Source: Chelatococcus sambhunathii
Lineage (GTDB): Bacteria; Pseudomonadota; Alphaproteobacteria; Rhizobiales; Methylopilaceae
Assembly: GCA_031316315.1 (NCBI GenBank)
Contig: JADBEO010000008.1
Span: 1 to 64,000, forward strand
Reading direction: 5' to 3'
DNA: 64,000 nucleotides
Shown here in pieces: positions 1 to 64,000 of this stretch. Within the stretch, counting starts at the first letter, position 1; the number at the start of each line of letters is the position of its first letter. The translations under genes were made by a program, and so were the position numbers. A model generated the notes under the pieces. The model did no database searches. It saw nothing but the letters and a program-made list of their open reading frames with translations, and was not told where the DNA came from.

Positions 1-1
1 C

Positions 2-358
2 AATAACGAGAGCCGGCGCAACCAAACCGAGCGCGATCCTTCCCCTTGCAAAGGGGAGGGCTGGGTGGGGATCGTTCCGGATAAAGCGTCGCCGCTGACG
101 GACCTCTATCCGATCCCGCTCGAGGAGCTGATCTCCGCCCGCAACGATCTCGAACCGCCGGCCCGGGCGCTCATGGCGGAGATCGCGCTCGGGATCGACG
201 CCCTCTCTGCGACCGACGGCTGCCGGCTCGCGCGGATGTCGGGCTCCGGCGCCACCGTGTTCGGCCTGTTCGAGGACCAGCGCGCCGCGCGGCGGGCGGC
301 TCGGGCGCTTCGCGCGCGCTTGCCCGGCTGGTGGATTCGCCCGAGCATGCTGCGATGA
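2..358 (+). CDS. ispE: 4-diphosphocytidyl-2-C-methyl-D-erythritol kinase, C-terminal part (5' partial)
   Basis: The frame is open from the left edge, so the start lies outside the window. The C-terminal half matches IspE, the GHMP-family kinase of the non-mevalonate isoprenoid pathway: a [11 protein letters not shown] segment is followed by the glycine-rich [13 protein letters not shown] motif and a closing GWW. The first ~25 residues do not look like IspE; they are encoded by a palindromic repeat (34-74) sitting in frame. A GTG at 65 could start a shortened product, but the open frame upstream favours a full gene with an in-frame insertion. The stop TGA overlaps the next start (ATGA). Confidence 0.8.
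34..74. repeat. Palindromic intergenic-type repeat inside the ispE frame
   Basis: Outer arms cgatcc (34-39) and ggatcg (69-74) flank an inner hairpin tcccctt (41-47) / aagggga (51-57). Such ccccttgcaaagggg elements are usually intergenic in Hyphomicrobiales; here no stop codon interrupts the kinase frame. Confidence 0.6.
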
Positions 359-675
359 CCGCCGCCGTCTATGTCGCCGCCGCGCTCGCCGAGATCGGCG
401 GCTGCTTCGCCTTCTGGTCGGTGCTGCGCCAGGGCGCGCCGGCGGCGTGGCTGCTTGTCGGCCTGACCAGCCTGATCGTCTTCGCCTGGCTGCTGACGCT
501 GGTCGAGGTCGACGCGGCCGGCCGGGCCTACGCCGCCTATGGAGGCGTCTATGTCGCCGCCTCGCTCGGCTGGCTCTGGGCTGTCGAAGGCGTCCGTCCC
601 GACCGCTGGGACCTGACAGGCTCGGCGATCTGCGTCGTGGGCGCCGGCCTCGTGCTGTTCGGCCCGCGGGGCTGA
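355..675 (+). CDS. YnfA/UPF0060 family small membrane protein
   Basis: The protein is 106 residues with four predicted membrane segments and the family pattern: an N-terminal [13 protein letters not shown] segment, a central [18 protein letters not shown] and a closing hydrophobic [18 protein letters not shown]0060 proteins resemble small multidrug resistance transporters and lie in the inner membrane, but their substrate is not established. I chose the ATG at 355, which overlaps the ispE stop by four bases, over a GTG at 331; the ATG gives the normal family length. Translational coupling to ispE is likely. Confidence 0.85.
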
Positions 676-768
676 GCGTCCGAGCCTGACAGCGCCGTCG
701 CCCTGGCCGGAGTGCCGGAGCCCATTAGCGCCGGGCATCGAACCAGTACCAACCGACAGCGGTAATGG

Positions 769-789
769 GTCCCGGAACAAGTCCGGGAC
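769..789. repeat. Short hairpin repeat
   Basis: Perfect 8-bp arms gtcccgga and tccgggac with a 5-base loop lie in the 151-bp gap between the YnfA-type gene and the convergent BKACE gene. It belongs to the dispersed gtcccgga...tccgggac type common in alphaproteobacteria and may also end transcripts. Confidence 0.55.
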
Positions 790-826
790 GACCGCGGCGG
801 TTCACGTGGCTTGATCTGAAATCATT

Positions 827-1660
827 TCACCCCCCGTTCCGCAAGTCGTCCGCCGTGGCGATCGTGAGTCCGAGCCGCCTGATGAGGTCGGCGGCCGCCG
901 CGACGAGATCGGCGTTGGAGCGCGCCAGCGAGCCGTCGGGCAGGTAAAGATTGTTCTCGAAGCCGACCCGGGCATGGCCGCCGAGGGCCGCCGCCGTCGC
1001 GACGCAGGCCGCTTCGCGCGCGCCGAACGCGCAGACGCTCCACTGCGAAAAGCGCGGCGCATCCGGCGACAGGAACGGCAGAAGGTCGGCCGGCGCCGAG
1101 CGTTGTCCCGGCGTATAGCGCCCGAGCACGTAAAGGACCGGCAGGTCGTCCGGCGCGACGCCGCGGCGCGCAAGATCGGCGAGCCGCGCGGCGTCCTCGA
1201 CGGAATAGAGAATGATCTGGGGCGCGCACCCTTCCGCGCGCGCCCAGTCGAGCAGTTCCGCGAAAGCGCGCTCTTCAGAAGCGTCCGGCGCGAGCTCCCT
1301 GAGCGCGAGCGAGACGGCCTCCGGCCGCGTCGCCTTCACCACCGCGCGCTGCTCGGCCGGGGAATAGATCCCGAGCGACTCGCTGGTGATCTGGACCACG
1401 AGCCGGTCGCCGACCTCGGCCCGGATCGCACGCGTCGCTTCCGCGTAGGCACCGGCGTCGAGCAGGTGACGCCCGTCCCGGTCGCGGACATGGACGTGGA
1501 TCATCGAGGCGCCGGCGTCGAGGCACGCGGCGGCGCAGGCCGCCAGCTCGGCCGCCGAAATCGGGATGGCCAGATGGTCACGTTGACCACGGTGGCCACC
1601 GTTCGGCGCCACCGCGATCGACGTCGGCCGAAGCGGCATGTCCGGCGTGGAATGATTCAT
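827..1660 (-). CDS. Beta-keto acid cleavage enzyme (BKACE, DUF849) family protein
   Basis: The 277-residue product matches the BKACE family, zinc-dependent TIM-barrel enzymes that condense a beta-keto acid with acetyl-CoA and split it into acetoacetate and a new CoA ester. The metal-binding H-x-H is seen in MIHVHVRDRDGRH, the barrel strand VVQITSES is present, and the C-terminal region VGFENNLYLPDGSLA holds the conserved glutamate. It is transcribed away from the RpiR regulator across a 69-bp gap containing a perfect palindrome. Substrate is unknown; the neighbouring aminotransferase could supply a keto acid. Confidence 0.85.
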   Translation of the reverse strand: MNHSTPDMPLRPTSIAVAPNGGHRGQRDHLAIPISAAELAACAAACLDAGASMIHVHVRDRDGRHLLDAGAYAEATRAIRAEVGDRLVVQITSESLGIYSPAEQRAVVKATRPEAVSLALRELAPDASEERAFAELLDWARAEGCAPQIILYSVEDAARLADLARRGVAPDDLPVLYVLGRYTPGQRSAPADLLPFLSPDAPRFSQWSVCAFGAREAACVATAAALGGHARVGFENNLYLPDGSLARSNADLVAAAADLIRRLGLTIATADDLRNGG

Positions 1661-1681
1661 TCGTATCTATCCGCCAGCTGT

Positions 1682-1699
1682 ATGCAACATATGTTGCAT
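1682..1699. promoter_or_regulatory. 18-bp perfect palindrome, candidate RpiR operator
   Basis: ATGCAACATATGTTGCAT reads identically on both strands. It lies between the divergent BKACE and RpiR genes, 22 bp from one start and 31 bp from the other, where an autoregulated operator would sit. Confidence 0.65.
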
Positions 1700-1729
1700 G
1701 CGTCCGGAGCGTCGTCTAGCCTCGGCGCC

Positions 1730-2617
1730 ATGGACCAGCCGGGACTGAGAGACGCGATCGTCCGCTCCTTCGACGACATGTCGGAGCAGCTCCAGTCCGC
1801 GGCGCGCTACGTGCTGGACGAACCCTCCGACGTCGCGCTGCTGTCGATGCGCGAGCAGGCCCGCAGGGCCGGCGTCAAGCCGGCGACGATGACGCGGCTC
1901 GCGCAGGCGCTCGGGCTCTCGGGATACGAGGAGGTGAAGGCCGCCCACGCCCGCGCCGTGCGCGACGCCGGGGCCGGCTTCGCCTCCGACGCCGGCGCCC
2001 GCTTCGAGGCCCAAAAACTCAAGGGCGACAGGGCGGTCGCCGCCGAAGTCGCGACTGCGATCGCCGGAAATGTCTCGAAGCTCGCCGAGCCGGACTCGCT
2101 CGAGCGCCTCGTCGCCGCCGCGGAACGCCTCGCCGGGGCGAGCCGCGTGTTCTGCCTTGGCCTCAGAGCCAGCCACCCGGCGGCCTGGCATCTCGGCTAT
2201 GTGCTGAGCCTCATCGGCGACGGCGTCGTGCAGCTCGACGCGCCGGGCGGCTCGGGCGGCGACGCGCTGGCGCGCGCGAGAGCCGGCGACGTGCTGTTCG
2301 TCGTCAGCGTCCATCCCTACACCCGCGCGGCCGTTCAGCTTGCGGAGATCGCCCGGGCGCGCGGATGCGCCGTCGTCGCCGTCACCGACAGCCCCGTCGC
2401 CCCGCTTGCCCGGCTGGCCGACGTCGCGATCTTCGCCTCGACCGCGAGCCCGTCCTTCTTCCACGTCATGTCGCCCTGCTTCGCCGTGGCGGAGATCCTC
2501 GCCGCGATCGTCGCCGGCCGGCGCGGCGAAGCCGCCGTCGAGGGCCTACGAGGCGTCGACGCGCATCTCGCTGCGCTCGACGCGCATATCGTCGACGGTT
2601 CCAGGAGGGCGTCTTGA
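1730..2617 (+). CDS. RpiR family transcriptional regulator
   Basis: This 295-residue protein has the RpiR layout: an N-terminal helix-turn-helix domain (about residues 1-80, with REQARRAGVKPATMTRLAQAL) and a C-terminal SIS sugar-isomerase-like domain (about 110-270, with VFCLGLRASH and VVAVTDSPVAPLARLAD). The ATG at 1730 was chosen because upstream in-frame codons are noncoding and lie over the palindrome. RpiR proteins usually bind palindromes near their own gene and respond to phosphorylated sugars or related metabolites. It overlaps the aminotransferase start and probably controls it and the divergent BKACE gene. Confidence 0.9.
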   Translation: MDQPGLRDAIVRSFDDMSEQLQSAARYVLDEPSDVALLSMREQARRAGVKPATMTRLAQALGLSGYEEVKAAHARAVRDAGAGFASDAGARFEAQKLKGDRAVAAEVATAIAGNVSKLAEPDSLERLVAAAERLAGASRVFCLGLRASHPAAWHLGYVLSLIGDGVVQLDAPGGSGGDALARARAGDVLFVVSVHPYTRAAVQLAEIARARGCAVVAVTDSPVAPLARLADVAIFASTASPSFFHVMSPCFAVAEILAAIVAGRRGEAAVEGLRGVDAHLAALDAHIVDGSRRAS

Positions 2618-3945
2618 CCCATCTGCTGCATCGCGCCGCGAACGCCGTCATGCCGGTCGCCGTGGCGGGCGAAGGGATCGAACTGATCGACGCCGACGGG
2701 CGCCGCTACATCGACGCCTCGGGCGGAGCGGCGGTCTCGTGCCTCGGCCATGGCCATCCCGACGTGATCGCGGCCCTCCACGCCCAGCTCGACAGGCTCG
2801 CCTACGCCCACACCGGCTTCTTCACGAGCGAACCCGCCGAGGAGCTCGCCCGGCTGCTGGTCGCGAAGGCGCCGCAGGGGCTGACACGAGCCTACTTGGT
2901 GAGCGGCGGATCCGAGGCGGTCGAGGCCGCGCTTAAGATGGCGCGGCAGCATTTCGTGGAGATCGGCCAGCCGCAGCGCCGGCACGTCGTCGCGCGCCGC
3001 CAGAGCTACCACGGCAACACCCTTGGAGCCCTCGCGGCCGGCGGCAACGAGTGGCGCCGCGCGCAGTTCCGGCCGCTGCTGATCGAGACGCACCACGTCG
3101 ACCCGTGCTTCGCCTATCGCTTCCAGGAGCCGGGCGAGAGCGACGAGGCCTACGCCGCGCGCGCCGCTCAGGCGGTCGAGGACAAGATTTTGGAGCTCGG
3201 GTCGGACGAGGTGATGGCCTTTGTCGCCGAGACGGTCGTCGGCGCGACGGCCGGCGCCGTCCCGCCGGTCGCCGACTATCTGAAGCGCGTGCGCGCGATC
3301 TGCGACCGCTACGGCGTGCTGCTGATCCTCGACGAGGTGATGTGCGGCATGGGCCGCACCGGCACGCTTCACGCCTGCGAGCAGGACGCCGTCTCGCCGG
3401 ACCTCATGACGATCGCCAAGGGGCTCGGCGGCGGCTACCAGCCGATCGGGGCGGTGCTGCTCAGCGAGAAGATCTTCGAGTCCTTCGCGCGGGGGTCCGG
3501 CTTCTTCCAGCACGGCCACACCTATATGGGCCACCCCACGGCGGCCGCGGCGGCGGTCGCGGTCCAGACCGTGATCGAGCGCGACCGCCTGCTCGACAAT
3601 GTGGTCGCTATGGGCGACCGGCTCCGCCGGCGGCTGGAGGAGCGCTTCGGCGACGCGCCGCATGTCGGCGACGTGCGCGGCCGCGGCCTGTTCGTGGGCG
3701 TGGAGATCGTCGAGGACCGCGCCGCCAAGACGCCGTTCGATCCAGCGCTCAAGCTGCACGCCCATGTGAAGCGCGAGGCGATGGCGCGTGGTCTTATGGT
3801 CTACCCGATGGGCGGCACGGTCGACGGAGTCCGGGGAGACCACGTGCTGCTGGCGCCGCCCTTCATCGTGACCGAGACCGAGATCGATGAGATCGTCGTG
3901 CGCCTCGGGGACGCCGTCGACGCGGCGCTTGCCCGCGCGGCCTGA
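2614..3945 (+). CDS. Class III PLP-dependent aminotransferase
   Basis: The 443-residue product is a fold-type I, class III (omega-type) aminotransferase. Visible motifs are [15 protein letters not shown] near the N-terminus, [15 protein letters not shown] in the cofactor phosphate region, [15 protein letters not shown] with the PLP-binding aspartate, and [17 protein letters not shown] with Lys269 as the Schiff-base lysine. The TTG start at 2614 follows an AGGAGG Shine-Dalgarno (2603-2608) and overlaps the RpiR stop as TTGA; a later ATG at 2650 is the alternative. It probably converts an amine or omega-amino acid to the aldehyde or keto acid. Confidence 0.88.
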
Positions 3946-3983
3946 ATCCACAAGGCTCACCTGCCCGAACTGGAGAGAGACGA

Positions 3984-4955
3984 ATGACGAAGGCTCCGAA
4001 ACTTCTCGTCGCCGCGGCGCTCGCGGCCATCGGCCTCTCCGCAGGGCCGGCCGCCGCCCAGCAGAAGTTCGTCACCATCGGCACCGGCGGCGTCACCGGC
4101 GTCTACTACGCCGTCGGCGGGGCGGTCTGCCGGCTGGTCAACAAGGACCGCAAGGCCCACGGCATCCGCTGCTCGGTAGAGTCGACCGGCGGCTCCGCCT
4201 TCAACGTCAACGCCATCCGCGGCGGCGAGCTCGATTTCGGCCTCGCACAGTCGGACGTGCAGTACAACGGCATGAACGGCCTCGGCGCCTTCAAGGACGC
4301 CGGCGCCTTCGGCGACCTGCGCGCGGTGTTCTCGGTGCATCCGGAGCCCTTCACGGTGCTCGCCCGCAAGGAGTCGGGCGCCAAGACCTTCGACGACCTC
4401 AAGGGCAAGCGCGTCAATGTCGGCAATCCGGGCTCCGGCACGCGAAACTCGATGGAGGAGCTGCTCGCGGCCAAGGGCTGGACGCTGAAGGATTTTTCGC
4501 TCGCCTCCGAACTGAAGGCCGACGAGCACGGCCCGGCGCTCTGCGACGACAAGATCGACGCCTTCTTCTACGGCGTCGGCCATCCCTCCGCGAACATCCA
4601 GGACCCCACGACGACCTGCGGAGCGAAGCTCGTCTCGATCACCGGCGAGACCGTCGACAAGCTGGTCGCGGGCAAGCCCTACTACGCCAAGGCGACGATC
4701 AAGGGCGGGCTCTACGCCGGCAACCCCGACCCGACCGAGACCTATGGCGTGCTCGCGACCGTCGTCACCTCGGCCAAGACGCCGGACGACGTCGTCTACC
4801 AGATCGTCAAGGCGACGTTCGAGAATTTCAATGAGTTCAAGTCGCTGCACCCGGCCTTCGCCAATCTCGATCCCGCCAAGATGATCAAGGATGGCCTGTC
4901 GGCGCCGCTGCATCCGGGCGCGGAGAAGTACTACAAGGAGAAGGGCTGGCTCTGA
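3984..4955 (+). CDS. TAXI-family TRAP transporter substrate-binding protein
   Basis: The 323-residue protein begins with a Sec signal peptide (residues 1 to about 25, ending AAAQQ). It carries TAXI-family signatures: [44 protein letters not shown] and [17 protein letters not shown]. It is the periplasmic ligand-binding component of a TRAP importer whose permease lies 22 bp downstream. TAXI proteins bind small organic ligands such as dicarboxylates or amino acids; the ligand here cannot be read from sequence. Confidence 0.92.
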
Positions 4956-4977
4956 GCTCTGACCGCCGGGCCGCGCC

Positions 4978-7557
4978 GTGACCGCAGTCCAGCCGACCGC
5001 CGTCGCGCCCTCCGCCGAGCTCGAGCAGCTCGTCGCGGAGGCCGACGTCGGCGGCCGCAAGCCGAGCGGTCTCGCGGCCGGACTGCTCTCCACGGTGGCG
5101 ATCGGCTGGTCGCTGTTCCAGCTCTGGTACGCCTCGCCGCTGCCGTTCGTCGTCGGCTTCGGCATCCTCAACGACACCGAGGCGCGCGCCATCCATCTCG
5201 GGATCGCGCTGTTCCTCGCCTTCGCGGCCTATCCCGCCTTCGCCTCCTCGCGGCGTGACCGCATCGGGCCGGTCGACTGGGCGCTCGCGGTCGCCGGCGC
5301 CTTCGCTGGCGCCTATCTCTTCCTGTTCTACCGCGAGCTCGCCGCCCGTCCGGGCCAGCCGACGACGCTCGATCTCGTGACGGCCGGCGCCGGCGTCCTG
5401 CTGCTGCTCGAGGCGACGCGGCGCTCGCTCGGCCTGCCCATGGTGATGGTCGCCTGCACCTTCCTCGCCTACACCTTCGCCGGGCCGTGGATGCCGGACG
5501 TCATCGCCCACAAGGGCGCGTCGCTGACTAAGGCGCTGCAGCATCAGTGGCTGACGACCGAGGGCGTCTTCGGGATCGCGCTCGGCGTCTCGACCAGCTT
5601 CGTCTTCCTGTTCGTCCTCTTCGGGACGCTGCTCGACAAGGCGGGCGCCGGCAACTGGATGATGCAGATCTCGATCGCGCTGCTCGGCCATCTGCGCGGC
5701 GGGCCGGCCAAGGTCGCGGTCGTGTCCTCGGCGCTGAATGGCGTGGTGTCAGGCTCCTCGGTCTCGAACGTCGTCTCGGGCGGCATCTTCACCATTCCGC
5801 TGATGAAGCGCACAGGCCTCTCCGGCGTGAAGGCCGGCGCGATCGAGGCGGCGTCCTCGATCAACGGCCAGATCATGCCGCCGGTGATGGGCGCGGCCGC
5901 GTTCCTGATGGTCGAGTATGTCGGCATCCCGTACGCCGACATCGTCAAGCACGCCGCGTTGCCCGCCATCGCGTCCTATGTCGCGCTGCTCTACATCGTG
6001 CATCTCGAGGCGCTGAAGATCGGCTCCAAGCCGATCCCGCGCGAGAGCTTTCCGTTCAGGACGCGGCTGCTCCGGAACGGGCTCGGACTGACGGGGTCGA
6101 TCCTCGTGCTGTGCCTCGCCTATTGGGGCGTGCTCGGCGCGCAGGCCGTCTTCGGCGCCGCGGCCGGCTGGGTCCTCGCGGCGGTCGGGGCGGGCCTCTA
6201 CGTCGCGGCGATCGCCTTCGCGGCGCCGATGCCGGACCTCGCCGTCGACGATCCGAACACACCGATCCTGAAGCTGCCGCGCGCCTGGGACGTGACGCGC
6301 ACCGGCCTTGATTTCCTGATCCCGATCTTCGTGCTGCTCTGGTGCCTGATGGCCGAGCAGATGTCGCCGGGCCTTTCTGCCTTCTGGGCGACGCTCTCGA
6401 TCATGCTGATCCTCGCGACCCGGCGTCCGCTGCTGGCGCTGTTCCGCAAGCGGCCGGTGGCGGAGGAGGCGCGCGGCGCGCTGGCCGACCTGCTCAAGGG
6501 CCTGGCGCTCGGCGCCCGCAACATGATCGGCATCGCGATCGCCACGGCTACCGCCGGCATCGTCGTCGGCACCGTCACGCTGACCGGTCTCGGGCTGATG
6601 ATGACGGAGTTCGTGGAGTTCGTCTCCGCCGGCAACGTCATCCTGATGCTGGTGCTGATCGCGGCGGTGAGCCTCGTGCTCGGCATGGGCATCCCGACCA
6701 CCGCCAACTACATTCTGGTGGCCACCCTGATGGCGCCGGTCGTTGTCGAGCTCGGCTCGCAGGCGGGCCTCGCCATCCCGCTGATCGCGGTCCACCTCTT
6801 CGTCTTCTATTTCGGCATCATGGCCGACATCACCCCGCCGGTCGGCCTCGCCGCCTTCGCGGCGGCGGCGATCTCGCGCGAGGATCCGATCAAGACGGGG
6901 CTTCAGGGAGCGCTCTACTCGCTCCGCACCGCGATCCTGCCCTTCGTCTTCATCTTCAATCCGACGATCCTGCTGATCGGGGTCGACGGCTGGGGCCACC
7001 TCGCGGTGGTGATCTTCGTCTCGATGGCGGCCATCCTGCTGTTCTCGGCCGCGACCATGAACTACTTCGCGACCAGGAGCCGGCTGTGGGAAAGCGCCGT
7101 CCTGCTGGTCGCCTGCTTCGCGCTGTTCCGGCCGGACTGGTTCATCGACCGCTTCCATCCCTCGACCGTCGATCGTCCGGCCTCGGAGTTCCTCGGCAAG
7201 GTCGCCGCGGCGCCCGCCGACCACAGGCTGGTCTTTGCGGTCGAGGGCACGACGATCGAGGGCGAGGACGTCCGCAAGACCTTGAGCCTCCCCCTCGGCG
7301 AGCCCAAGGCGACGCCGCAGGAGCGCCTGCGCGACGCCGGGCTCTCGGTCTCGGCGCTGGGCGATCAGGTGACGATCGGTCCGGTCTCGTTCGGCTCCTA
7401 CGCAAAGCGCATCGGGCTCGAGACGGGCCAGACGATCGCGGCGGTGATCGAGCCGGCCCCCGGCCGGCCGTCGCCGGGCTTCGTCTACGTCCCGGCGCTG
7501 CTACTCGCGGGACTGATCTATCTCCTGCAGCTGCGCCGTCGCCCGGCCCTCGCGTGA
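4978..7557 (+). CDS. TRAP transporter fused permease (4TM/12TM) with C-terminal DUF3394-like domain
   Basis: This 859-residue inner-membrane protein fuses the small and large TRAP permease subunits, as is usual with TAXI binding proteins. Conserved segments include SGSSVSNVVSGGIFTIPLMKR, SSINGQIMPPVMGAAAFLM and LGMGIPTTANYILVATLMA. After the last core helices (about residue 715) comes a soluble segment of about 120 residues resembling the DUF3394 extension, then a terminal helix. A GTG at 4978 is the start. It works with the preceding binding protein as an ion-coupled importer. Confidence 0.9.
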   Translation: MTAVQPTAVAPSAELEQLVAEADVGGRKPSGLAAGLLSTVAIGWSLFQLWYASPLPFVVGFGILNDTEARAIHLGIALFLAFAAYPAFASSRRDRIGPVDWALAVAGAFAGAYLFLFYRELAARPGQPTTLDLVTAGAGVLLLLEATRRSLGLPMVMVACTFLAYTFAGPWMPDVIAHKGASLTKALQHQWLTTEGVFGIALGVSTSFVFLFVLFGTLLDKAGAGNWMMQISIALLGHLRGGPAKVAVVSSALNGVVSGSSVSNVVSGGIFTIPLMKRTGLSGVKAGAIEAASSINGQIMPPVMGAAAFLMVEYVGIPYADIVKHAALPAIASYVALLYIVHLEALKIGSKPIPRESFPFRTRLLRNGLGLTGSILVLCLAYWGVLGAQAVFGAAAGWVLAAVGAGLYVAAIAFAAPMPDLAVDDPNTPILKLPRAWDVTRTGLDFLIPIFVLLWCLMAEQMSPGLSAFWATLSIMLILATRRPLLALFRKRPVAEEARGALADLLKGLALGARNMIGIAIATATAGIVVGTVTLTGLGLMMTEFVEFVSAGNVILMLVLIAAVSLVLGMGIPTTANYILVATLMAPVVVELGSQAGLAIPLIAVHLFVFYFGIMADITPPVGLAAFAAAAISREDPIKTGLQGALYSLRTAILPFVFIFNPTILLIGVDGWGHLAVVIFVSMAAILLFSAATMNYFATRSRLWESAVLLVACFALFRPDWFIDRFHPSTVDRPASEFLGKVAAAPADHRLVFAVEGTTIEGEDVRKTLSLPLGEPKATPQERLRDAGLSVSALGDQVTIGPVSFGSYAKRIGLETGQTIAAVIEPAPGRPSPGFVYVPALLLAGLIYLLQLRRRPALA

Positions 7558-7806
7558 GGGGAGGACTGCGCGGGGCGTCGACACACGCTCGTTTCATCGT
7601 CTTGACAAGGTCTCGGCGCTACGACGGGCCTCATCGACAACCGCTCGGCCGACCACCCGCGAATTTCTGCGGAGCTCGCAAAATGCAAAAATGCAATTGG
7701 AATGACGTTACTAGTGCAGTTGAATTTTTCTGACGCAATCATGACCTGAGCTCTCTGAGCGACGGCCGCCGAACGAGCCGGCGCCGCTCATCCAAAGGAG
7801 AGCGTC

Positions 7807-8055
7807 ATGAAAAGCTTTGCATTCGCACTCGCCGCGCTGACCGTTTCGAGCGTCGCGGCTGTCGCCGATCCCGTCACGCCGAGCACCATCACCGGTTATT
7901 CCGCCTCGGTGGCGGTGGCGCGCGGCGTCCCGCTCGACGGCTCGGCCAACGCCCGCCTCGACCGGCAGGCGCCGCAGTTCCGCCAGTCGGCGGCTGACGA
8001 TGTCCGTGGCCCCGTCGTGAGGACCTCGATTCACCGGGACGTATCCTCACGCTAA
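7807..8055 (+). CDS. Small exported protein with DP-TITG-VPL motif
   Basis: This 82-residue product has a clear Sec signal peptide (residues 1-20, ending AAVAD) and no family I recognise. The mature part begins DPVTPSTITGYSASVAVARGVPL, shown here in its parts as DPVTPSTITG and VARGVPL. The same pattern recurs in the small exported protein at 50794-51078, so the two appear to be paralogues. A good Shine-Dalgarno (aaaggag) precedes the ATG, and a terminator-like hairpin follows the stop. The role is unknown; the periplasm is likely. Confidence 0.7.
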   Translation: MKSFAFALAALTVSSVAAVADPVTPSTITGYSASVAVARGVPLDGSANARLDRQAPQFRQSAADDVRGPVVRTSIHRDVSSR

Positions 8056-8068
8056 GATCGCTCCGGCA

Positions 8069-8106
8069 GCGGCGACGGGCAGGATCGCCCGCCGCCGCCT
8101 TGATTT
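8069..8106. terminator. Candidate bidirectional terminator
   Basis: A 12-bp GC-rich stem with one mismatch (8069-8080 with 8087-8098) and a 6-base loop is followed by cttgatttt. It lies between the convergent small exported gene and the amidohydrolase. Confidence 0.55.
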
Positions 8107-8112
8107 TCCCAG

Positions 8113-9336
8113 TCACGGCCGGTTCAGGACTGGCGAGGGGCGCTCGAAACTCGGGCGCCCGCGTTTCATTCCCCAGAGCGGCTGGGCGATCGCCGCGAAG
8201 GCCTCGTCGCAGGACTGCGCGTCCAGCGCGACGAGATCCGCCGCGCCGCCGACGCGGATGCCATAGTCGGACAGATTCATCAGCCGCGCCGGCCCTTCGG
8301 TGACGAGGTCGAGGCAGGTCCGAAATTCCTCCGGACCCACCTGCGCCACGTTCGCGTAGAGATTCGCCATCCTCATCAGCGACAGGTCGCCGAACGGCGT
8401 GAACGGATTCTGCACGTTGTTGGTGGCGACGGCGCAGGCGACGCCCTGCGCGCGGAGCTCGTGCACGCGGGTCATGCCGCGCGGGCGGTTGGCGAATTCG
8501 TCGCGGCCCATCAGGAACAGGTCGGTCGCGGGCAGCGCGGTCACCGCGACGCCGGCGTCGGCGAGACGTCTCGCGGCCGCGTCGAACTGGTCCTGGGGCA
8601 TGGCGGACAGCCGCGTGACATGGCCGATCGCGACCCGGCCGCCGCGTCGCGCGGCTTCGGTCCGGCGGCAGATCTCGTCCAGGAACGTACTCGACGGCGC
8701 CAGGTCGAAATCGAGGTGGAGGTCGAGATCGACGTCGAATTCCCGCGCTAGCCCGAACAAGACTTCGATCTGCGCGATCGGATCGGCGTCCGTGTATGGG
8801 CAGCCGCCGAGCAGGTCGGCGCCGTCGCGGAGCGCCTCGACCAGAAGTTCCTCGCATCCAGGATCGTTGGTCAGCCCTTCCTGCGGGAAGACGCAGAGCG
8901 ACAGGTCGAGCGCCCAGGCATAGTCCAGCTTGAGCCGCTTGAGCGCGCGATAGCTCCTCAGCCCCGCGCGCGGATCGACCTCGACATGCGTGCGCATGCG
9001 CGTCGTGCCGAAGCCGATGGCGCGGTCGAGGCAGCGGCTGGCGCGCGCGTAAACGTCCTCCTGGTCGAATTCGCGCTTCAGCGCCGACACCGCCGCGATG
9101 GCGGCGCTCAGGTCGCCATGGTCGTGGCCGCAGCGGCCGAGTAGGCAGGCCTTGTCGAGATGGACGTGGCTGTCGACGAAGCCCGGCAGAACGAGGCGTC
9201 CGCCGGCGTCCCTGACCGGCGCGTCGGCGCGGATCTCACGTTCGATCGCGACGATCTCGCCGGCCGCGATCCCGATCGCCATCGGCTCGGACCCGTCGGG
9301 AAGCCGGGCGTTGGTGACGACGAGATCGAGGGTCAT
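8113..9336 (-). CDS. Cytosine deaminase/AtzC-like amidohydrolase lacking the metal-site Asp
   Basis: The 407-residue protein belongs to the cytosine deaminase/AtzC branch of the amidohydrolase superfamily. The metal motif H57-x-H59 (DSHVHLDKA), H207 (DLHLDFD) and H239 (IGHVTRLS) are present. At the position of the catalytic, metal-coordinating aspartate it has N306 (ATNNVQNPF), whereas the relative at 21554-22921 has Asp (AGDNCRDPF). The activity may therefore be altered or lost. The ATG at 9336 is preferred over one 21 bases upstream because the family begins at MTLDLVVTNARL. Confidence 0.82.
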   Translation of the reverse strand: MTLDLVVTNARLPDGSEPMAIGIAAGEIVAIEREIRADAPVRDAGGRLVLPGFVDSHVHLDKACLLGRCGHDHGDLSAAIAAVSALKREFDQEDVYARASRCLDRAIGFGTTRMRTHVEVDPRAGLRSYRALKRLKLDYAWALDLSLCVFPQEGLTNDPGCEELLVEALRDGADLLGGCPYTDADPIAQIEVLFGLAREFDVDLDLHLDFDLAPSSTFLDEICRRTEAARRGGRVAIGHVTRLSAMPQDQFDAAARRLADAGVAVTALPATDLFLMGRDEFANRPRGMTRVHELRAQGVACAVATNNVQNPFTPFGDLSLMRMANLYANVAQVGPEEFRTCLDLVTEGPARLMNLSDYGIRVGGAADLVALDAQSCDEAFAAIAQPLWGMKRGRPSFERPSPVLNRP

Positions 9337-9427
9337 GACGCGCTCCGCACCGCACAATAGCGTCTATATTGCAGCGCGATGCGGCTATGCTCGCAATCGC
9401 ACGCTGGTCACAGGAGCGCCGACGCCG

Positions 9428-9829
9428 ATGCACGACGACCTCCCGGCCGACGCCGCGCTGGTGCGCGACTTCCTCGAAGCGTCGATGGTCCCCGATCCAG
9501 AGAGGGCCGCAGGCTACATGGCGCCGGACGTCGAGATCACCTTTACCGGCGGGCGCAAGTTCTCGCATCCGAGCGGGCCGACCGGCGTCAACGCGCGTCG
9601 GTACAAGTGGGTGAAGAAGCGTATGGATCGCTTCGACGTCGCCCCGGGCGAGGGCGAGACGGTGGTCTACAGCGTCGGGACGCTCTACGGCGAATGGCCC
9701 GACGGCGAGCCCTTCGAGGGCAATCGCTACGTGGATCGCTACGTCGTGCGGAACGGCAAGATCGTCATGATGGACGTGTGGAACGACAGCGCCGAGCGCA
9801 TCCTCGTCCGCAAGGGCATAGACGCCTGA
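9428..9829 (+). CDS. NTF2/SnoaL-like fold protein
   Basis: The 133-residue product shows the SnoaL/NTF2-like pattern: an N-terminal helix (ALVRDFLEASMVPDPERAAGYM), then a cone-shaped barrel ending in RYVDRYVVRNGKIVMMDVWND. Such proteins are small hydrolases, isomerases or ligand-binding partners. It sits directly before an amidohydrolase with a 4-base overlap (CTGA), so the two probably act together. An AGGAG lies just upstream of the ATG at 9428. The exact activity is not predictable. Confidence 0.8.
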   Translation: MHDDLPADAALVRDFLEASMVPDPERAAGYMAPDVEITFTGGRKFSHPSGPTGVNARRYKWVKKRMDRFDVAPGEGETVVYSVGTLYGEWPDGEPFEGNRYVDRYVVRNGKIVMMDVWNDSAERILVRKGIDA

Positions 9830-11274
9830 GCGCGGCGCCGACGGAACTCGCCGCCGCGGCGCTGTTCGACGGCGCTCGCCTGCGAAGCGACGTCGCGCTG
9901 CGCCATGAGGGCGGCCGGATCGTTTCGATCGAGCCGCTCCCAGGCCCCGTCGCCGCGCCCAGGCGCCTGGTGATCCCGGCGCTGGTCGACGCGCACGACC
10001 ATGCGCGGCCGCTCTCCACCGTGTCCTTCGGCGGCGCCTTCACGCCGCTCGAGACATGGTTGCCGCGCACGATCTTCGCGACGCCGCCGGACGCCTATCT
10101 CGCGGCCGCCGCGGCGCTGGCGCGCGTCGCGCGCGCCGGGTGCGGCGCGGCGATGGTCCACTACACGCGGCCAAGCGGCGTCTTGCCGATCCTGGACGAA
10201 GTCCGCGAGGTCGCCCGCGCGGCCCGCGACGTCGGCGTCAGGATCGCTTTCGCGCTCGCGGTCCGCGACATGAACCCGCTGGTCTATGGCGACGAGACTG
10301 AGGTTCTGGACGGCCTGCCCGAGGCGACCCGCGCGCTGTTCCGCGAGGCGTTCGTCAGGCCGGCCATGAGTCCTGACGCCTATCTTGCTCTGGTCGACGA
10401 GATCGCGGAGGCGATCGCGGGGCCGTTGGTCGACGTCCAGTACGGGCCGGCCGGCCTGCAATGGTGCTCGCCGGGCCTGCTGGAGGCGATCGCCGAAGCG
10501 TCCGAGCGGACCGGCCGGCGGGTCCACATGCACCTGCTCGAGACCGAGCGGCAGCGCGCCTGGGCGGACCGCGCCCATCCGGAAGGCGTGGTGACTTTTC
10601 TCGAGCGCATCGGCCTGCTGTCGGACCGGCTGACGCTCGCGCACTGCGTCCATGCCCGGCCTGACGAACTTGACCGGATCGCCGCCTCGGGGGCGCGGAT
10701 CGTCGCCAATTTCGGCTCGAACATGCATCTGCGCTCCGGTCTGTCGCCGGTCGCCGAAGCCCGCCGGCGCGGCGTCTGCGTCGCGGTCGGCATAGACGGC
10801 GCCGCGCTGGACGACGACGACGACATGCTGCGCGAGATGCGCCTGGCCCACGGCGTCCACGCCGGCGCCGGCCTCGACCCGAACTGGACCCGCGCGGAGT
10901 TCCTCGCCTTGGTGGTCCGGACCGGACGCGCCGCCGTCGGCGCGCCGGGCGACGGCGCGCTGGGACCCAGCGAGCCTGCGGACTACTGCGCGCTGGATCT
11001 CGACGCGCTCGATCGCGACGCGATCATGCCGGTCGATCCGCTCGACCTGATGTTCGCGCGAGCGAACGCCAGCCATGTGCGCGAGGTCGTCGTGGCCGGG
11101 CGGAGCGTCGTCCGCGACGGTCGCGTCGTCGGCGTGGACCTGCCGGCGCTGGAGGCCGAACTGCGTGCGCGGTTCAGAAGTCAGGTCGGCCGCTACGCCG
11201 GCCTCGACCGCGCCTGGCCGAGCTTCGACGCGGCGCTCCGCCGCTGGTTCGAAGGCTGCGTCGGGTGCGGGTGA
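9826..11274 (+). CDS. Amidohydrolase-superfamily deaminase (start uncertain)
   Basis: The product of about 482 residues is an amidohydrolase with the set H-x-H (VDAHDHARPL), His in VHMHLLETERQ, His in LAHCVHARPDE and Asp in GIDGAALDDDDDML, as in cytosine, guanine or chlorohydrolase-type deaminases. No ATG, GTG or TTG fits the N-terminus. A CTG at 9826 overlaps the preceding stop as CTGA and gives the expected beginning (LSAAPTELAAAALFDGARL); a GTG at 9778 would give a 52-base overlap. The substrate is unknown. It ends 13 bp from the convergent reductase gene. Confidence 0.8.
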   Translation: MSAAPTELAAAALFDGARLRSDVALRHEGGRIVSIEPLPGPVAAPRRLVIPALVDAHDHARPLSTVSFGGAFTPLETWLPRTIFATPPDAYLAAAAALARVARAGCGAAMVHYTRPSGVLPILDEVREVARAARDVGVRIAFALAVRDMNPLVYGDETEVLDGLPEATRALFREAFVRPAMSPDAYLALVDEIAEAIAGPLVDVQYGPAGLQWCSPGLLEAIAEASERTGRRVHMHLLETERQRAWADRAHPEGVVTFLERIGLLSDRLTLAHCVHARPDELDRIAASGARIVANFGSNMHLRSGLSPVAEARRRGVCVAVGIDGAALDDDDDMLREMRLAHGVHAGAGLDPNWTRAEFLALVVRTGRAAVGAPGDGALGPSEPADYCALDLDALDRDAIMPVDPLDLMFARANASHVREVVVAGRSVVRDGRVVGVDLPALEAELRARFRSQVGRYAGLDRAWPSFDAALRRWFEGCVGCG

Positions 11275-11287
11275 CGGGCGTCGAGAC

Positions 11288-11869
11288 TCAGAGCGCCTTC
11301 ATCTCTGCCCTGACCCTCGCCATGAACCGGCGCCGCTTGTCCTCGCCGGCGACGTTCATGTGGTAGAGCGCGAGGTGCCTGGCCTTCGCGCCGCCGGTCA
11401 GCCAGCGGATGTAGCGGGTCACCAGCTTGCGGGGCGGATCGGCCATCAACAGCGCCATCCAGCGCGGGCGGCCGTAGGTGACGACCCCGACAAGCCGCTT
11501 CACGTTGGTAAGCATCGGCTTCACATGGGCCGGATCCGACAAGTCGAAGGCGACGCCCGGCATCAGCACGCGGTCGAAGAAGCCCTTCAGCATCGCGGGC
11601 GGACCGAAGGTCCAGGTCGGAAACTGCAGCACCATGGCTTCGGCGCGCCTGAGCCGCTCGATGTACGGCTCCAGCCCGGCCTGATTGACCGCCTCGTCGT
11701 GGTAGTGGCGGCGCGCCTCCTCGCTCAGCACCGGATCGAATTTCTCCGCATAGAGGTCGAGCAGGTCGACCTCGTGGCCGGCCTCCGCGAGCCCCGCGAG
11801 CGCCTCCGCCCGGATCGCGGCGTGAAAGCTCTCGGGCAGCGGGTGGCAGTAGACGTAGAGGACGCGCAT
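11288..11869 (-). CDS. NAD(P)H-dependent flavodoxin-fold oxidoreductase
   Basis: This 193-residue protein matches the NQO1/MdaB/KefF flavodoxin-like family: RVLYVYCHPLPESFHAA at the FMN phosphate site, VLQFPTWTFGPPAMLKGFFDRVL in the centre and VGVVTYGRPRW after it. It probably carries out two-electron reduction of quinones or nitro compounds in the cytosol. It follows the FAD oxidase operon on the same strand but is separated from it by a 122-bp palindromic repeat, so it may be a separate unit. Confidence 0.85.
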   Translation of the reverse strand: MRVLYVYCHPLPESFHAAIRAEALAGLAEAGHEVDLLDLYAEKFDPVLSEEARRHYHDEAVNQAGLEPYIERLRRAEAMVLQFPTWTFGPPAMLKGFFDRVLMPGVAFDLSDPAHVKPMLTNVKRLVGVVTYGRPRWMALLMADPPRKLVTRYIRWLTGGAKARHLALYHMNVAGEDKRRRFMARVRAEMKAL

Positions 11870-11897
11870 TGGCGTTCAGCCGCGGCGTGGAAACGGA

Positions 11898-12019
11898 CTG
11901 CGTGCTTCGAGACGCCGTCCTGACGGACGGCTCCTCAGCATGAGGACGATTTGCGCTCTGGCGTCCTCGACATCCCTCATGCTGAGGAGCCCGCAAAGCG
12001 CGCGTCTCGAAGCACGCAG
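11898..12019. repeat. Long palindromic repeat, copy 1
   Basis: Perfect 18-bp terminal inverted repeats (ctgcgtgcttcgagacgc at 11898-11915 and its complement at 12002-12019) enclose a second perfect 17-bp pair (11929-11945 with 11975-11991, ggctcctcagcatgagg). Related copies lie at 14436-14561 and 30848-30979. There is no coding capacity. Confidence 0.85.
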
Positions 12020-12038
12020 CGCTGTTCGTCCATTTCGG

Positions 12039-13427
12039 TCATGCGCGCTCTGGGACGTAGGTCCGCATCTTGCCCGGATTGAGCAGGCCGAAGGGATCGA
12101 CATCGCGCTTGAAGCCGAGCTGGTCGGCGTCGGCGCGCTTTTCGCCGCCGCCGTCCTCGAGCGTCGCGACATGCGGGTTGGCGATGGTCACGCCGCTCGC
12201 CTCGTGGACAGCGATGATCTCGTTCAGCCGCTCCGGCGTCGTGAAGCGCACGACCGGCAGCCCGCTGACCCCGACCTCGCCGCGGAAGCGGATGAACTCG
12301 CAATGCGGCAGGATCTCGTCGGGAAAGCGCGCCGCCATCTCGGCGACGCTTTCCAGCGCGCGGCTTCGCGGATGCAGGCACTGCAGGTAGGTGACGGTGC
12401 GGTCGCCCTTCAGCATCTGCAGCGTGGTGTGGTTCCAGGTGTATTCGTAGAGCGGCTCCTGACCGGGCGCGTCGCTCGCCGGGCGCTCCAGCGTGATCTC
12501 CCCCCGGCCCGCGAGCAGCTCGCGGAATGACTCCAGCGAGGCCTCGGCCACCATGGCGATCAGGATGGCCTGACCGTCCGGACAGGCGTCCCTCACCGCG
12601 CGGAACGCCGTCGGCAGCGGCCAGGCGATCGGGCTCAGCAGCTTCTTCACGATCCCGTCGGCATGCGCGACGTCGTCCGCAAAGACCATCGCCTCGCCGA
12701 AGGTCTCGAACGTGACGATCAGCTCGATCCAGTCCCAGGCCGGCGCCAGCGGCATCTCCAGCGCGGTGATGATCCCGGTCGTGCCGTAGGCGCGGTTGAT
12801 GTTCTGAGCGGCGTCGCCGCGCAGCTCGATGATCCGCGGGGTCTCCTCCATGGTGACGATACGCGCCGCGAGGATGTTGCCCTTCTCGCGCAGGCCGCCA
12901 TAGGTCACCGAGCCGATCCCGCCCGAGCCGCCCGCTACGAAGCCGCCGATGGTGGCGCGCCGCTTGGTCGAGGGATGCATCCGCAACTCGAAACCCTTCT
13001 CCTGGGTTTCGGCGTCCATGTCCGACATCACCATGCCGGGACCGACGCGGCACGCGCCGGGCTTCAGCCACTCGATCCGGTCGAGCGCGTTCATGTCCAG
13101 CAGCACGCCGCCGTGGAGCGGCATGCACTGGCCATAGTTTCCGGTCGCGGCCCCGCGCGGGGTGAGGGGAACGCGATGCTTGGCGCAGGCGGCCGCTGTA
13201 CGGACGACGTCCGCCTCAGTCCGCGGCGCGACGATCACGTCGGCGAACTTGCCGGCGAGCTCCTCGTTCAGGATCGGGCTGTACCAGTAGAAGTCGCGGG
13301 AGCGGCGCTTGACCTGCTTGCGTTCTGTGACGACCGGCACATCGCCGAGATCGGCGATCAGCGCCGAGAGCGTCGCGGCCGGGACGACGGTTTCGGCTTC
13401 GGCCTCGATCGTATCCGGCGCGCTCAT
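12039..13427 (-). CDS. FAD-binding oxidase (PCMH/GlcD-type)
   Basis: The 462-residue protein has a PCMH-type FAD domain (about residues 60-240: VIVAPRTEADVVRTAAACA, PLTPRGAATGNYGQ, GGFVAGGSGGIGSVTYGGL) and a C-terminal substrate cap ending with the GlcD-type DPFGLLNPGKMRTY. Such enzymes oxidise hydroxy acids, alcohols or amines with FAD. It is the last gene of the minus-strand oxygenase/transport operon and overlaps the upstream oxygenase stop as ATGA. The substrate is unknown; context suggests it oxidises a product of the two oxygenases. Confidence 0.87.
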   Translation of the reverse strand: MSAPDTIEAEAETVVPAATLSALIADLGDVPVVTERKQVKRRSRDFYWYSPILNEELAGKFADVIVAPRTEADVVRTAAACAKHRVPLTPRGAATGNYGQCMPLHGGVLLDMNALDRIEWLKPGACRVGPGMVMSDMDAETQEKGFELRMHPSTKRRATIGGFVAGGSGGIGSVTYGGLREKGNILAARIVTMEETPRIIELRGDAAQNINRAYGTTGIITALEMPLAPAWDWIELIVTFETFGEAMVFADDVAHADGIVKKLLSPIAWPLPTAFRAVRDACPDGQAILIAMVAEASLESFRELLAGRGEITLERPASDAPGQEPLYEYTWNHTTLQMLKGDRTVTYLQCLHPRSRALESVAEMAARFPDEILPHCEFIRFRGEVGVSGLPVVRFTTPERLNEIIAVHEASGVTIANPHVATLEDGGGEKRADADQLGFKRDVDPFGLLNPGKMRTYVPERA

Positions 13428-14386
13428 GCAGCCGTCGAGATGTCGTGCGAGGCCGCGATCTTCGACCAGATGTATTCGCCCGCCTTCACCGGCCCGTAGC
13501 GCGGCGGATTCCCTTCCCCGCAGCAGCTCGGCAGGCAGGCGACCTCCGCCTGCTCGTTCGGCGCGGTGAAGGCGACCATCGAAAGCCGCGCGGTCGAGCC
13601 GGTGAGGGTGCGCTCAGGATTCGAGACGCGGTGAAGCGTCGATTTCCACCGATCGTTGGTCCAGCGCGCGAGCAGGTCGCCGACGTTGATCACGAAGCTT
13701 CCCGGAAGCACGCCCGCCTCGTGCCAGACGCCGTCCTTGTCGGCGACCTCGAGGCCGCCGGGCGCCTGGTCCTGCCGAAGGATGGTGAGCCCGCCATAGT
13801 CGTGATGCGCGCCGTAGCGAAGCTGGCCCGGCGCGGGCGGCTCGGGCTGGTCCGGATAGTGGACGAAGCGCAGGGTGAGCGCGGGATCCTCGAAGACCGG
13901 ATCGAAGTGGTTTTCGGGCAGGTCGAGCGCGATCGCCGAAAGCCGGGTCAGGCGGTCGGTCAGGGTGAGAATCTCGCCGCACCAGTCCTTCACGAGTCCC
14001 GAGAGCTCCGGCGGTTCGGCCGGCCAGATGTTCGGCTTCGCCGTCCGGCATTCGCGATGCGGCGCGTTGAAGACCAGCGCCTCGCAGAGATCGGTCGGGG
14101 TTTCGCCGTTGAGCGTCTTGGCGACGCTCTCGACGCCCATCGGCAGATAGCCCCGGCCCTTCGTCTTCTCCGGCGCCTTGTCGGCGAGCTTGGTCTCGAG
14201 GCTCTGCTCGAAATAGCGCTTCATCGCGTCATAGGTCGCGGCGGCGAGACTCTCCGGCACGCCGTGACCGACGACGACCGCGAAGCCCGTCGTCTCGAAG
14301 GCGTCGCCGAAGGCGCGGCCGACCCGGCGCTTGGCGGCCTCGTCGCCGTCGATGAAAGGGGCGATGTCGACGATCGGCAGGTCCAT
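13424..14386 (-). CDS. Isopenicillin N synthase-like 2-oxoglutarate/Fe(II) oxygenase
   Basis: The 320-residue protein is a non-heme iron oxygenase of the IPNS/2OG-Fe(II) family: LPIVDIAPFIDGD at the N-terminus, iron ligands H194-x-D196 in GAHHDYGGLTIL and H252 in STLHRVSNP, followed by the cosubstrate-binding arginine-x-serine (TARLSMVAF). The ATG at 14386 has an AGGAG Shine-Dalgarno; a longer frame upstream would cross a repeat. It shares its operon with a Rieske oxygenase and an FAD oxidase, and a second family member lies at 20564-21511. The substrate is unknown. Confidence 0.87.
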   Translation of the reverse strand: MDLPIVDIAPFIDGDEAAKRRVGRAFGDAFETTGFAVVVGHGVPESLAAATYDAMKRYFEQSLETKLADKAPEKTKGRGYLPMGVESVAKTLNGETPTDLCEALVFNAPHRECRTAKPNIWPAEPPELSGLVKDWCGEILTLTDRLTRLSAIALDLPENHFDPVFEDPALTLRFVHYPDQPEPPAPGQLRYGAHHDYGGLTILRQDQAPGGLEVADKDGVWHEAGVLPGSFVINVGDLLARWTNDRWKSTLHRVSNPERTLTGSTARLSMVAFTAPNEQAEVACLPSCCGEGNPPRYGPVKAGEYIWSKIAASHDISTAA

Positions 14387-14435
14387 CTCAGCTAGCTCCT
14401 CGACGAGACGCGGACGGATGCGTTGGACTGGCGCG

Positions 14436-14561
14436 CTGCGTGCTTCGAGACGCCCGCCCGGAGGCGGACTCCCCGACGCGAGGACCGGGGGGAGGATGCC
14501 ATGGCCGAGCCATGCCTCGTGCCGGAGAGCGGCCTGGAGGGCCGCGTCTCGAAGCACGCAG
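14436..14561. repeat. Long palindromic repeat, copy 2 (divergent centre)
   Basis: It carries the same 18-bp terminal inverted repeats as copy 1 (14436-14453 and 14544-14561), but the inner part is different and lacks the ctcctcagcatgagg arms. It lies between the oxygenase and the binding-protein gene within one operon. Confidence 0.8.
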
Positions 14562-14588
14562 TCGGATTGCGCCAGCGAAATTGGGACA

Positions 14589-15581
14589 TCACTTCGCCCC
14601 GAGGAAATCGAGCGTGTAGGCCTGCTTGTAGTCGAGCGACGCGGGATAGACGCCGGCCTTGGTCATGACGTCGAAGAAGGCCTTCCAGCGGACGTCGGTC
14701 ATCGCGCCGAGACCGAGCTTCGCCGCGTCGCCGCCGTCGACAAGGCCGCGGCTCTTCATCTGGTCGATCTTGAACTTGAAGAGCTCCTCGCCGCCGGTCG
14801 GCACGATCTCCAACACGCCTTTCATCGCGGGGCCGAAGTCGCCGCTCATGCAGTCTGCCCAACCCTTCTTGCTGGCGTCCACGAAAGCCTGCACGGTCGC
14901 CTTGTTGGCCGCGATGTACTTCTCGGTCGCGAACACAGTGGTCGCGTAGTTGTCGTAGCCGTAGTCGGCGAGCAGGATCGAGACCGGCGGCTTCGGCAGC
15001 TCCTTGCCGAGCATCATCGCGTCCTCCGTGATGTAGCCCTGCTGGATCGCCTTCTTGTCGGCGAGGAACGGACCGGCCGTGTAGCTGAAGGGCCTCAGCT
15101 GGCTGTCGTCGAATCCCTTGGACGCCTTCAGGAACTGCCAGTATTCCGAACGCGAGAACTGGCCGACCATGATGGGCTTGCCTTTCATGTCGTCGAGCGT
15201 CGCGATCCCCTGGTCGGGATGGGCGACGAGCGTCTGCGGGTCCTTCTGGAAGAAGGCCGCGACGGTCCTCGCCTTCACGCCCCTGTTGACGAGGTTGAGC
15301 GTCGTGAAGCTGGAGCCCATGCCGAGGTCGATCTCGCCGGAGGCGACCAGCAGCGGCAGGTTGACGTTGGGATTGCCCGGCACGAGCGTGACGTCGAGCC
15401 CGGCCGCCTCGTAGTAGCCCTTGCCCTTGGCCTGGAAGAAGCCGCAGTGCTCGCCCTCCGGCACCCAGTTCAGCCCGTATTTGACCTTGGTGAGCGCGAA
15501 GGCAGGCGTCGCGGCCACGGTCGCGAAGATCGCCGCCGCGAGGCCGAAGCCAAGGCGGCGGTGGAGGGAGGCGGAGGTCAT
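14589..15581 (-). CDS. NMT1/THI5-like ABC transporter substrate-binding protein
   Basis: This 330-residue protein has a signal peptide (about residues 1-29, ending PAFA) and the NMT1/THI5 fold: VKYGLNWVPEGEHCGFFQAK near the start, then GYYEAAGLDVTLVPG and ASGEIDLGMG. The family binds pyrimidine precursors, sulfonates, riboflavin-like and other small ligands in the periplasm. No permease is paired with it directly; it probably delivers ligand to the permease and ATPase at 16739-18375, which also have their own binding protein (18384-19376). Confidence 0.87.
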   Translation of the reverse strand: MTSASLHRRLGFGLAAAIFATVAATPAFALTKVKYGLNWVPEGEHCGFFQAKGKGYYEAAGLDVTLVPGNPNVNLPLLVASGEIDLGMGSSFTTLNLVNRGVKARTVAAFFQKDPQTLVAHPDQGIATLDDMKGKPIMVGQFSRSEYWQFLKASKGFDDSQLRPFSYTAGPFLADKKAIQQGYITEDAMMLGKELPKPPVSILLADYGYDNYATTVFATEKYIAANKATVQAFVDASKKGWADCMSGDFGPAMKGVLEIVPTGGEELFKFKIDQMKSRGLVDGGDAAKLGLGAMTDVRWKAFFDVMTKAGVYPASLDYKQAYTLDFLGAK

Positions 15582-15652
15582 GTCGTGGCGTCTCCAAGCG
15601 GCCCGCGCGGGACCAGGGCGTCGAAGCGGTCGAAGGGGGCGAGGACGCTCAT
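15578..15652 (-). CDS. Possible 24-residue microprotein bridging two genes
   Basis: An ATG at 15652 overlaps the Rieske stop (ATGA) and the frame ends in a TGA overlapping the next ATG (ATGA). The short frame therefore exactly fills the gap between the two genes. The peptide has 24 residues and begins MSVLAPFDRFDAL. It may only serve to couple translation; I recognise no family. Confidence 0.35.
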   Translation of the reverse strand: MSVLAPFDRFDALVPRGPLGDATT

Positions 15653-16722
15653 GCGAGCTCCTCGTGGCGCACGATCGTGGGGACGAAGGGCCAGGAGACG
15701 GCCGGAACCGCCTCGGAAATCTCGTCCTCGCCGTGGTCGCGCAGCAGCTTCAGCAGGCGCTTGCGCATGATCATGCCGGGTCGGTCGGAGGGCATGTGCG
15801 ACTCCACCTTGCGCGCCATGTCCATCGTCGCGTCCGGATCGGTCGACTCGAGGATGTCGCGGTCCTCTTCGACGATGACCTGATCCCAGGCGATCAGCTC
15901 CTCGGTCGAGCAGCTCGCCTCGTCGTCGTTGCGGTAGAGGATCTGGGCGAGCTTGATCCGCCCGTCGTCGACCGGCGTCGCCGAGTTGATGATGATGTGG
16001 CGCAGGCCCGACGGATACTCGATATCGAGCCGCCGCGCGAAGGGCATGAACCACTTGTTGCGCATGTGGCGCCGCGTGGTCGGCTCCTTCGAGCCGGTGA
16101 CGCGATGCGCCTGCGGCGGGTTCGCGATGGTGACGATCGTCTCCGCTTCGAAGCCGTAATCGGTCTCGCGGATCTCGTATTTCTCCGGGATCGGCTGGTC
16201 GATCTGCCCGAACGTCGATCTGTGCACGAAGGCGAAGTGCGCGTTGTCGAAGGAGTTCTCCATCAGCCGGAAGGCCGAGGTCTCCCAGTCGTCGTGGAAC
16301 TGCATGATCCGGCGGAACGACGGATCGGAATCCTCAGGCACCTCGGGGATGTCGGCGAGCGGCTCGTCGAGGCAGACCCAGGCGTAGCCGTAGCGCGGCT
16401 TGCAGCGATAGCTCTTCACGCCGAGCCGCGGGACCACCTGCTCGGGCGAGAACTGCGGGATGTCGATCAGCTGACCGGTGCGATCGTAGGACCAGCCGTG
16501 ATAGCCGCAGACGATCAGCCCCTTGTCGCACCACCCCTTCGACAGCTTCGCCGTGCGATGGCAGCAGCGGTCCATCAGCGCGGCCGGCTCGCCCGAGCCG
16601 TCGATGAACAGCACGAGCTTTTCGCCGAGCAGCGTGAACGGCTTCGGGCCGTCCTTGAGGTTCTCGAGCTTCTCGGTCGCATACCAGAAGCGGCGCAGGA
16701 CCTTTTGGCGGGTGATCAGCAT
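15649..16722 (-). CDS. Rieske non-heme iron oxygenase, catalytic subunit
   Basis: The 357-residue protein carries a Rieske [2Fe-2S] domain with C53-x-H55 (DRCCHRTAKLS) and C72-x2-H75 (VCGYHGWSYD). The mononuclear iron site is in ENSFDNAHFAFVH (D157, H160, H165) with a likely third ligand D284 in EEDRDILES. Length and layout resemble single-subunit demethylase or monooxygenase types such as NdmA and VanA. No ferredoxin or reductase partner is encoded nearby, so electrons must come from elsewhere. It lies between the transport genes of one operon. The substrate is unknown. Confidence 0.9.
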   Translation of the reverse strand: MLITRQKVLRRFWYATEKLENLKDGPKPFTLLGEKLVLFIDGSGEPAALMDRCCHRTAKLSKGWCDKGLIVCGYHGWSYDRTGQLIDIPQFSPEQVVPRLGVKSYRCKPRYGYAWVCLDEPLADIPEVPEDSDPSFRRIMQFHDDWETSAFRLMENSFDNAHFAFVHRSTFGQIDQPIPEKYEIRETDYGFEAETIVTIANPPQAHRVTGSKEPTTRRHMRNKWFMPFARRLDIEYPSGLRHIIINSATPVDDGRIKLAQILYRNDDEASCSTEELIAWDQVIVEEDRDILESTDPDATMDMARKVESHMPSDRPGMIMRKRLLKLLRDHGEDEISEAVPAVSWPFVPTIVRHEELA

Positions 16723-16738
16723 GACGCCTCCTTCCCCC

Positions 16739-17539
16739 TCACGCCTCGATCCGCCGTTCGCTGTCGTGCCAGCCGCCGAGCGCCCAGGCGGACAGGCCCG
16801 CCATGGCGACGAACAGCACGACGCCGGCGATCGTGATCAGGAACAGCGCGGCGAACATGCGCGGGATGTCGAGCTCGAAGCCGGACTGCAGGATCTCGTA
16901 GGCGAGGCCGGCGCTGCGTCCGCCCGTGCCCGCCACGAACTCCGCGACCACCGCGCCGATCAGCGCGAGCCCGCTCGAAATCCTCAATCCCGCGAAGAAA
17001 TACGGCAGCGCGCTCGGGATCCTGAGCCTGAGCAGCGTCTGGAGCCCGCTGGCCTTGTTGATCCGGAAGAGGTTCGCGAGGCCCGGGTCGACGGTCCTGA
17101 GCCCGATCGTGGTGTTGGAGATGATGGGAAAGAGCGCGATCAGCGTCGCGCACAGGACGAGCGCGGTCTGGGTGTCCTTTACGAGGATGATCAGCAACGG
17201 CGCGATCGCGACGATCGGTGTGACCTGCAGCATCACCGCATAGGGGAACAGGCTGCGCTCGATGGCCCGGCTCTGGACGAACAGGAAGGCGGTCAGCACG
17301 CCGATGACGATCGCAAGCGCGAAGGCGATGAAGGTCACCTTGAGGGTGCTGCCGAGCGCTCGGAACAGCGACGACGCATTGTTCAGGAAGCTGTCCGCGA
17401 CGACGCTCGGGGCCGGCACGAGGAACACCGGAATCTCGAACCAGCGGCAGGCGGCCTCCCAGGCCGCGAGCATCGCGATCCCCGTCGCGACCGGCGGAAA
17501 ATAGGTCTTGAAACGCTCGGAGTGCGCGAGCGGCGTCAT
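16739..17539 (-). CDS. ABC transporter permease (SsuC/TauC/ThiX type)
   Basis: The 266-residue protein has about six membrane helices and the EAA loop typical of this importer class (LRLRIPSALPYFFAGLRIS followed by GLALIGAVVAEF). The ATG at 17539 overlaps the ATPase stop as ATGA; an upstream in-frame ATG would extend it into that gene and is rejected. It forms the membrane channel with the ATPase at 17536 and is presumably fed by the two NMT1-type binding proteins in this operon. Confidence 0.9.
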   Translation of the reverse strand: MTPLAHSERFKTYFPPVATGIAMLAAWEAACRWFEIPVFLVPAPSVVADSFLNNASSLFRALGSTLKVTFIAFALAIVIGVLTAFLFVQSRAIERSLFPYAVMLQVTPIVAIAPLLIILVKDTQTALVLCATLIALFPIISNTTIGLRTVDPGLANLFRINKASGLQTLLRLRIPSALPYFFAGLRISSGLALIGAVVAEFVAGTGGRSAGLAYEILQSGFELDIPRMFAALFLITIAGVVLFVAMAGLSAWALGGWHDSERRIEA

Positions 17540-18375
17540 CGGTCGCGCCCCCGGCCGCTCGCGAGCGAAGCCTCCATAAGCGCGACCGACAGCTCGCGGC
17601 AATAGTCGGCGAACTTCGCGCTCGTCCGGAACGCGTCTCCACGCGGGAACGGTTCGTCGATCTCGATCTCACGGAACAGGCGGCCGGGCTGGGCCGCCAT
17701 CACCACGATCCGCGTCGAAAGGAACACCGCCTCATAGATCGAGTGGGTGACGAAGATGGTGGTGAAGCCGCGTAGCCGCCACAGCTCGGAGAGGTCGGAG
17801 TCGAGCCGGTTGCGTGTGAACTCGTCGAGCGCCCCGAAGGGCTCGTCCATCAGCAGCATGTCCGGCTCGGTGACGAGCGCGCGTGCGATCGAGACGCGCA
17901 TCCGCATGCCGCCCGAGAGCTGGCGGGGGTAAAGACGGCCATGGCTCGACAGCCCGACGAGCGCGAGCGCCTCGTCGACCCTCGGGGCCGCCTCGTCCTT
18001 CGGCATGCGTGCGAGGTCGAGCGGCAGCCGCACGTTGCCCTCGACGCGCGCCCAAGGCATCAGCGTCGCGTCCTGGAACACGATGGACAGCCGCCGGCCT
18101 GGCTGGCCGACCTTGTCGAAGCCGCCGCGCCACCAGAGCAGGCGGCCATCGGTCGGCTGGATGAGGTTCGCGATCAGCGACAGAAGCGTGCTCTTGCCGC
18201 AGCCGGACGGGCCGATGAGCGAGACGAACTCGCCCTGAGCCACGGTCAGGTCGATCGGCGTCAGCCCTCGCGTGCCGTCGGCGAAGACCTTGTCGACGCC
18301 GAGAATCTCGACGGCGGGCGCGGCCTCGGCGGGCGCCATGGCGAGAGAGGGCGAGGGCAGGGGGGCGGCCGCCAT
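17536..18375 (-). CDS. ABC transporter ATP-binding protein (SsuB/TauB type)
   Basis: The 279-residue ATPase has Walker A GPSGCGKST, the Q-loop FQDATLMPW, signature LSGGMRMRVSIARAL, Walker B MLLMDEPFGALDE and the H-loop THSIYEAVF. It has a single nucleotide-binding domain without a regulatory extension, as in sulfonate and pyrimidine-precursor importers. The start at 18375 leaves an 8-bp gap after the binding-protein gene; an internal ATG 12 codons later is possible. It powers the permease with which it overlaps by four bases. Confidence 0.92.
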   Translation of the reverse strand: MAAAPLPSPSLAMAPAEAAPAVEILGVDKVFADGTRGLTPIDLTVAQGEFVSLIGPSGCGKSTLLSLIANLIQPTDGRLLWWRGGFDKVGQPGRRLSIVFQDATLMPWARVEGNVRLPLDLARMPKDEAAPRVDEALALVGLSSHGRLYPRQLSGGMRMRVSIARALVTEPDMLLMDEPFGALDEFTRNRLDSDLSELWRLRGFTTIFVTHSIYEAVFLSTRIVVMAAQPGRLFREIEIDEPFPRGDAFRTSAKFADYCRELSVALMEASLASGRGRDR

Positions 18376-18383
18376 CGACGCCC

Positions 18384-19376
18384 TCAGTCCAGCCTGACCG
18401 AAAGATCCTTCACGAACTCCGTCGTGAAGGCCTTGGTCCAGTCGGCCTCGGCTTTGAGAAGGCCGGCCCCGACCATGTAATCGCGCGTCGCCTTCCAACG
18501 CTCCCCGGTCATCTGGCCGACGCTCGTCCGGCCCTCGGCGTCGAGTGCGCCGAGCTCCTTCATCTTGGCGATCCCGAAGGCGATCTGCGCGTCGGTCATC
18601 TTCGGGTTGTCGGCCTTGATCAGCGCGTTGGCCGGGGCCGGATTTCCGAGATAGTCGCGCCAGCCCTCCATCGACGCCTTCACGAAGGCGCCGATCGCGG
18701 CGCGCTTCTCCTCGAGCGTCTTGCGCGTGACGACGATCGTCGTGCCGTAGGGCGGGTAACCCTCCTTGGCGAACAGGAAGAAGTTGGCCGGGACGCCCTT
18801 TTCCTGCGCCTGGAACGGCTCGGAGGAGGGGTAGGCCTGCTGGGCGATCTTCGGGTCCGCGAAGAACGGCGTCAGGCTGAAGGTGTAGGCCTTGGCCTGC
18901 GCGTCGTCCGCGCCGTACTTCGCCTTGAACCACGGCCACCAGGTCGTTCGGCCGGAAGTCGAGACCAGGATGACGCGGTCCTTGAGGTCGTCGAGGCTCC
19001 TGACGTCCTCATGGGTCATCATGCCTTGCAAGTCGTATTGGAAGCTCGCCGCGACGGTCACCGCCGGCAGTCCCTTCTCGACCGCGTCAAGCACCTGCAG
19101 ATCGTAGCCGAGGATCGCGTCGACCTCGCCGGCGAGCAGCAGCTGCATGCCTTTGACCTGCGGGCCGCCCATGCGGATCTCGACGTCGAGGCCGGCTTTC
19201 CCGTAGAGCCCCGTCGCCTTGGCCTCGTAGAAGCCGCCATGCTCGGCCTGCGCGTACCAGCTAGTCAGGAGCCTCAGCTTCTCCGCCGCCTGCGCGGTCG
19301 CAGGCGCGGCGAGGAGCGCGCCGCAGACCGCGGCGGCAGCGAGCGCGCGCAGAAGGAGCTGAGGTGTCGCCGTCAT
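18384..19376 (-). CDS. NMT1/THI5-like ABC transporter substrate-binding protein
   Basis: This 330-residue periplasmic protein has a signal peptide (about residues 1-30, ending AQAAE) and the NMT1 pattern LRLLTSWYAQAEHGGFYEAK, GLYGKAGLDVEIRMGG and LLLAGEVDAILG. It is the first gene of the minus-strand operon and directly precedes its ATPase and permease. It is clearly diverged from the second binding protein in the operon (14589-15581), so ligand preference may differ. It is divergent to the LysR regulator, which probably controls it. Confidence 0.9.
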   Translation of the reverse strand: MTATPQLLLRALAAAAVCGALLAAPATAQAAEKLRLLTSWYAQAEHGGFYEAKATGLYGKAGLDVEIRMGGPQVKGMQLLLAGEVDAILGYDLQVLDAVEKGLPAVTVAASFQYDLQGMMTHEDVRSLDDLKDRVILVSTSGRTTWWPWFKAKYGADDAQAKAYTFSLTPFFADPKIAQQAYPSSEPFQAQEKGVPANFFLFAKEGYPPYGTTIVVTRKTLEEKRAAIGAFVKASMEGWRDYLGNPAPANALIKADNPKMTDAQIAFGIAKMKELGALDAEGRTSVGQMTGERWKATRDYMVGAGLLKAEADWTKAFTTEFVKDLSVRLD

Positions 19377-19397
19377 CTCGCCTCGTGATGCAAGGAT

Positions 19398-19411
19398 CGG
19401 TCTGCAGACCG
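19398..19411. promoter_or_regulatory. 14-bp palindrome, candidate LysR binding site
   Basis: CGGTCTGCAGACCG is a perfect palindrome 22 bp upstream of the binding-protein start and 125 bp upstream of the LysR ATG, a usual position for a LysR-type operator in a divergent promoter. Confidence 0.45.
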
Positions 19412-19535
19412 GACAGTTCCATCACGGGGCGTTGCGTGCGAGCATTGTTTATCGCGCGTCGTGCTCGCAAAAAGCGTTCAGCGCCGCTTCAATGGGCGCC
19501 AGCCCAAGCAGGCGGCGCCGGATCGGGAAATCGCC

Positions 19536-20432
19536 ATGCTGCATGGTCGGATGCTGCGCTATCTCGACGAGGTCGCGCGCGCGGGCTCGATCCGCAAGGC
19601 CGCCGACCGGCTGAACGTTGCGGCCTCGGCGATCAACCGTCAGATCCTCTCGCTCGAACAGGAGCTGGAGACGCCGATCTTCGAGCGCATGCCGGGCGGG
19701 CTGAGACTTACGGCGACCGGCGAGATCCTGATCGTCCACGTCCGCGAGACGCTGCGCGAGCACCAGAAGACGCTCGGCCGCATGGCCGCCCTCAAGGGGC
19801 TGATGCGCGGCGAGGTGGTGATCGCCACCATGGGCGGCCTCGTCGACGTCCTCAGCGACGTGCTGTCCGAGTTCCGCCGGCAGCATCCGCGCGTCAAGCT
19901 CGTCGTGCGCGTCCTGCTGGGGGAGCAGATCGTCCGGGCGGTGCTGGACGGCGAGGCGGATCTCGGCCTCGCCTACGATCTGCCGCAGCATCCCCGGCTG
20001 TTCCGCGCGATGGAGTGGCGCCAGTCGCTCGGCGCGGTGTTCGCGCCGGACCATCCGCTGGCCGACCGGCTGTCGGTGCGCTTCGCCGATCTCATGCCCT
20101 ACCCGCTGGTCACCGCGGAGCGCGGCATGGCCCTCAGGGAGGCGGTGGAGCAGCAGGTGCCGTCGAACATCGAATTCCTGCCCGCCGTCGAGACGAACGC
20201 GATCGAGCTCATGAAGCTGCTCGCGCGCGAAACCCCGTCGATCACCTTCATGGGCCTGGTCGAGGTCCAGAAGGAGGTGCGCGCAGGCCGGCTCGCCTTC
20301 GTGCCGTTCTCGGGAACCTCGGCGCGCCAGTCGCTGGCGCTCGTCCACCGCGCGGCCGGATCGCTCGACGCGGTTGCGAGCGTCGTGGTCCAGCACATCT
20401 CGGCGCAGGTCAGCGCGCGCGCCGAGACCTGA
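19536..20432 (+). CDS. LysR family transcriptional regulator
   Basis: The 298-residue protein has an N-terminal winged helix (LRYLDEVARAGSIRKAADRL then NVAASAINRQILSLEQ) and a periplasmic-binding-like effector domain (GLMRGEVVIATMGGLVDVL onward). The ATG at 19536 gives the family's normal length; a GTG at 19461 would add an atypical 25-residue tail. It is divergent from the oxygenase/transport operon and 131 bp upstream of a second oxygenase gene, so it probably regulates both sides in response to the imported compound. Confidence 0.9.
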   Translation: MLHGRMLRYLDEVARAGSIRKAADRLNVAASAINRQILSLEQELETPIFERMPGGLRLTATGEILIVHVRETLREHQKTLGRMAALKGLMRGEVVIATMGGLVDVLSDVLSEFRRQHPRVKLVVRVLLGEQIVRAVLDGEADLGLAYDLPQHPRLFRAMEWRQSLGAVFAPDHPLADRLSVRFADLMPYPLVTAERGMALREAVEQQVPSNIEFLPAVETNAIELMKLLARETPSITFMGLVEVQKEVRAGRLAFVPFSGTSARQSLALVHRAAGSLDAVASVVVQHISAQVSARAET

Positions 20433-20563
20433 TCCGGCCGCTGCCGAAAACAGTACGCGTCGCACGCAAATCGGTGCTTGTGAGCGCACGCGGTCTGTGG
20501 AGCCTTTCCGATCAGCCAAGCTGGCCTTCCAGGCCGCTCCGGTCGGCGCAAGGAGGCTGCGAC

Positions 20564-21511
20564 ATGGCCAATCTTCCCGTCATCGACTTCGCGCCGATGC
20601 TGTCCGACGACCCGAAGGGCCGAAGCAGGCTGGCGTCCGAACTCAGGGCCGCCTGCATCGCCAACGGCTTCTTCTACGCCACCGGGACCGGCGTCTCCCC
20701 GGAAGCCGCCGCGGACGCGATCGCGGCGGCGAAGGAGTTCTTCACCCTGCCGGAGGCCGTGAAGCTCACGATCTCGCAGGCGCGCTCGCCGCACGGGCGG
20801 GGCTATGAGTCGATGAGCAATCAGCGTCTCGAGCCCGGCGCGGAGGCCGACCTCAAGGAAGGCTTCATCATGGGCGTCGACCTGCCCGCCGACGATCCGC
20901 GGGTCGTCGCGGGGTGGCCGCAATATGGCTGGAACCTCTGGCCGGAGGGGATGGACGCCTGGCGGGCGCGGGTGGAGGCCTATCACGCGGCCATGATCGA
21001 ATGCGCCGGCGTGGTGATGCGCGCGCTCGCGCTGTCGCTCGACGTCGAGGAGACATACTTCGACGACTTCCGCCGCGAAGGCGTCGCGACGCTGCGCATG
21101 CTGCATTACCCGCCGCAGCCGAAGGACGCGTCCGCGGCCGCCCGTGGCGCGGGCGCCCATAGCGATTGGGGCGGCGTCACCATACTGCTGCAGGACGAGG
21201 TCGGCGGCCTGCAGGTCAAGAACGGCGAGGATGACTGGATCGACGCGCCGCCGATCCCGGGAACCTTCGTGGTCAATCTCGCCGACTTCATGCCGCGCTG
21301 GACCAACGGCCTCTATCGTTCCACCGTTCACCGCGTGATCAACCGCTCCGGACGCGAGCGCTACTCGCTGCCGTTCTTCTTCGACGGGCGCGGCGACTAC
21401 GTCTCCGAGACGATCCCGACCTGCATCAGGCCTGGCGAGACGCCGCGCTTCGCGCCGCTCTCCGTGAACCAGCATCTCGCCGAGATGTATGCGGCGACCC
21501 GCGCCGCCTGA
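20564..21511 (+). CDS. Isopenicillin N synthase-like 2-oxoglutarate/Fe(II) oxygenase
   Basis: This 315-residue enzyme has the 2OG-Fe(II) layout: LPVIDFAPMLSDD at the N-terminus, iron ligands in GAHSDWGGVTILLQ (H-x-D) and STVHRVINRSG (His), and the cosubstrate-binding RERYSLPFFF. AAGGAGG lies 8 bases before the ATG. It opens a plus-strand run of amidohydrolase, creatininase, cupin and isochorismatase-fold genes, which suggests an oxidise-then-hydrolyse pathway for a cyclic nitrogen compound. The substrate is unknown. Confidence 0.88.
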   Translation: MANLPVIDFAPMLSDDPKGRSRLASELRAACIANGFFYATGTGVSPEAAADAIAAAKEFFTLPEAVKLTISQARSPHGRGYESMSNQRLEPGAEADLKEGFIMGVDLPADDPRVVAGWPQYGWNLWPEGMDAWRARVEAYHAAMIECAGVVMRALALSLDVEETYFDDFRREGVATLRMLHYPPQPKDASAAARGAGAHSDWGGVTILLQDEVGGLQVKNGEDDWIDAPPIPGTFVVNLADFMPRWTNGLYRSTVHRVINRSGRERYSLPFFFDGRGDYVSETIPTCIRPGETPRFAPLSVNQHLAEMYAATRAA

Positions 21512-21553
21512 GTCGACGGGCGCAGCTTCGCCCCGCCCTCCGGAGCACGAGAC

Positions 21554-22921
21554 ATGCAGAGCATTCCCGAGCACGCGTTCACGACCGATCGGCCGACGAC
21601 GCTGCGGCGCGCTCGCTCGCCCGTTGCGTTCCTGCCTGAAGTCGTCGGCGTCGCTCCCGACCGGGACGGCGCCGCGCTCGTCGATATCGCGATCGCGGAT
21701 GGACGCGTGGCGAGCGTCGCGCCCGCCGGGTCTGGCCCCGCGCTCCCGGGCGACGTGGATCTCGGCGGCCGCCATCTCTGGCCGACGCTCGTCGACGTTC
21801 ACGCTCATCTCGACAAGGGCCACATCGTCGAGCGCACGCCCAATCCGGACGGCACGCATTTCGGCGCATTGACGGCCACGGCGGAGGACAGGACGCGCTT
21901 CTGGCGCCGTGACGACCTGATCCGCCGCATGGAGTTCGGGCTCGCCTGCGCGGAGGCGCACGGCGTCTCGGCGATCCGAACCCATCTCGACAGCCAGGAA
22001 GAGCAGGGCCCGGAGACCTGGGCCGCGTTCGGCGAAGTCTCGGTCGCTTGGAAGAACCGCGTCGCCCTCCAGGCGGTCGCTCTCGCGCCGATGGATATCT
22101 TCCGGGGGCCGTACGCCGAACAGCTCGCGGATATCGTGGCCGAAACGGGCGGGCTGATGGGCGGCGTGACGCGCGCGACCGGCTCTCGGATCGAGGATGG
22201 GCTCGCGGATCTCGACGCGCTGCTCGATCGCCTTTTCGCGCTCGCCAGCGACCGCGACCTCGACGTCGACCTCCATGTCGACGAGACGAACTACGCCGCC
22301 GGCGCGACCTTGCCGGACATCGCGCGCGCAACGATCCGAAACGGCTATGAGGGACGGGTGACCTGCGGTCATTGCTGCAGCCTTGCGCTGCAGGACGAGG
22401 CGACCCTCGCCGAGCACGTCAGGCTCGTGCGCGACGCCGGGATCTCGATCGTCACGCTGCCGACGGTCAACATGTACTTGCAAGACCGCCAGGCTGGCCG
22501 CACCCCGCGCTGGCGCGGGGTGACCCCCGTCACGGAGCTGCGCGCCGCAGGCGTGCGGGTCGCGGTGGCCGGCGACAACTGCCGCGACCCGTTCTACGCC
22601 TATGGCGACCACGACATGCTCGACACCTTCCGCCAGGGGGTGAAGATCCTCCATCTCGATCATCCCTATGGCGACGCGGCGGCGCTCGCCGGCCCGGCGC
22701 CCGCGGCGATCATGGGTCTTTCCGACCACGGCGCGATCCGCCCGGGCGCGCCCGCGAGCTTCATCGTTATGAACGCGTGGAGCATGGATCAGGTGCTGGC
22801 CCGCCCGCAAAGCGACCGGATCGTCGTGCGCAACGGGCGCAGGCTCGCCGGCGGCCTGCCGTCCTACGCGACGCTTGTCGCCGCCGAGCCCGGACGTCCG
22901 ACCGAGCACGCCGCGGCATGA
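21554..22921 (+). CDS. Cytosine deaminase-like amidohydrolase
   Basis: The 455-residue protein has all metal-site elements of the cytosine deaminase/AtzC group: H83-x-H85 in DVHAHLDKGH, RTHLDSQEEQ, DLHVDETNY, CGHCCSLALQ and the aspartate in AGDNCRDPFYAYG. It probably deaminates or ring-opens a heterocyclic amide in the cytosol. Its stop overlaps the creatininase ATG (ATGA), so the two are translationally coupled. A relative with Asn in place of this aspartate lies at 8113-9336. Confidence 0.87.
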   Translation: MQSIPEHAFTTDRPTTLRRARSPVAFLPEVVGVAPDRDGAALVDIAIADGRVASVAPAGSGPALPGDVDLGGRHLWPTLVDVHAHLDKGHIVERTPNPDGTHFGALTATAEDRTRFWRRDDLIRRMEFGLACAEAHGVSAIRTHLDSQEEQGPETWAAFGEVSVAWKNRVALQAVALAPMDIFRGPYAEQLADIVAETGGLMGGVTRATGSRIEDGLADLDALLDRLFALASDRDLDVDLHVDETNYAAGATLPDIARATIRNGYEGRVTCGHCCSLALQDEATLAEHVRLVRDAGISIVTLPTVNMYLQDRQAGRTPRWRGVTPVTELRAAGVRVAVAGDNCRDPFYAYGDHDMLDTFRQGVKILHLDHPYGDAAALAGPAPAAIMGLSDHGAIRPGAPASFIVMNAWSMDQVLARPQSDRIVVRNGRRLAGGLPSYATLVAAEPGRPTEHAAA

Positions 22922-23739
22922 GGTTCTCGTCGCGCTGGTGGTGGGACCTGTCGACACGCGAATTCGCGGCCGCCGATATCAGCGGCGTCGTCGCGATCCT
23001 TCCCGTCGGCGCGGTCGAGCAGCACGGGCCGCATCTGCCCGTCAAGGTCGACGCGGCGATCAACGCCGGGATCGTCTCGCGCGCCGTCGAGCTGATGCCC
23101 CACGACTTGCCTGCGCTGGTCATGCCCGCCGTCCCGGTCGGCAAATCCAACGAGCACCTGGCCTATCCCGGCACGATCAGCCTGCCCTACGAGGTGCTCG
23201 GCCGCGTGTGGTTCGAGATGGCCAAGTCCGCCTGGCGGGCAGGCGTGAGGAAGATCGTGTTCTGGAACTCCCATGGCGGGCAGCCGCAACTGCTCGAGAT
23301 CGTCTGCCGCGAGCTTCGGGTCGAGCTCGGAATGCTGGCCGTCGCGGCGATGTGGTCGCGCGTGATCGACGTCTCCGACCTCTATTCGGCGCGAGAGAAC
23401 GCCCACGGCATCCATGGCGGCGAGTCCGAGACAAGCGTGATGCTGCATCTCCATCCCGAGCTCGTGCGCATGGACCTAGCCGAGGATTTTTCCCCGCGCA
23501 CGCTGGAGCTCGAGGCGAAGGGCTCCGCCCTCGCCGAGCGCACGGTGGCCTTCGGCTGGCAGGCTCAGGACCTCCATCCGGCCGGCGTCGCCGGAAACGC
23601 CGCGGCCGCCGACGCGGCGCGCGGAGCGGAAGAGGTGGAGCGCGCGGCCAGGGCCCTGGTGCGGATCGTGACGGACGTCGCCGCCTTCCCGCTGGCCTCG
23701 ATTTCGCAAGAGACGGCGTTCGGACGGGAGCGCGCATGA
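22918..23739 (+). CDS. Creatininase family amidohydrolase
   Basis: The 273-residue product matches the creatininase family: AILPVGAVEQHGPHLPVKVD with the metal-binding Glu, His and Asp, then FWNSHGGQPQLLEIVCREL and HGIHGGESETSVML with further ligands. Members open small cyclic amides (creatinine) or deformylate formamidopyrimidines. In this context a ring-opening step after the deaminase-like enzyme is plausible. The start overlaps the upstream stop by four bases. Confidence 0.9.
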   Translation: MRFSSRWWWDLSTREFAAADISGVVAILPVGAVEQHGPHLPVKVDAAINAGIVSRAVELMPHDLPALVMPAVPVGKSNEHLAYPGTISLPYEVLGRVWFEMAKSAWRAGVRKIVFWNSHGGQPQLLEIVCRELRVELGMLAVAAMWSRVIDVSDLYSARENAHGIHGGESETSVMLHLHPELVRMDLAEDFSPRTLELEAKGSALAERTVAFGWQAQDLHPAGVAGNAAAADAARGAEEVERAARALVRIVTDVAAFPLASISQETAFGRERA

Positions 23740-23810
23740 AGAGGGCGATCAGGACCGCGTGCCTCGGACGCCCGCCCCGCGCCCTTCGACGACAGGATAG
23801 GAGCAACGCC

Positions 23811-24239
23811 ATGCTGCAATACAGCTTCGAGAACGCGCAGTCCGCCAAGGCCTTCCGCATCAGCCCGAACGACACGAACTACTTCGCCATGCTGTTCGAC
23901 GGCGAGAAGGACCAGATCGACAACATCTTCGTCATCGAGATCTTCACGCCCGGCGGCGCGACGCCGCCGAACGAGCACGCCGCCGCGCACGAGTTCTTCT
24001 ACGTGATCGAAGGCGAGGGGCTCGCGCGCTGCGAGGACAAGACGATGCCGATCAAGAAGGGAGACGCGCTGCTGCTGCGGCCGGGCGCCGAGCACGTCAT
24101 CCAGAACACCGGAGCCGGCAAGCTCTACACCCTCACCGTCATGACCCCGAACGAGGGCTTTGCCGAACTCATCCGGGGCGGCGAGGAGGTCGAGCTCGAC
24201 GAGGAGGACATGCGGGTCCTCGGCGGTCTGAAAGGCTGA
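23811..24239 (+). CDS. Cupin domain protein
   Basis: The 142-residue protein contains one cupin barrel with the metal motif NEHAAAHEFFYVIEGEG (two His and one Glu) and the second motif RPGAEHVIQNTG. An upstream ATG at 23736 overlapping the creatininase stop would add a basic, poorly conserved 25-residue tail; the ATG at 23811 has a good ataggag Shine-Dalgarno and is preferred. It is probably a small metalloenzyme or isomerase of the surrounding pathway; its activity is unknown. Confidence 0.83.
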   Translation: MLQYSFENAQSAKAFRISPNDTNYFAMLFDGEKDQIDNIFVIEIFTPGGATPPNEHAAAHEFFYVIEGEGLARCEDKTMPIKKGDALLLRPGAEHVIQNTGAGKLYTLTVMTPNEGFAELIRGGEEVELDEEDMRVLGGLKG

Positions 24240-24244
24240 ACCGC

Positions 24245-25024
24245 GTGAAGGCTGACGTGCGGCGCCCGCTCGGCTCGAGCGAACGCAACCGCTGGCTCGT
24301 CGACGAGGCTTCCGTCTCGCTGCTGCGCGACGCCGCTCCGGCGCGGCCCCTGACGGTGCACGATAAAGGGCGCGCGATCACCTTCGACGTCGCGCGAACG
24401 GCGATGATCGTCGTCGACATGCAGAACGACTTCTGCCACCCGGACGGCTGGCTCGCGCATATCGGCGTAGACATCATGCCGGCGCGGGCGCCGATTGGGC
24501 CGTTCAAAGCGCTGCTGCCGGCGCTGCGCGCGGCAGGTGTGCCGATTCTTTGGGTCAACTGGGGGAACCGGCCGGACCGGATGAACCTCAGTCCGGCGCT
24601 TTTGCACGTCTACAACCCGACCGGCGCGGGAGTCGGCATCGGCGACCCGTTGCCGAAGTCGGGCGCGCCCGTGCTCGAGGCGGGGAGCTGGGCGGCGGCG
24701 ATCGCCGACGGGCTCGAGACCGACCCCGCCGACATTCAGGTCGCCAAGTACCGGATGTCGGGCTTCCCCGACACGCCGCTCGACAGCATCCTCAGGAACC
24801 TCAGGGTCGATACGCTGCTGTTCGGCGGGGTCAATATGGACCAGTGCGTGCTGTGCACGCTGCAGGACGCCAACTTCCTCGGCTACGACTGCCTGCTGGT
24901 CGAGGATTGCTGCGCCACCACCTCGCCGGACTTCTGCCGGGAGGCGACGCTCTACAACGTCCGCCAGTGCTTCGGCTTCGTCACCGACGGGCCGGCCCTG
25001 CTCGAGGGGCTGAAGGCGACATGA
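24245..25024 (+). CDS. Isochorismatase-family cysteine hydrolase
   Basis: The 259-residue protein has the catalytic set of the isochorismatase-like hydrolases: Asp in MIVVDMQNDFCHPDGWLA, Lys in VAKYRMSGF and Cys in VNMDQCVLCTLQDANF. The family includes ureidoacrylate, biuret, N-carbamoylsarcosine and nicotinamide hydrolases, so it probably releases ammonia or carbamate from an open-chain ureide made by the preceding enzymes. A GTG at 24245, five bases after the cupin stop, is the start. It differs from the BiuH-type proteins elsewhere in the window. Confidence 0.85.
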   Translation: MKADVRRPLGSSERNRWLVDEASVSLLRDAAPARPLTVHDKGRAITFDVARTAMIVVDMQNDFCHPDGWLAHIGVDIMPARAPIGPFKALLPALRAAGVPILWVNWGNRPDRMNLSPALLHVYNPTGAGVGIGDPLPKSGAPVLEAGSWAAAIADGLETDPADIQVAKYRMSGFPDTPLDSILRNLRVDTLLFGGVNMDQCVLCTLQDANFLGYDCLLVEDCCATTSPDFCREATLYNVRQCFGFVTDGPALLEGLKAT

Positions 25025-25054
25025 ACGCTTCGGCTCGCGGCGCGCCTGGCCGGC

Positions 25055-25885
25055 CTACGACACGCCGAGCTTGCGCCGTTGGCGCGCGATGATGGCGATT
25101 GTGGCGAGCGCGATCCCGATCACGGCGAACGACACCAGCGTCGTCACAGCGCCGAGCGCATAGAGCACCGGCGTCGTGACATTGGTGGTCATGCCGTAGA
25201 TCTCGAGCGGCAGGGTGTTGAACGAGCCGGCGGTCATCAGCGTCCGCGCGAACTCGTCATAGGACAGCGTGAAGCCGAACAGCCCGACCCCGACGAGGCT
25301 CGGCGCGATGATCGGCAGCACGACATGGGCGAAGGCTTGCCAGCTCGTGGCGCCGAGGTCGCGCGCCGCCTCCTCGTAGGCCGGGGAGAAGCGGTTGAAG
25401 ACGGCGAACATGATCAGCACGCCGAAGGGCAGCGTCCAGGTGAGGTGCGCGCCGAAGGCGGACGACCACCAGTTCGGCTCGAGCCCCGCGATCTGGAAGG
25501 CGAGGCCGATGCCGAGGCTGATCAGGATCGACGGCACCACGAGGCTGGAGATCGTGAGGTAGAACAGCGGCGTCGCGCCGAGGAAGCCGCGCCGGAAGGC
25601 GAGCCCCGCAAGCAACGAGACCACGACGGTGGTCGCCATCACCATCAGTCCGAGCATGAGCGAACGGGAGAAGGACCCGCCGAAGTCGCCGACGGCCTGC
25701 GTCTCGAACAGGTTCTGAAACCAGCGCAGCGAGACCCCGTTCATCGGGAAGGTGAGGCCGCCGTTCGGTCCCTGGAAGGACAGGAGCAGGATGGTCGAGA
25801 GCGGGCCGTACAGGAACAGCACGAACAGGCCGAAGAAGGCGGCCAGCAGATAGAACTCGAGCGTGCGGCGGTCGGCCTGCATCAC
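25055..25885 (-). CDS. ABC transporter permease (PotC type)
   Basis: The 276-residue protein has about six membrane helices and the EAA loop of PotC-like permeases (YEEAARDLGATSWQAFAHVV then LPIIAPSLVGVGLFG). It is the last gene of a four-gene importer and overlaps the PotB-type stop/start as ATGA. The Pot class imports polyamines, but relatives also carry other small cations or amino acids. Confidence 0.9.
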   Translation of the reverse strand: MMQADRRTLEFYLLAAFFGLFVLFLYGPLSTILLLSFQGPNGGLTFPMNGVSLRWFQNLFETQAVGDFGGSFSRSLMLGLMVMATTVVVSLLAGLAFRRGFLGATPLFYLTISSLVVPSILISLGIGLAFQIAGLEPNWWSSAFGAHLTWTLPFGVLIMFAVFNRFSPAYEEAARDLGATSWQAFAHVVLPIIAPSLVGVGLFGFTLSYDEFARTLMTAGSFNTLPLEIYGMTTNVTTPVLYALGAVTTLVSFAVIGIALATIAIIARQRRKLGVS

Positions 25886-26796
25886 AGCTCCTTCCGGATG
25901 TCCACGATCCTGAGGATCGCGGCCATCATGATGAGCACCAGCACGAGCAGCGCGACCGCGTTGGCGGCAGCCGCCGGATACTGCAGCAGCGAGATCTGGT
26001 TCGCGATCATCAGCCCCATCGAGGCGGACTGGCCGCCGGACATGAAGCGCACGGTGATGAAGTCGCCGAGCACCAGCGTGATGACGAAGATCGAGCCGAT
26101 CGCGATGCCGGGCTTCGCCAGCGGGATGATGACGTTCCAGAGGATCTGAAAGCCGTTGGCCCCAGCGTCCCGCGCCGCTTCGATCAGCGACCGGTCGATG
26201 CGCACCAGCGTGTTGAAGATCGGCGTCACCATGAACAGCGAATAGAGGTGCACCATCGCGAGCACGACGGCGAACTCCGAGAATAGAAGAAACTCGAGCG
26301 GCGCCGGCACGATCCCGGCTTCGACGAGCGCCGAGTTCAGCAGCCCGTTGCGGCCGAGGAACGGCACCCAGGAGATCATCCGGATGATGTTCGAGGTGAG
26401 AAACGGCACGGTGCAGACGAGGAACAGCAGCGTCTGCATCTTCGAGGTGCGGACGTGGAAGGCGAGGAAATAGGCCACCCAGAATCCGACGAAGAGCGTG
26501 ATCGCCCAGACGATCGCGACGAACTTCAGCGTGTTCAGGAGGGTCGACCAGGTGACCCAGGAGCCGAGCGTCTCGGCATAGTTGAGCGTGACGAAGGCCG
26601 GGTAGATCTGGACGCTGTCGTAGTCCCAGAAGCTGACGATCACGATCGCCGCGATCGGCAGCAGCAGGAACGCGCCGAGGATCAGCCCGAGCGGCATGGC
26701 CTGCAGATAGGGGGCGAACGGCGGGGCGCGGCGGCGTCTTTTCGGCGCGGGCGCGTCGGAGACGGCTGCGGGAGCAGCTTCTGCGGCGACGCTCAT
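25882..26796 (-). CDS. ABC transporter permease (PotB type)
   Basis: The 304-residue permease has a proline- and arginine-rich cytoplasmic N-terminus (about residues 1-30), then six helices and the EAA loop SLIEAARDAGANGFQILWNV followed by IIPLAKPGIA. It pairs with the PotC-type permease downstream. The 166-bp gap to the binding-protein gene holds two strong hairpins that could uncouple expression of the binding protein from the permeases. Confidence 0.9.
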   Translation of the reverse strand: MSVAAEAAPAAVSDAPAPKRRRRAPPFAPYLQAMPLGLILGAFLLLPIAAIVIVSFWDYDSVQIYPAFVTLNYAETLGSWVTWSTLLNTLKFVAIVWAITLFVGFWVAYFLAFHVRTSKMQTLLFLVCTVPFLTSNIIRMISWVPFLGRNGLLNSALVEAGIVPAPLEFLLFSEFAVVLAMVHLYSLFMVTPIFNTLVRIDRSLIEAARDAGANGFQILWNVIIPLAKPGIAIGSIFVITLVLGDFITVRFMSGGQSASMGLMIANQISLLQYPAAAANAVALLVLVLIMMAAILRIVDIRKEL

Positions 26797-26822
26797 CGAG
26801 CTTGGCCTAACGATCGGGTTCT

Positions 26823-26844
26823 CTTCTCCCGGTCGCGGGAGAAG
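26823..26844. repeat. Hairpin repeat between transporter genes (a)
   Basis: Perfect 9-bp arms cttctcccg and cgggagaag enclose a 4-base loop. With the next hairpin it lies between the binding-protein stop and the PotB-type start, and may protect or attenuate the mRNA. Confidence 0.6.
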
Positions 26845-26901
26845 GTAGCGATGAGGAGGCGTCCGGCCTCGGGGGCGCTTCCCGACAGACCCTCACCCTT
26901 A

Positions 26902-26925
26902 CCCTCTCCCGCAAGCGGGAGAGGG
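26902..26925. repeat. Hairpin repeat between transporter genes (b)
   Basis: Perfect 11-bp arms ccctctcccgc and gcgggagaggg are separated by two adenines. It is of the dispersed ctctcccgcaagcgggagag type. Confidence 0.65.
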
Positions 26926-26962
26926 GGGCGGAAGCGGCGCGCCATATGAGCCGGAAACCCGC

Positions 26963-28258
26963 TCACGCCGCGATGAACTCGTTCCACTTGCGGACCATGT
27001 AGCGGTCCTTGTCCATGACGGCGTTCCAGCAGGCGACCTTGCCCATGCGCTCTTCGAAGGAGCCGCCGTCGCGCACCGCGCCGGCCTTCTCGATCGGCTT
27101 GCCGTCCGGCGACTTGATCTCGGCGGCGGCGGGCTTGCCTTCCATCCAGAAGGCCCATTCCTCGGGGCTCATGTGCTGCTTGGCCGTCGACAGGCACGCC
27201 GAGTAGTAGCCCTGCCGGTTGAGATAGGCGCCGCACCAGCCGGACAGGTACCAGTTGATGTACTCGTAGGCCGCGTCGAGGACGATGCCCTTGACGTTCT
27301 TGCCGATGCCGAGCCCGCCGCCCCAGGCGCGGTAGCCTTCCGCGAGCGGCTGGTAGACGCAAGGAATGCCCTTCGACTTCACGGCGGTCACCGCCGGCGA
27401 CCACATCGACTGGATGATCACCTCGCCCGAGGACATCAGGTTGACGCTCTCGTCGAAGGTCTTCCAGAAGGCGCGGAACTGGCCGCCCTTCTTGGCCTCG
27501 ATCAGGACGGCGATCGTCTTGTCGATCTCCTCCTCGGTCATGTTGCCCTTGTCGCCGTATTTGATGAGCCCTGCGCTCTCGCAGATCATCGCGGCGTCCA
27601 TGATGCCGATCGAGGGGATGTTGAGGATCGACGTCTTGCCCTTGAACTTGGGGTCGAGGATGTCCTTCCAGTTCCCGATCGGCCGGCCGACCAGATCAGG
27701 CCGGATGCCGAGCGTGTCGGCGTTGTAGATGGTCGGGATCAGCGTCATCCACTGCGTCGGCTCCTTCGCGAAGGTCTTGGCGCCGGGCCCCTCGACGAAG
27801 GTCACCGTGTGCGGGGCGGTGCCCTGCGCGATCGTGCTTTCGGGCGTGAGCTTGCCGGTGGTGAAGATCGGGACGATCTGGTCGTAGTACTTGATCTTCT
27901 TGACGTCCATCGGCTGCAGCGCGCCGGTCGGGAACACCTTCTTGCAGATCCAGTATTCGATATCGGCGATGTCGTAGCTGTTCGGCTGCGTGACTGTCCG
28001 CTGGGTGACGCTGTCCGAGTCCAGCGCCGTCATCTGCAGGGTGAAGCCGAGGTCTTCCTTCACCTTCTCGGCGATGGCGTTGAGGTTGGAAACGCCGGTG
28101 CCGAACTGGCGCAGCGTCACGTCCTTGATGTTCTGCGCCCAGATGGTCGGGAAGCCCGTGATTGCGCCGGAGCCCGCGGCGACGCCGGCCGCGGCCGCGC
28201 CCGTCTTGAGGAGGTTTCGGCGGTCAAGGCCGAGCGGCGTTTCCGTCGTGTCGGTCAT
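26963..28258 (-). CDS. ABC transporter substrate-binding protein (PotD-like), Tat signal
   Basis: The 431-residue protein begins with a twin-arginine-type signal (LDRRNLLKTGAAAAG) and continues as a family 1-type spermidine/putrescine-like binding protein: VTLRQFGTGVSNLNAIAEKV, DIADIEYWICKK, FPTGALQPMDVKK and NIPSIGIMDAAM. Export in folded form is inferred. An AAAAGGAG lies upstream of the ATG at 28258. The ligand is unknown; an amine or amino-acid derivative would fit the family and the nitrogen theme. Confidence 0.9.
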   Translation of the reverse strand: MTDTTETPLGLDRRNLLKTGAAAAGVAAGSGAITGFPTIWAQNIKDVTLRQFGTGVSNLNAIAEKVKEDLGFTLQMTALDSDSVTQRTVTQPNSYDIADIEYWICKKVFPTGALQPMDVKKIKYYDQIVPIFTTGKLTPESTIAQGTAPHTVTFVEGPGAKTFAKEPTQWMTLIPTIYNADTLGIRPDLVGRPIGNWKDILDPKFKGKTSILNIPSIGIMDAAMICESAGLIKYGDKGNMTEEEIDKTIAVLIEAKKGGQFRAFWKTFDESVNLMSSGEVIIQSMWSPAVTAVKSKGIPCVYQPLAEGYRAWGGGLGIGKNVKGIVLDAAYEYINWYLSGWCGAYLNRQGYYSACLSTAKQHMSPEEWAFWMEGKPAAAEIKSPDGKPIEKAGAVRDGGSFEERMGKVACWNAVMDKDRYMVRKWNEFIAA

Positions 28259-28278
28259 GGCGGTCGTCTCCTTAAAAG

Positions 28279-29373
28279 TCAGTGGGCTGTCGGTTTGAGG
28301 ACATGCACGTCGGCGAGCGCCCAGGAGAGCGCGACCGCCTGTCCGATCTCGTGGGGCGCTTTGTCGAAGGCGCTCTCCTCGGCGTAGACGGTGAAATCTT
28401 CGACGCCTGGCGCATCGAGCGTCACCTTCATCGAGCCGCCGCGGTACTCGACGTTGCGGACATGGCCGGTGAAGCCGAGGCCGGGCGTCGCGCTCTCGCC
28501 GATCGTGATCCGGTCCCGGCGCACGGCCGCCTCGGCCGGCTCTCCGATCGCGAGATGCGGCGCGGATGGAATGCGGAACGAGGCGCCGTTGGGCGCGGCG
28601 ATCACCGCGCCTTCGCCGTCGAGCGCGGTCACCTTGCCGGAGAGCACGTTGTGCTCGCCCATGAAGCGCGCGACGAACGCTGTCGCCGGCCGGTGGAAGA
28701 TCTCGCGCGGCTCGCCCGCCTGCTCGATGCGCCCGTCTGACATGATCACGACCAGGTCGGCGAGCGCCATCGCCTCTTCCTGGCTGTGGGTGACGTGGAC
28801 GAAGGTGACGCCGAGCTGCCGCTGCAGCCGTTTCAGCTCCTGGCGCATCCGCACCTTGAGGAAGGGATCGAGCGCCGACAGCGGCTCGTCGAGCAGCAGC
28901 GCCTGCGGACTTGTGATCAGCGCGCGGGCGAGGGCGACGCGCTGCTGCTGGCCGCCCGAAAGCTGCGCCGGCCGCCGGGACGCGTACTGGTCGATATGCA
29001 TGAGCTTCAGCATCTCGAGCGCTCTGGCGCGGCGCTCGGCCTTCGCGACGCCCTTCATCTTCAGCGAGAAGGCGACGTTGTCGACGAGATCGAGATGCGG
29101 GAACAGGGCGTAGGACTGGAACATCATCGAGGTCGAGCGCCTGGCCGGCGGCAGGTCCGTCACCACCACGTCGCCGAGGCGGATGTCGCCGGACGTCACC
29201 GTCTCGTGCCCCGCGATCATCCGGAGCGTCGACGTCTTGCCGCAGCCGGACGGGCCGAGCAGGCAGCAGTAGGTCCCGGCCTTGATCTTGAGGCTGATGG
29301 AGTCGACCGCGACGGCGTCGTCGCCGTACTTCTTGGTCAATGAGGCGAGGTCGATCGTGGCGGCGTTCGTCAA
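28279..29373 (-). CDS. ABC transporter ATP-binding protein (PotA type)
   Basis: The 364-residue ATPase has Walker A GPSGCGKTST, signature LSGGQQQRVALARAL, Walker B ALLLDEPLSALDPF and a C-terminal TOBE regulatory domain (about residues 240-360). No ATG fits; a TTG at 29373 preceded by GGAG gives the beginning LTNAATIDLASLTKKYG, read with Met. It is the first gene of the importer operon and lies about 24 bases downstream of the predicted start point of a -24/-12 promoter. Confidence 0.9.
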   Translation of the reverse strand: MTNAATIDLASLTKKYGDDAVAVDSISLKIKAGTYCCLLGPSGCGKTSTLRMIAGHETVTSGDIRLGDVVVTDLPPARRSTSMMFQSYALFPHLDLVDNVAFSLKMKGVAKAERRARALEMLKLMHIDQYASRRPAQLSGGQQQRVALARALITSPQALLLDEPLSALDPFLKVRMRQELKRLQRQLGVTFVHVTHSQEEAMALADLVVIMSDGRIEQAGEPREIFHRPATAFVARFMGEHNVLSGKVTALDGEGAVIAAPNGASFRIPSAPHLAIGEPAEAAVRRDRITIGESATPGLGFTGHVRNVEYRGGSMKVTLDAPGVEDFTVYAEESAFDKAPHEIGQAVALSWALADVHVLKPTAH

Positions 29374-29406
29374 GCTCGGCTCCGAAGCGCTTCGGCCCAG
29401 ACAATG

Positions 29407-29423
29407 AGCAACGGACGTGCCAA
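29407..29423 (-). promoter_or_regulatory. Sigma-54 (-24/-12) promoter for the Pot-type importer
   Basis: On the minus strand the sequence reads TTGGCACGTCCGTTGCT, a full match to the RpoN consensus TGGCACG-N4-TTGCW with GG and GC ten bases apart. It lies 34 bp upstream of the PotA-type start in a noncoding gap. Confidence 0.8.
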
Positions 29424-29515
29424 GGCGGTCGGTCTGGCGCGGCATCGGCCGTGTCGCGCGACTGTGAACTGGGCTTAGCCCAAAAGATAGGCAGCCGCCT
29501 GCGGGCGCGCCGCGT

Positions 29516-30511
29516 TCAGGCCGGAATCGCGCAACTGGGAGCCACGATCGGTGAGCTTGCGAACGCCCGGAACGAGCGCTCGACGCGCTCGGGGTCGATG
29601 TTGCGCGCGATGACGACCAGACTCGAGCGACGCTCGCCTGGCGGCCACGCCGCGTCGAGGTGCTCGGGCGCATGGACGACGCGCTGCACGCCCTGGATCG
29701 CGACCGGCGCCGTGACGCCCTCGATCTCGATGACGCCCTTCAGCCGCAAGATGTCCCCGCCATGGCGATGGAGCAGCATGGACAGCCACAGGCCGAACCG
29801 GGCCCAGTCCAGCGGACGGTCGGCTTCCAGCAGGAAGGCGTGGGCGCCGTGACCGGGCTCGGCCGCAGGCTGGTCCGCGACGCAGCGGCTGATCGGCCTG
29901 TCGTCCGAGCGGCCGAGCCAGAGCGCCGGCGGGGCAGAGGTCTCGTCGAGCAGGAGGATGTCCGCCGAAGGGTTCAACGCGCGGAGCCGCGCCTCGATCG
30001 CCCTCGTCGTCTCCGCGCCGGCGAGATCGACCTTGGAGATCACGATCCGGTCGGCGGCCGCCGCCTGACGCAGCGAGACCTCGTGGGCGTCGAGCGTCTC
30101 CGCGCCGTTCAGAGCGTCGACCACACAGATGACGGCGCCCATCGCGAGCCGATGTTTCAGCGCCGCATCCGACACGATGGTCGCGACCACAGGCGTCGGG
30201 TCGGCAAGCCCCGTCGTCTCGATCGCGATCCGGTCGAACGCGATCTCGCCGCGCGCGCGGCGGCCGAGCAGGCCTTCCACCGCGGCCTTCAGGTCACCGC
30301 GCACGGTGCAGCACACACAGCCGCTCTTCAGCAGGACGACGTCGCCGTCGATGCGCTCCAGCAGCAGGTGATCGAGGCCGATCTCGCCGAACTCGTTGAC
30401 GAGGACCGCGGCGCCGGCGAGCTCCGGCCCCTTCAACAGCCGACGCAGCAGCGAGGTCTTGCCGGCGCCGAGAAAGCCGGTGACGACGTCGACCGGAAGC
30501 CGCCCCGTCAT
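29516..30511 (-). CDS. CobW/G3E-family GTPase (metallochaperone type)
   Basis: The 331-residue protein has Walker A TGFLGAGKTSLLRRLL, the metal-binding CxCC in KSGCVCCTVRGDL, LVNEFGEIGLDHLLL, IETTGLADPTPV and a nucleotide-specificity motif SKVDLA, then the C-terminal CobW domain. G3E GTPases deliver Zn, Co, Ni or Fe to client enzymes. Many neighbouring enzymes are metal-dependent amidohydrolases or oxygenases, so a chaperone role is reasonable but inferred. The start ATG at 30511 overlaps the stop of the upstream small gene. Confidence 0.9.
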   Translation of the reverse strand: MTGRLPVDVVTGFLGAGKTSLLRRLLKGPELAGAAVLVNEFGEIGLDHLLLERIDGDVVLLKSGCVCCTVRGDLKAAVEGLLGRRARGEIAFDRIAIETTGLADPTPVVATIVSDAALKHRLAMGAVICVVDALNGAETLDAHEVSLRQAAAADRIVISKVDLAGAETTRAIEARLRALNPSADILLLDETSAPPALWLGRSDDRPISRCVADQPAAEPGHGAHAFLLEADRPLDWARFGLWLSMLLHRHGGDILRLKGVIEIEGVTAPVAIQGVQRVVHAPEHLDAAWPPGERRSSLVVIARNIDPERVERSFRAFASSPIVAPSCAIPA

Positions 30512-30807
30512 CGGCCGCTTCGCTCCAAACGCGCGATCACGGCCTCGTCGAGCGGATCGCAGGCTCGGCCGAGCATCCGCTCGGCGGCGGGCCAGAGGTT
30601 GCCGAACCCGTCGACGACGCTCTGGCGGCCGGTGCGCGAGGCGAGCACGTAGCGCGTGCCCCACGGTTTGAGAGCGAGGCCGTATGGCGCGAGAGCCGCG
30701 TTCGCCACGCTGGCGCGCCGCGCGCGCTCGGCGGCGGGCGTCGCAGAGGCCGACGCGACGCCGTCGCTCCAGTGTCCGTGGGCGAAGGATCCGCAGAGCC
30801 CGCACAT
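30508..30807 (-). CDS. CobW-associated small protein (MCGLCG start)
   Basis: The 99-residue product starts MCGLCGSFAHGHWSD, which places two cysteines and two histidines in the first 13 residues, a possible metal site. The remainder is helical and basic with PYGLALKPWGTRYVLAS and a C-terminal PAAERMLGRACDPLDEAVI. I recognise no named domain. The four-base overlap with the CobW-type GTPase suggests a dedicated partner, perhaps a metal-handling client or adaptor. Confidence 0.65.
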   Translation of the reverse strand: MCGLCGSFAHGHWSDGVASASATPAAERARRASVANAALAPYGLALKPWGTRYVLASRTGRQSVVDGFGNLWPAAERMLGRACDPLDEAVIARLERSGR

Positions 30808-30847
30808 GCAGTCGCTCCCTATCGGTTCAGAGTTGCATCAACGGAAT

Positions 30848-30979
30848 GCGTGCTTCGAGACGCGCCCTGCGGGCCGCTCCTCAGCATGAGGGAGGTTGGC
30901 GCTTTGCGGTCCATGATCTGGCATCCTCCGACGTCCCTCATGCTGAGGAGCCCGCGCGAGCGGACGTCTCGAAGCACGC
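30848..30979. repeat. Long palindromic repeat, copy 3
   Basis: Outer arms gcgtgcttcgagacg (30848-30862) and its complement (30965-30979) enclose inner arms around ctcctcagcatgaggga (30877-30893 with 30934-30950). The layout is that of the copy at 11898. It lies between the small CobW partner and the NodB-fold gene. Confidence 0.85.
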
Positions 30980-30997
30980 CGTCCGCCGATCCAGTCC

Positions 30998-31897
30998 TCA
31001 GGATTGCGGCCGGGCGTTTCCGGAACGCGGGAAGCGCTTCGCGAAATCCTCGGCGATCTCCTCCATCGCGACGAACTTGACGCCGTCGTGGGCGCGCATG
31101 TGGTCGTAGAGCCGCTGGTGCATCTGCAGCACGTGCGGTCGGCCAGAAACGTCCGGGTGGATCGTCAGCGGGAACACCGCGTAGTCGTAGTTCTCGTAGA
31201 CCCAGTCGAACTGGTCGCGCCACATCCGCTCGATGACGTGCGGATCGACGAAGCCGTGGCTGTTCGGGGCCGCCTTGATGAACATCATCGGCGGCAGGTC
31301 GTCGAGGTGCCAGGAGGCGGGGATCTCGACGAGGTCGGTCTCCTCGCCGGATGCGAACGGCTTCATCCAGGCCGAGGGATGCTGCGAGTAGTCGATCTTG
31401 GTCCACTGGTCGCCGACCGTCACATAGTAGGGGTGATGGTCGTTGTGCATCAGCGAGTGGTCGTAGCGGACGCCCTTCTTCTTCAGCAGCTCGTTCGTCT
31501 TCGGCCCGAACTCCCACCACGGCGCCACGTAGCCGCGCGGCCCCTGGCCTGACAGATCGGCGATGACCTCGACGCATTTGTCGAAGATCGCTTCCTCCTG
31601 GTCCGGCGTCATCGCGATCGGGTTCTCGTGGCTGTAGCCGTGCATGCCGATCTCGTGGCCGGCTGCCGCCACCGCTTTCATCTCGTCCGGGAAGGTCTCG
31701 ATCGAATGGCCGGGGATGAACCATGTCGTGCGGATCCCCCACTTGTCGAACAGCCTCAGCAGCCGAGGCGAGCCGACGCGGCCGGCGAAGACGCCGCGGG
31801 AGATGTCGCACGGGCTGTCCTCGCCGCCGTATGAGCCCAGCCAGCCCGCCACCGCGTCGACGTCGATCCCGTAGGACACGAAGATTTCCTTGGGCAT
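30998..31897 (-). CDS. NodB-fold (polysaccharide deacetylase family) hydrolase, HP0310/imidase-like
   Basis: The 299-residue protein closely resembles the HP0310-type group: [20 protein letters not shown] with the catalytic Asp, [10 protein letters not shown]-like [14 protein letters not shown], the metal motif H-x3-H in [28 protein letters not shown] and [14 protein letters not shown]. This group includes a Helicobacter peptidoglycan deacetylase and a bacterial cyclic-imide hydrolase. No signal peptide is visible, which with the nitrogen context favours a cytosolic imidase or ureide hydrolase over a cell-wall role. AAGGAGG precedes the ATG. Confidence 0.82.
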
Positions 31898-31921
31898 GGC
31901 GTCCCTCCTTGCTGGCTTTTT

Positions 31922-31948
31922 TGGCGCGCCTCTCGGCGTGGCGCGCCA
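31922..31948. promoter_or_regulatory. Inverted repeat in divergent promoter region
   Basis: Arms tggcgcgcc (31922-31930) and ggcgcgcca (31940-31948) are perfect 9-bp complements with a 9-base spacer. They lie between the NodB-fold gene and the exported amidase, next to the -24 element of the latter's candidate promoter. Confidence 0.45.
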
Positions 31949-31950
31949 GA

Positions 31951-31966
31951 TGGCGCCGGGTTTGCT
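31951..31966 (+). promoter_or_regulatory. Candidate sigma-54 promoter for the exported amidase
   Basis: TGGCGCCGGGTTTGCT has the -24 GG and -12 GC ten bases apart and a full TTGCT, with two departures from the consensus TGGCACG. It lies 66 bp upstream of the ATG at 32033. Confidence 0.6.
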
Positions 31967-32032
31967 CACGGAAAGAGACGGGGGCGTCCGCTCCCGCGGG
32001 TTTGACCGCCCAACTCCGAGAGAGACGACCTT

Positions 32033-33481
32033 ATGTGCCAAGGCGACGATCCGTCCTGCCCAGAATTTCGGCTGCATTACGATGCGCTGAGGCGTGACCT
32101 CGACGCCGAGCGGCGGAGCTTCCTGAAATCAGGCTTCGTCGCGGCCGGCGGTCTCGCCTCGCTCGCGGCCGGGGGCGCCTCATTGGTCACGCCCGCGCTC
32201 GCGCAGGCGACGGCGGCGAAGGCCCCGGCCGAGCGCAAGCATCATTATTTGCCGGCGAACGCCGACACCGTGCACTGGGGCTACTTCTCGAAGACGCTCA
32301 AGCCGCGCGTCGAGTGCGACAGCGGCGACATCGTCACCATCGAGACCCTGACGCACCATGCCTGCGATGATCGCGAGCGCATGGTCGAGGGCGACGAGGG
32401 CGCTGAAAGCGTCTTCCTCTGGACCAAGGACAAGAAGGGCGTCGACCGCCGCGGCGCCGGGCCGACCGACCCCAAAGTCTACAAGAAGGGATCCGGCGAA
32501 GGCCAGGGCGTCCACGTCATGACCGGTCCGGTCTATGTGAAGGGCGCCGAACCCGGCGACGTGCTCGAGGTGCGCATCCTCGACTGCGCGCCGCGCCCCT
32601 GCGCCAACGCCAAATTTCCCGGCAAGAGCTTCGGCTCCAACGCCGCCGCCTGGTGGGGCTTCCACTACAAGGACCTCCTCGGCGGCGACAAGCGCGAGGT
32701 GATCACGATCTACGAGGTCGACACGTCCGGCGCGAAGAGCTGGGCGCAGGCGGTCTACAACTTCAAATGGGTCCCGCAGACCGACCCGTTCGGCGTGACG
32801 CACGAGACGATCGACTATCCGGGCGTGCCCGTGGACCACTCGAAGACCAGCCGCCAGTTCGACGTGCTGAAAGGCGTGCGCGTGCCGATCCGGCCGCATT
32901 TCGGCACGCTCGGCCTCGCGCCGGCCGAGGTCGACTTCGTCGACACCATCCCGCCGAACTGGGTGGGCGGAAACATCGACAACTGGCGCATCGGCAAAGG
33001 AGCGACGATGTACTACCCGGTCGCCGTCGAGGGCGGCCTGCTGTCGGTCGGCGACCCGCATGCGAGCCAGGGCGACAGCGAGCTCTGCGGCACCGCGATC
33101 GAGTGCTCGCTGACCGGCGTCTTCCAGCTGATCCTGCACAAGAAGGCGGATCTGACCGGCACGCCGCTCGAGGCGCTCGACTATCCGATGCTCGAGACAA
33201 AGGACGAGTGGCTCGTCCACGGCTTCTCCTTCGCCAACTACCTGAGGGAGTTGGGGCCGGAAGCGCAGTCGGCGATCTATGGCAAGTCGTCAATCGACCT
33301 CGCGATGCGCGACGCCTTCCGCAAGATGCGCCACTTCCTGATGACCACTCAGAAGCTCACCGAGGACGAGGCGATCTCGCTGATGTCGATTGGGGTCGAT
33401 TTCGGCGTGACGCAGGTGGTGGATGGCAATTGGGGCGTCCACGCGGTGGTGAAGAAGGACATTTTCGCAGGACGCGTCTGA
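32033..33481 (+). CDS. Exported acetamidase/formamidase family protein
   Basis: The 482-residue protein has a twin-arginine-type signal ([16 protein letters not shown], then hydrophobic to about residue 60, ending PALAQA) and an acetamidase/formamidase domain: [55 protein letters not shown] and [19 protein letters not shown]. Most characterised members are cytosolic; a Tat signal would place this one in the periplasm, where it could free ammonia from amides before uptake. It lies directly before a BMP-type binding protein. Confidence 0.88.
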
Positions 33482-33516
33482 GCGCGGCGACCGTTGGACA
33501 TTCGGGGGACACAACG

Positions 33517-34647
33517 ATGACGCATGACTTTCTTACGGGCGGGCTGAGCCGCCGCGGCGCTCTCAAGATCGGCGCGGCGGCTCTCGGGACGGCGGCCGTC
33601 GGGCTCAAGCCGCGCGCCGCCGCGGCGGCCGAAGATCTGGTGGTCGGCGTGGTCTATGTCGGGCCGCGCGACGACTTCGGCTGGAACCAGTCGCACGCCG
33701 TCGCGATCGACGCGCTGAAGAAGACGCGGGGCGTGAAGGTCCTCGAGGAGGAGCGCGTTCCCGAGACCATCGACGTGGTCAAGACCATGCAGTCGATGAT
33801 CGAGCTCGACGGGGCGAAGTTGATCTTCGGCACGTCCTTCGGTTACTTCAACCCGTTCATGATAGATCTGGCGAAGAAATATCCGGACGTCCAGTTCCGG
33901 CATCCCACGACGCTGTGGAGCGCCGACAAGCATCCGATGAACCTCGGCGGCTATTTCGCCTCGCTCGACCAGGCGCACTACGCCTCGGGCGTCGCGGCGG
34001 GCTATTCGTCGAAGAGCGGCAAGCTTGGCTTCATCGCGGCGAAGCCGATCGGCATCGTGCTGCGGTCGATCAACCAGTTCACGCTCGGCGCGCGCAAGGC
34101 CAATCCGAACGCGACCGTCAGGCTCGTCTTCACCGGCGACTGGTCGATGCCCGTCCGTGAGGCGGAGATCGCCAACACGCTGGTCGACTCCGGCTGCGAC
34201 CTCATCGCCTGCCACGTCGACAGCCCGAAGGTGATCGTCCAGGCGGCGGAGGGGCGCGGCGTCAAGGCGTGCGGGCACAACGCCTCGCAGGCCTCGCTCG
34301 CGCCGAAGGGCTTCGTCACCGGCGCCGAGCTGAAATACGAGACGATCTACAAGGAGTTCGCGGAGCTGCTCGCGGCCGGAAAGCCGTTGCCGAACGTCGC
34401 CGTGGGCGGGTTCGACAAGGACATGGTCCGCCTGACGCCGTATGGCGCCGGCGCGACCGAGGAGGCGCGCAAGGCCGCCGACGCGGCGGTCGCCGATCTT
34501 GTCGCGGGCAAGCCGATCTATGTCGGCCCGGTCAAGGACAACAAGGGCGCGACGGTGCTGGGGGCCGGCCAGAGCTACGGCAACTACGCGCCCGAGCTCG
34601 ACGCCGCCTCCTTCCTCGTCGAGGGCGTGCAAAGCTCTCTGACGTGA
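33517..34647 (+). CDS. BMP-family ABC substrate-binding protein (orphan), Tat signal
   Basis: The 376-residue protein has a twin-arginine-type signal (LSRRGALKIGAAALG) and the BMP/PnrA fold: VYVGPRDDFGWNQSHA, IFGTSFGYFNPFMIDLAKK and IGFIAAK-like LGFIAAKPIGIVLRSINQF. No permease or ATPase is next to it. It is closely similar in sequence to the binding protein of the cyanurate operon (49238-50362), so it may share that transporter. BMP proteins bind nucleosides, purines and related ligands. Confidence 0.9.
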   Translation: MTHDFLTGGLSRRGALKIGAAALGTAAVGLKPRAAAAAEDLVVGVVYVGPRDDFGWNQSHAVAIDALKKTRGVKVLEEERVPETIDVVKTMQSMIELDGAKLIFGTSFGYFNPFMIDLAKKYPDVQFRHPTTLWSADKHPMNLGGYFASLDQAHYASGVAAGYSSKSGKLGFIAAKPIGIVLRSINQFTLGARKANPNATVRLVFTGDWSMPVREAEIANTLVDSGCDLIACHVDSPKVIVQAAEGRGVKACGHNASQASLAPKGFVTGAELKYETIYKEFAELLAAGKPLPNVAVGGFDKDMVRLTPYGAGATEEARKAADAAVADLVAGKPIYVGPVKDNKGATVLGAGQSYGNYAPELDAASFLVEGVQSSLT

Positions 34648-35078
34648 GCGCTCCGAAAGCGCTGCGTCCCGCCCTGAAGATCACGCATGCCGGCGCGCTC
34701 GCCATGATCGAGTCCGCGGTGGCCGCCGCGACCCGGCTGGGCGCGCCGGTCAATGTCGTGATCGTCGACGAGAGCGGCGTCGATCTCGCGATGGTCCGCA
34801 TGGACGGGGCCAAGTTCCTGTCGATCGAAACCGCCCGCGCCAAGGCGCAAACCGCCGCCTCGCATCGCCGGCCGACGACAAAGATCCCGTCGGAGATCGC
34901 AAGCGGTCTCGCTTTCGCCTCGGGGGGGCGGATCACCGACATGGCGGGCGGCCTGCCCGTCATGTTCGACGGCGCATGCGTCGGCGGCGTCGGGATCGGT
35001 TCCGCTTCGGACGAGGACGACATCGAGATCGCGCTAGCGGCCCTGTCGGCGATCGGAGCGGACCGTCCGGCGCTCTGA
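34644..35078 (+). CDS. HbpS/GlcG-like (DUF336) family protein
   Basis: The 144-residue product shows the GlcG/HbpS pattern: ALAMIESAVAAATRLGAPVNV, VIVDESGVDLAMVRMDGAKF, TARAKAQTAAS and the C-terminal GGLPVMFDGACVGGVGIGSA. Members bind haem or accompany catabolic operons; activity is usually unknown. A GTG at 34644 overlaps the preceding stop as GTGA. It has no signal peptide, so it is cytosolic. Confidence 0.83.
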   Translation: MSAPKALRPALKITHAGALAMIESAVAAATRLGAPVNVVIVDESGVDLAMVRMDGAKFLSIETARAKAQTAASHRRPTTKIPSEIASGLAFASGGRITDMAGGLPVMFDGACVGGVGIGSASDEDDIEIALAALSAIGADRPAL

Positions 35079-35086
35079 CCAGCAGC

Positions 35087-35102
35087 TGGCATGCGCCTTG
35101 TA
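35087..35102 (+). promoter_or_regulatory. Weak sigma-54-like promoter for the permease
   Basis: TGGCATGCGCCTTGTA matches the -24 element except one base, but has GT instead of GC at -12. It lies 34 bp upstream of the permease ATG. Position is good; the -12 mismatch lowers confidence. Confidence 0.4.
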
Positions 35103-35135
35103 TCCAACGCCTCTGCGCAGCGCCGAGGAACGGGC

Positions 35136-36539
35136 ATGTCATCAACCGCGCATCCGGTCGACGAGGTGGTCGGGGCCCCGAGGCTCATAACTCTCGGATT
35201 GCAGCACGTGCTCGTGATGTACGCCGGGGCGGTGGCGGTGCCGCTCATCATCGGCAGGGCGCTGAAGCTGCCGCCCGAGGATGTCGCCTTCCTCATCAGC
35301 GCCGACCTGTTCGCCTGCGGGCTGGCGACGCTGTGCCAGTCGCTCGGATTTCCAGGCGTCGGCATACGCCTGCCGGTGATGATGGGCGTGACCTTCGCAT
35401 CGGTGGGGCCGATGCTGTCGATGGCGGCGGCGCCGGAGATCGGCCTGCTCGGAATCTACGGCTCGGTGATCGCTGCCGGCGTCTTCGGCGTGCTGGTCGC
35501 GCCGTTCGTGAGCCGGCTTCTTCCGCTGTTCCCGCCGGTCGTCACCGGCACGATCATCCTGGTCATCGGCATTTCGCTGATGCGCGTGGCGATCAACTGG
35601 GCAGGCGGCGGCCTGCCGACGATCACCAAGGTCATTCCCGGAGAGGCCGCGCCGGGCGCGTTCCCCAACCCCGCCTACGCCCAGACGCTCGGCCTCGTCG
35701 TCGCGCTTTTCACGCTGCTCTTCATCCTCGGGCTGATCCGCTGGGGCGCCGGCTTCGTCTCGAACATCGCGGTGCTGCTCGGCATCGTGGCGGGCGCCGC
35801 ATTCTCCGCGATCTTCGGCCTGATGCATTTCGAGAAGGTCGAGGCGGCCTCGTGGACGTCGCTGATCACGCCGTTCCATTTCGGCGTGCCGCAGTTTCAT
35901 CTCGTGCCGATCGCGACGATGTGCATCGTCATGCTGGTGGTGATGATCGAGTCGCTCGGCATGTTCCTCGCGCTCGGCCAAATCACCGGCAAGGAGCTCG
36001 ACCAGAAGGACCTGACGCGTGGCCTGCGCGCCGACGGTGTCGGCACGATCCTCGGCGGGCTGTTCAACACCTTTCCCTACACCTCGTTCTCGCAGAACGT
36101 CGGGCTGGTCGGCGTCACCGGCGTCAGGTCGCGCTGGGTGACGGTGACGGGCGGCTGCATCATGCTCGCGCTCGGGCTGCTGCCGAAAACAGCGGCGCTT
36201 GTCGAGGCCGTTCCGCAGCCGGTGCTCGGCGGAGCGGGAATCGTGATGTTCGGCATGGTGGCCGCCACCGGCGTGCGGATCCTTTCGAACGCCGACTTCG
36301 ACAAGAACCGCTTCAATATGTTCGTGGTCGCGATCTCCGTCGGCTTCGGCATGATCCCGATGGTCGCGCCCACTTTCTTCAGGAACCTGCCGGACGTGCT
36401 GCATCCGCTCCTCGAATCCGGCATCCTTCTCGCCGCCGTCGTCTCCGTGCTGCTCAACCTGTTCTTCAACGGCCTCGCAGACGCCGAGGAGGCGAAAGCG
36501 CATGCGGCGTCCGCCGCGGCGACGGCGGAGCATGTGTGA
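35136..36539 (+). CDS. NCS2 family xanthine/uracil permease
   Basis: The 467-residue inner-membrane protein matches NCS2 nucleobase:cation symporters: LGLQHVLVMYAGAVAVPLI in the first helix, LCQSLGFPGVGIRLPVMMGV, MVVMIESLGMFLALG-like MLVVMIESLGMFLALGQITG with the ligand-binding Glu, and NTFPYTSFSQNVGLVGVTGV. The group with SFSQNVGL is mostly xanthine/urate type. The ATG at 35136 is preferred to one at 35091, which lies over a possible promoter. It precedes 8-oxoguanine deaminase, so it may import oxidised purines. Confidence 0.92.
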   Translation: MSSTAHPVDEVVGAPRLITLGLQHVLVMYAGAVAVPLIIGRALKLPPEDVAFLISADLFACGLATLCQSLGFPGVGIRLPVMMGVTFASVGPMLSMAAAPEIGLLGIYGSVIAAGVFGVLVAPFVSRLLPLFPPVVTGTIILVIGISLMRVAINWAGGGLPTITKVIPGEAAPGAFPNPAYAQTLGLVVALFTLLFILGLIRWGAGFVSNIAVLLGIVAGAAFSAIFGLMHFEKVEAASWTSLITPFHFGVPQFHLVPIATMCIVMLVVMIESLGMFLALGQITGKELDQKDLTRGLRADGVGTILGGLFNTFPYTSFSQNVGLVGVTGVRSRWVTVTGGCIMLALGLLPKTAALVEAVPQPVLGGAGIVMFGMVAATGVRILSNADFDKNRFNMFVVAISVGFGMIPMVAPTFFRNLPDVLHPLLESGILLAAVVSVLLNLFFNGLADAEEAKAHAASAAATAEHV

Positions 36540-36572
36540 GGGGCGTCATGATCCATGCCGCCGCCGTCATCG

Positions 36573-36693
36573 CCGGGCTTGACCCGGCAATCCATCGCTT
36601 TGGCCAAGATGACTTGGGCCAAGATGACTTAGGCCAAGAGAACTTGGGCCAAGAGAACTTGGGCCAAGAGGATGGATGCCGGGTCAAGCCCGG
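36573..36693. repeat. Inverted repeat with a 15-bp tandem array in its loop
   Basis: Arms ccgggcttgacccggc...tccatc (36573-36596) and gatgga...gggtcaagcccgg (36671-36693) pair with one bulge. Between them 36599-36672 holds about five copies of a 15-base unit (ttgggccaagatgac and variants ending gagaac). It lies between the permease and the deaminase. Confidence 0.85.
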
Positions 36694-36742
36694 GCATGAC
36701 GCGGAAACGACTGGCTGCGCCTTGCGCCGGAGGAACTGAGGC

Positions 36743-38101
36743 TTGTCGACGCTGCTGATCCGTCACGCCGACGTCCTCGTCACGATGGACGAGACGCGGC
36801 GCGAAATCCCCGATGGGGCGCTTTTCGCCCGCGACGGGGTGATCGAGCAGGTCGGCGCGACCTCCGAACTGCCGGAGATCGCCGATCTGGTTCTCGATAT
36901 GACGGGCCGGGTCGTGATCCCCGGCCTCGTCAACACGCACCACCATCTCTACCAAAACCTGACGCGCGTGGTCCCGGCGGCGCAGGACGCGCTGCTGTTC
37001 GGCTGGCTGAAGACGCTCTACCCGATCTGGGGACGAATGGGCCCGGAGCACATCCGGGTCTCGACCCTCGTCGGGCTGATGGAGCTCTTGGAGACCGGCT
37101 GCACGACGAGCTCCGATCACCTCTACATGTTTCCGAACGGCGCGCGGCTCGACGACTCCATCGAGGCGGCGGTCGAGATCGGCGTGCGCTTCCATCCGAC
37201 GCGTGGATCGATGAGCATCGGCGAGTCGAAGGGCGGCCTGCCGCCCGACGCGCTCGTCGAGGACGAGGACGCGATCCTCGCGGATTGCCGGCGGGTGATC
37301 GAGACGTTCCACGATCCGGCGCCGTTCTCGATGGTGCGGGTCGGGGTGGCGCCGTGCTCGCCGTTCTCCGTCAGCCGCGAGCTGATGCGGGATTCCGCGG
37401 AGCTGGCGCGGAGCTACGGCGTCGGCCTCCACACACACCTGGCCGAGAACGTCGAGGACGTCGCCTATTCGCTCGCCACCTTCGGCGCGCGGCCGGGCGC
37501 CTATGCGGAAGAACTCGGCTGGTGCGGGCCGGACGTCTGGCACGCCCACTGCGTCCAGCTCGACGCGCAGGAGATCGGCCTGTTCGCGCGAACGGGCACC
37601 AGCGTTGCGCACTGCCCGTGCTCGAACATGCGGCTCGGCAGCGGGATCGCGCCAGTGCGCGAGATGATGGCGGCGGGCGTGAAGGTCGGGCTCGGGGTCG
37701 ATGGCTCCGCCTCCAATGATTCCGGCCACATGCTCAACGAGGCGAGGCAGGCGCTGCTGCTGCAACGGGTCGCGAAAGGCGGCGACGCGCTCACCGCCCG
37801 CCAGGCGCTCGAACTCGCGACGCTCGGCGGGGCGTCGGCGCTCGGACGCGACGACATCGGCGCGCTGGCGCCGGGCAAGGCGGCGGACCTCGCCGCCTTC
37901 GACATGCGCGACGTCGCCTTCTCGGGCGCCCAGTGGGACCCCGTCGCCGCGCTCGTCTTCTGCGGTCCGGGGCGCGCGGACCTCGTCGTCGTCAACGGCC
38001 GCGTCGCCGTCGAGCGTGGCCGCTGCGTCACGGTCGACCGCGAGCTGACGCTGGAGCGGCACGCCTTGCTTGCGCGCCAACTGATGGATGGCGCGAATTA
38101 G
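36743..38101 (+). CDS. 8-oxoguanine deaminase
   Basis: The 452-residue amidohydrolase matches the Pseudomonas 8-oxoguanine deaminase closely: PGLVNTHHHLYQNLTR with H66-x-H68, LKTLYPIW, TRGSMSIGESKGGLPPD, LAPCSPFSV-like VAPCSPFSVSRELM, LHTHLAENVEDV, CPCSNMRLGSGIAP and GLGVDGSASNDSGHMLNEAR. It converts 8-oxoguanine to urate and ammonia. A TTG at 36743 with GGAGG nine bases before it is the start. Coupled to an NCS2 permease, it would feed oxidised guanine into urate breakdown. Confidence 0.9.
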   Translation: MSTLLIRHADVLVTMDETRREIPDGALFARDGVIEQVGATSELPEIADLVLDMTGRVVIPGLVNTHHHLYQNLTRVVPAAQDALLFGWLKTLYPIWGRMGPEHIRVSTLVGLMELLETGCTTSSDHLYMFPNGARLDDSIEAAVEIGVRFHPTRGSMSIGESKGGLPPDALVEDEDAILADCRRVIETFHDPAPFSMVRVGVAPCSPFSVSRELMRDSAELARSYGVGLHTHLAENVEDVAYSLATFGARPGAYAEELGWCGPDVWHAHCVQLDAQEIGLFARTGTSVAHCPCSNMRLGSGIAPVREMMAAGVKVGLGVDGSASNDSGHMLNEARQALLLQRVAKGGDALTARQALELATLGGASALGRDDIGALAPGKAADLAAFDMRDVAFSGAQWDPVAALVFCGPGRADLVVVNGRVAVERGRCVTVDRELTLERHALLARQLMDGAN

Positions 38102-38372
38102 GGCGCCGGTCTCTCAATTTGAGAGGCGCTGAATCAAGTCTGTGCAGCTTTCAGTCAAGAATAGCGCTATCTCGCCTCTTTTTACGTCATTGTGATTGAT
38201 TGGATACACTGCTGTATCACTAAGAACTTCACGTCCCCGTCATATTGACCCTCTGGTCGCGCCATGTGACCTTCGTCCAAGCATCGGGGGTCGATGTCAT
38301 TTTGTGTCAGCACCGGCGCGACAAGACTTGCGCCGGAAGGACGAAGTACGTCTTGACGGGGAAATCTGCACT
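38102..38372. promoter_or_regulatory. AT-richer leader of the outer-membrane channel gene
   Basis: This 271-bp stretch has no gene. It holds a hairpin ctctcaa-t-ttgagag (38111-38125) just after the deaminase stop, a palindrome atagcgctat (38161-38170) and a gataca-N4-tgtatc pair (38203-38218). The first may end the deaminase transcript; the others may be operators. No promoter consensus is convincing. Confidence 0.4.
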
Positions 38373-39233
38373 ATGACTTGTGCGACTCGCTTCACTAAGA
38401 CTTGGGCGACCGGACTGCTGACCGCGGCCGCCTTGCTCTCCGGCGCCGCGGGAGCTTTCGCCGCCGACATCGCCGAGCCGGCTCCGGCTGCGCCCGCACC
38501 GTTCACCTTCTCAACGACCGAGATCCAGTTCCAGCTCGGCAAGCTGAAGAACCCGTTCGTACCCGGCGGCGGCGACGCCAACTGGACGCCGATCGTCACC
38601 CTGCAGCACGCCTCCAGCTGGGTGTTCGGCGACGTGTTCTTCTTCGTCGACTTCCTCGACGACCGGAAGAAGGACGGCTTCAACGATCAGGACGCCTACG
38701 GCGAATTCTACGCCTACTTCTCGTCCTCGAAGCTTCTCGGCGTCAACTACGGCGACGGCTTCATCAAGGACGTCGGCGTGGTAGCCGGCATCAATGCGGA
38801 CGCGGACGCCAACTACCGGGGCTACCTGCCGGGCGTGTACGTCGACTGGAAGATGCCCGGCTTCGCCTTCTTCCGCACCCAGTTCACCGCGCTCATCGAC
38901 GACAGCGACAAGAAGGGCCCGAACGGCCGCCAGAAGGACGGCTGGCAGTTCGACAACTCCTTCGCTGCGCCGTTCTCGATCGCAGGCCAGTTCTTCAGCT
39001 TCGAAGGCCACTGGGAGTACACGGCGAACAAGGAAACCAACGTCGACGGTTTCAGGATCAAGCAGAAGGACTGGTTCCTCGCCCAGCCGCAGCTGCGCTG
39101 GGACGCCGGCTACGCCCTGACCGGCAAGAAGGACGTGTTCTTCCTCGGCACCGAATACCAGCTCTGGGTGAACAAGCTCGGCTCCAAGGTCGACGAGAGC
39201 CGTTTCCAGGCTCTGGCTGTGATCCGCTTCTGA
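38373..39233 (+). CDS. Tsx-like nucleoside-type outer membrane channel
   Basis: The 286-residue protein has a signal peptide (about residues 1-30, ending AGAFAAD) followed by alternating beta-strand sequence typical of a 12-strand barrel: TTEIQFQLGKLKNPF, SSWVFGDVFFFVDFLDDRK, YGEFYAYFSSSKLLG and a C-terminal phenylalanine (FQALAVIRF) as expected for BamA-dependent insertion. The pattern resembles the nucleoside channel Tsx. It would let nucleosides or nucleobases cross the outer membrane for the importers here. A strong terminator follows. Confidence 0.85.
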   Translation: MTCATRFTKTWATGLLTAAALLSGAAGAFAADIAEPAPAAPAPFTFSTTEIQFQLGKLKNPFVPGGGDANWTPIVTLQHASSWVFGDVFFFVDFLDDRKKDGFNDQDAYGEFYAYFSSSKLLGVNYGDGFIKDVGVVAGINADADANYRGYLPGVYVDWKMPGFAFFRTQFTALIDDSDKKGPNGRQKDGWQFDNSFAAPFSIAGQFFSFEGHWEYTANKETNVDGFRIKQKDWFLAQPQLRWDAGYALTGKKDVFFLGTEYQLWVNKLGSKVDESRFQALAVIRF

Positions 39234-39264
39234 TTTCCGCCTCTCTCTTCCTTCCCGACTTCTT

Positions 39265-39293
39265 GGGCCGGCGGTTCTCCGCCGGCCCTTTTT
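39265..39293 (+). terminator. Rho-independent terminator
   Basis: A perfect 10-bp stem gggccggcgg/ccgccggccc with loop ttct is followed by five thymines. It ends the channel gene's transcript. Confidence 0.9.
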
Positions 39294-39346
39294 ATTTGTG
39301 GGAGATGCGGGATCGAGGGCGAAGCTGGCCGAGACACCGGTCGCCG

Positions 39347-39367
39347 TGCCCGGGCCTGACCCGGGCA
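39347..39367. repeat. Short hairpin repeat
   Basis: Arms tgcccggg and cccgggca with loop cctga. It belongs to the same dispersed family as the arms at 36573-36693 and lies between convergent genes. Confidence 0.55.
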
Positions 39368-39436
39368 TCCACCTTGCCGGCCGCGTCCCCGGCCGATGGA
39401 TCCTCCGGTCAGACCCGAGGATGACGGGTGAGTTTC

Positions 39437-40111
39437 TCAGGCCTGCGTCGCGGCGATGGCTGCGATCGCGGCCCGCGAGCTCGACACCCAGCCGAAGATG
39501 CCGCCTTGCGCCTTGATCATCTTCAACCCGTAGTCGTGGAATTCGGGGAAGTACGAGGCGCAGCAATCGTCCAGCACGACGCAGCGGTAGCCGCGATCAT
39601 TGGCCTCCCGGACCGTGGTGTTGACGCAGACCTCGGTGGTCACGCCGCACACCAGCAACGTATCGACGCCGCGGTTCCGCAGCATCAGCTCGAGATCGGT
39701 CTGGTAGAACGCGCCTTTGCCGGGCTTGTCGATGACCGGCTCGCCGGGCGCCGGGGCCAGAGCCGCGATGATGTCGTGGCCGGGCTCGCCCCGGACCAGG
39801 ATGCGCCCCATCGGCCCTTCCGCGCCGATCCTCAAGGATGGCTCGCCGCGCTCGACCTTCGCCTTGGGCGCGTCGGACAGGTCCGGCCGATGCCCCTCGC
39901 GGGTGTGGATCACCAGCATGCCGGCCGCCCGCGCCGCCGCGAGCACCGCCTGGCAGGGGGCGACTGCCGCGGCGAGCAGCGAGATGTCGTTTCCGAGCGT
40001 CTCGCCGAAGCCGCCGGGTTCGAGAAAGTCGCGCTGCATGTCGATGATGACGAGGGCGGTCCGGGCGAGGTCGACCGTTATCGGCTGCGGCTCGGCGTCG
40101 ATGGTCGCCAT
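39437..40111 (-). CDS. BiuH-like isochorismatase-family hydrolase (second copy)
   Basis: The 224-residue protein has the catalytic set Asp in [15 protein letters not shown], Lys in [15 protein letters not shown] and Cys in [17 protein letters not shown]. It shares [10 protein letters not shown] and the IDKPGKG-F-x2-TDLE segment with the biuret hydrolase at 46452-47153 but lacks its N-terminal PYPWPYNG extension. It is the last gene of the cyanurate-type operon, four bases after the AtzH-like gene. It probably cleaves a related ureide; the exact substrate is open. Confidence 0.85.
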
Positions 40112-40115
40112 CGTC

Positions 40116-40511
40116 TCAATCCTCGTCGATGACGCTGACATGCGCTGCGACGACCTTCCAGCCGTCGGGAAAGCGCACCCAGGTCTGGCTCTGGCGGCCG
40201 ACCTTGCCGGGCGCCCCTTCACGGCGGAACAGCGTGTTCGCGACCGCCATGTCGCGGCCATAGGTCGTGATCTGCGTCCTCTCGAGCGCACGCTCGAGCC
40301 CCTTCGGCGAGCGTCCCCGCCGGAAAGCGCGGATCTCCTCCATGCCATAGAGGTTCTCGGTCGCGCCGTAGCGCAGCGTGCGCGGGTCGTCGCGGAACAA
40401 AGCCTCGAGCGTCGCGACGTCGTTGCCGGTGAGCGCCGCCTCATAGGCCGCGAAGACCTGTTCGACCTCGGCCTTCACATCCGGGATGTCGACTTCGGGA
40501 TACTGGCTCAA
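40116..40511 (-). CDS. atzH: AtzH/HpxZ-like protein (DUF3225), probable 1,3-dicarboxyurea hydrolase
   Basis: The 131-residue protein has the SnoaL-like fold of DUF3225: [60 protein letters not shown] and [18 protein letters not shown]. In Pseudomonas sp. ADP, AtzH converts 1,3-dicarboxyurea to allophanate; HpxZ is the homologue in purine clusters. The TTG start at 40511 overlaps the AtzE stop as TTGA. Presence beside atzE, atzG and atzF supports the triazine assignment. Confidence 0.87.
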
Positions 40512-41866
40512 AGCTTCGCCTCGCGGAATTGCGCCACGCCAGCCGTTTCGAGCGCGCGGGCGACGCGGAGCGCGTCAGCCTCGCGCCACGGCGCTGCAAT
40601 GATCTGGACGCCGAGCGGCAGGCCGTCGTCGAGGAACACCGGCGCGCAGGCGACCGGCAGGCCGATGAAGGAGATCGGCTGGGTGAACACGCCGAGATTC
40701 GGCCGCACCGGCAGCGTGACGCCGTCGAGCGTGAACGTCGTCTGGCCCAGCCGCGGCGCCCGGCAGGGCGTGGCCGGCGCGAGCAGCACGTCGACCTCGT
40801 CGAAGACGTGCGCCGCCGCCTCGGCGAACCATCGGCGGAAGCGCTGCGCCTTTGCGACATAGGGCGCGGGGATCGTGGCGCCGGCGATCATCCGGTCGCG
40901 CACCGCGGGGTCGAAGTCATCCGGCCGCGCGCGCAGGCGGTCGAGATGCAGGGCCGCGCCTTCGGTCGCCGTGATGACGTAAGCCGCGGCGCGCGCTCGC
41001 GCCGCCTCCGGCAACTCGACGACGCGATCCGCCCCGAGAAACGCCGCCGCGCGCGCGACCGCCTCGAAGCAGTCCGGCTCCCCGCCGCGCGCGAAATGTC
41101 CGCCGAGCGTCGCGATCCGGAGGCCGCCCGCGCCGTCGTCGAGCGACGGCGCCGCGGGTTCGGGCGCGCGCGTGGTCGTGGCCGGGTCGTCGCGGTCGGG
41201 GCCCTGCATCGCGTCGTAGGCGAGGGCGAGCAGACGGGTCGAGCGCGCGATCGGTCCAAGGTGATCGAGGCTCTGGACGAAGGGGAACGTCCGCGCCCGC
41301 GTCAGCCGGCCGTAGGTCGGCTTCAGCCCGAAGCAGCCGCATAGCGCGGACGGCACGCGGATCGATCCGTTGGTGTCGGAGGCGAGCGCGACGTCGACCA
41401 GGCCGGCCGCGACCGCCGCGCCGGATCCTCCGGAGGAGCCGCCGGACATCCGGGTCAGGTCGCGCGGGTTCCGCGACGGACCGTCGTGGACGTTTTCGCC
41501 GGTGAAGTCGTAGGCGTATTCGCCCATGTTGAGCGCGCCGAGCAGGACCGCGCCCGCCGCTTCCATCCGGGTGACGAGCGCCGCGTCGCGCCCGGCCGGC
41601 GCGAGCTCGCGATTGATCTTCGAGCCGGCGCGGGTGGCGAGCCCGGCGACGTCGAACAGGTTCTTCACCCCGAAGGCGACGCCCGCGAGAGGTCCCGAGA
41701 CAGCGCCGTCGTCAAGCGCAAGGGCCGTCGCAAGGGCGCGTTCGGCGGTCACGTCGGTGAAGGCGCCGACGCGGCCGTCGATCGACCGGATCCGCGCCAA
41801 CGCTGCCGCGACCGCTTGTTCCGCCGGGCCCTCCCGGCGACGATCCGACTTCGCGGGCGCCGTCAC
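40508..41866 (-). CDS. atzE: AtzE-family amidase, probable 1-carboxybiuret hydrolase
   Basis: The 452-residue amidase-signature enzyme has the Ser-cisSer-Lys triad at K68 (VAFGVKNLFDV), S144 (RMSGGSSGGSGAA) and S168 (ASDTNGSIRVPSA). AtzE works with the small subunit AtzG to deaminate 1-carboxybiuret, the unstable product of cyanuric acid ring opening, to 1,3-dicarboxyurea. The GTG at 41866 overlaps the AtzG stop as GTGA, as expected for a fixed-ratio complex. HpxY in purine clusters is the other member type. Confidence 0.88.
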   Translation of the reverse strand: MTAPAKSDRRREGPAEQAVAAALARIRSIDGRVGAFTDVTAERALATALALDDGAVSGPLAGVAFGVKNLFDVAGLATRAGSKINRELAPAGRDAALVTRMEAAGAVLLGALNMGEYAYDFTGENVHDGPSRNPRDLTRMSGGSSGGSGAAVAAGLVDVALASDTNGSIRVPSALCGCFGLKPTYGRLTRARTFPFVQSLDHLGPIARSTRLLALAYDAMQGPDRDDPATTTRAPEPAAPSLDDGAGGLRIATLGGHFARGGEPDCFEAVARAAAFLGADRVVELPEAARARAAAYVITATEGAALHLDRLRARPDDFDPAVRDRMIAGATIPAPYVAKAQRFRRWFAEAAAHVFDEVDVLLAPATPCRAPRLGQTTFTLDGVTLPVRPNLGVFTQPISFIGLPVACAPVFLDDGLPLGVQIIAAPWREADALRVARALETAGVAQFREAKL

Positions 41867-42072
41867 AGGGCGTCCTCTCGGGCGGCGGGCGCGAAGACGG
41901 GCGCGGGCTCGACCTCGTCGTCGAGCGGGAACTCCGAGACGAAGCGCGCGGCCTTCATGGTCGCGTCGAGATGGGACAGGATGGAGCCGCGCCACTCGGG
42001 CGCGACGCGGAGCTCGAGCAACGCGGTCGCGGCGTCGAGATGTGCATCGAGTTTGTCCGCGTCCTCGCTCAT
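41863..42072 (-). CDS. atzG: AtzG-like small subunit (DUF4089)
   Basis: The 69-residue protein has the GatC-like DUF4089 pattern: LDAHLDAATALLELRVAPEW and a segment LSHLDATMKAARFVSEFPLDDEVEPAPVF. AtzG wraps around and stabilises AtzE. The ATG at 42072 overlaps the AtzF stop (TGATG) and its own stop overlaps AtzE; an upstream ATG would lengthen it by 12 residues into AtzF. Confidence 0.87.
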   Translation of the reverse strand: MSEDADKLDAHLDAATALLELRVAPEWRGSILSHLDATMKAARFVSEFPLDDEVEPAPVFAPAAREDAL

Positions 42073-43883
42073 CAGGCCGCCGCCCGCGCGCGCTGATAGG
42101 CCCGCCATCCGCCGAAGCGGGTGATGTCCTCCGCGTCCGCCGTCGCGACCGCTTCGGCGAGGAAGCCGAGCGCCGTCGAGCCGTCCGCGAGCCGAAGCGT
42201 TCCGACGCCGAGCGGGGCCGGCACGCCGGCGACGAACGGTCCGAACTTGTCCGAAGGCAGCGCCCAGACCTCGGTCGCGATGGCCGCCCCGGCGCCGTCC
42301 CCGACGCGGACGAGGCCGGGCCGCGCGACCTTTCCTGGCAGGGCGTACAGCCGGTAGCAGTCCGCAGTGTCGGCGATCCGGAGGAAGCGGGCGCCGAGGC
42401 GCGTGAGCTCGCCGTTGAGCGCCATGCCCGACAGATGCGCGCCGACCACCACGATCTCAATCTCGTCCGGCGCCGGCCTCGGAGCGCGCTCCGGAGCTGC
42501 GGGCGCGGGCAAGCCGAGCGCGCCGAGCGGCGTTCCGCCCATTTCGTGGAGCCGCTCGCCGATCACGGCGATCCGCGCATCCGCGCCGGCCTGGGCGATC
42601 AGCGTGACGCCGGCCGGCAGTCCGTCGGGTCGCGGCCGGCCGGGGACCGCGAGAGCGCAAAGATCCATGAGGTTCACGAAGTTGGTGTAGGTGCCGAACT
42701 CGCTGTTCAGGCCGACCGGATGCTCCAGCACTTCCGCCGCCGTCCTCGGACGGGGGTAGGTCGGCACCAGCAGACAGTCGACCAAACCGAGCGGGATCGA
42801 GAGCGCGCGTTTCATCGCGGCGAGTTCGTAGAGCCCGCCGAAGGCCTGGCCGGCGTCGAACCGCCGCGCGCCCTCAATGATGAGGCGGGTGACGGGGTGG
42901 ATCTCGTCCGGGCTCGTCTCGATGAAGCGGCGAAGCGCCTCGTAGCGTTCGGCGACGAAGGGGCCGCTGTAGAGCAGTCCGGCGACCGCGAAGAAGGGTT
43001 CGAAATCGAGCTCGACGAGTTCGCCGCCGAGCGCCTGGACGTCGGCGAGCGTCGCCTCATAGGCCGCTTCCGCCGCCGGATCGCCGCCGAAGCTGCGGGT
43101 CGAGGGCGTCGGGACGCCGACCCGGAAGCGTGGGGGAGGCGGTCCAAGCGGCGCCGTCCGGAACGCGCGCGAGAACGGGTCGGCCTGCTCGAAACCGGCC
43201 ATGGCGGAGAACACGGCGTAGGCGTCGTCGACCGACAGCGCGAAGACCGAAACGCAGTCGATCGTCTTGCAGGCCGGCACCACGCCCTTGGTCGGGATCG
43301 CTCCGAGCGTGGGCTTCAGTCCGACGATGTTGTTCAGCCCCGCCGGCACGCGGCCGGAGCCCGCCGTGTCGGTGCCGAGCGCGAAGGCGACGAGCCCGCG
43401 CGCGACCGCGACCGCGGAGCCCGAGCTCGAGCCGCCCGGCACGAGCGCCGGATCGACGGCGTTGCGCGGGACGGGGTAGGGCGTTCGGAGACCGACGAGC
43501 CCGGTCGCGAACTGGTCGAGATTGGTCTTGCCGACCGCGATCCCGCCGGCGGCCTTCAGCCGCGCGACCGCGACGGCGTCTTCCGCGGCGCGGTAGGCGA
43601 AACCCGGGCACGAGCACGTGGTCTCGAGCCCAGCGACGTCGATGTTGTCCTTGACCGCGAAGGGAACGCCCCAGAGCGGTCGGCCGTCGGACTTGCCGCC
43701 CAGCGCCCGAGCGGCGGAGCGGAGCGCGTCCTGCTCTGCGAGCGAGATGAAGATCCCCGGATCGCCGCACTCCTCGATGCGGGCGAAGACCTCGTCGAGG
43801 ACCGCTTCGGGAGACACGCCCGACGCATAGGTCGTCCTCAGCGAGGCGAGATCCAGCGTCAGGTCTGCAAGCGGACGCGCCAT
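42072..43883 (-). CDS. atzF: Allophanate hydrolase
   Basis: The 603-residue protein has an N-terminal amidase domain with K78 (WGVPFAVKDNIDV), S152 (VPGGSSSGSAVAVA) and S176 (GTDTAGSGRVPAGL), spaced as in AtzF of Pseudomonas sp. ADP, and a C-terminal allophanate-hydrolase domain (about 450-603: IEIVVVGAHLSGMALNGEL, YRLYALPGKVARPGLVRVG). It turns allophanate into two ammonia and CO2. The urea carboxylase partner of urea-type enzymes is absent, supporting the triazine role. Confidence 0.94.
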   Translation of the reverse strand: MARPLADLTLDLASLRTTYASGVSPEAVLDEVFARIEECGDPGIFISLAEQDALRSAARALGGKSDGRPLWGVPFAVKDNIDVAGLETTCSCPGFAYRAAEDAVAVARLKAAGGIAVGKTNLDQFATGLVGLRTPYPVPRNAVDPALVPGGSSSGSAVAVARGLVAFALGTDTAGSGRVPAGLNNIVGLKPTLGAIPTKGVVPACKTIDCVSVFALSVDDAYAVFSAMAGFEQADPFSRAFRTAPLGPPPPRFRVGVPTPSTRSFGGDPAAEAAYEATLADVQALGGELVELDFEPFFAVAGLLYSGPFVAERYEALRRFIETSPDEIHPVTRLIIEGARRFDAGQAFGGLYELAAMKRALSIPLGLVDCLLVPTYPRPRTAAEVLEHPVGLNSEFGTYTNFVNLMDLCALAVPGRPRPDGLPAGVTLIAQAGADARIAVIGERLHEMGGTPLGALGLPAPAAPERAPRPAPDEIEIVVVGAHLSGMALNGELTRLGARFLRIADTADCYRLYALPGKVARPGLVRVGDGAGAAIATEVWALPSDKFGPFVAGVPAPLGVGTLRLADGSTALGFLAEAVATADAEDITRFGGWRAYQRARAAA

Positions 43884-45400
43884 CAGTGATGCCCGGCCAT
43901 GTGCTCGCCGATCACGTGGACGTCGGCTGTCGCGATCGGCGTCTCGTAGACGAGGGCGCCGTCCGACATCACGAGGATGCGGTCCGAAAGCTCCATCAGT
44001 TCGTCCAGGTCCTCTGACATGAGGAGCACGGCGGCTCCCCCGTTGCGGGCCTTCATGATGCGGGCGCGGATTTCTGCGACCGCCGCGAAATCGAGCCCGA
44101 AGCAGGGGTTCGACACGATCAGCAGGTCGACGTCGCCGGTGAGTTCGCGCGCCAGCACCGCGCGCTGCACATTTCCGCCCGACAGCGACTGGATCGGCGA
44201 GGAGAGCGAGGCCGTCTTCACCTTGAATTGCTCGATGAGCTTTGCCGCGTAGGCGCGGATCGCACGGGCGCTGACCCACGCCGCCGGCTTGCCGTTCCGG
44301 CCAAGATCGAAGGTCCGGAACGAGATGTTCTCGGCGACCGTCATCTTCGGCGCGCAGGCGTTGCGCAGGGGCTCCTCGGGGATGAAGCGGACGTTGAGGT
44401 TCCGGGACTGCTCGCGCGTCGAGGCGTAGGGCGCCGCCTTCACCCTGATCTCGCCGCCCTCGCGGATCCTCTGACCGGCCAGCACCTCGAGAAACTCCTT
44501 CTGGCCGTTGCCGGAAATTCCCGCGATCCCGACGATCTCGCCCGCGCGGACCGACAATCCGTCGACCTCGATCGACTTCAGGCCGGTCCGGTCTTTGGCC
44601 TTCAGAGCGGTGACCGTCAGCACCGGCTTGGCCTCGGCCGGCGTCGCGGCGCGGCTGTCGAGGGTCGCGATCGGCTGGTCGCCGATCATCATCGCCGCCA
44701 TCGTCTTTCGATCGAGATCGGCGATACGGCCCGAGCCGGTCCGCTTGCCCTTCCTGAGGACGGTGACGTCGTCGCAGAACGCCGTCACCTCGTGAAACTT
44801 GTGGCTGATCATGAGGACGGTGAGGTCGCCGCGCTTCGTCATGCCGCGCACGAGGCCGAGCATCTCCTCCGCCTCGTTGGGCGTAAGCACCGAGGTCGGC
44901 TCGTCGAGCACGATGAAGCGGCGGCCGAGATAGAGCTGCTTGACGATCTCGAGCTTCTGCTTCTCCCCCGCCGCGAGCGCGCTCACCGGCTGGTCGAGCG
45001 GGATCTTGAACGGCATCGTCTCCATGAAGTCGGCGAGCTGCCGCCGCTCCCACCGCCAGTCGATGACCTTGGGCGCGTCCTCGCGCGAGATCACGAGGTT
45101 CTCGGCGCCGGTGAGCGACGGCACCAGCGTGAAGTGCTGGTAGACCATGCCGAGGCCAAGGCGGTCGGCGTCCTTGGGGCTCGCGATTACGGCTTCCTTG
45201 CCGTCCACGACCATCTGGCCCTCGGTGGGCGTGTAGAAGCCCATCATGCATTTCACCAGTGTCGACTTGCCGGCGCCGTTCTCGCCGAGCAAGGCGTGGA
45301 ACGTGCCGGCGGGGACCTTGATCGAGACGTCGTCGAGCGCCGTGAAGGCGCCGAAGCGCATGGTCATCCCGACAGCCTCGACCGCGACGGCTTTGCTCAT
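43883..45400 (-). CDS. ABC transporter ATP-binding protein, two-domain (BMP-type importer)
   Basis: The 505-residue ATPase has two nucleotide-binding domains. The first has Walker A GENGAGKST and an unusual signature LAAGEKQKLEI; the second has a degenerate Walker A (ISGNGQKEF) and LSGGNVQRAVLARELTG. This is the normal layout for nucleoside/purine-type importers. It overlaps the cyanurate-hydrolase stop (ATGA) and the AtzF start, so the transporter and the enzymes are made from one message. Confidence 0.93.
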   Translation of the reverse strand: MSKAVAVEAVGMTMRFGAFTALDDVSIKVPAGTFHALLGENGAGKSTLVKCMMGFYTPTEGQMVVDGKEAVIASPKDADRLGLGMVYQHFTLVPSLTGAENLVISREDAPKVIDWRWERRQLADFMETMPFKIPLDQPVSALAAGEKQKLEIVKQLYLGRRFIVLDEPTSVLTPNEAEEMLGLVRGMTKRGDLTVLMISHKFHEVTAFCDDVTVLRKGKRTGSGRIADLDRKTMAAMMIGDQPIATLDSRAATPAEAKPVLTVTALKAKDRTGLKSIEVDGLSVRAGEIVGIAGISGNGQKEFLEVLAGQRIREGGEIRVKAAPYASTREQSRNLNVRFIPEEPLRNACAPKMTVAENISFRTFDLGRNGKPAAWVSARAIRAYAAKLIEQFKVKTASLSSPIQSLSGGNVQRAVLARELTGDVDLLIVSNPCFGLDFAAVAEIRARIMKARNGGAAVLLMSEDLDELMELSDRILVMSDGALVYETPIATADVHVIGEHMAGHH

Positions 45401-46452
45401 GAGCGGCTCCTGTCGAGGATGATGGCGACCGGGCCGCCGCCGGGCGGCCCCTGATGCTCGGCGCCTCCGGAGACGTAGATCTCGGTTTCGCCGAAGAGGC
45501 CAGCCAGCGCGCCCCCGACGAAGGCGCGGGCGTGGCGGGTCGAGGAGATGTCGGAATCGTCGAGCATCACGTGCCGGCGGCCGCGGACCTGGCCCGACGG
45601 GTCGGCCTCGGCCTTGGCGAGCGCGGCGACCAGCGCGCCGTCGCCCATGCGCTCGCGAGCCTCCCGAACCGAGGCTACGTCGATCGCGTCGCGCATCACG
45701 GCATGGTCGATCGTCAGCGGGCCTGACCAGGCTTCGGACATGCCGAGCACGATGATCTCGTGGCCGTCGAGCTCGACACCGGCCGATGCGGAAGCGCGGC
45801 CCGAGAACATATCGAAGCCGCTGCAGACGTCCTCGTCGTCGATGTGATCGACGTCAACCTCCCCGAGAGCCACCGCGACGCCGAGCGCCGAGGCCCCGCG
45901 CGACAGCCCCATGGACTTCAGCGTGTCGCCGGTCGCGGTCGTGACGCCCCGCCGGGCCGCGTCCTCGACGCGGGCGGCGGTGAGCAGCGGGCATTTCACC
46001 TGAACGAAGTGAACGTCCTCGGCGCCCGTGACGCCTGCGTCCGCCATGGCGCGGCCGACGCCTTCGGCCACCATCTCGATCTGGCCGCGCCGGCCGAGCT
46101 GTTCGGGCGGCAGGTCGGCAGTCCGCGCGATGCCCACAGCGAGCGCGCCGGTCGGCGCGTCGTCGACGTCCTCGCGCGCGAACACAGTCCAGTGCGGCGA
46201 GAGCGCGCCTTCGGTTCCGCCGGACATGACGACCGCGACCTCGCCGGCGCCGCGGCGCTCGAACAGGTCGCCGAACACGCGCGCCGCAAAGCCCCGCGTA
46301 AAATCGTTCACGCAGCCGTTGCCCTCCGTCTTCCCCAGCACCGCGACGACGCTCTTGGGGTCGAGGCCGCCGTCGAACAGCGTTTCGACGCCTGATACGT
46401 CGTCCGGCCCGCTGGCCGGCAGGCGATGGACCACAGCGCGGCGCGAGCGCAT
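45397..46452 (-). CDS. atzD: Cyanuric acid amidohydrolase/barbiturase family enzyme
   Basis: The 351-residue protein has the three-repeat fold of this rare family, with a Lys-Ser pair in each repeat: K41 (LGKTEGNGCVND) and S77 (VVMSGGTEG), K153 (VQVKCPLL) and S221 or S223 (GRASASAGVEL), K280 (ALAKAEAD) and S328 (YVSGGAEHQGPPGGG). Members open cyanuric acid to carboxybiuret or barbiturate to ureidomalonate. The flanking biuret hydrolase and atzFGEH genes make cyanuric acid the better guess; sequence alone does not exclude barbiturase. Neighbours overlap at both ends. Confidence 0.87.
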   Translation of the reverse strand: MRSRRAVVHRLPASGPDDVSGVETLFDGGLDPKSVVAVLGKTEGNGCVNDFTRGFAARVFGDLFERRGAGEVAVVMSGGTEGALSPHWTVFAREDVDDAPTGALAVGIARTADLPPEQLGRRGQIEMVAEGVGRAMADAGVTGAEDVHFVQVKCPLLTAARVEDAARRGVTTATGDTLKSMGLSRGASALGVAVALGEVDVDHIDDEDVCSGFDMFSGRASASAGVELDGHEIIVLGMSEAWSGPLTIDHAVMRDAIDVASVREARERMGDGALVAALAKAEADPSGQVRGRRHVMLDDSDISSTRHARAFVGGALAGLFGETEIYVSGGAEHQGPPGGGPVAIILDRSRS

Positions 46453-47153
46453 CACCCGAGCGCCCGCACGAAGGCGTCCGACATCGCCACCGCGCCGAAG
46501 ACGCCGCCCTGCATCTTGATCATCTTGAGCGCGGCTTCGTGGTTGCCGGGATCGGTCGCGGCGCAGCAGTCCTCCAGCATCAGGCATTCGAAGCCGCGGT
46601 CGTTGGCCTCGCGCATGGTGGTGTGGACGCAGACGTCGGTGGTGACGCCCGTGAGGACGATGTTGTCGATGCGCTTCTGCTTGAGGATCATCTCAAGGTC
46701 GGTGGCGCAGAACGAGCCCTTGCCGGGCTTGTCGATGATGGGCTCGCCATCAACCGGATAGAGCTCGGGGATGATGTCCCAGCCCTTTTCGCCGCGCACC
46801 AGCACGCGGCCGCAGGGGCCGGGGTCGCCGATGCCGGCGCCGATGCGGCGCGAGCGCCAGCGCTTGTTGTCGGGAAGGTCTGCGAGGTCCGGCCGGTGGC
46901 CCTCGCGGGTGTGGAAGACGTGGTAGCCCTTGGCCCGCATCGCCGCGAGGACCTTCCTGATCGGCTCGATCGGGGCGCGCGTCAGCGACAGGTCGTAGCC
47001 CATGGCGTCGACATAGCCGCCCGGCGCGCAGAAGTCGGTCTGCATGTCGATGATGATGAGGGCGGTGTTCTCCGGCCTCAGATCGCCGTTGTAGGGCCAG
47101 GGGTAGGGATCGGACTCGACGAAGCGCTGCTCGACGCGGGCGTGTGCGTTCAT
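46452..47153 (-). CDS. biuH: Biuret amidohydrolase
   Basis: The 233-residue protein matches the Rhizobium leguminosarum biuret hydrolase throughout, including the N-terminal [18 protein letters not shown]-like [14 protein letters not shown] and [18 protein letters not shown]. Its triad D36 (IIIDMQTDF), K142 ([10 protein letters not shown]) and C175 ([13 protein letters not shown]) falls at the published residue numbers. It turns biuret, which forms when carboxybiuret decarboxylates, into allophanate and ammonia. GGAG precedes the ATG; the stop overlaps the next start. Confidence 0.94.
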
Positions 47154-47167
47154 GGCGTCTGCTCCTG

Positions 47168-48091
47168 TCACTTCGTGATCGACAGCTCTCCCGGCGCGCC
47201 GGCGAGCTGCCGGCCGGGCGAGGAGGTCGCGATCATGATGAGGAGGGTGAGGATGTAGGGGGCTGCGTAGAACAGGTAGTAGCCCTGCGTGACGCCGACC
47301 GACTGCAGCGCCGGCCCGAGCGCCCCCGCGCCGCCGAACAGCATGGCGGCGGCGAAGCAGCCGAGCGGATTCCAGCGCGCGAAGATCACGAGGGCGACGG
47401 CCATCAGTCCCTGGCCGGAGGAGATGCGCTCGTTCCAGCTGCCGGGATAGTAGAGCGAGAGATAGGCCCCGCCGATCGCCGCGAGCGCTCCGCCGAAGGC
47501 GGTCGCGAACAGGCGCACGGCGGTGGGCGAGAGGCCCATGGCGCGGGCCGAGTCCGCCGAGTCGCCGACGACCCGCACGATCAGTCCGATTTTGGTGTTC
47601 TTGAACGCCCACCAGAGCGCGACCGCCAGCACCGCGCCGAGCAGGAACAGCACGTTGACGTTGAGGGCGGCGCGGACCTGCGGCAGGGATGACCAGTCGC
47701 CCAGCGGGATGGCGGGGAGGTTGGGCGCCGAAGGCTGGATGTACGGCTTGCCGAAGAAGAACGCGATCCCGATGCCGAACAGCATCAGGGCGATGCCGAC
47801 CGCGATGTCGTTGACGCGCGGGAAGGAGCAGATCCAGCCGTGGAGCAGCCCGAAGCCGGCGCCTGCGACCATCGCGGCGAGCACGCCCGCCCAGGGCGAG
47901 CCGGTCTCGACGGCGATCGCGTAGGCCGCCATCGCGCCGAAGACGAGCGTGCCTTCGAGGCCAAGATTGATCCGGCCCGAGCGCTCCGTCACCGCCTCGC
48001 CCAGACTGACGAAGATGAACGGGGTGGAGACGCGGATGGCGCCGCCGAGGATGGCGAGCGGCACGCCCCACAGGCCGATGTCGTTCTCCAT
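47168..48091 (-). CDS. ABC transporter permease, BMP-type importer (subunit 2)
   Basis: The 307-residue permease has about eight to nine helices and the family segments [39 protein letters not shown] and [20 protein letters not shown]. It is the short permease of the nucleoside/purine-type importer. Its ATG overlaps the longer permease's stop (TGATG). Fourteen bases separate it from biuH. Confidence 0.92.
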
Positions 48092-49212
48092 CAGCCGGCC
48101 CTCTTCCAGCGGTCGGGATTGAAGACCTTGAAACGGCCGTAGAGCGTGTCGCTCATCAGCACGACGATGAAGAGCATGCCCTGGAGCACGAGGATGGTGG
48201 CGTCCGGCAGCCCCATGCGGCGCTGGATCAGGCCGCCCGCGGCGGCGATGCCGCCGAGCAGGAAAGCGACGGGAATGCAGCCGAGAGGGTTCTGACGGGC
48301 GAGGAATGCGACCAGGATGCCGGCGTAGCCGTAGCCGATGGCAAGCGAGGCGTTTGCCGTGCCCTGCACGGACGCGACCTCGAACATGCCGGCGAGCCCC
48401 GCGAGCGCGCCTGCGAGCGCGCAGAAGCCGACGATCAGCGGGCCGACTGCGAGACCCTGGATCTGGGCGGCCCGGACGTTGCCGCCGGCGACCCGCGCGG
48501 CGAAGCCCCAGCGCGTCTTGTCGATCAACACCCAGCAGGCGACGCAGGCGATCACGCCGACCGCTAGGCCCCAGTGGACGTCCATGCCGGGGATCGGGCC
48601 GATCCGATAGGCGGCGTCGAGCGGATGGGTCGAGGGCTTGTTCAGCGAGGCGGGGTCGCGCAACGGCCCTTCGACCAGCTGGTTCATCAGCGCGATGGCG
48701 ATATAGGCCATCAGCAGGCTCGAGATCGTCTCGTTGACGGCTCGATAGTGGCGCAGCGCGCCGACGGCCCCGATCCAGATCCCGCCCGCGATCATCGCGG
48801 CGAGACCCATGGCGAAGATCACGATCGGCGAGGGCAGGCCGGACAGCCAATGCCCGAAGGCCGCCGCAGCGACGCCGCCGAGCACGATCGCGCCCTCGCC
48901 GCCGATCACGGTGAGGCCGAGCCGCGCTGGCAGCGCGACGCAGAGCGCCGCGAACAGCAGCGGCGTCGCGCGCAGCAGCGCGTTCTGCACCGAGAACCAG
49001 GACCCGAAGCCGCCGCGCCACATCAGCTCGAAGAACTGGGCCGGCGACTTGCCGAGCGCGAGCAGGAAGAGGCTGAAGACCGCCATGCCGGCGATCAGGG
49101 CCGCGAGCGGAATGACGATCCCCTCGGCGCGGCGCGCCGCGAAGGCGAGCGCGCCCGAGAGCCTTGGCGGCGCGAGCGGCGCCGGAACGTCGGAGGCGGT
49201 CATGTCGGCCAT
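48091..49212 (-). CDS. ABC transporter permease, BMP-type importer (subunit 1)
   Basis: The 373-residue permease has family segments [55 protein letters not shown] and the loop [18 protein letters not shown]. It forms the channel with the shorter permease, driven by the ATPase at 43883-45400. The binding-protein gene lies 25 bp upstream on the same strand. Ligand by context is cyanuric acid or a related ureide. Confidence 0.92.
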
Positions 49213-49237
49213 GGAGACGTCTCCCCGCCCGGCCGCG

Positions 49238-50362
49238 TTAGGACGTCGAGCCCTGGACGCCTTCGACGAGGAAGCTCGTGCTTTCGAGCTCGATCGCGGT
49301 CTCGGGGAACGCCTTGCCGACGGCCGCGATCTCCTTGCCCCTGTTGTCCTTGAGCGGGCCCTTGATGACCGCGTAGCCGCCCTTCCTGATGTCGGCGAGA
49401 GTCGCCTCGAACTGCTTGCGGGCGGGCTCGCTCACGGCCGGCCCGAGCGGGCTCATCTTGACGAAGCCGTCCTGGATGCCGCCACGGGTGAAGTTCGGCA
49501 GCGGCTCGCCGGCGAGCAGATGCTTGGCGTACATCGTGTATACCGTCGCCCAGTTCCACTCCGCGCCGGTCAGGTACTTTTCGGGCGCGAGCGGCGCCTG
49601 GCTGGCGTGGTAGCCGCAGACGAACGCGCCGCGGTTGGCGGCCGTCTGGACCACCACCTTCGGCCCGTCGACATGGCAGGTGATGACGTCCGCGCCCTGA
49701 TCCACGAGCGCGTTGACGGCCTCAGCCTCCTTGACCGCGAGCGACCACTCGCCCGTGAAGATCACCTGGCAGGTGATGGTCGGGTCGACGGCGCGGGCGC
49801 CGAGCAGGAAGGCGTTGACGTTGTTCAGCACCTGCGGGATCGGCTTGGCGGCGACGAAGCCGATCTTCTTGGACTTGGTGGTGTGTCCGGCCACCACGCC
49901 GTTCAGGTACTGGCCCATCGCGATGTAGCCGAAATAGGAGCCGGCGTTCGTCGGGTGCTTGGACTTGTCCCAGAGCCCGCCGCAGTGGCGGAACTGGACG
50001 TCGGGGAATTTCTTGCACATTGCCAGCATGTGCGGATCGAAATAGCCGAAGGAGGTCGGGAACAGCAGCGAGGCGCCGTCGAGATTGATCATCGACTCCA
50101 TCGTCTTCTGGACGTCGACCGTCTCGGGGACGTTCTCCTCCTCGACGAGTTCAATCCCGTCCAGCGCCTTTAGCGCCTTGGCGCCTTCGGCGTGGGCCTG
50201 ATTGTAGCCGAAGTCGTCCTTGGGTCCGACGTAGATGAAGCCGATCGTGGTCGCCGCTGCCCGGACCCGCGTCGGGAAGGCCGGCCACCCCACGAGGCCG
50301 AGCGCGGCGCCGGCGGCCGAGGTCTTCAGAAGGCTGCGGCGGGAGATCGCAAGATCGGTCAT
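49238..50362 (-). CDS. BMP-family ABC substrate-binding protein, Tat signal
   Basis: The 374-residue protein begins with a twin-arginine-type signal (ISRRSLLKTSAAGAALG) and has the BMP fold: FIYVGPKDDFGYNQAHAEGA, LLFPTSFGYFDPHMLAMCKK, IGFVAAKPIPQVLNNVNAF and a closing FLVEGVQGSTS. It is the first gene of the cyanurate-type operon, so it sets the ligand taken in. Its close relative at 33517-34647 stands alone. BMP proteins characterised so far bind nucleosides, purines or autoinducer-like ligands. Confidence 0.92.
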   Translation of the reverse strand: MTDLAISRRSLLKTSAAGAALGLVGWPAFPTRVRAAATTIGFIYVGPKDDFGYNQAHAEGAKALKALDGIELVEEENVPETVDVQKTMESMINLDGASLLFPTSFGYFDPHMLAMCKKFPDVQFRHCGGLWDKSKHPTNAGSYFGYIAMGQYLNGVVAGHTTKSKKIGFVAAKPIPQVLNNVNAFLLGARAVDPTITCQVIFTGEWSLAVKEAEAVNALVDQGADVITCHVDGPKVVVQTAANRGAFVCGYHASQAPLAPEKYLTGAEWNWATVYTMYAKHLLAGEPLPNFTRGGIQDGFVKMSPLGPAVSEPARKQFEATLADIRKGGYAVIKGPLKDNRGKEIAAVGKAFPETAIELESTSFLVEGVQGSTS

Positions 50363-50463
50363 GTCTCATCCCCTCGAGCCGGGCGCGGCGGCGGGAGTCC
50401 GCGTCGACGGCATGCGCTGTGCGTGAACCGGCTCGGCCCATCCGAAACCGGTCGTTTCCAAGT

Positions 50464-50474
50464 TGGCATGCAAT
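50464..50474. promoter_or_regulatory. Operator-like site TTGGCATGCAA
   Basis: The site is one insertion away from the perfect TTGCATGCAA at 52270. On the minus strand it overlaps the -12 part of the sigma-54-like element at 50469-50484, a position suited to repression. Confidence 0.5.
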
Positions 50475-50484
50475 GTCGGGGCCG
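50469..50484 (-). promoter_or_regulatory. Candidate sigma-54 promoter for the cyanurate-type operon
   Basis: On the minus strand the sequence is CGGCCCCGACATTGCA: GG and GC are ten bases apart with a full TTGCA, but the -24 element departs from TGGCAC. It lies about 107 bp upstream of the binding-protein ATG. Confidence 0.42.
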
Positions 50485-50543
50485 GATCTTGGGCGCGTCG
50501 CGGCGAGGAGCCTGCGCGCCGATCGCTACCCGACGAGGCGATG

Positions 50544-50555
50544 ATTGCATGCAAT
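50544..50555. promoter_or_regulatory. Operator-like palindrome ATTGCATGCAAT
   Basis: A perfect 12-bp palindrome. Its centre is exactly 20 bp from that of the next site, two helical turns, so bound dimers would lie on the same face of the DNA. Confidence 0.6.
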
Positions 50556-50564
50556 AAGCGATTT

Positions 50565-50574
50565 TTGCATGCAT
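50565..50574. promoter_or_regulatory. Operator-like site TTGCATGCAT
   Basis: It has a perfect 8-bp TGCATGCA core (50566-50573). Together with the site at 50544 it forms a tandem pair upstream of the operon promoter. Confidence 0.55.
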
Positions 50575-50793
50575 GAATGATCGGCGCCGGCGCCCAAAGA
50601 TTAGCTCCGCCGGCCAATCGGGCGTGCGCCCGCCGCCAGCGCCGGAAAGTCTCTTTCCGCAACGAAAAAGCAGGTTGATCGCGTCGCCCGGCGCGCCGGG
50701 TCGCCCGCGCGCTGCGCCGAACTTAGGCGCCGGGCCTCGCAGCGCGGCGATAGGCCGTCTGCGAACCTACGCGCCGCTCGTTCACGAGCCGCG

Positions 50794-51078
50794 CTATTCC
50801 GTGCGCCAGCTCAATCCCAGCAAGCCGTAGCGAACCACCCGCGGCTTGGCAGGCGCGGCGGCGGGAGCTGAACCGTCGACGGCGGCGCCTGTCGGCGTCG
50901 AGCCGGAGGAGGCGGCCTCGGCCGGACGGGGCGTCTGGTTGAGCGGCACGTCCTGAGCGATCGCCGCCGCCGAAGAGCGGCCGGTGATCGTGTATCGATT
51001 GATCGGGTCGCCCTGCGCGACGGCGCCGCCTGCAAGGACGCCGGCTGCGACCAGCGCGGACTTCAGAAAGAACGTCAC
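50794..51078 (-). CDS. Small exported protein with DP-TITG-VPL motif (paralogue)
   Basis: The 94-residue product starts at a GTG (51078) preceded by gaagga and has a signal peptide ending GGAVAQ (about residue 22). The mature part has DPINRYTITGRS and AIAQDVPLNQTP, matching the protein at 7807-8055, then an alanine/proline-rich linker and a hydrophobic end VRYGLLGLSWRTE. A longer frame from 51150 would hide the signal peptide. The role is unknown; the periplasm or the outer-membrane face is likely. Confidence 0.68.
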   Translation of the reverse strand: MTFFLKSALVAAGVLAGGAVAQGDPINRYTITGRSSAAAIAQDVPLNQTPRPAEAASSGSTPTGAAVDGSAPAAAPAKPRVVRYGLLGLSWRTE

Positions 51079-51166
51079 GGCCAAATTCCTTCGCTCGGCC
51101 CTCTCGCGGGCCCACTTCTCAAACAGTCGCGGATCGCTCCGCATCGCCATGATCGACAGGCCGAAT

Positions 51167-52183
51167 CTACTCGGCCGCGTCCTTGAATCGCTCGCCGTAA
51201 AGCCGCGTCGCGGCGGGGAAGCCGCAGGACGTGCCGTCGGTGACCTTGACCTCGTCCTCCCACGGCAGCCGGTACTTTCCGGCCACCATGTCGTGCATGA
51301 AGGTGTAGGGGCAGTCCTGCGCGCCGCCCTTCACCGCGACATAGGCGCGATGGCCGAGCTGGTAGATGTTGTTCTCGACGCCCCAGCCGATGCGCGCCTC
51401 GCGCACGAGGTCGGGCCGCACCTCGGCGGTGATGATCTCGTTGGCTCGTCCGGTCTCGCCATGGGCGATGACCGTCCCGTCGAAGTTCACGATCATGCCC
51501 TCGCCCATGGAGTCGAAGGAGCCGTCGGAGCCGCACATGCAGACGTTGGCGGTGACCATCAGGTTCTGGAACGCATTGGCCTGATTGGTGAAGCGCCAGC
51601 TCTGGCGGATCGGCGCGGTGTAGCCGGCGGTGCGGATCATGATCTCCGCGCCCTTGTAGGCGCATTCCCGCGCCATCTCGGGGAACATGCCGTCGTGGCA
51701 GATGATCAGCGCGATCTTCGCGCCTTTCGGCCCCTCGACCACCGGAATACCGAGATCGCCCGGCTCCCAGGGCTCGACCGGAACCCATGGATGCAGCTTG
51801 CGGTAGTTGAGCCGGATCTCGCCCTCATCGTCGATGATCAGCCCGGTATTGTACGGCATGCCACCGGGGTTGAGCTCCATGATGGAGAAGCAGCCCCAGA
51901 TCCGGTTGTCGACGCATGCCTTCCTGAAGGCGGCGACTTCCGGTCCGTCGACCCGGCACATGATCTCGGGATTGACGTCCATCGACAGGCCGTGAAGCGC
52001 ATATTCAGGGAACACGACGAGATCCATCGTCCCGAGGTTCCGCCGCGCCTTGGCGACCATCTCGACGATGACCTTCGTTTGGGCGGCCAAGTCGTCAGGC
52101 GTGACGACGGTCGGGAGTTGCAGTTGAACCAGCCCGATCACGACGCCGTTCTCCGACTTGTTCAGTCCTCCGAGACCGTTCAT
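51167..52183 (-). CDS. amiF: Formamidase (nitrilase superfamily)
   Basis: The 338-residue protein matches AmiF-type formamidases and aliphatic amidases, with the nitrilase triad E60 (LVVFPEYALHGLSMD), K129 (LNYRKLHPWVPVEPW) and C162 (IALIICHDGMFPEMA). It hydrolyses formamide to formate and ammonia in the cytosol; short aliphatic amides are the alternative. It is divergent from the GntR regulator, with a -24/-12 promoter and a TTGCATGCAA palindrome between them. Confidence 0.9.
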   Translation of the reverse strand: MNGLGGLNKSENGVVIGLVQLQLPTVVTPDDLAAQTKVIVEMVAKARRNLGTMDLVVFPEYALHGLSMDVNPEIMCRVDGPEVAAFRKACVDNRIWGCFSIMELNPGGMPYNTGLIIDDEGEIRLNYRKLHPWVPVEPWEPGDLGIPVVEGPKGAKIALIICHDGMFPEMARECAYKGAEIMIRTAGYTAPIRQSWRFTNQANAFQNLMVTANVCMCGSDGSFDSMGEGMIVNFDGTVIAHGETGRANEIITAEVRPDLVREARIGWGVENNIYQLGHRAYVAVKGGAQDCPYTFMHDMVAGKYRLPWEDEVKVTDGTSCGFPAATRLYGERFKDAAE

Positions 52184-52242
52184 GGCGATCGCCTCCTCTT
52201 GTCATTGGCCCTCAAACGTCGGCCGTTTCCTCGCGCCTGACA

Positions 52243-52259
52243 GGCGAACCGCGTGCCAA
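52243..52259 (-). promoter_or_regulatory. Sigma-54 promoter for the formamidase
   Basis: On the minus strand the sequence contains TTGGCACGCGGTTCGC: a perfect -24 element, correct spacing to GC, and one mismatch in the -12 element (TTCGC). It lies 60 bp upstream of the ATG. Confidence 0.68.
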
Positions 52260-52269
52260 ACCGGCCGCC

Positions 52270-52279
52270 TTGCATGCAA
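52270..52279. promoter_or_regulatory. Operator-like palindrome TTGCATGCAA
   Basis: A perfect 10-bp palindrome 51 bp before the GntR ATG and 11 bp upstream of the formamidase -24 element. The same core recurs three times before the cyanurate-type operon. Confidence 0.62.
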
Positions 52280-52329
52280 AGCCTGAATCCTGCATTCCAG
52301 ACGAACCCATCGGCGCGAACGGAGGCGCG

Positions 52330-53028
52330 ATGCTGGACGCCACGATCGACGCAGATTCCGGCACTCGGACGGACCGCCTCGTCCGCGATATCTCCGATGC
52401 GATCATCGCCGGCGAATTCGAGCCCGGGGACCGGCTGGACGAGCATTCGCTGGCGGACAGGTTTGGCGTGTCGCGGACGCCGGTTCGGGAGGCGCTGCGC
52501 CAGCTCGCGACTTCCGGGCTCGTCGAGGTCCGCCCGCGGCGCGGCGCCGTCGTCGCGAGCCTGACGGCCGAGGGTCTCGCCGAACTTTTCGGCGCCATGG
52601 CGGAATTGGAGGCCACCTGCTCGCGGCTGTCCGCCATCGGCATGACGCCGTTCGAGCGGCGCAGGCTCGAGGCGCATCACGACGCCATGGAGACCTTCGT
52701 CACGCACAACGATCCGGAAGGCTTCGCCGCGGCGAACCTCACTTTCCACACCATGATCTACGCGGGCGCTCACAACGGGCCGCTCGCGGAGATGGCCGGC
52801 GGCCTGCGGCAGCGCCTGCTGCCTTACCGGCGCGCCCAGTTCCACACGCCGGGGCGGCTGCCGCGCTCGCATGCCGAGCACGGCGCCGTCGTCAAGGCGA
52901 TCATCGCGGCCGACGCTTCCGCAGCGCACGCCGCCATGCTGAGGCATGTCAGCCTTGTCGAGGACTCGTTCGAGCGGCTGGCGAGCGCTTATACGCGCTC
53001 CAGGACGAAGGGGCTCGCCGAGGCCTGA
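52330..53028 (+). CDS. GntR family regulator (FCD effector domain)
   Basis: The 232-residue protein has an N-terminal winged helix (DRLDEHSLADRFGVSRTPVR then EALRQLATSGLVEVRPRRGA) and an FCD-type helical effector domain with metal-ligand-like histidines (NLTFHTMIYAGAHNG, RSHAEHGAVVKAI). The ATG at 52330 follows GGAGG; the TTG at 52270 is part of the palindrome and is rejected. FCD regulators often bind short TTG-rich palindromes and are released by a pathway intermediate. It is the best candidate for control of the formamidase and cyanurate-type operons. Confidence 0.9.
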   Translation: MLDATIDADSGTRTDRLVRDISDAIIAGEFEPGDRLDEHSLADRFGVSRTPVREALRQLATSGLVEVRPRRGAVVASLTAEGLAELFGAMAELEATCSRLSAIGMTPFERRRLEAHHDAMETFVTHNDPEGFAAANLTFHTMIYAGAHNGPLAEMAGGLRQRLLPYRRAQFHTPGRLPRSHAEHGAVVKAIIAADASAAHAAMLRHVSLVEDSFERLASAYTRSRTKGLAEA

Positions 53029-53034
53029 AGTCCC

Positions 53035-53301
53035 TCACTGCGACTTCTTGGTCTCCGACTTCTTCGGGTCGGAGTTCTCCAGCTTCTTCTCATCCATGCG
53101 GTCCACTTTGGTGTCGGCGCCGGAGGCGCGCGACGGCTCCCCGGTGCCGGCGCTGGACTGGCCGGCCTGATGCGGATCGGGCTGGGGGTCGGAGCCGGCG
53201 GGGTTCATGTTCCCGCCGCCGGCGAGCGCGCCCGCTGAGGCGGACAGGGTGAAGGCGAGCGCCATCATCGGCACGGTCAGCCTGGACTGCGTCTTGGTCA
53301 T
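53035..53301 (-). CDS. Small exported hydrophilic protein
   Basis: The 88-residue product has a signal peptide (about residues 1-27, LTVPMMALAFTLSASAGALA) and a hydrophilic remainder: a Gly/Pro/Gln-rich stretch (GGGNMNPAGSDPQPDPHQAG) then a Lys/Glu/Ser-rich tail (DEKKLENSDPKKSETKKSQ). I recognise no family; the mature part is probably disordered and periplasmic. It ends six bases from the convergent GntR gene. An in-frame ATG upstream is less likely because it would mask the signal. Confidence 0.65.
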   Translation of the reverse strand: MTKTQSRLTVPMMALAFTLSASAGALAGGGNMNPAGSDPQPDPHQAGQSSAGTGEPSRASGADTKVDRMDEKKLENSDPKKSETKKSQ

Positions 53302-53477
53302 GTCGTTCTCCACACCGCTTCGCCGAAGACGTTTCGGCGGTCTGGAGCCGAACCTCAAGCCGAACGATATGGTTCCAACGGAGGCTGTGTCTCATAAAGC
53401 CGGCTATCAAGCTTGCGGCCGCGCTTCGGGCGCCAGTCTGCGAGGACCGACCGCGAAGAGACCCGCGCGCTGCGCGG

Positions 53478-56192
53478 CTAAGGCGCGCTTGCAATGTCCT
53501 TCGGCAGCCGATCGTAGATCCGGTCGGCCGCCAGAAGCAGCGTGTCGAAGCGGACGCCCGTCGCCGCGCGCACCGCGTTGGCGAGAGCGGCGGCGACGGG
53601 GTTGAACGGGCTTTCGCTCATTGATTTCGCGCCGAGCGGGCCGAGCGCGTCCGACGTTTCGGCGAACAGCACTTCCGTGCGCGGCGCATCCGCGAATGAC
53701 GGGATGTGATAGCTGCGGAACGCGCGGGTCGTCACCGACCCATCGTCCGCGACGTCGACGTGCTCGTACAGCGCCGCGCCGATCGCCTGCGCCACGCCGC
53801 CTTCCACCTGCCCACGGCACTGCATGGGATTGATGACCGTTCCCGCGTCAGCCGCATGCACGCTACGCAGGATGCGGATCGCGCCCGTCGCGCGGTGGAC
53901 CGAGACGCGGAACGCTTGGACGTTGAATGCGACCGAGCGGGGGCTCCCGTTCGTCGCACCGGCTCCGGAGAGCGGTCCGACGGCGGCGGCGAATGCCGGG
54001 AGCGACAGGAACGCGTCGCCGATCCTCATGCCGTCGCCGACGAGCTCGAAGGCGTTCTCGCCGGGCCCCGCCAAGCCCCGCGCGGCCGCGAGCATCGCCT
54101 CCTTGAGCGCGATCGCGGCGAGATGCGCCGCCTTGCCGGCGACCACTGTGCCCGTGGAGCCGAAGGCGCCGGTGTCGTAGCCGGCGCGGTCGGTGTCCGA
54201 CTGGACGATATTGATCCGGTCCGGCGTCGTGTTCAGCGCCGCGGCGGCGAGCTGCGCGTGGACCGTCGTAGACCCGTTTCCGAACTCAGCCGTGCCGATC
54301 GAGATCTCGTAGCCGCCGTCCGCCGTCAGCCGGGCCTCGGCGTTCGCGTAGTGGCCGCGCGGCGGGATGGTGTCCAGCATCCCGACCGCCATGCCTTCGC
54401 CGACCAGCCACTCGTCGGAAAGGTCTGTCGGCGCCTCGCGATCCCTCGCCATCGCGGCTTCCGCCAGATCGAGGCACTGGTCGAGGCCATAGGAGCCGTA
54501 TTCGACGTCGTGCGGGTGGTCGTCGAAGGCGACCATGGCGTCGCCGGGTCGGATCGCATTGATCCGCCGGAATTCGTAGGGGCTGATCCGGAGCTTCAGC
54601 GCGAGCTCGTCCATCGCGGACTCGATCGCGAAGTTGGTCTGGCTGAGCCCGTAGCCGCGGAAGGCGCCGGCCGGCACGACGTTGGTGTAGACCACGCGCC
54701 CGTCGATCCGCTTGTTGGCGCAGCGGTAGAGCGCGACGCTCTCGTTGCAGCCGTGGAAGAAGACGCCGGGTCCATGGTTGCCGTAGGCGCCGGTGTTGGA
54801 GAGCACCTCCATCTCGATGGCGGTCAGTCGCCCGTCCGCCGTCGCGCCGAGCTTCGCGCGCACACGCATGGGGTGGCGCGTGGTCGCGCCGACGAACTGT
54901 TCCTCGCGGCTAAACTCGAGCTTCACCGGCCGTCCGAGCTTCAGCGCGGCCAGCGCCGTCACGTCCTCCGTCAGCATCTCCTGCTTGCCGCCGAAGCCGC
55001 CGCCGACGCGAGCGCAGACGACCCGGATGTCTTCCGCCGGCAGGCCCAGCACGAAGGCGAGGCGCCTGCGGGCGAGGAACGGCACCTGGCTCGACGTGCG
55101 CACGTTCAGCCGGCCCTCGGCGTCGAGCCAGGCGAGCGAGCCGTGCGTCTCGAGATGGGCGTGCTGGATGCGGTGGGAATGGAAGACGCCCTCCACGACG
55201 GCGTCCGCCTCGGCGAAGCCGGCGTCCGCGTCGCCGATCCGTCCCCGGACTTCCGCGAGAATGTTGGATTTCGGAGCGCGCGAGCCGCTGGCCTCCGGGT
55301 GATCGTGAAGGATCGGCGCCTCGGGGGCGCTCGCCGCGTCCGCGTCGAACACGGCAGGCAGGATCTGGTAGTCGATCTTCAGCCGCCGGCAGCCTTCCTC
55401 CGCCGCCGCCTCGCTGTCCGCGACCACCGCCGCCACCCGCTGGCCGACGAAGCGGACAACGTCATCGAGCAGGCGCGTGTCGGGCGGATCGTCTGCGTCG
55501 AGCTCGTGCAGGCCGGTCGAGCTGCGTGTCGTCGGCGCGTCCTCATGCGTCAGAACGAGCCGCACGCCCGCAACCTGTAGGGCGTCGCTGGCGTCGATCG
55601 CGACGATGCGCGCATGGGCGTGCGGCGAGCGGGCGAGCTTCATGTGAAGCACGCCCTCCATCTCGAGATCGAAGGTGAAGGGCTCCGAGCCGGTGACGAT
55701 CCTGCGGCTCGCGGGCGCCGCGACGTTGCGGCCGGCGGCCTCGCCCGCCGCCGGCGCCTCGGCGTGGGTGACGCCGCGCACCGCGTCCTCGATCGCGCGG
55801 TAGGCCGTGCAGCGGCAGAGATTTCCCTTGAGCGCGCCCGGCAGATCCGCGAGCTGAGCCGGCGTCAGGCAGGACACGGTCATAACGGCGCCCGCCGTGC
55901 AGAAGCCGCACTGAAACCCTTGCGCGTCCACGAAGCTCTGCTGGACCGGCGTCAGTTCGCCGTCTTTCGCGAGGCCCTCGATGGTCGTCACAGCCCGTCC
56001 CTGGGCGCGGAAGGCCGGATAGATGCAGGAGTGGACCGGACGGCCGTCGACATGGACGGTGCAGGCGCCGCAGTCGCCGGCGTCGCAGCCCTTTTTGACG
56101 CCGAACCAGCCGAGCTGTCGCAGGAAGGTCCGCAGGCATTGGCCGGGCCTTGGGCTTGCGTCGAAGGACTGTCCGTTGATCTCGAAGCTCAA
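53478..56192 (-). CDS. Molybdenum hydroxylase: [2Fe-2S] domain fused to Moco subunit (xanthine dehydrogenase type)
   Basis: The 904-residue protein joins a two-cluster [2Fe-2S] domain (residues 1-145; C36, C41, C44, C56 and C95, C98, C126, C128) to a molybdopterin-binding large subunit (about 165-900; CARVGGGFGGKQEML, PAGAFRGYGLSQTNFAIES). The active-site glutamate is probably in GAKSMSESPFNP. The FAD domain is separate. Usual arrangements are FeS plus FAD fused, or three polypeptides, so this is uncommon. A TTG start overlaps the FAD-subunit stop. Beside UraD and HiuH, xanthine or hypoxanthine is the likely substrate. Confidence 0.88.
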   Translation of the reverse strand: MSFEINGQSFDASPRPGQCLRTFLRQLGWFGVKKGCDAGDCGACTVHVDGRPVHSCIYPAFRAQGRAVTTIEGLAKDGELTPVQQSFVDAQGFQCGFCTAGAVMTVSCLTPAQLADLPGALKGNLCRCTAYRAIEDAVRGVTHAEAPAAGEAAGRNVAAPASRRIVTGSEPFTFDLEMEGVLHMKLARSPHAHARIVAIDASDALQVAGVRLVLTHEDAPTTRSSTGLHELDADDPPDTRLLDDVVRFVGQRVAAVVADSEAAAEEGCRRLKIDYQILPAVFDADAASAPEAPILHDHPEASGSRAPKSNILAEVRGRIGDADAGFAEADAVVEGVFHSHRIQHAHLETHGSLAWLDAEGRLNVRTSSQVPFLARRRLAFVLGLPAEDIRVVCARVGGGFGGKQEMLTEDVTALAALKLGRPVKLEFSREEQFVGATTRHPMRVRAKLGATADGRLTAIEMEVLSNTGAYGNHGPGVFFHGCNESVALYRCANKRIDGRVVYTNVVPAGAFRGYGLSQTNFAIESAMDELALKLRISPYEFRRINAIRPGDAMVAFDDHPHDVEYGSYGLDQCLDLAEAAMARDREAPTDLSDEWLVGEGMAVGMLDTIPPRGHYANAEARLTADGGYEISIGTAEFGNGSTTVHAQLAAAALNTTPDRINIVQSDTDRAGYDTGAFGSTGTVVAGKAAHLAAIALKEAMLAAARGLAGPGENAFELVGDGMRIGDAFLSLPAFAAAVGPLSGAGATNGSPRSVAFNVQAFRVSVHRATGAIRILRSVHAADAGTVINPMQCRGQVEGGVAQAIGAALYEHVDVADDGSVTTRAFRSYHIPSFADAPRTEVLFAETSDALGPLGAKSMSESPFNPVAAALANAVRAATGVRFDTLLLAADRIYDRLPKDIASAP

Positions 56193-57004
56193 CCGGCGAG
56201 CTCCGTCCGGATTTCCTCGGCGAGCCGACAGGTCAGCATTTTCCGCCAGTCCGGCCGGCCATGGATGTCGTCATGGTAGAGCGCGTCTGGGATGGCGGCG
56301 TCGATCCGGTCCTTGAGACCGGCAGCGTCCGGCGCGGCGTCGAAGGCGAGACGGACAGGGCGCTTCGTCGAGGCGGTGACGGTGAGCGCGAAGCGGCCCG
56401 CGTCGTCCAGCAGGCCGATGAGCAACGCCGCCGAACGGCCGCGCGCCGTGAGCGAGGCCTGCCGGAAGGCCGAGCGCGCTCGGAGATCCGCGACCGGCAG
56501 TTCGATCGCCCGGAGCAGATCGCCCGGCGCGAGCGCGTTGCGCCTGTCTCCCGTCACGAACTCGGCGGCGGCCATGCGCCGTTCGCCGCCCTCTCTCATC
56601 CGGATGACGCAGGTCGCGTCGAGCGCCGCGGCGAGCGAGGTCATCGGGCCGGCAGGCAGGGCGAGGCACATGTTGCCGCCGACGCTCGCCATGTTCCAGA
56701 TCTTGAACGAGCCGAGCAGGGCGTCGCAGCACTGCCGGATCAGCCCGCCCGATCGCCAGTCGGCGGGCGGCACGAAGTCGTAGAGCTCCTGGATTTTGCA
56801 GGTCGCGGCGACGACCAGCGCGTCGGGAGTGAGCTCGAGCGGCGTCCAGCCGAACGCGTCAAGGTCGAAGAGGCGGCGGAGCGAGGGCTGGGGCTCGGAA
56901 TAGAGCCAGGTCCCGCCGCCGAGAAAGGCGTCGCCCTCGCGCCAGCCCGCGAGAGACGCCTCGTCGAGGCCCGTCACGATCTCGGTGATCGTGTTGATGT
57001 CCAA
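56189..57004 (-). CDS. FAD-binding subunit of the molybdenum hydroxylase
   Basis: The 271-residue protein is a CoxM/XdhB-like FAD subunit: AFLGGGTWLYSE at the FAD pyrophosphate site, LVVAATCKIQELYDFVP, IWNMASVGGNMCLALPAGPM and DLLRAIELPVADLRAR. It accepts electrons from the [2Fe-2S] clusters of the fused subunit encoded next. The TTG at 57004 has gggaaa upstream and lies about 31 bases from the predicted start point of the -24/-12 promoter. Confidence 0.88.
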   Translation of the reverse strand: MDINTITEIVTGLDEASLAGWREGDAFLGGGTWLYSEPQPSLRRLFDLDAFGWTPLELTPDALVVAATCKIQELYDFVPPADWRSGGLIRQCCDALLGSFKIWNMASVGGNMCLALPAGPMTSLAAALDATCVIRMREGGERRMAAAEFVTGDRRNALAPGDLLRAIELPVADLRARSAFRQASLTARGRSAALLIGLLDDAGRFALTVTASTKRPVRLAFDAAPDAAGLKDRIDAAIPDALYHDDIHGRPDWRKMLTCRLAEEIRTELAG

Positions 57005-57045
57005 CGGTATCGTTTCCCTGCGCTAGATCCGCCCTCGACCGGATC

Positions 57046-57062
57046 GGCAAGCCTTGTGCCAA
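57046..57062 (-). promoter_or_regulatory. Sigma-54 promoter for the molybdenum hydroxylase operon
   Basis: On the minus strand the sequence contains TTGGCACAAGGCTTGCC: -24 TTGGCAC and -12 TTGC are intact with GG and GC ten bases apart. It lies in the 72-bp gap after uraD, 42 bp upstream of the FAD-subunit start. Confidence 0.72.
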
Positions 57063-57076
57063 GCCGCGGGGCGCGG

Positions 57077-57595
57077 TCAGCCATTGGCGAGAGCATCGAT
57101 CCTGATGCGGGCGATACGATGGACCTGGTCGAGCGCTGTGCGGAACTCCTCCTCGACCGAATTGCCGAGGCGCGCCTGGAAGGCGTCGAGGATATCCGCG
57201 CGGCTCAATCCGGTCACCGCGATGATGAAGGGGAAGCCGAAGCGGGCGTTGTAGGCCTCGTTGAGCGCCTGGAAGCGTGAAAACTCCTCCTGCGAGCATG
57301 CGTCGAGCCGCGCTGAGGCCTGCTCGCGGCGGGACTCGGCGGTCAGCGTCTCGCCCAGCTTGATCTTGCCGACGAGCTCGGGATGCAGCCGCAGCAGTTC
57401 GAGCTGCCGCTCGCGGCCCGACGCCTCGACGACCTCGGCCATGCGGCCGGCGAGGGCGGACGGTTCATCGTCGGCCGGAGAAAGCCCCCCGACGACGGCT
57501 TCGGCGACCCACGGGGAGTGCTCGTACACGCCGGCATAGGCTGCGACGAAGGCCTCCGGGCCGAGTGCTGAGGGTTGGTTCGGGCTTGCTGTCAT
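57077..57595 (-). CDS. uraD: 2-oxo-4-hydroxy-4-carboxy-5-ureidoimidazoline decarboxylase
   Basis: The 172-residue protein matches OHCU decarboxylase: FVAAYAGVYEHSPWVAEAV, the catalytic His71 in LRLHPELVGKIKL, FQALNEAYNARFGFPFIIAV and a conserved C-terminal LDQVHRIARIRID. It makes (S)-allantoin from OHCU, the last step of urate oxidation. The ATG at 57595 is divergent from hiuH, its pathway partner, across 289 bp. It is followed by the molybdenum hydroxylase genes, which have their own promoter. Confidence 0.93.
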   Translation of the reverse strand: MTASPNQPSALGPEAFVAAYAGVYEHSPWVAEAVVGGLSPADDEPSALAGRMAEVVEASGRERQLELLRLHPELVGKIKLGETLTAESRREQASARLDACSQEEFSRFQALNEAYNARFGFPFIIAVTGLSRADILDAFQARLGNSVEEEFRTALDQVHRIARIRIDALANG

Positions 57596-57708
57596 GACGG
57601 CTGGCGTGAACTTCGTGCGGAAATGCTAGCCCGGCGCCGCGGCCCCTCGCCAGTCGTCGCGGCGCCGCTTTGTGCGGCGCCGAAGAGGTTGGGCGCCAAC
57701 ATTTTGCA

Positions 57709-57729
57709 CCTGCGCATGCATTGCGCAGG
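57709..57729. promoter_or_regulatory. Inverted repeat between uraD and hiuH
   Basis: Perfect 8-bp arms cctgcgca and tgcgcagg flank tgcat. It is near the middle of the divergent gap and could bind a regulator of both genes. Confidence 0.5.
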
Positions 57730-57884
57730 CTCGCTCGTAGGTGGCAGCCTCGTACGGAGAAATGGAGCCGATCTTCGGCTCTTGCCGCTCTTCCGTATCG
57801 CCAGAGTTTTCGACGGATGCAGTTCAGGTCGCCGGCGCGCATGCCCGCCATTAGCCCAACGTCGATAGCTGGTCGGGCCTGACG

Positions 57885-58238
57885 ATGGGGCGGCTCACCA
57901 CGCATATCCTCGACACCGAACTCGGCCGGCCGGCGGCGGGCGTGACGATCGAGGCGTTCGCGGTCTCCGGCGATGGCGTCGAGAAGCTGACCGAGACCAG
58001 GACCAACGCGGACGGCCGCACCGACGCGCCGCTGCTGGAAGGCGAGTCCTTCGACGCCGGGGTCTACGAGTTGCGCTTCCACTGCGGGCCTTATCTGCGG
58101 GATTCCGGCCGCAAGCTGCCCGCGCCGTCGTTCCTTGACGTGGTGACGATCCGCTTCGGCGTCGCCGACCCGTCCGAGCATTTCCACGTGCCGCTGCTGC
58201 TGCAGACGCACGGCTACGCGACCTATCGGGGCAGCTGA
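57885..58238 (+). CDS. hiuH: 5-hydroxyisourate hydrolase
   Basis: The 117-residue transthyretin-like protein has the family pattern: LTTHILDTELGRPAAGV at the N-terminus, RTNADGRTDAPLL in the middle and the C-terminal tetrapeptide YRGS that lines the active site, with PFHVPLLL-like FHVPLLLQTHGYATY. It hydrolyses 5-hydroxyisourate to OHCU, the UraD substrate. It is divergent to uraD and followed at 64 bp by an importer ATPase. Confidence 0.94.
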   Translation: MGRLTTHILDTELGRPAAGVTIEAFAVSGDGVEKLTETRTNADGRTDAPLLEGESFDAGVYELRFHCGPYLRDSGRKLPAPSFLDVVTIRFGVADPSEHFHVPLLLQTHGYATYRGS

Positions 58239-58302
58239 TGGCGCGCGTGGATTGGCGCGGCAGACTTCTTGCGTCTTCGCCGCTGGGGAGGACCAGACAG
58301 CA

Positions 58303-59865
58303 GTGACCGGAACGCCGATCCTCGAACTGAGGAACATCACCAAGACGTTTCCGGGCGTCGTCGCCAACGAGGACGTGTCGTTCTCGGTCGGTCGCGGCGA
58401 GATCCACGCGCTGCTCGGGGAGAACGGCGCCGGCAAATCGACGCTGGTGAAGATGATCTACGGGATCCAGAAACCGGATTCCGGAGAGATGACCTTCATG
58501 GGCGAGGCTTTCGCGCCGTCGAAGCCTTCCGAAGCCCGCCAGAAGGGCGTCGGGATGGTGTTCCAGCACTTCTGCCTGTTCGAGGCGCTGACCGTCTACG
58601 AAAACATCGCGCTCGGCCTGAGCGCCGCGGAGGCGAAGACCGGCGACCTGCGCCAGCGCATCATCGACGTCTCGACGACCTACGGCCTCAAGGTCGACCC
58701 CGACCGGCTGGTCGGCACGCTGTCCGTCGGCGAGCGTCAGCGCATCGAGATCGTTCGCTGTCTGCTGTCGGAGCCGAAGCTTCTCATCATGGACGAGCCG
58801 ACCTCGGTGCTGACGCCGCAGGAGGTCAACGTCCTGTTCGAGACGCTCCGGCGGCTGGCCTCGGAAGGCTGCTCGATCCTCTACATCTCGCACAAGCTCG
58901 AGGAGATTCGCGCGCTCTGCTCGAAGGCGACCGTGCTGCGCGGCGGCAAGCTGGTCGGCTCCTGCGATCCGCGGCGGGAGACCGCGAAGTCGCTGGCCGA
59001 AATGATGATCGGCGCCACGCTGAACAGGCCGGTGCGCGATCTGCCCGAGCCCGGCGAGATCCGGCTCAAGGTGCAGGAGCTCTCGATGGAGAGCGACGAG
59101 CAGTTCGGCGTCGACCTCGAAAACGTGACGATGGCCGTCCGTGCCGGCGAGATCCTCGGGATCGCCGGCGTCGCGGGCAACGGCCAGACGGAGCTGATGG
59201 AGGCGCTGATCGGCGAGCGGCCGTGCCGCTTCTCGCGCCAGATCCAGCTCGACGGCGCCGACATCGGACAGGCCGGTCCGCGTGAGCGGCGCGCGCTCGG
59301 AATGTGCTTCGCGCCGGAGGAGCGCCTCGGCCACGCCGCGGTGCCGGGCATGGCGCTGTGGGAGAACACGCTGCTGTCGGCGGGCAGGACCAACGATCTC
59401 GCCCGCCGCGGTCTGATCAGCCCGACCAACGCCAACCGCTTCGCGCTCAGGGTCGTCGACGACCTGAAGGTCAAGACTGCGGGCGTGAAGTCCGCGGCGC
59501 GCTCGCTTTCGGGCGGAAACCTGCAGAAGTTCATCATGGGTCGCGAGATCATGCAGCGCCCCAAGGTGCTGATCGCCTCGCAGCCCACCTGGGGCGTCGA
59601 CGCCGGGGCGGCGGCGACCATTCACCGGATCCTGCTTGACCTTGCGCGCGAGGGCGCGGCGGTCGTCATCATCAGCCAGGATCTCGACGAGCTCTTCACG
59701 ATCTCGACGCGCATCTCTGTGATCGCGGGCGGCTATCTCTTCCCCTCGCAGCCGACCGGGGAACTGACCGTCGAGAGCCTCGGCCTCGCCATGGGCGGCC
59801 GGTCGAAGGAGATCGAGGCCGCCAAACGCGCGGACGAGGCGGTCGCGGAACCCGCTCATGTTTAG
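58303..59865 (+). CDS. ABC transporter ATP-binding protein, two-domain (nucleoside/purine type)
   Basis: The 520-residue ATPase has a first domain with Walker A GENGAGKST and signature LSVGERQRIEIVRCLL, and a second with degenerate Walker A (GVAGNGQTELM) and LSGGNLQKFIMGREI. A GTG at 58303 preceded by GGGGAGG starts the conserved TGTPILELRNITKTFPG; a TTG at 58252 would add an unrelated 17 residues. It overlaps the next permease by eight bases. Context suggests uptake of purines or nucleosides. Confidence 0.92.
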   Translation: MTGTPILELRNITKTFPGVVANEDVSFSVGRGEIHALLGENGAGKSTLVKMIYGIQKPDSGEMTFMGEAFAPSKPSEARQKGVGMVFQHFCLFEALTVYENIALGLSAAEAKTGDLRQRIIDVSTTYGLKVDPDRLVGTLSVGERQRIEIVRCLLSEPKLLIMDEPTSVLTPQEVNVLFETLRRLASEGCSILYISHKLEEIRALCSKATVLRGGKLVGSCDPRRETAKSLAEMMIGATLNRPVRDLPEPGEIRLKVQELSMESDEQFGVDLENVTMAVRAGEILGIAGVAGNGQTELMEALIGERPCRFSRQIQLDGADIGQAGPRERRALGMCFAPEERLGHAAVPGMALWENTLLSAGRTNDLARRGLISPTNANRFALRVVDDLKVKTAGVKSAARSLSGGNLQKFIMGREIMQRPKVLIASQPTWGVDAGAAATIHRILLDLAREGAAVVIISQDLDELFTISTRISVIAGGYLFPSQPTGELTVESLGLAMGGRSKEIEAAKRADEAVAEPAHV

Positions 59866-60964
59866 GCTGGTCCCGCGCAAGGAGCCCAACCGGGCGATGC
59901 TGTACGCGACCCCGTTCCTCGCGGTGGCGCTGACGATCGTCGCGGGCTTCCTGCTGTTCGGTGCGCTCGGCAAGGATCCGCTGCATGCGCTGTTCCTGAT
60001 CTTCCTGAAGCCGCTGACCGACTTCAACAGCCTCGCCGAAATGCTGGTGAAGGCGACGCCGCTGGTGCTGATCGCCACGGGCCTCGCCATCGGCTTCCGG
60101 GCGGGCGTGTGGAACATCGGCGCCGAGGGACAGTTCACGATCGGCGCGATCACAGGCGGCAGCGTCGCGCTCGCCGCCTATCCCGACGGCGGGCCGCTCC
60201 TGCTCCCGCTCATGGCGGTCGCCGGCGCGCTCGGCGGCATGGCCTGGGCCGCGATCCCCGCCTTCCTGCGCACGCGCTTCAACGCCAGCGAGATCCTCGT
60301 CTCGCTGATGCTGGTCTATGTCGCGACGCTGCTGCTGAGCTTCCTCGTTCACGGGGCGTTGCGCGACCCGGAAGGCTTCAACTTCCCGGAAAGCCGCCTC
60401 TTCCAGGAGGACGCGCATGTTCCGGCGCTCATCCCGGACACGCGCGCCCATATCGGCTTCCTCGTCGCGCTGTTCGCCGTCGCGGCGGCCTACGTCTATC
60501 TCGAGCGCCTCATCCTCGGCTTTCAGGTGAAGGTCCTCGGCCAGGCGCCGCGCGCCGCGCGCTTCGCCGGCTATTCCGAAAAGCGCATCGTGTGGACCTG
60601 CTTCATGATCTCCGGCGCGCTCGCCGGCGTGGCGGGCCTTTTTGAGGCGGCGGGGCCGGTCGGCCAGCTCGTTCCATCGCTGCCGGTCGGCTACGGCTTC
60701 ACGGCCATCATCGTCGCCTTCCTGGGTCGGCTCCACCCGGTGGGCATCCTGTTCGCCGGGCTGCTGATGGCGCTGACGTATATCGGCGGCGAGACGGCGC
60801 AGATCGAGATGAGCCTGCCGAGCGCGACGACCAGCGTGTTCCAGGGAATGCTGCTGTTCTTCCTGCTGGCGACCGACGTGCTGGTGAATTTCCGGGTCGC
60901 GCGGACGGCGAAGCCGCTCGCGACGCCATCCGGCGCCGCGCCCAAGCTGAAGCCGGCGGAGTAG
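59858..60964 (+). CDS. ABC transporter permease, nucleoside/purine type (subunit 1)
   Basis: The 368-residue permease carries the family segments LVKATPLVLIATGLAIGFRAG then VWNIGAEGQFTIGAI, and RFNASEILVSLMLVYVATLL, with a loop FQVKVLGQAPRAARFAGYSE. Membrane helices cover most of the length, leaving a short basic tail. It pairs with the permease 9 bp downstream. Confidence 0.92.
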   Translation: MFRLVPRKEPNRAMLYATPFLAVALTIVAGFLLFGALGKDPLHALFLIFLKPLTDFNSLAEMLVKATPLVLIATGLAIGFRAGVWNIGAEGQFTIGAITGGSVALAAYPDGGPLLLPLMAVAGALGGMAWAAIPAFLRTRFNASEILVSLMLVYVATLLLSFLVHGALRDPEGFNFPESRLFQEDAHVPALIPDTRAHIGFLVALFAVAAAYVYLERLILGFQVKVLGQAPRAARFAGYSEKRIVWTCFMISGALAGVAGLFEAAGPVGQLVPSLPVGYGFTAIIVAFLGRLHPVGILFAGLLMALTYIGGETAQIEMSLPSATTSVFQGMLLFFLLATDVLVNFRVARTAKPLATPSGAAPKLKPAE

Positions 60965-60973
60965 GGGGCGCGG

Positions 60974-61894
60974 ATGGACCTCGTTCTCAACATCCTGCTC
61001 GGCGTGGTCGTGGCGGCGACGCCGCTGGTGTTCGCGTCGATCGGCGAACTCGTCGCCGAGAAGTCCGGCGTCCTCAATCTCGGCGTCGAGGGCATGATGA
61101 TCATCGGCGCCGTCGCCGCCTTCGCCGCGACAGTCGGATCGGGAAGCTACATCGTCGGCATCCTCGTCGGCGCGCTCGCGGGCGCCACGATGGCGTTCCT
61201 GTTCGGCGCGCTGACGCTGACGCTGATGTCGAACCAGGTCGCCTGCGGGCTCGCGCTCACCTTGTTCGGCCTCGGCCTGTCGGCGCTGATCGGACAGGCC
61301 TATTCCGGCATCTCGCTGCCGCAGTTTCCGCGCGTCGACATCCCACTGCTGACCGACATTCCCTTTATTGGTCCGCTGGTCTTCGGGCAGGACGCGCTGG
61401 TCTACCTGTCTTTCGCGCTGGTCGCCGGGGTCGGCTGGTTCCTGACGCGGACGCGCGCCGGCCTCATCCTGCGCGCCGTCGGCGAGAACCACGAGGCTGC
61501 GCACGGGATCGGTTATCCGGTGGTGGCGATCCGCTACCTCGCGGTCATGTTCGGCGGCGCCTGCGCTGGCCTCGGCGGAGCCTATCTGTCGCTGGTCCAG
61601 ACGCCGCTCTGGGTCGAGAAAATGAGCGCCGGCCGGGGCTGGATCGCGCTCGCGCTGGTGGTGTTCGCCTCGTGGCGGCCGCTGCGCGCTCTCGGCGGCG
61701 CCTACCTCTTCGGCGGCATCACCATTCTGCAGCTCCACAGCCAGGCGCTCGGTCTCAAGATCGACGCCCAGATCCTGTCGATGCTGCCGTACCTCGCCAC
61801 GATCGTCGTGCTCGTCGTGATCTCGCGCGACCGCATGAAGATGAAGCTCAACGCGCCGTCCTGCCTCGGCAAGGTTTTCTACGCCACGAGTTGA
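60974..61894 (+). CDS. ABC transporter permease, nucleoside/purine type (subunit 2)
   Basis: The 306-residue permease has family segments FASIGELVAEKSGVLNLGVE then GMMIIGAVAAF, VACGLALTLFGLGLSALIG and GACAGLGGAYLSLVQTPLW. It is the shorter channel subunit. The binding-protein gene follows after 41 bp, giving the order ATPase, permease, permease, binding protein; in the cyanurate-type operon the binding protein comes first. Confidence 0.92.
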   Translation: MDLVLNILLGVVVAATPLVFASIGELVAEKSGVLNLGVEGMMIIGAVAAFAATVGSGSYIVGILVGALAGATMAFLFGALTLTLMSNQVACGLALTLFGLGLSALIGQAYSGISLPQFPRVDIPLLTDIPFIGPLVFGQDALVYLSFALVAGVGWFLTRTRAGLILRAVGENHEAAHGIGYPVVAIRYLAVMFGGACAGLGGAYLSLVQTPLWVEKMSAGRGWIALALVVFASWRPLRALGGAYLFGGITILQLHSQALGLKIDAQILSMLPYLATIVVLVVISRDRMKMKLNAPSCLGKVFYATS

Positions 61895-61935
61895 CGGCGG
61901 CGCCTCCCATTCCCGATCTGACGAAGGAGTCCGAA

Positions 61936-63015
61936 ATGAAACGCGCCATCCGCATGTTCGCCGCGCTCGCGGCCGCGGCGTCCCTGGCGCCCGGCGCGCC
62001 CGCCATCGCCGACGAGCCGCTCAAGGTCGCCTTCGTCTATGTGGGACCGATCGGCGACCACGGCTGGTCCTACCAGCACGACGCCGGCCGCAAGGCGGTG
62101 GAGAAGGAGTTCGGCGACAAGGTGAAGACCACCTTCGTCGAGAACGTCTCGGAGGGGCCCGACGCCGAGCGCGTCATCGCGCAACTCGCGCAGGGCGGCA
62201 ACAAGCTGATCTTCACGACCTCGTTCGGGTTCATGAACCCGACCATCAAGGTGGCGAGCCGGTTTCCGGGCGTGAAGTTCGAGCACGCGACTGGCTTCAA
62301 GACCGCCAAGAACGTCTCGATCTACAACGCCCGCTTCTATGAGGGGCGCTACGTCATCGGCCAGATCGCCGCCAAGATGAGCAAGTCGGGAACGATCGGC
62401 TACATCGCGTCCTTCCCGATCCCCGAGGTCGTCATGGGCATCAACGCGGCCTATCTCGGCGCGAAGTCCATCAACCCGAACATCAAGATCAAGACCATCT
62501 GGGTGTCGAGCTGGTTCGACCCGGGCAAGGAGGCCGACGCCGCCAAGGCGCTGGTCGACCAGGGCGCGGACGTCCTGATGCAGCACACCGACAGCCCGGC
62601 CGCGATGAAGCTCGCCGAGGAGCGCGGCATCTACGCCTTCGGCCAGGCCTCAGACATGAAGACCTTCGGCCCCAAGGCGCAGCTGACCTCGATCGTCGAC
62701 GACTGGAACTACTACTACATCGACCGCGTGAAGGCCGTGATGGACGGCAGCTGGGCCACCAAGGACACCTGGGATGGGCTCAAGCAGAAGATGGTCGAGA
62801 TCGCGCCCTACGGTCCGGCCGTGCCGGACGACGTGAAGGCGCTCGCGGACGCGACCAAGGAGAAGATCATCTCCGGAGAGTTGCATCCCTTCACCGGCCC
62901 GCTCGCCAAGCAGGACGGCACGCCGTGGCTGAAGGACGGCGAGAAGGCGTCCGACAAGGACCTGCTGTCGATGAACTTCTTCGTCCAGGGCGTCGAGGGC
63001 TCGCTCCCGAAGTGA
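61936..63015 (+). CDS. BMP-family ABC substrate-binding protein (Sec signal)
   Basis: The 359-residue protein has a Sec signal peptide (about residues 1-26, ending PAIADE) and the BMP fold: VAFVYVGPIGDHGWSYQHDA, LIFTTSFGFMNPTIKVASRF, IGYIASFPIPEVVMGINAAY and QHTDSPAAMKLAEERGIYAF. Unlike the two other BMP proteins here it has no twin-arginine signal. Located before guanine deaminase, it probably binds a purine or purine nucleoside. Confidence 0.92.
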   Translation: MKRAIRMFAALAAAASLAPGAPAIADEPLKVAFVYVGPIGDHGWSYQHDAGRKAVEKEFGDKVKTTFVENVSEGPDAERVIAQLAQGGNKLIFTTSFGFMNPTIKVASRFPGVKFEHATGFKTAKNVSIYNARFYEGRYVIGQIAAKMSKSGTIGYIASFPIPEVVMGINAAYLGAKSINPNIKIKTIWVSSWFDPGKEADAAKALVDQGADVLMQHTDSPAAMKLAEERGIYAFGQASDMKTFGPKAQLTSIVDDWNYYYIDRVKAVMDGSWATKDTWDGLKQKMVEIAPYGPAVPDDVKALADATKEKIISGELHPFTGPLAKQDGTPWLKDGEKASDKDLLSMNFFVQGVEGSLPK

Positions 63016-63030
63016 GGCGATCAGCGCGGT

Positions 63031-63058
63031 GATCCCTCCCTCGAAGAGGGGAGGGATC
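63031..63058. repeat. Hairpin between binding protein and guanine deaminase
   Basis: Perfect 10-bp arms gatccctccc and gggagggatc with an 8-base loop. There is no T-run, so it is more likely a dispersed repeat or mRNA-stability element than a terminator. Confidence 0.55.
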
Positions 63059-63077
63059 TCAGAGCCCAACAGGCCCG

Positions 63078-64000
63078 ATGATGGATCACCCAAAATCCTT
63101 CGCTATCCGCGGCCAGACGCTCGCCTTCCGGGACGATCCTTTCCGGGTCGGCCCGGAGTCCGCCGTCGACCATTGCGAGGATGGCGCCGTCGTCATCGAG
63201 GGCGGCCGCATCGTCGACGTCGGGCCGGCGACCGAGACGCTCGCGCGCCACCCCGGCGCTGCGGTCGACTCCTATCCGGACCATCTGATCATGGCTGGCT
63301 TCGTCGACAGCCACGCTCATTATCCGCAGATGGAGATCATCGGCTCCTACGGCGAGCAGCTGCTCGAGTGGCTCGAGACCTATACCTTCCCGGCCGAGAC
63401 CAAATACGCCGACCTGCAATACGCCCGCGCGGGCGCGGACGCCTATCTCGACCAATGCCTCGCTTACGGCATCACCTCGGCGAGCGTGTTCTCGGCGACC
63501 TATCCGTCCTCGGTCGACGCGCTGTTCGACGCCGCGCTCGAGCGGAACATGCGGATCGCGACGGGCAAGAACCTGATGGACCGCAACTGCCCGGAGGCGC
63601 TACGCGACGACGTCCGCTCGGGCTACGACGACTCCAAGGCCCTGATCTCGAAATGGCACGGCCGCGGACGGCTGACCTATGCGGTCACGCCCCGCTTCGC
63701 CATCACCTCGACGCGGGAGCAGCTCGAGGCGGCGGGCGCGCTCTGGCGCGAGCATCCGACGACGCTGATGCAGACGCATATGTCGGAGAACCTCGCCGAG
63801 ATCCGATGGACGGCGGAGCTGTTCCCCGACGCGCCGGACTATCTCGGCGCTTACGAGGCGTTCGGGCTGATCGGCGAGGGCGCGAATTTCGGCCACTGCA
63901 TCCACCTGACCGAGCGCGAGATCGCGCGGCTGAAGGAGAGCGGGTCGGCGATCTCGCACTGCCCGACCTCCAACGCCTTCATCGGCTCCGGTCTCTTCGA
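63078..64000 (+). CDS. guaD: Guanine deaminase (3' partial)
   Basis: The frame runs off the right edge after about 307 residues. It matches guanine deaminase: FVDSHAHYPQMEIIGSYGEQ then LLEWLETYTFPAETKYAD, ITSASVFSATYPSSVDALF, QTHMSENLAEIRWTAELFP, GHCIHLTEREIARL and SHCPTSNAFIGSGLF. It converts guanine to xanthine and ammonia, feeding the molybdenum hydroxylase. The ATG at 63078 (or the adjacent one at 63081) starts it. Confidence 0.93.
   Translation, partial: MMDHPKSFAIRGQTLAFRDDPFRVGPESAVDHCEDGAVVIEGGRIVDVGPATETLARHPGAAVDSYPDHLIMAGFVDSHAHYPQMEIIGSYGEQLLEWLETYTFPAETKYADLQYARAGADAYLDQCLAYGITSASVFSATYPSSVDALFDAALERNMRIATGKNLMDRNCPEALRDDVRSGYDDSKALISKWHGRGRLTYAVTPRFAITSTREQLEAAGALWREHPTTLMQTHMSENLAEIRWTAELFPDAPDYLGAYEAFGLIGEGANFGHCIHLTEREIARLKESGSAISHCPTSNAFIGSGLF

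Follow-up and report, generated by a model that had tools for sequence, protein, structure and literature searches.

In the literature available, the route through AtzEG (carboxybiuret) and that through BiuH (biuret) are mostly treated as alternatives of different bacteria, and one report, on weaker grounds, proposes the two for one strain (PMC11945447). An eleven-gene operon of Chelatococcus sambhunathii, found in the window (the whole stretch of 64,000 nucleotides that was analysed), appears to encode both, which raises the question of what such an operon is for and how it was assembled. A preliminary description had held that an importer and both second-step routes, BiuH and AtzE/G/H, lead to allophanate and AtzF within this operon, and the gene content agrees. 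Each enzyme belongs to a known type or to a close relative of one; it is their combination that is unusual.

We propose herein, with a probability of about 70%, that the operon serves to take up and mineralise small ureides along two parallel routes, and that it looks like the union of two modules. This reading best explains which genes are present and in what order, the families to which they belong, their active-site residues and phylogeny, and a palindrome conserved upstream; from these we infer the substrates, the fluxes, the GntR regulation and the reason for having two routes. Both routes in one operon, together with two enzymes that would feed one unstable intermediate, would allow a direct test of how a metabolite that decays in minutes is handled. 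Moreover, natural ureides, rather than herbicides, would give the AtzD-E-F toolkit a testable origin.

Gene array and enzyme assignments

The operon occupies positions 39,437-50,362 of the minus strand, and each of its eleven genes is a full open frame that overlaps or abuts the next, the ten intergenic distances being +34, -1, +14, -1, -4, -1, -1, -4, -4 and +4 bp (seven overlaps). The tight array claimed earlier is thus borne out by position, strand, frames and distances. Family scores lie over the curated cut-offs for BiuH, AtzD, AtzF, AtzE, AtzH-like and AtzG-like proteins, far above chance.

The gene biuH (46,452-47,153, minus strand, as are all genes of the operon) scores 422 on NF050097 (cut-off 370), and its product, a predicted biuret hydrolase, has the Asp-Lys-Cys triad and the Tyr, Tyr, Asp and Val typical of BiuH. 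The adjoining atzD-type gene (45,397-46,452) scores 528.6 on NF052395 (cut-off 360) and retains all three Ser/Lys dyads plus Arg188, a position at which the barbiturase subgroup is reported to carry Gln (PMC4051656); a barbiturase is thereby ruled out, and by these residues the protein is clearly of the cyanuric-acid-hydrolase type. The predicted allophanate hydrolase gene, atzF (42,072-43,883), scores 758.7 on TIGR02713 (cut-off 511), includes the C-terminal domain PF21986, and is the sole match in its own genome at E<=1e-30. The small partner subunit is encoded by atzG (41,863-42,072; PF13318, 43 bits against a cut-off of 24, scanned from 42,108), whose start at 42,072 overlaps the atzF stop; an in-frame start also lies upstream at 42,108. 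Next to it, atzE (40,508-41,866, GTG start), a candidate for 1-carboxybiuret amidohydrolase, scores 637 on TIGR02715 (cut-off 426) and matches AtzE of strain ADP (6c62) with 462 bits; the AtzE trees include ADP AtzE and lack a characterised HpxY (oxalurate amidohydrolase), so that AtzE and HpxY are not separable in them. The atzH-like gene (40,116-40,511, TTG start), which overlaps atzE by 4 bp, encodes a putative decarboxylating hydrolase (PF11533, 199 bits; NF033625, AtzH-like/HpxZ, 203 against 135) with equivalents of Y22 and R46, the Tyr and Arg described as catalytic in AtzH (PMC6219798). The AtzH tree gave no resolution.

The last gene is a candidate of the triuret-hydrolase type

The final gene (39,437-40,111), designated trtX herein, encodes a cysteine hydrolase that had been described as BiuH-like, yet it scores only 277 on the BiuH model, below the cut-off of 370, and prefers the triuret hydrolase structure 6xix (284 bits) to the BiuH structures of Rhodococcus (6xjm, 243 bits) and Rhizobium (6azo, 233 bits). 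Sequences were compared residue by residue after being labelled TrtX or TrtA by best BLAST hit, with both BiuH labels counted as one. Twelve residues (D24, F29, F35, N41, E72, K129, K132, T158, E160, C162, Q202 and I205) are common to the window TrtX, all 15 other TrtX-labelled rows and all 43 TrtA-labelled rows. At positions 35, 41 and 160, all 50 BiuH rows have Y, Y and D, and at 205 all have V except for one row with a gap (49 of 50); the window protein has F, N, E and I at these four positions. F35, N41, E160, Q202 and I205 are among the active-site and second-shell residues named for TrtA (PMC7948467). On the score and these residues, a second BiuH is rejected. Nor is TrtX a plain TrtA orthologue, as it lies outside the clade of the characterised TrtA (27 rows, support 100/99) in a tree of 63 chosen rows, the bootstrap of which had not fully settled; three TrtX-labelled sequences (L057, L058 and L060) join the other 13 at weak support (93/56).

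TrtX was then followed through 385 genomes sampled evenly across the class, which gave 46 matching genomes, 14 with TrtX and 32 others (at most seven candidates scored per genome). An AtzE-family gene occurs in 10 of the 13 TrtX genomes outside the genus (the copy in G161 being only 44% identical), BiuH in six, one or both of these in 12, and AtzF in 11; this is the set that a producer of carboxybiuret would need. AtzE-family genes are present in 11 of the 14 TrtX genomes versus 11 of the 32 others (Fisher p 0.0096, with kinship ignored). Among the matches listed for the 13 genomes, with second matches classed, there was no TrtA at E<=1e-60, and five TrtX genomes with a separate importer-biuH-ATPase locus have no trt gene in that locus. 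One genome (G246) has TrtX and no match to AtzE, BiuH or AtzF at the thresholds used. TrtX adjoins oxalurate genes of the AllF/G/K type in 4 of the 13 other genomes, which, together with its position outside the TrtA clade, leaves room for another substrate. Oxamate amidohydrolase, suggested by these neighbours, is disfavoured since all compared triuret-contacting residues are kept. On the strength of these residues, TrtX is probably a triuret hydrolase.

The importer

The first gene (49,238-50,362) encodes a periplasmic substrate-binding protein of the BMP/PnrA family (PF02608, 127 bits) with a probable TAT signal. It is a homologue of AtzT, a guanine/2-hydroxyatrazine-binding protein and its best PDB match (6pi5, 202 bits), with a different pocket: at the positions of Tyr45, Ser97, Phe98, Glu165, Trp194, Asn218 and Asn220 it has Y, S, F, Q, W, H and D, that is, Q165/H218/D220 versus E/N/N of AtzT. 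Two permease genes that overlap by 1 bp follow (48,091-49,203, NF047929, 173 bits; 47,168-48,091, NF047928, 118 bits), both scoring under the cut-offs of their models (400 for the B6 transporter and 465, respectively), and the ATPase gene, with two ABC domains (PF00005, two stretches), lies among the enzyme genes at 43,883-45,400. In its tree, the ATPase groups in one clade with that of the Rhizobium 3841 operon. The imported ureides are probably triuret, biuret and cyanuric acid.

Proposed pathway and its alternatives

In the proposed pathway, the importer would take up triuret, biuret and/or cyanuric acid, and TrtX (from triuret) and AtzD (from cyanuric acid) would yield a common product, 1-carboxybiuret. 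A half-life of about 20 min was reported for carboxybiuret in a TrtA assay (PMC7948467). AtzEG would deaminate it to 1,3-dicarboxyurea, from which AtzH would produce allophanate; carboxybiuret that had lost CO2 spontaneously, together with imported biuret, would reach allophanate through BiuH. AtzF would close both routes by converting allophanate to ammonia and CO2. One module would be the importer-biuH(-atzD)-ATPase set of the Rhizobium 3841 type, and the other the atzF-G-E-H block with trtX.

It is unlikely that the atzF-G-E-H-trtX block is instead a uric-acid/oxalurate branch (HpxXYZ-like) merely sited in a biuret operon. TrtX relatives do adjoin AllF/G/K-type genes (L054, L056, L059 and L061, with Pfam/NCBIfam checks on L061 only) or lie near AtzE/HpxY-family genes (L049, L050, L052, L053, L058 and L060); the AtzH gene scores above the HpxZ equivalog cut-off and is slightly nearer to the uncharacterised 2rcd (154 bits, 61%) than to AtzH 6bjt (142 bits, 59%), and purine-type genes occur in the flanks. 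However, atzF overlaps atzG, 8 of 10 additional AtzE clusters (L149-L158, except L149 and L154) have an AtzF relative within their 14-20 kb locus, AllG is absent from the genome itself, and TrtX retains all the triuret-contacting residues that were compared.

A carboxybiuret decarboxylase named TrtB is described in PMC7948467, and the AtzH-like protein might play that part and feed BiuH; BiuH would then be the principal route and AtzEG a secondary one. In two 21-kb loci, L102 and L112, an AtzH-like gene comes after trtA and no atzE is called (in L112 a folate-ligase-family gene intervenes), so that AtzH may have a role elsewhere. An AtzH-like gene also follows trtA in L146 and L046; there the sequence is short or stops soon afterwards, and a later atzE is possible. 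Equivalents of Y22, R46 and R73 are retained in L102, L112 and L146. Nonetheless, this arrangement is quite unlikely here: atzH shares 4 bp with atzE, and the identity of its product is 63-78% with eight atzE-adjacent AtzH proteins (L016, L104, L109, L110, L131, L148, L149 and L150) and only 54-57% with those of L102, L112 and L146, a split that is not clean because the atzE-associated L049 (49%), L058 (54%) and ADP AtzH (59%) are low as well.

The version first supposed, a system dedicated to cyanuric acid and equipped with two biuret hydrolases, is very improbable. The clear cyanuric-acid-hydrolase character of AtzD speaks for it; against it, the last gene falls under the BiuH cut-off with TrtA residues and the G003 and G012 operons lack atzD.

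Comparison with known systems and origin of the two-route operon

In Pseudomonas sp. ADP, atzDGEHF with the divergent atzRSTUVW has in common with the window the AtzD, G, E, H and F families as well as a binding protein of the AtzT type (PMC6834077, PMC6219798); in these accounts biuret degradation is reportedly absent, the importer forms a separate divergent operon and the regulator is AtzR. Gene order and regulator type differ in the window, so that the ADP arrangement (order D-G-E-H-F, no biuH, importer divergent) is not the one found here. Herbaspirillum BH-1, with TrtA-BiuH-AtzF, has the triuret-to-carboxybiuret logic and active-site residues in common with the window and is described as continuing via biuret (PMC7948467); the window adds the AtzEG branch and a triuret-type enzyme outside the TrtA clade. 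Both 1-carboxybiuret branches (dicarboxyurea and biuret/BiuH) have been proposed in Paenarthrobacter ureafaciens PC, as they are here, but the available text of that report has GatA/GatC only as supposed substitutes for AtzE/AtzG, annotates no atzD and describes no operon (PMC11945447).

On pRL10 of Rhizobium johnstonii (leguminosarum) 3841 (L075), gntR lies beside the binding-protein gene, and permease 1, permease 2, biuH, atzD and the ATPase gene follow in the same order as in the window. The full order on this plasmid is SBP-permease-permease-fmdA-biuH-atzD-ATPase-trtA; fmdA is thus inside the operon and trtA after the ATPase gene, whereas in the window fmdA is upstream and atzF-G-E-H with trtX follow the ATPase gene. 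Unlike the window, the 21-kb locus has no atzG/E/H called. An ATPase gene placed among the enzymes had been thought to set the present system apart, a claim that does not survive this comparison.

Five further dual-route operons, from Kaistia dalseonensis (L109), K. soli (L110), a Bosea MAG (L104), a Rhodobacteraceae MAG (L131) and G027 (L016), resemble the window in having an importer, biuH, atzD, the ATPase gene, a trt gene and atzG-E-H in one same-strand run. They differ in possessing another importer lineage, TrtA proper and GEH after trtA, and in every one except L109 a folate-ligase-type gene separates atzE from atzH (Pfam check on L110 only). In the ATPase tree (40 rows kept; 14 left out as near-copies, judged without measuring), the starred branches force three changes of the dual-route label, which speaks against a single origin, but a single clade of the ten operon AtzE rows remained acceptable in an AU test (p 0.121). 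All trees used rows without stops and over a length limit. Given the different importer lineages, the dual-route pairing probably arose twice, although the AtzE test is compatible with one origin and the GEH block may have been transferred between operons.

Five of 13 genomes of the genus contain the operon, from which atzD is absent in two (G003 and G012) and split in a third. Cyanuric acid is thus probably an add-on or optional input. The AtzD loci compared were the best 80 of at least 569 confirmed (22 of the 80 truncated to less than 18 kb), and fractions drawn from them are biased towards the window AtzD. The suggestion that the system is chromosomal is supported for relatives only, in which the operon lies on single contigs (G012, 4.5 Mb, 100% complete; G008, 5.5 Mb); the window is from a 120-kb contig. 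None of these comparisons supports the earlier suggestion of a greater age than that of the plasmid herbicide cluster.

A tentative extension, which we rate somewhat below even odds, starts from the short life of carboxybiuret: neither route by itself would capture all the nitrogen, and for that reason dual-route operons would have been built two or more times, on separate importer lineages. They would at first have served to scavenge ureides that derive from uric acid, triuret among them, cyanuric acid being an optional input, and TrtX, as a sister family of TrtA, would be the triuret enzyme that pairs with AtzEG as TrtA does with BiuH.

Upstream palindromes and neighbouring genes

Three TTGCATGCAA-like palindromes, candidate operators, lie upstream of the binding-protein gene (50,464-50,574), and a fourth, an exact TTGCATGCAA (52,270-52,279), lies between the divergent fmdA and gntR. 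The motif was first spotted by eye in the window and then tested in 50 upstream regions, which include the window and near-copies; as a conserved palindrome it is a candidate GntR operator. A sigma-54 promoter for the operon was dropped, the window containing 14 matches (<=2 mismatches) versus 15.5 expected.

The formamidase gene and the GntR-type regulator gene were omitted from the preliminary description, and their relatives share the neighbourhood in many related loci. The former is of the fmdA type (51,167-52,183, minus strand; NF009803, 584 against a cut-off of 406) and in many relatives is part of the operon, where it separates the permease 2 gene from biuH. The latter, a candidate repressor (about 52,330-53,028, plus strand), matches GntR-type models, none above its own cut-off; its first open start is at 52,270, with 52,330 the first ATG within, and a relative of it adjoins many related operons. 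The flanks also carry purine-type genes, namely a xanthine permease, an 8-oxoguanine deaminase and a xanthine-dehydrogenase-like gene that scores under its cut-offs.

Organization of the operon and the proposed chemistry

The minus-strand run from 50362 to 39437 comprises 11 full-length and densely packed genes, transcribed in the order binding protein, permease 1, permease 2, biuH, atzD, ATPase, atzF, atzG, atzE, atzH and trtX. The preliminary description placed importer, biuH, atzD and atzF-G-E-H genes together at 39437-50362, and this is borne out: BiuH, AtzD, AtzF, AtzE and AtzH exceed the cut-offs of curated NCBIfam models, AtzG exceeds its own Pfam cut-off, and seven of the 10 gene junctions, which span -4 to +34 bp, are overlaps. 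Upstream are a gene for a formamidase (51167-52183) and, divergently oriented, one for a regulator of the GntR type. AtzF occurs only once in its own genome, in which a match to the urease alpha subunit scored 196 bits.

According to two reports (PMC7948467, PMC6219798), carboxybiuret is the product of both TrtA and AtzD, has a half-life of ~20 min before it turns into biuret, and is converted to allophanate by AtzEG plus AtzH; Pseudomonas sp. ADP is reported to be unable to use either biuret or urea. With both routes in one operon, neither branch would be lost.

The last gene encodes a TrtA-like protein

The product of the last gene (39437-40111, minus strand), previously called BiuH-like and here TrtX, is a relative of BiuH and not BiuH proper, since it scores 277 against the BiuH model, below the cut-off of 370, and carries TrtA residues at four positions. 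Its nearest solved structure is the triuret hydrolase TrtA (6xix; 62% identity), and TrtA is distinguished from BiuH by second-shell positions given in PMC7948467. F35, N41, E160 and I205 are common to this TrtX, all 15 other TrtX-labelled rows and all 43 TrtA-labelled rows, whereas BiuH rows have Y, Y and D in 50/50 and V in 49/50, the remaining row being a gap. In the tree, with bootstrap unsettled, TrtX falls inside a 13-row clade (99/95) and outside the 27-row TrtA clade containing 6xix (100/99), and three TrtX-labelled sequences (L057, L058, L060) attach weakly to the 13-row clade (93/56).

A search for relatives matched 46 of 385 genomes of the class at E <= 1e-60, and 14 of the 46 carry TrtX, its own genome counted. 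Among the 13 out-of-genus carriers, the same ~20-kb locus holds an AtzE-family gene in six (L049, L050, L052, L053, L058, L060), AllF/G/K-type oxalurate genes in four (L054, L056, L059, L061; models for AllH, AllG, FdrA (AllF) and carbamate kinase were run on L061 only) and neither in three (L051, L055, L057). Genome-wide, an AtzE-family gene is present in 10 of the 13 (the G161 copy at merely 44% identity), BiuH in six, AtzF in 11, and AtzE, BiuH or both in 12; in G246, all three are absent at the thresholds used. The separate importer-biuH-ATPase loci of five TrtX genomes (G228, G051, G325, G357, G183) contain no trt gene. TrtX may be a producer of carboxybiuret; the gene content fits such a role, which is nevertheless unproven because 11 of the 32 other matching genomes, those without TrtX, also carry an AtzE-family gene.

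A protein of ~510-550 residues, membrane-like by eye, adjoins or neighbours trtX (L061:10492-12036, with relatives in L049, L051-L053, L056-L058 and L060), and might transport the substrate of TrtX. The L061 product had no match in Pfam or NCBIfam.

Cyanuric acid as an input

AtzE is found in five of 13 same-genus genomes, its own included (G000, G003, G005, G008, G012), and exactly those five carry BiuH at >=86% identity. The set common to these five is importer, BiuH, AtzF-G-E-H and TrtX. The preliminary description was right about an atzD-type gene in the operon, but this gene varies within the genus: the operons of G003 and G012 have no atzD, and the G008 match is split into two pieces in different frames, a possible sequencing error in a single-contig assembly of 88% completeness. 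Cyanuric acid thus looks like an optional input. It is reported from Paramecium secretions (PMC12342508), and therefore a non-herbicide source exists.

Related operons and their assembly

Relatives were sampled by an AtzD-alignment scan, the named loci being the best 80 of 569. Among these 80, biuH and atzD share a same-strand run in 32, and 31 of the runs also include importer and trt genes; interleaving of importer and enzyme genes is therefore common, and the interleaved ATPase, which the preliminary description took as a sign of a different system, does not make this one distinct. One of the 31, on a plasmid of Rhizobium 3841 (L075), has the order SBP, permease 1, permease 2, fmdA, biuH, atzD, ATPase, trtA.

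Runs that combine biuH, atzD and atzE are found in four of the 80 (L104, a Bosea MAG; L109 and L110, Kaistia; L131, a Rhodobacteraceae MAG). In two more (L123, L140) atzE is close by on the opposite strand, L148 has atzE and atzD without biuH, and a separate search added a dual-route case in G027 (L016). A 5-formyltetrahydrofolate cyclo-ligase type protein was seen by eye between atzE and atzH in L016, L104, L110 and L131, and between trtA and atzH in L112; Pfam was consulted for L110 only.

In the ATPase tree, the window ATPase falls with the 3841 type (14 rows, 100/99), and those of the Kaistia, Bosea, G027 and Rhodobacteraceae operons belong to another lineage, within 10 rows (100/99). The nearest out-of-genus relative of the window AtzE belongs to a GEH cluster of G342 that lacks biuH (73% identity; 99/92). 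The simplest reading of these trees is that dual-route operons may have been assembled twice, a single AtzE origin being compatible with the AU test (p 0.121). G228 and G325 have nearly the same gene set dispersed over separate loci, with importer-biuH-ATPase in L159 and L161, trtX, atzE and atzH in L052 and L049 (no atzG called in either), and atzF elsewhere.

Every part of the operon belongs to a known kind or is closely related to one; the novelty lies in how the genes are combined, in the TrtX clade and in an assembly that probably happened more than once. A literature search covering sources other than Aukema et al. 2020, the likeliest survey for such operons, found in the text available no publication with AtzEGH and BiuH in one operon. 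Both carboxybiuret branches are proposed for one Paenarthrobacter strain, with GatA/GatC replacing AtzE/G (PMC11945447).

Binding proteins and upstream palindromes

The operon's binding protein is a relative of AtzT, whose binding of cyanuric acid (340 uM) is reported to be far weaker than that of guanine (0.11 uM; PMC6834077). Three pocket residues are unlike those of AtzT (Q165, H218 and D220 in the window); they are identical in 37/37 SBP-type relatives, and the 10 relatives of the SBP2 type show yet another pattern (W45 and S or T165). Judged from these residues, guanine is an unlikely ligand. Another binding protein of the BMP type (33499-34647) differs in its pocket (W45, I165), and upstream of it lies a weakly formamidase-like gene (32033-33481; 66.8 bits vs a cut-off of 500). 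A further BMP-type importer, by resemblance only, is at ~58252-63015.

The palindrome TTGCATGCAA, with up to one mismatch, occurs four times in the 64-kb window vs 0.63 expected, a number attained by 3 of 100 shuffles. Three of the four sites precede the binding-protein gene and the fourth lies between fmdA and gntR; none falls outside these two control regions. Among 50 upstream regions of the binding-protein gene in related operons, a set including the window and some near-copies, TTGCATGCAA is present in 23 (seven exact), whereas 320 palindromes of equal AT content average 0.40; the runner-up, CTGTATACAG, is present in 10. TTGCATGCAA is likely a GntR operator, and CTGTATACAG may serve another GntR variant in the same way.

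Other genes in the window

A xanthine-dehydrogenase-like gene in the 53478-63015 region scores below its cut-offs, and a 15-bp tandem repeat (36598-36670; 4.9 copies) separates xanthine permease and 8-oxoguanine deaminase genes. A further isochorismatase-family hydrolase (24245-25024) is RutB/BiuH-like, under both cut-offs, and has relatives of 39-50% identity in eight of the named atzD loci (best 80 of 569).
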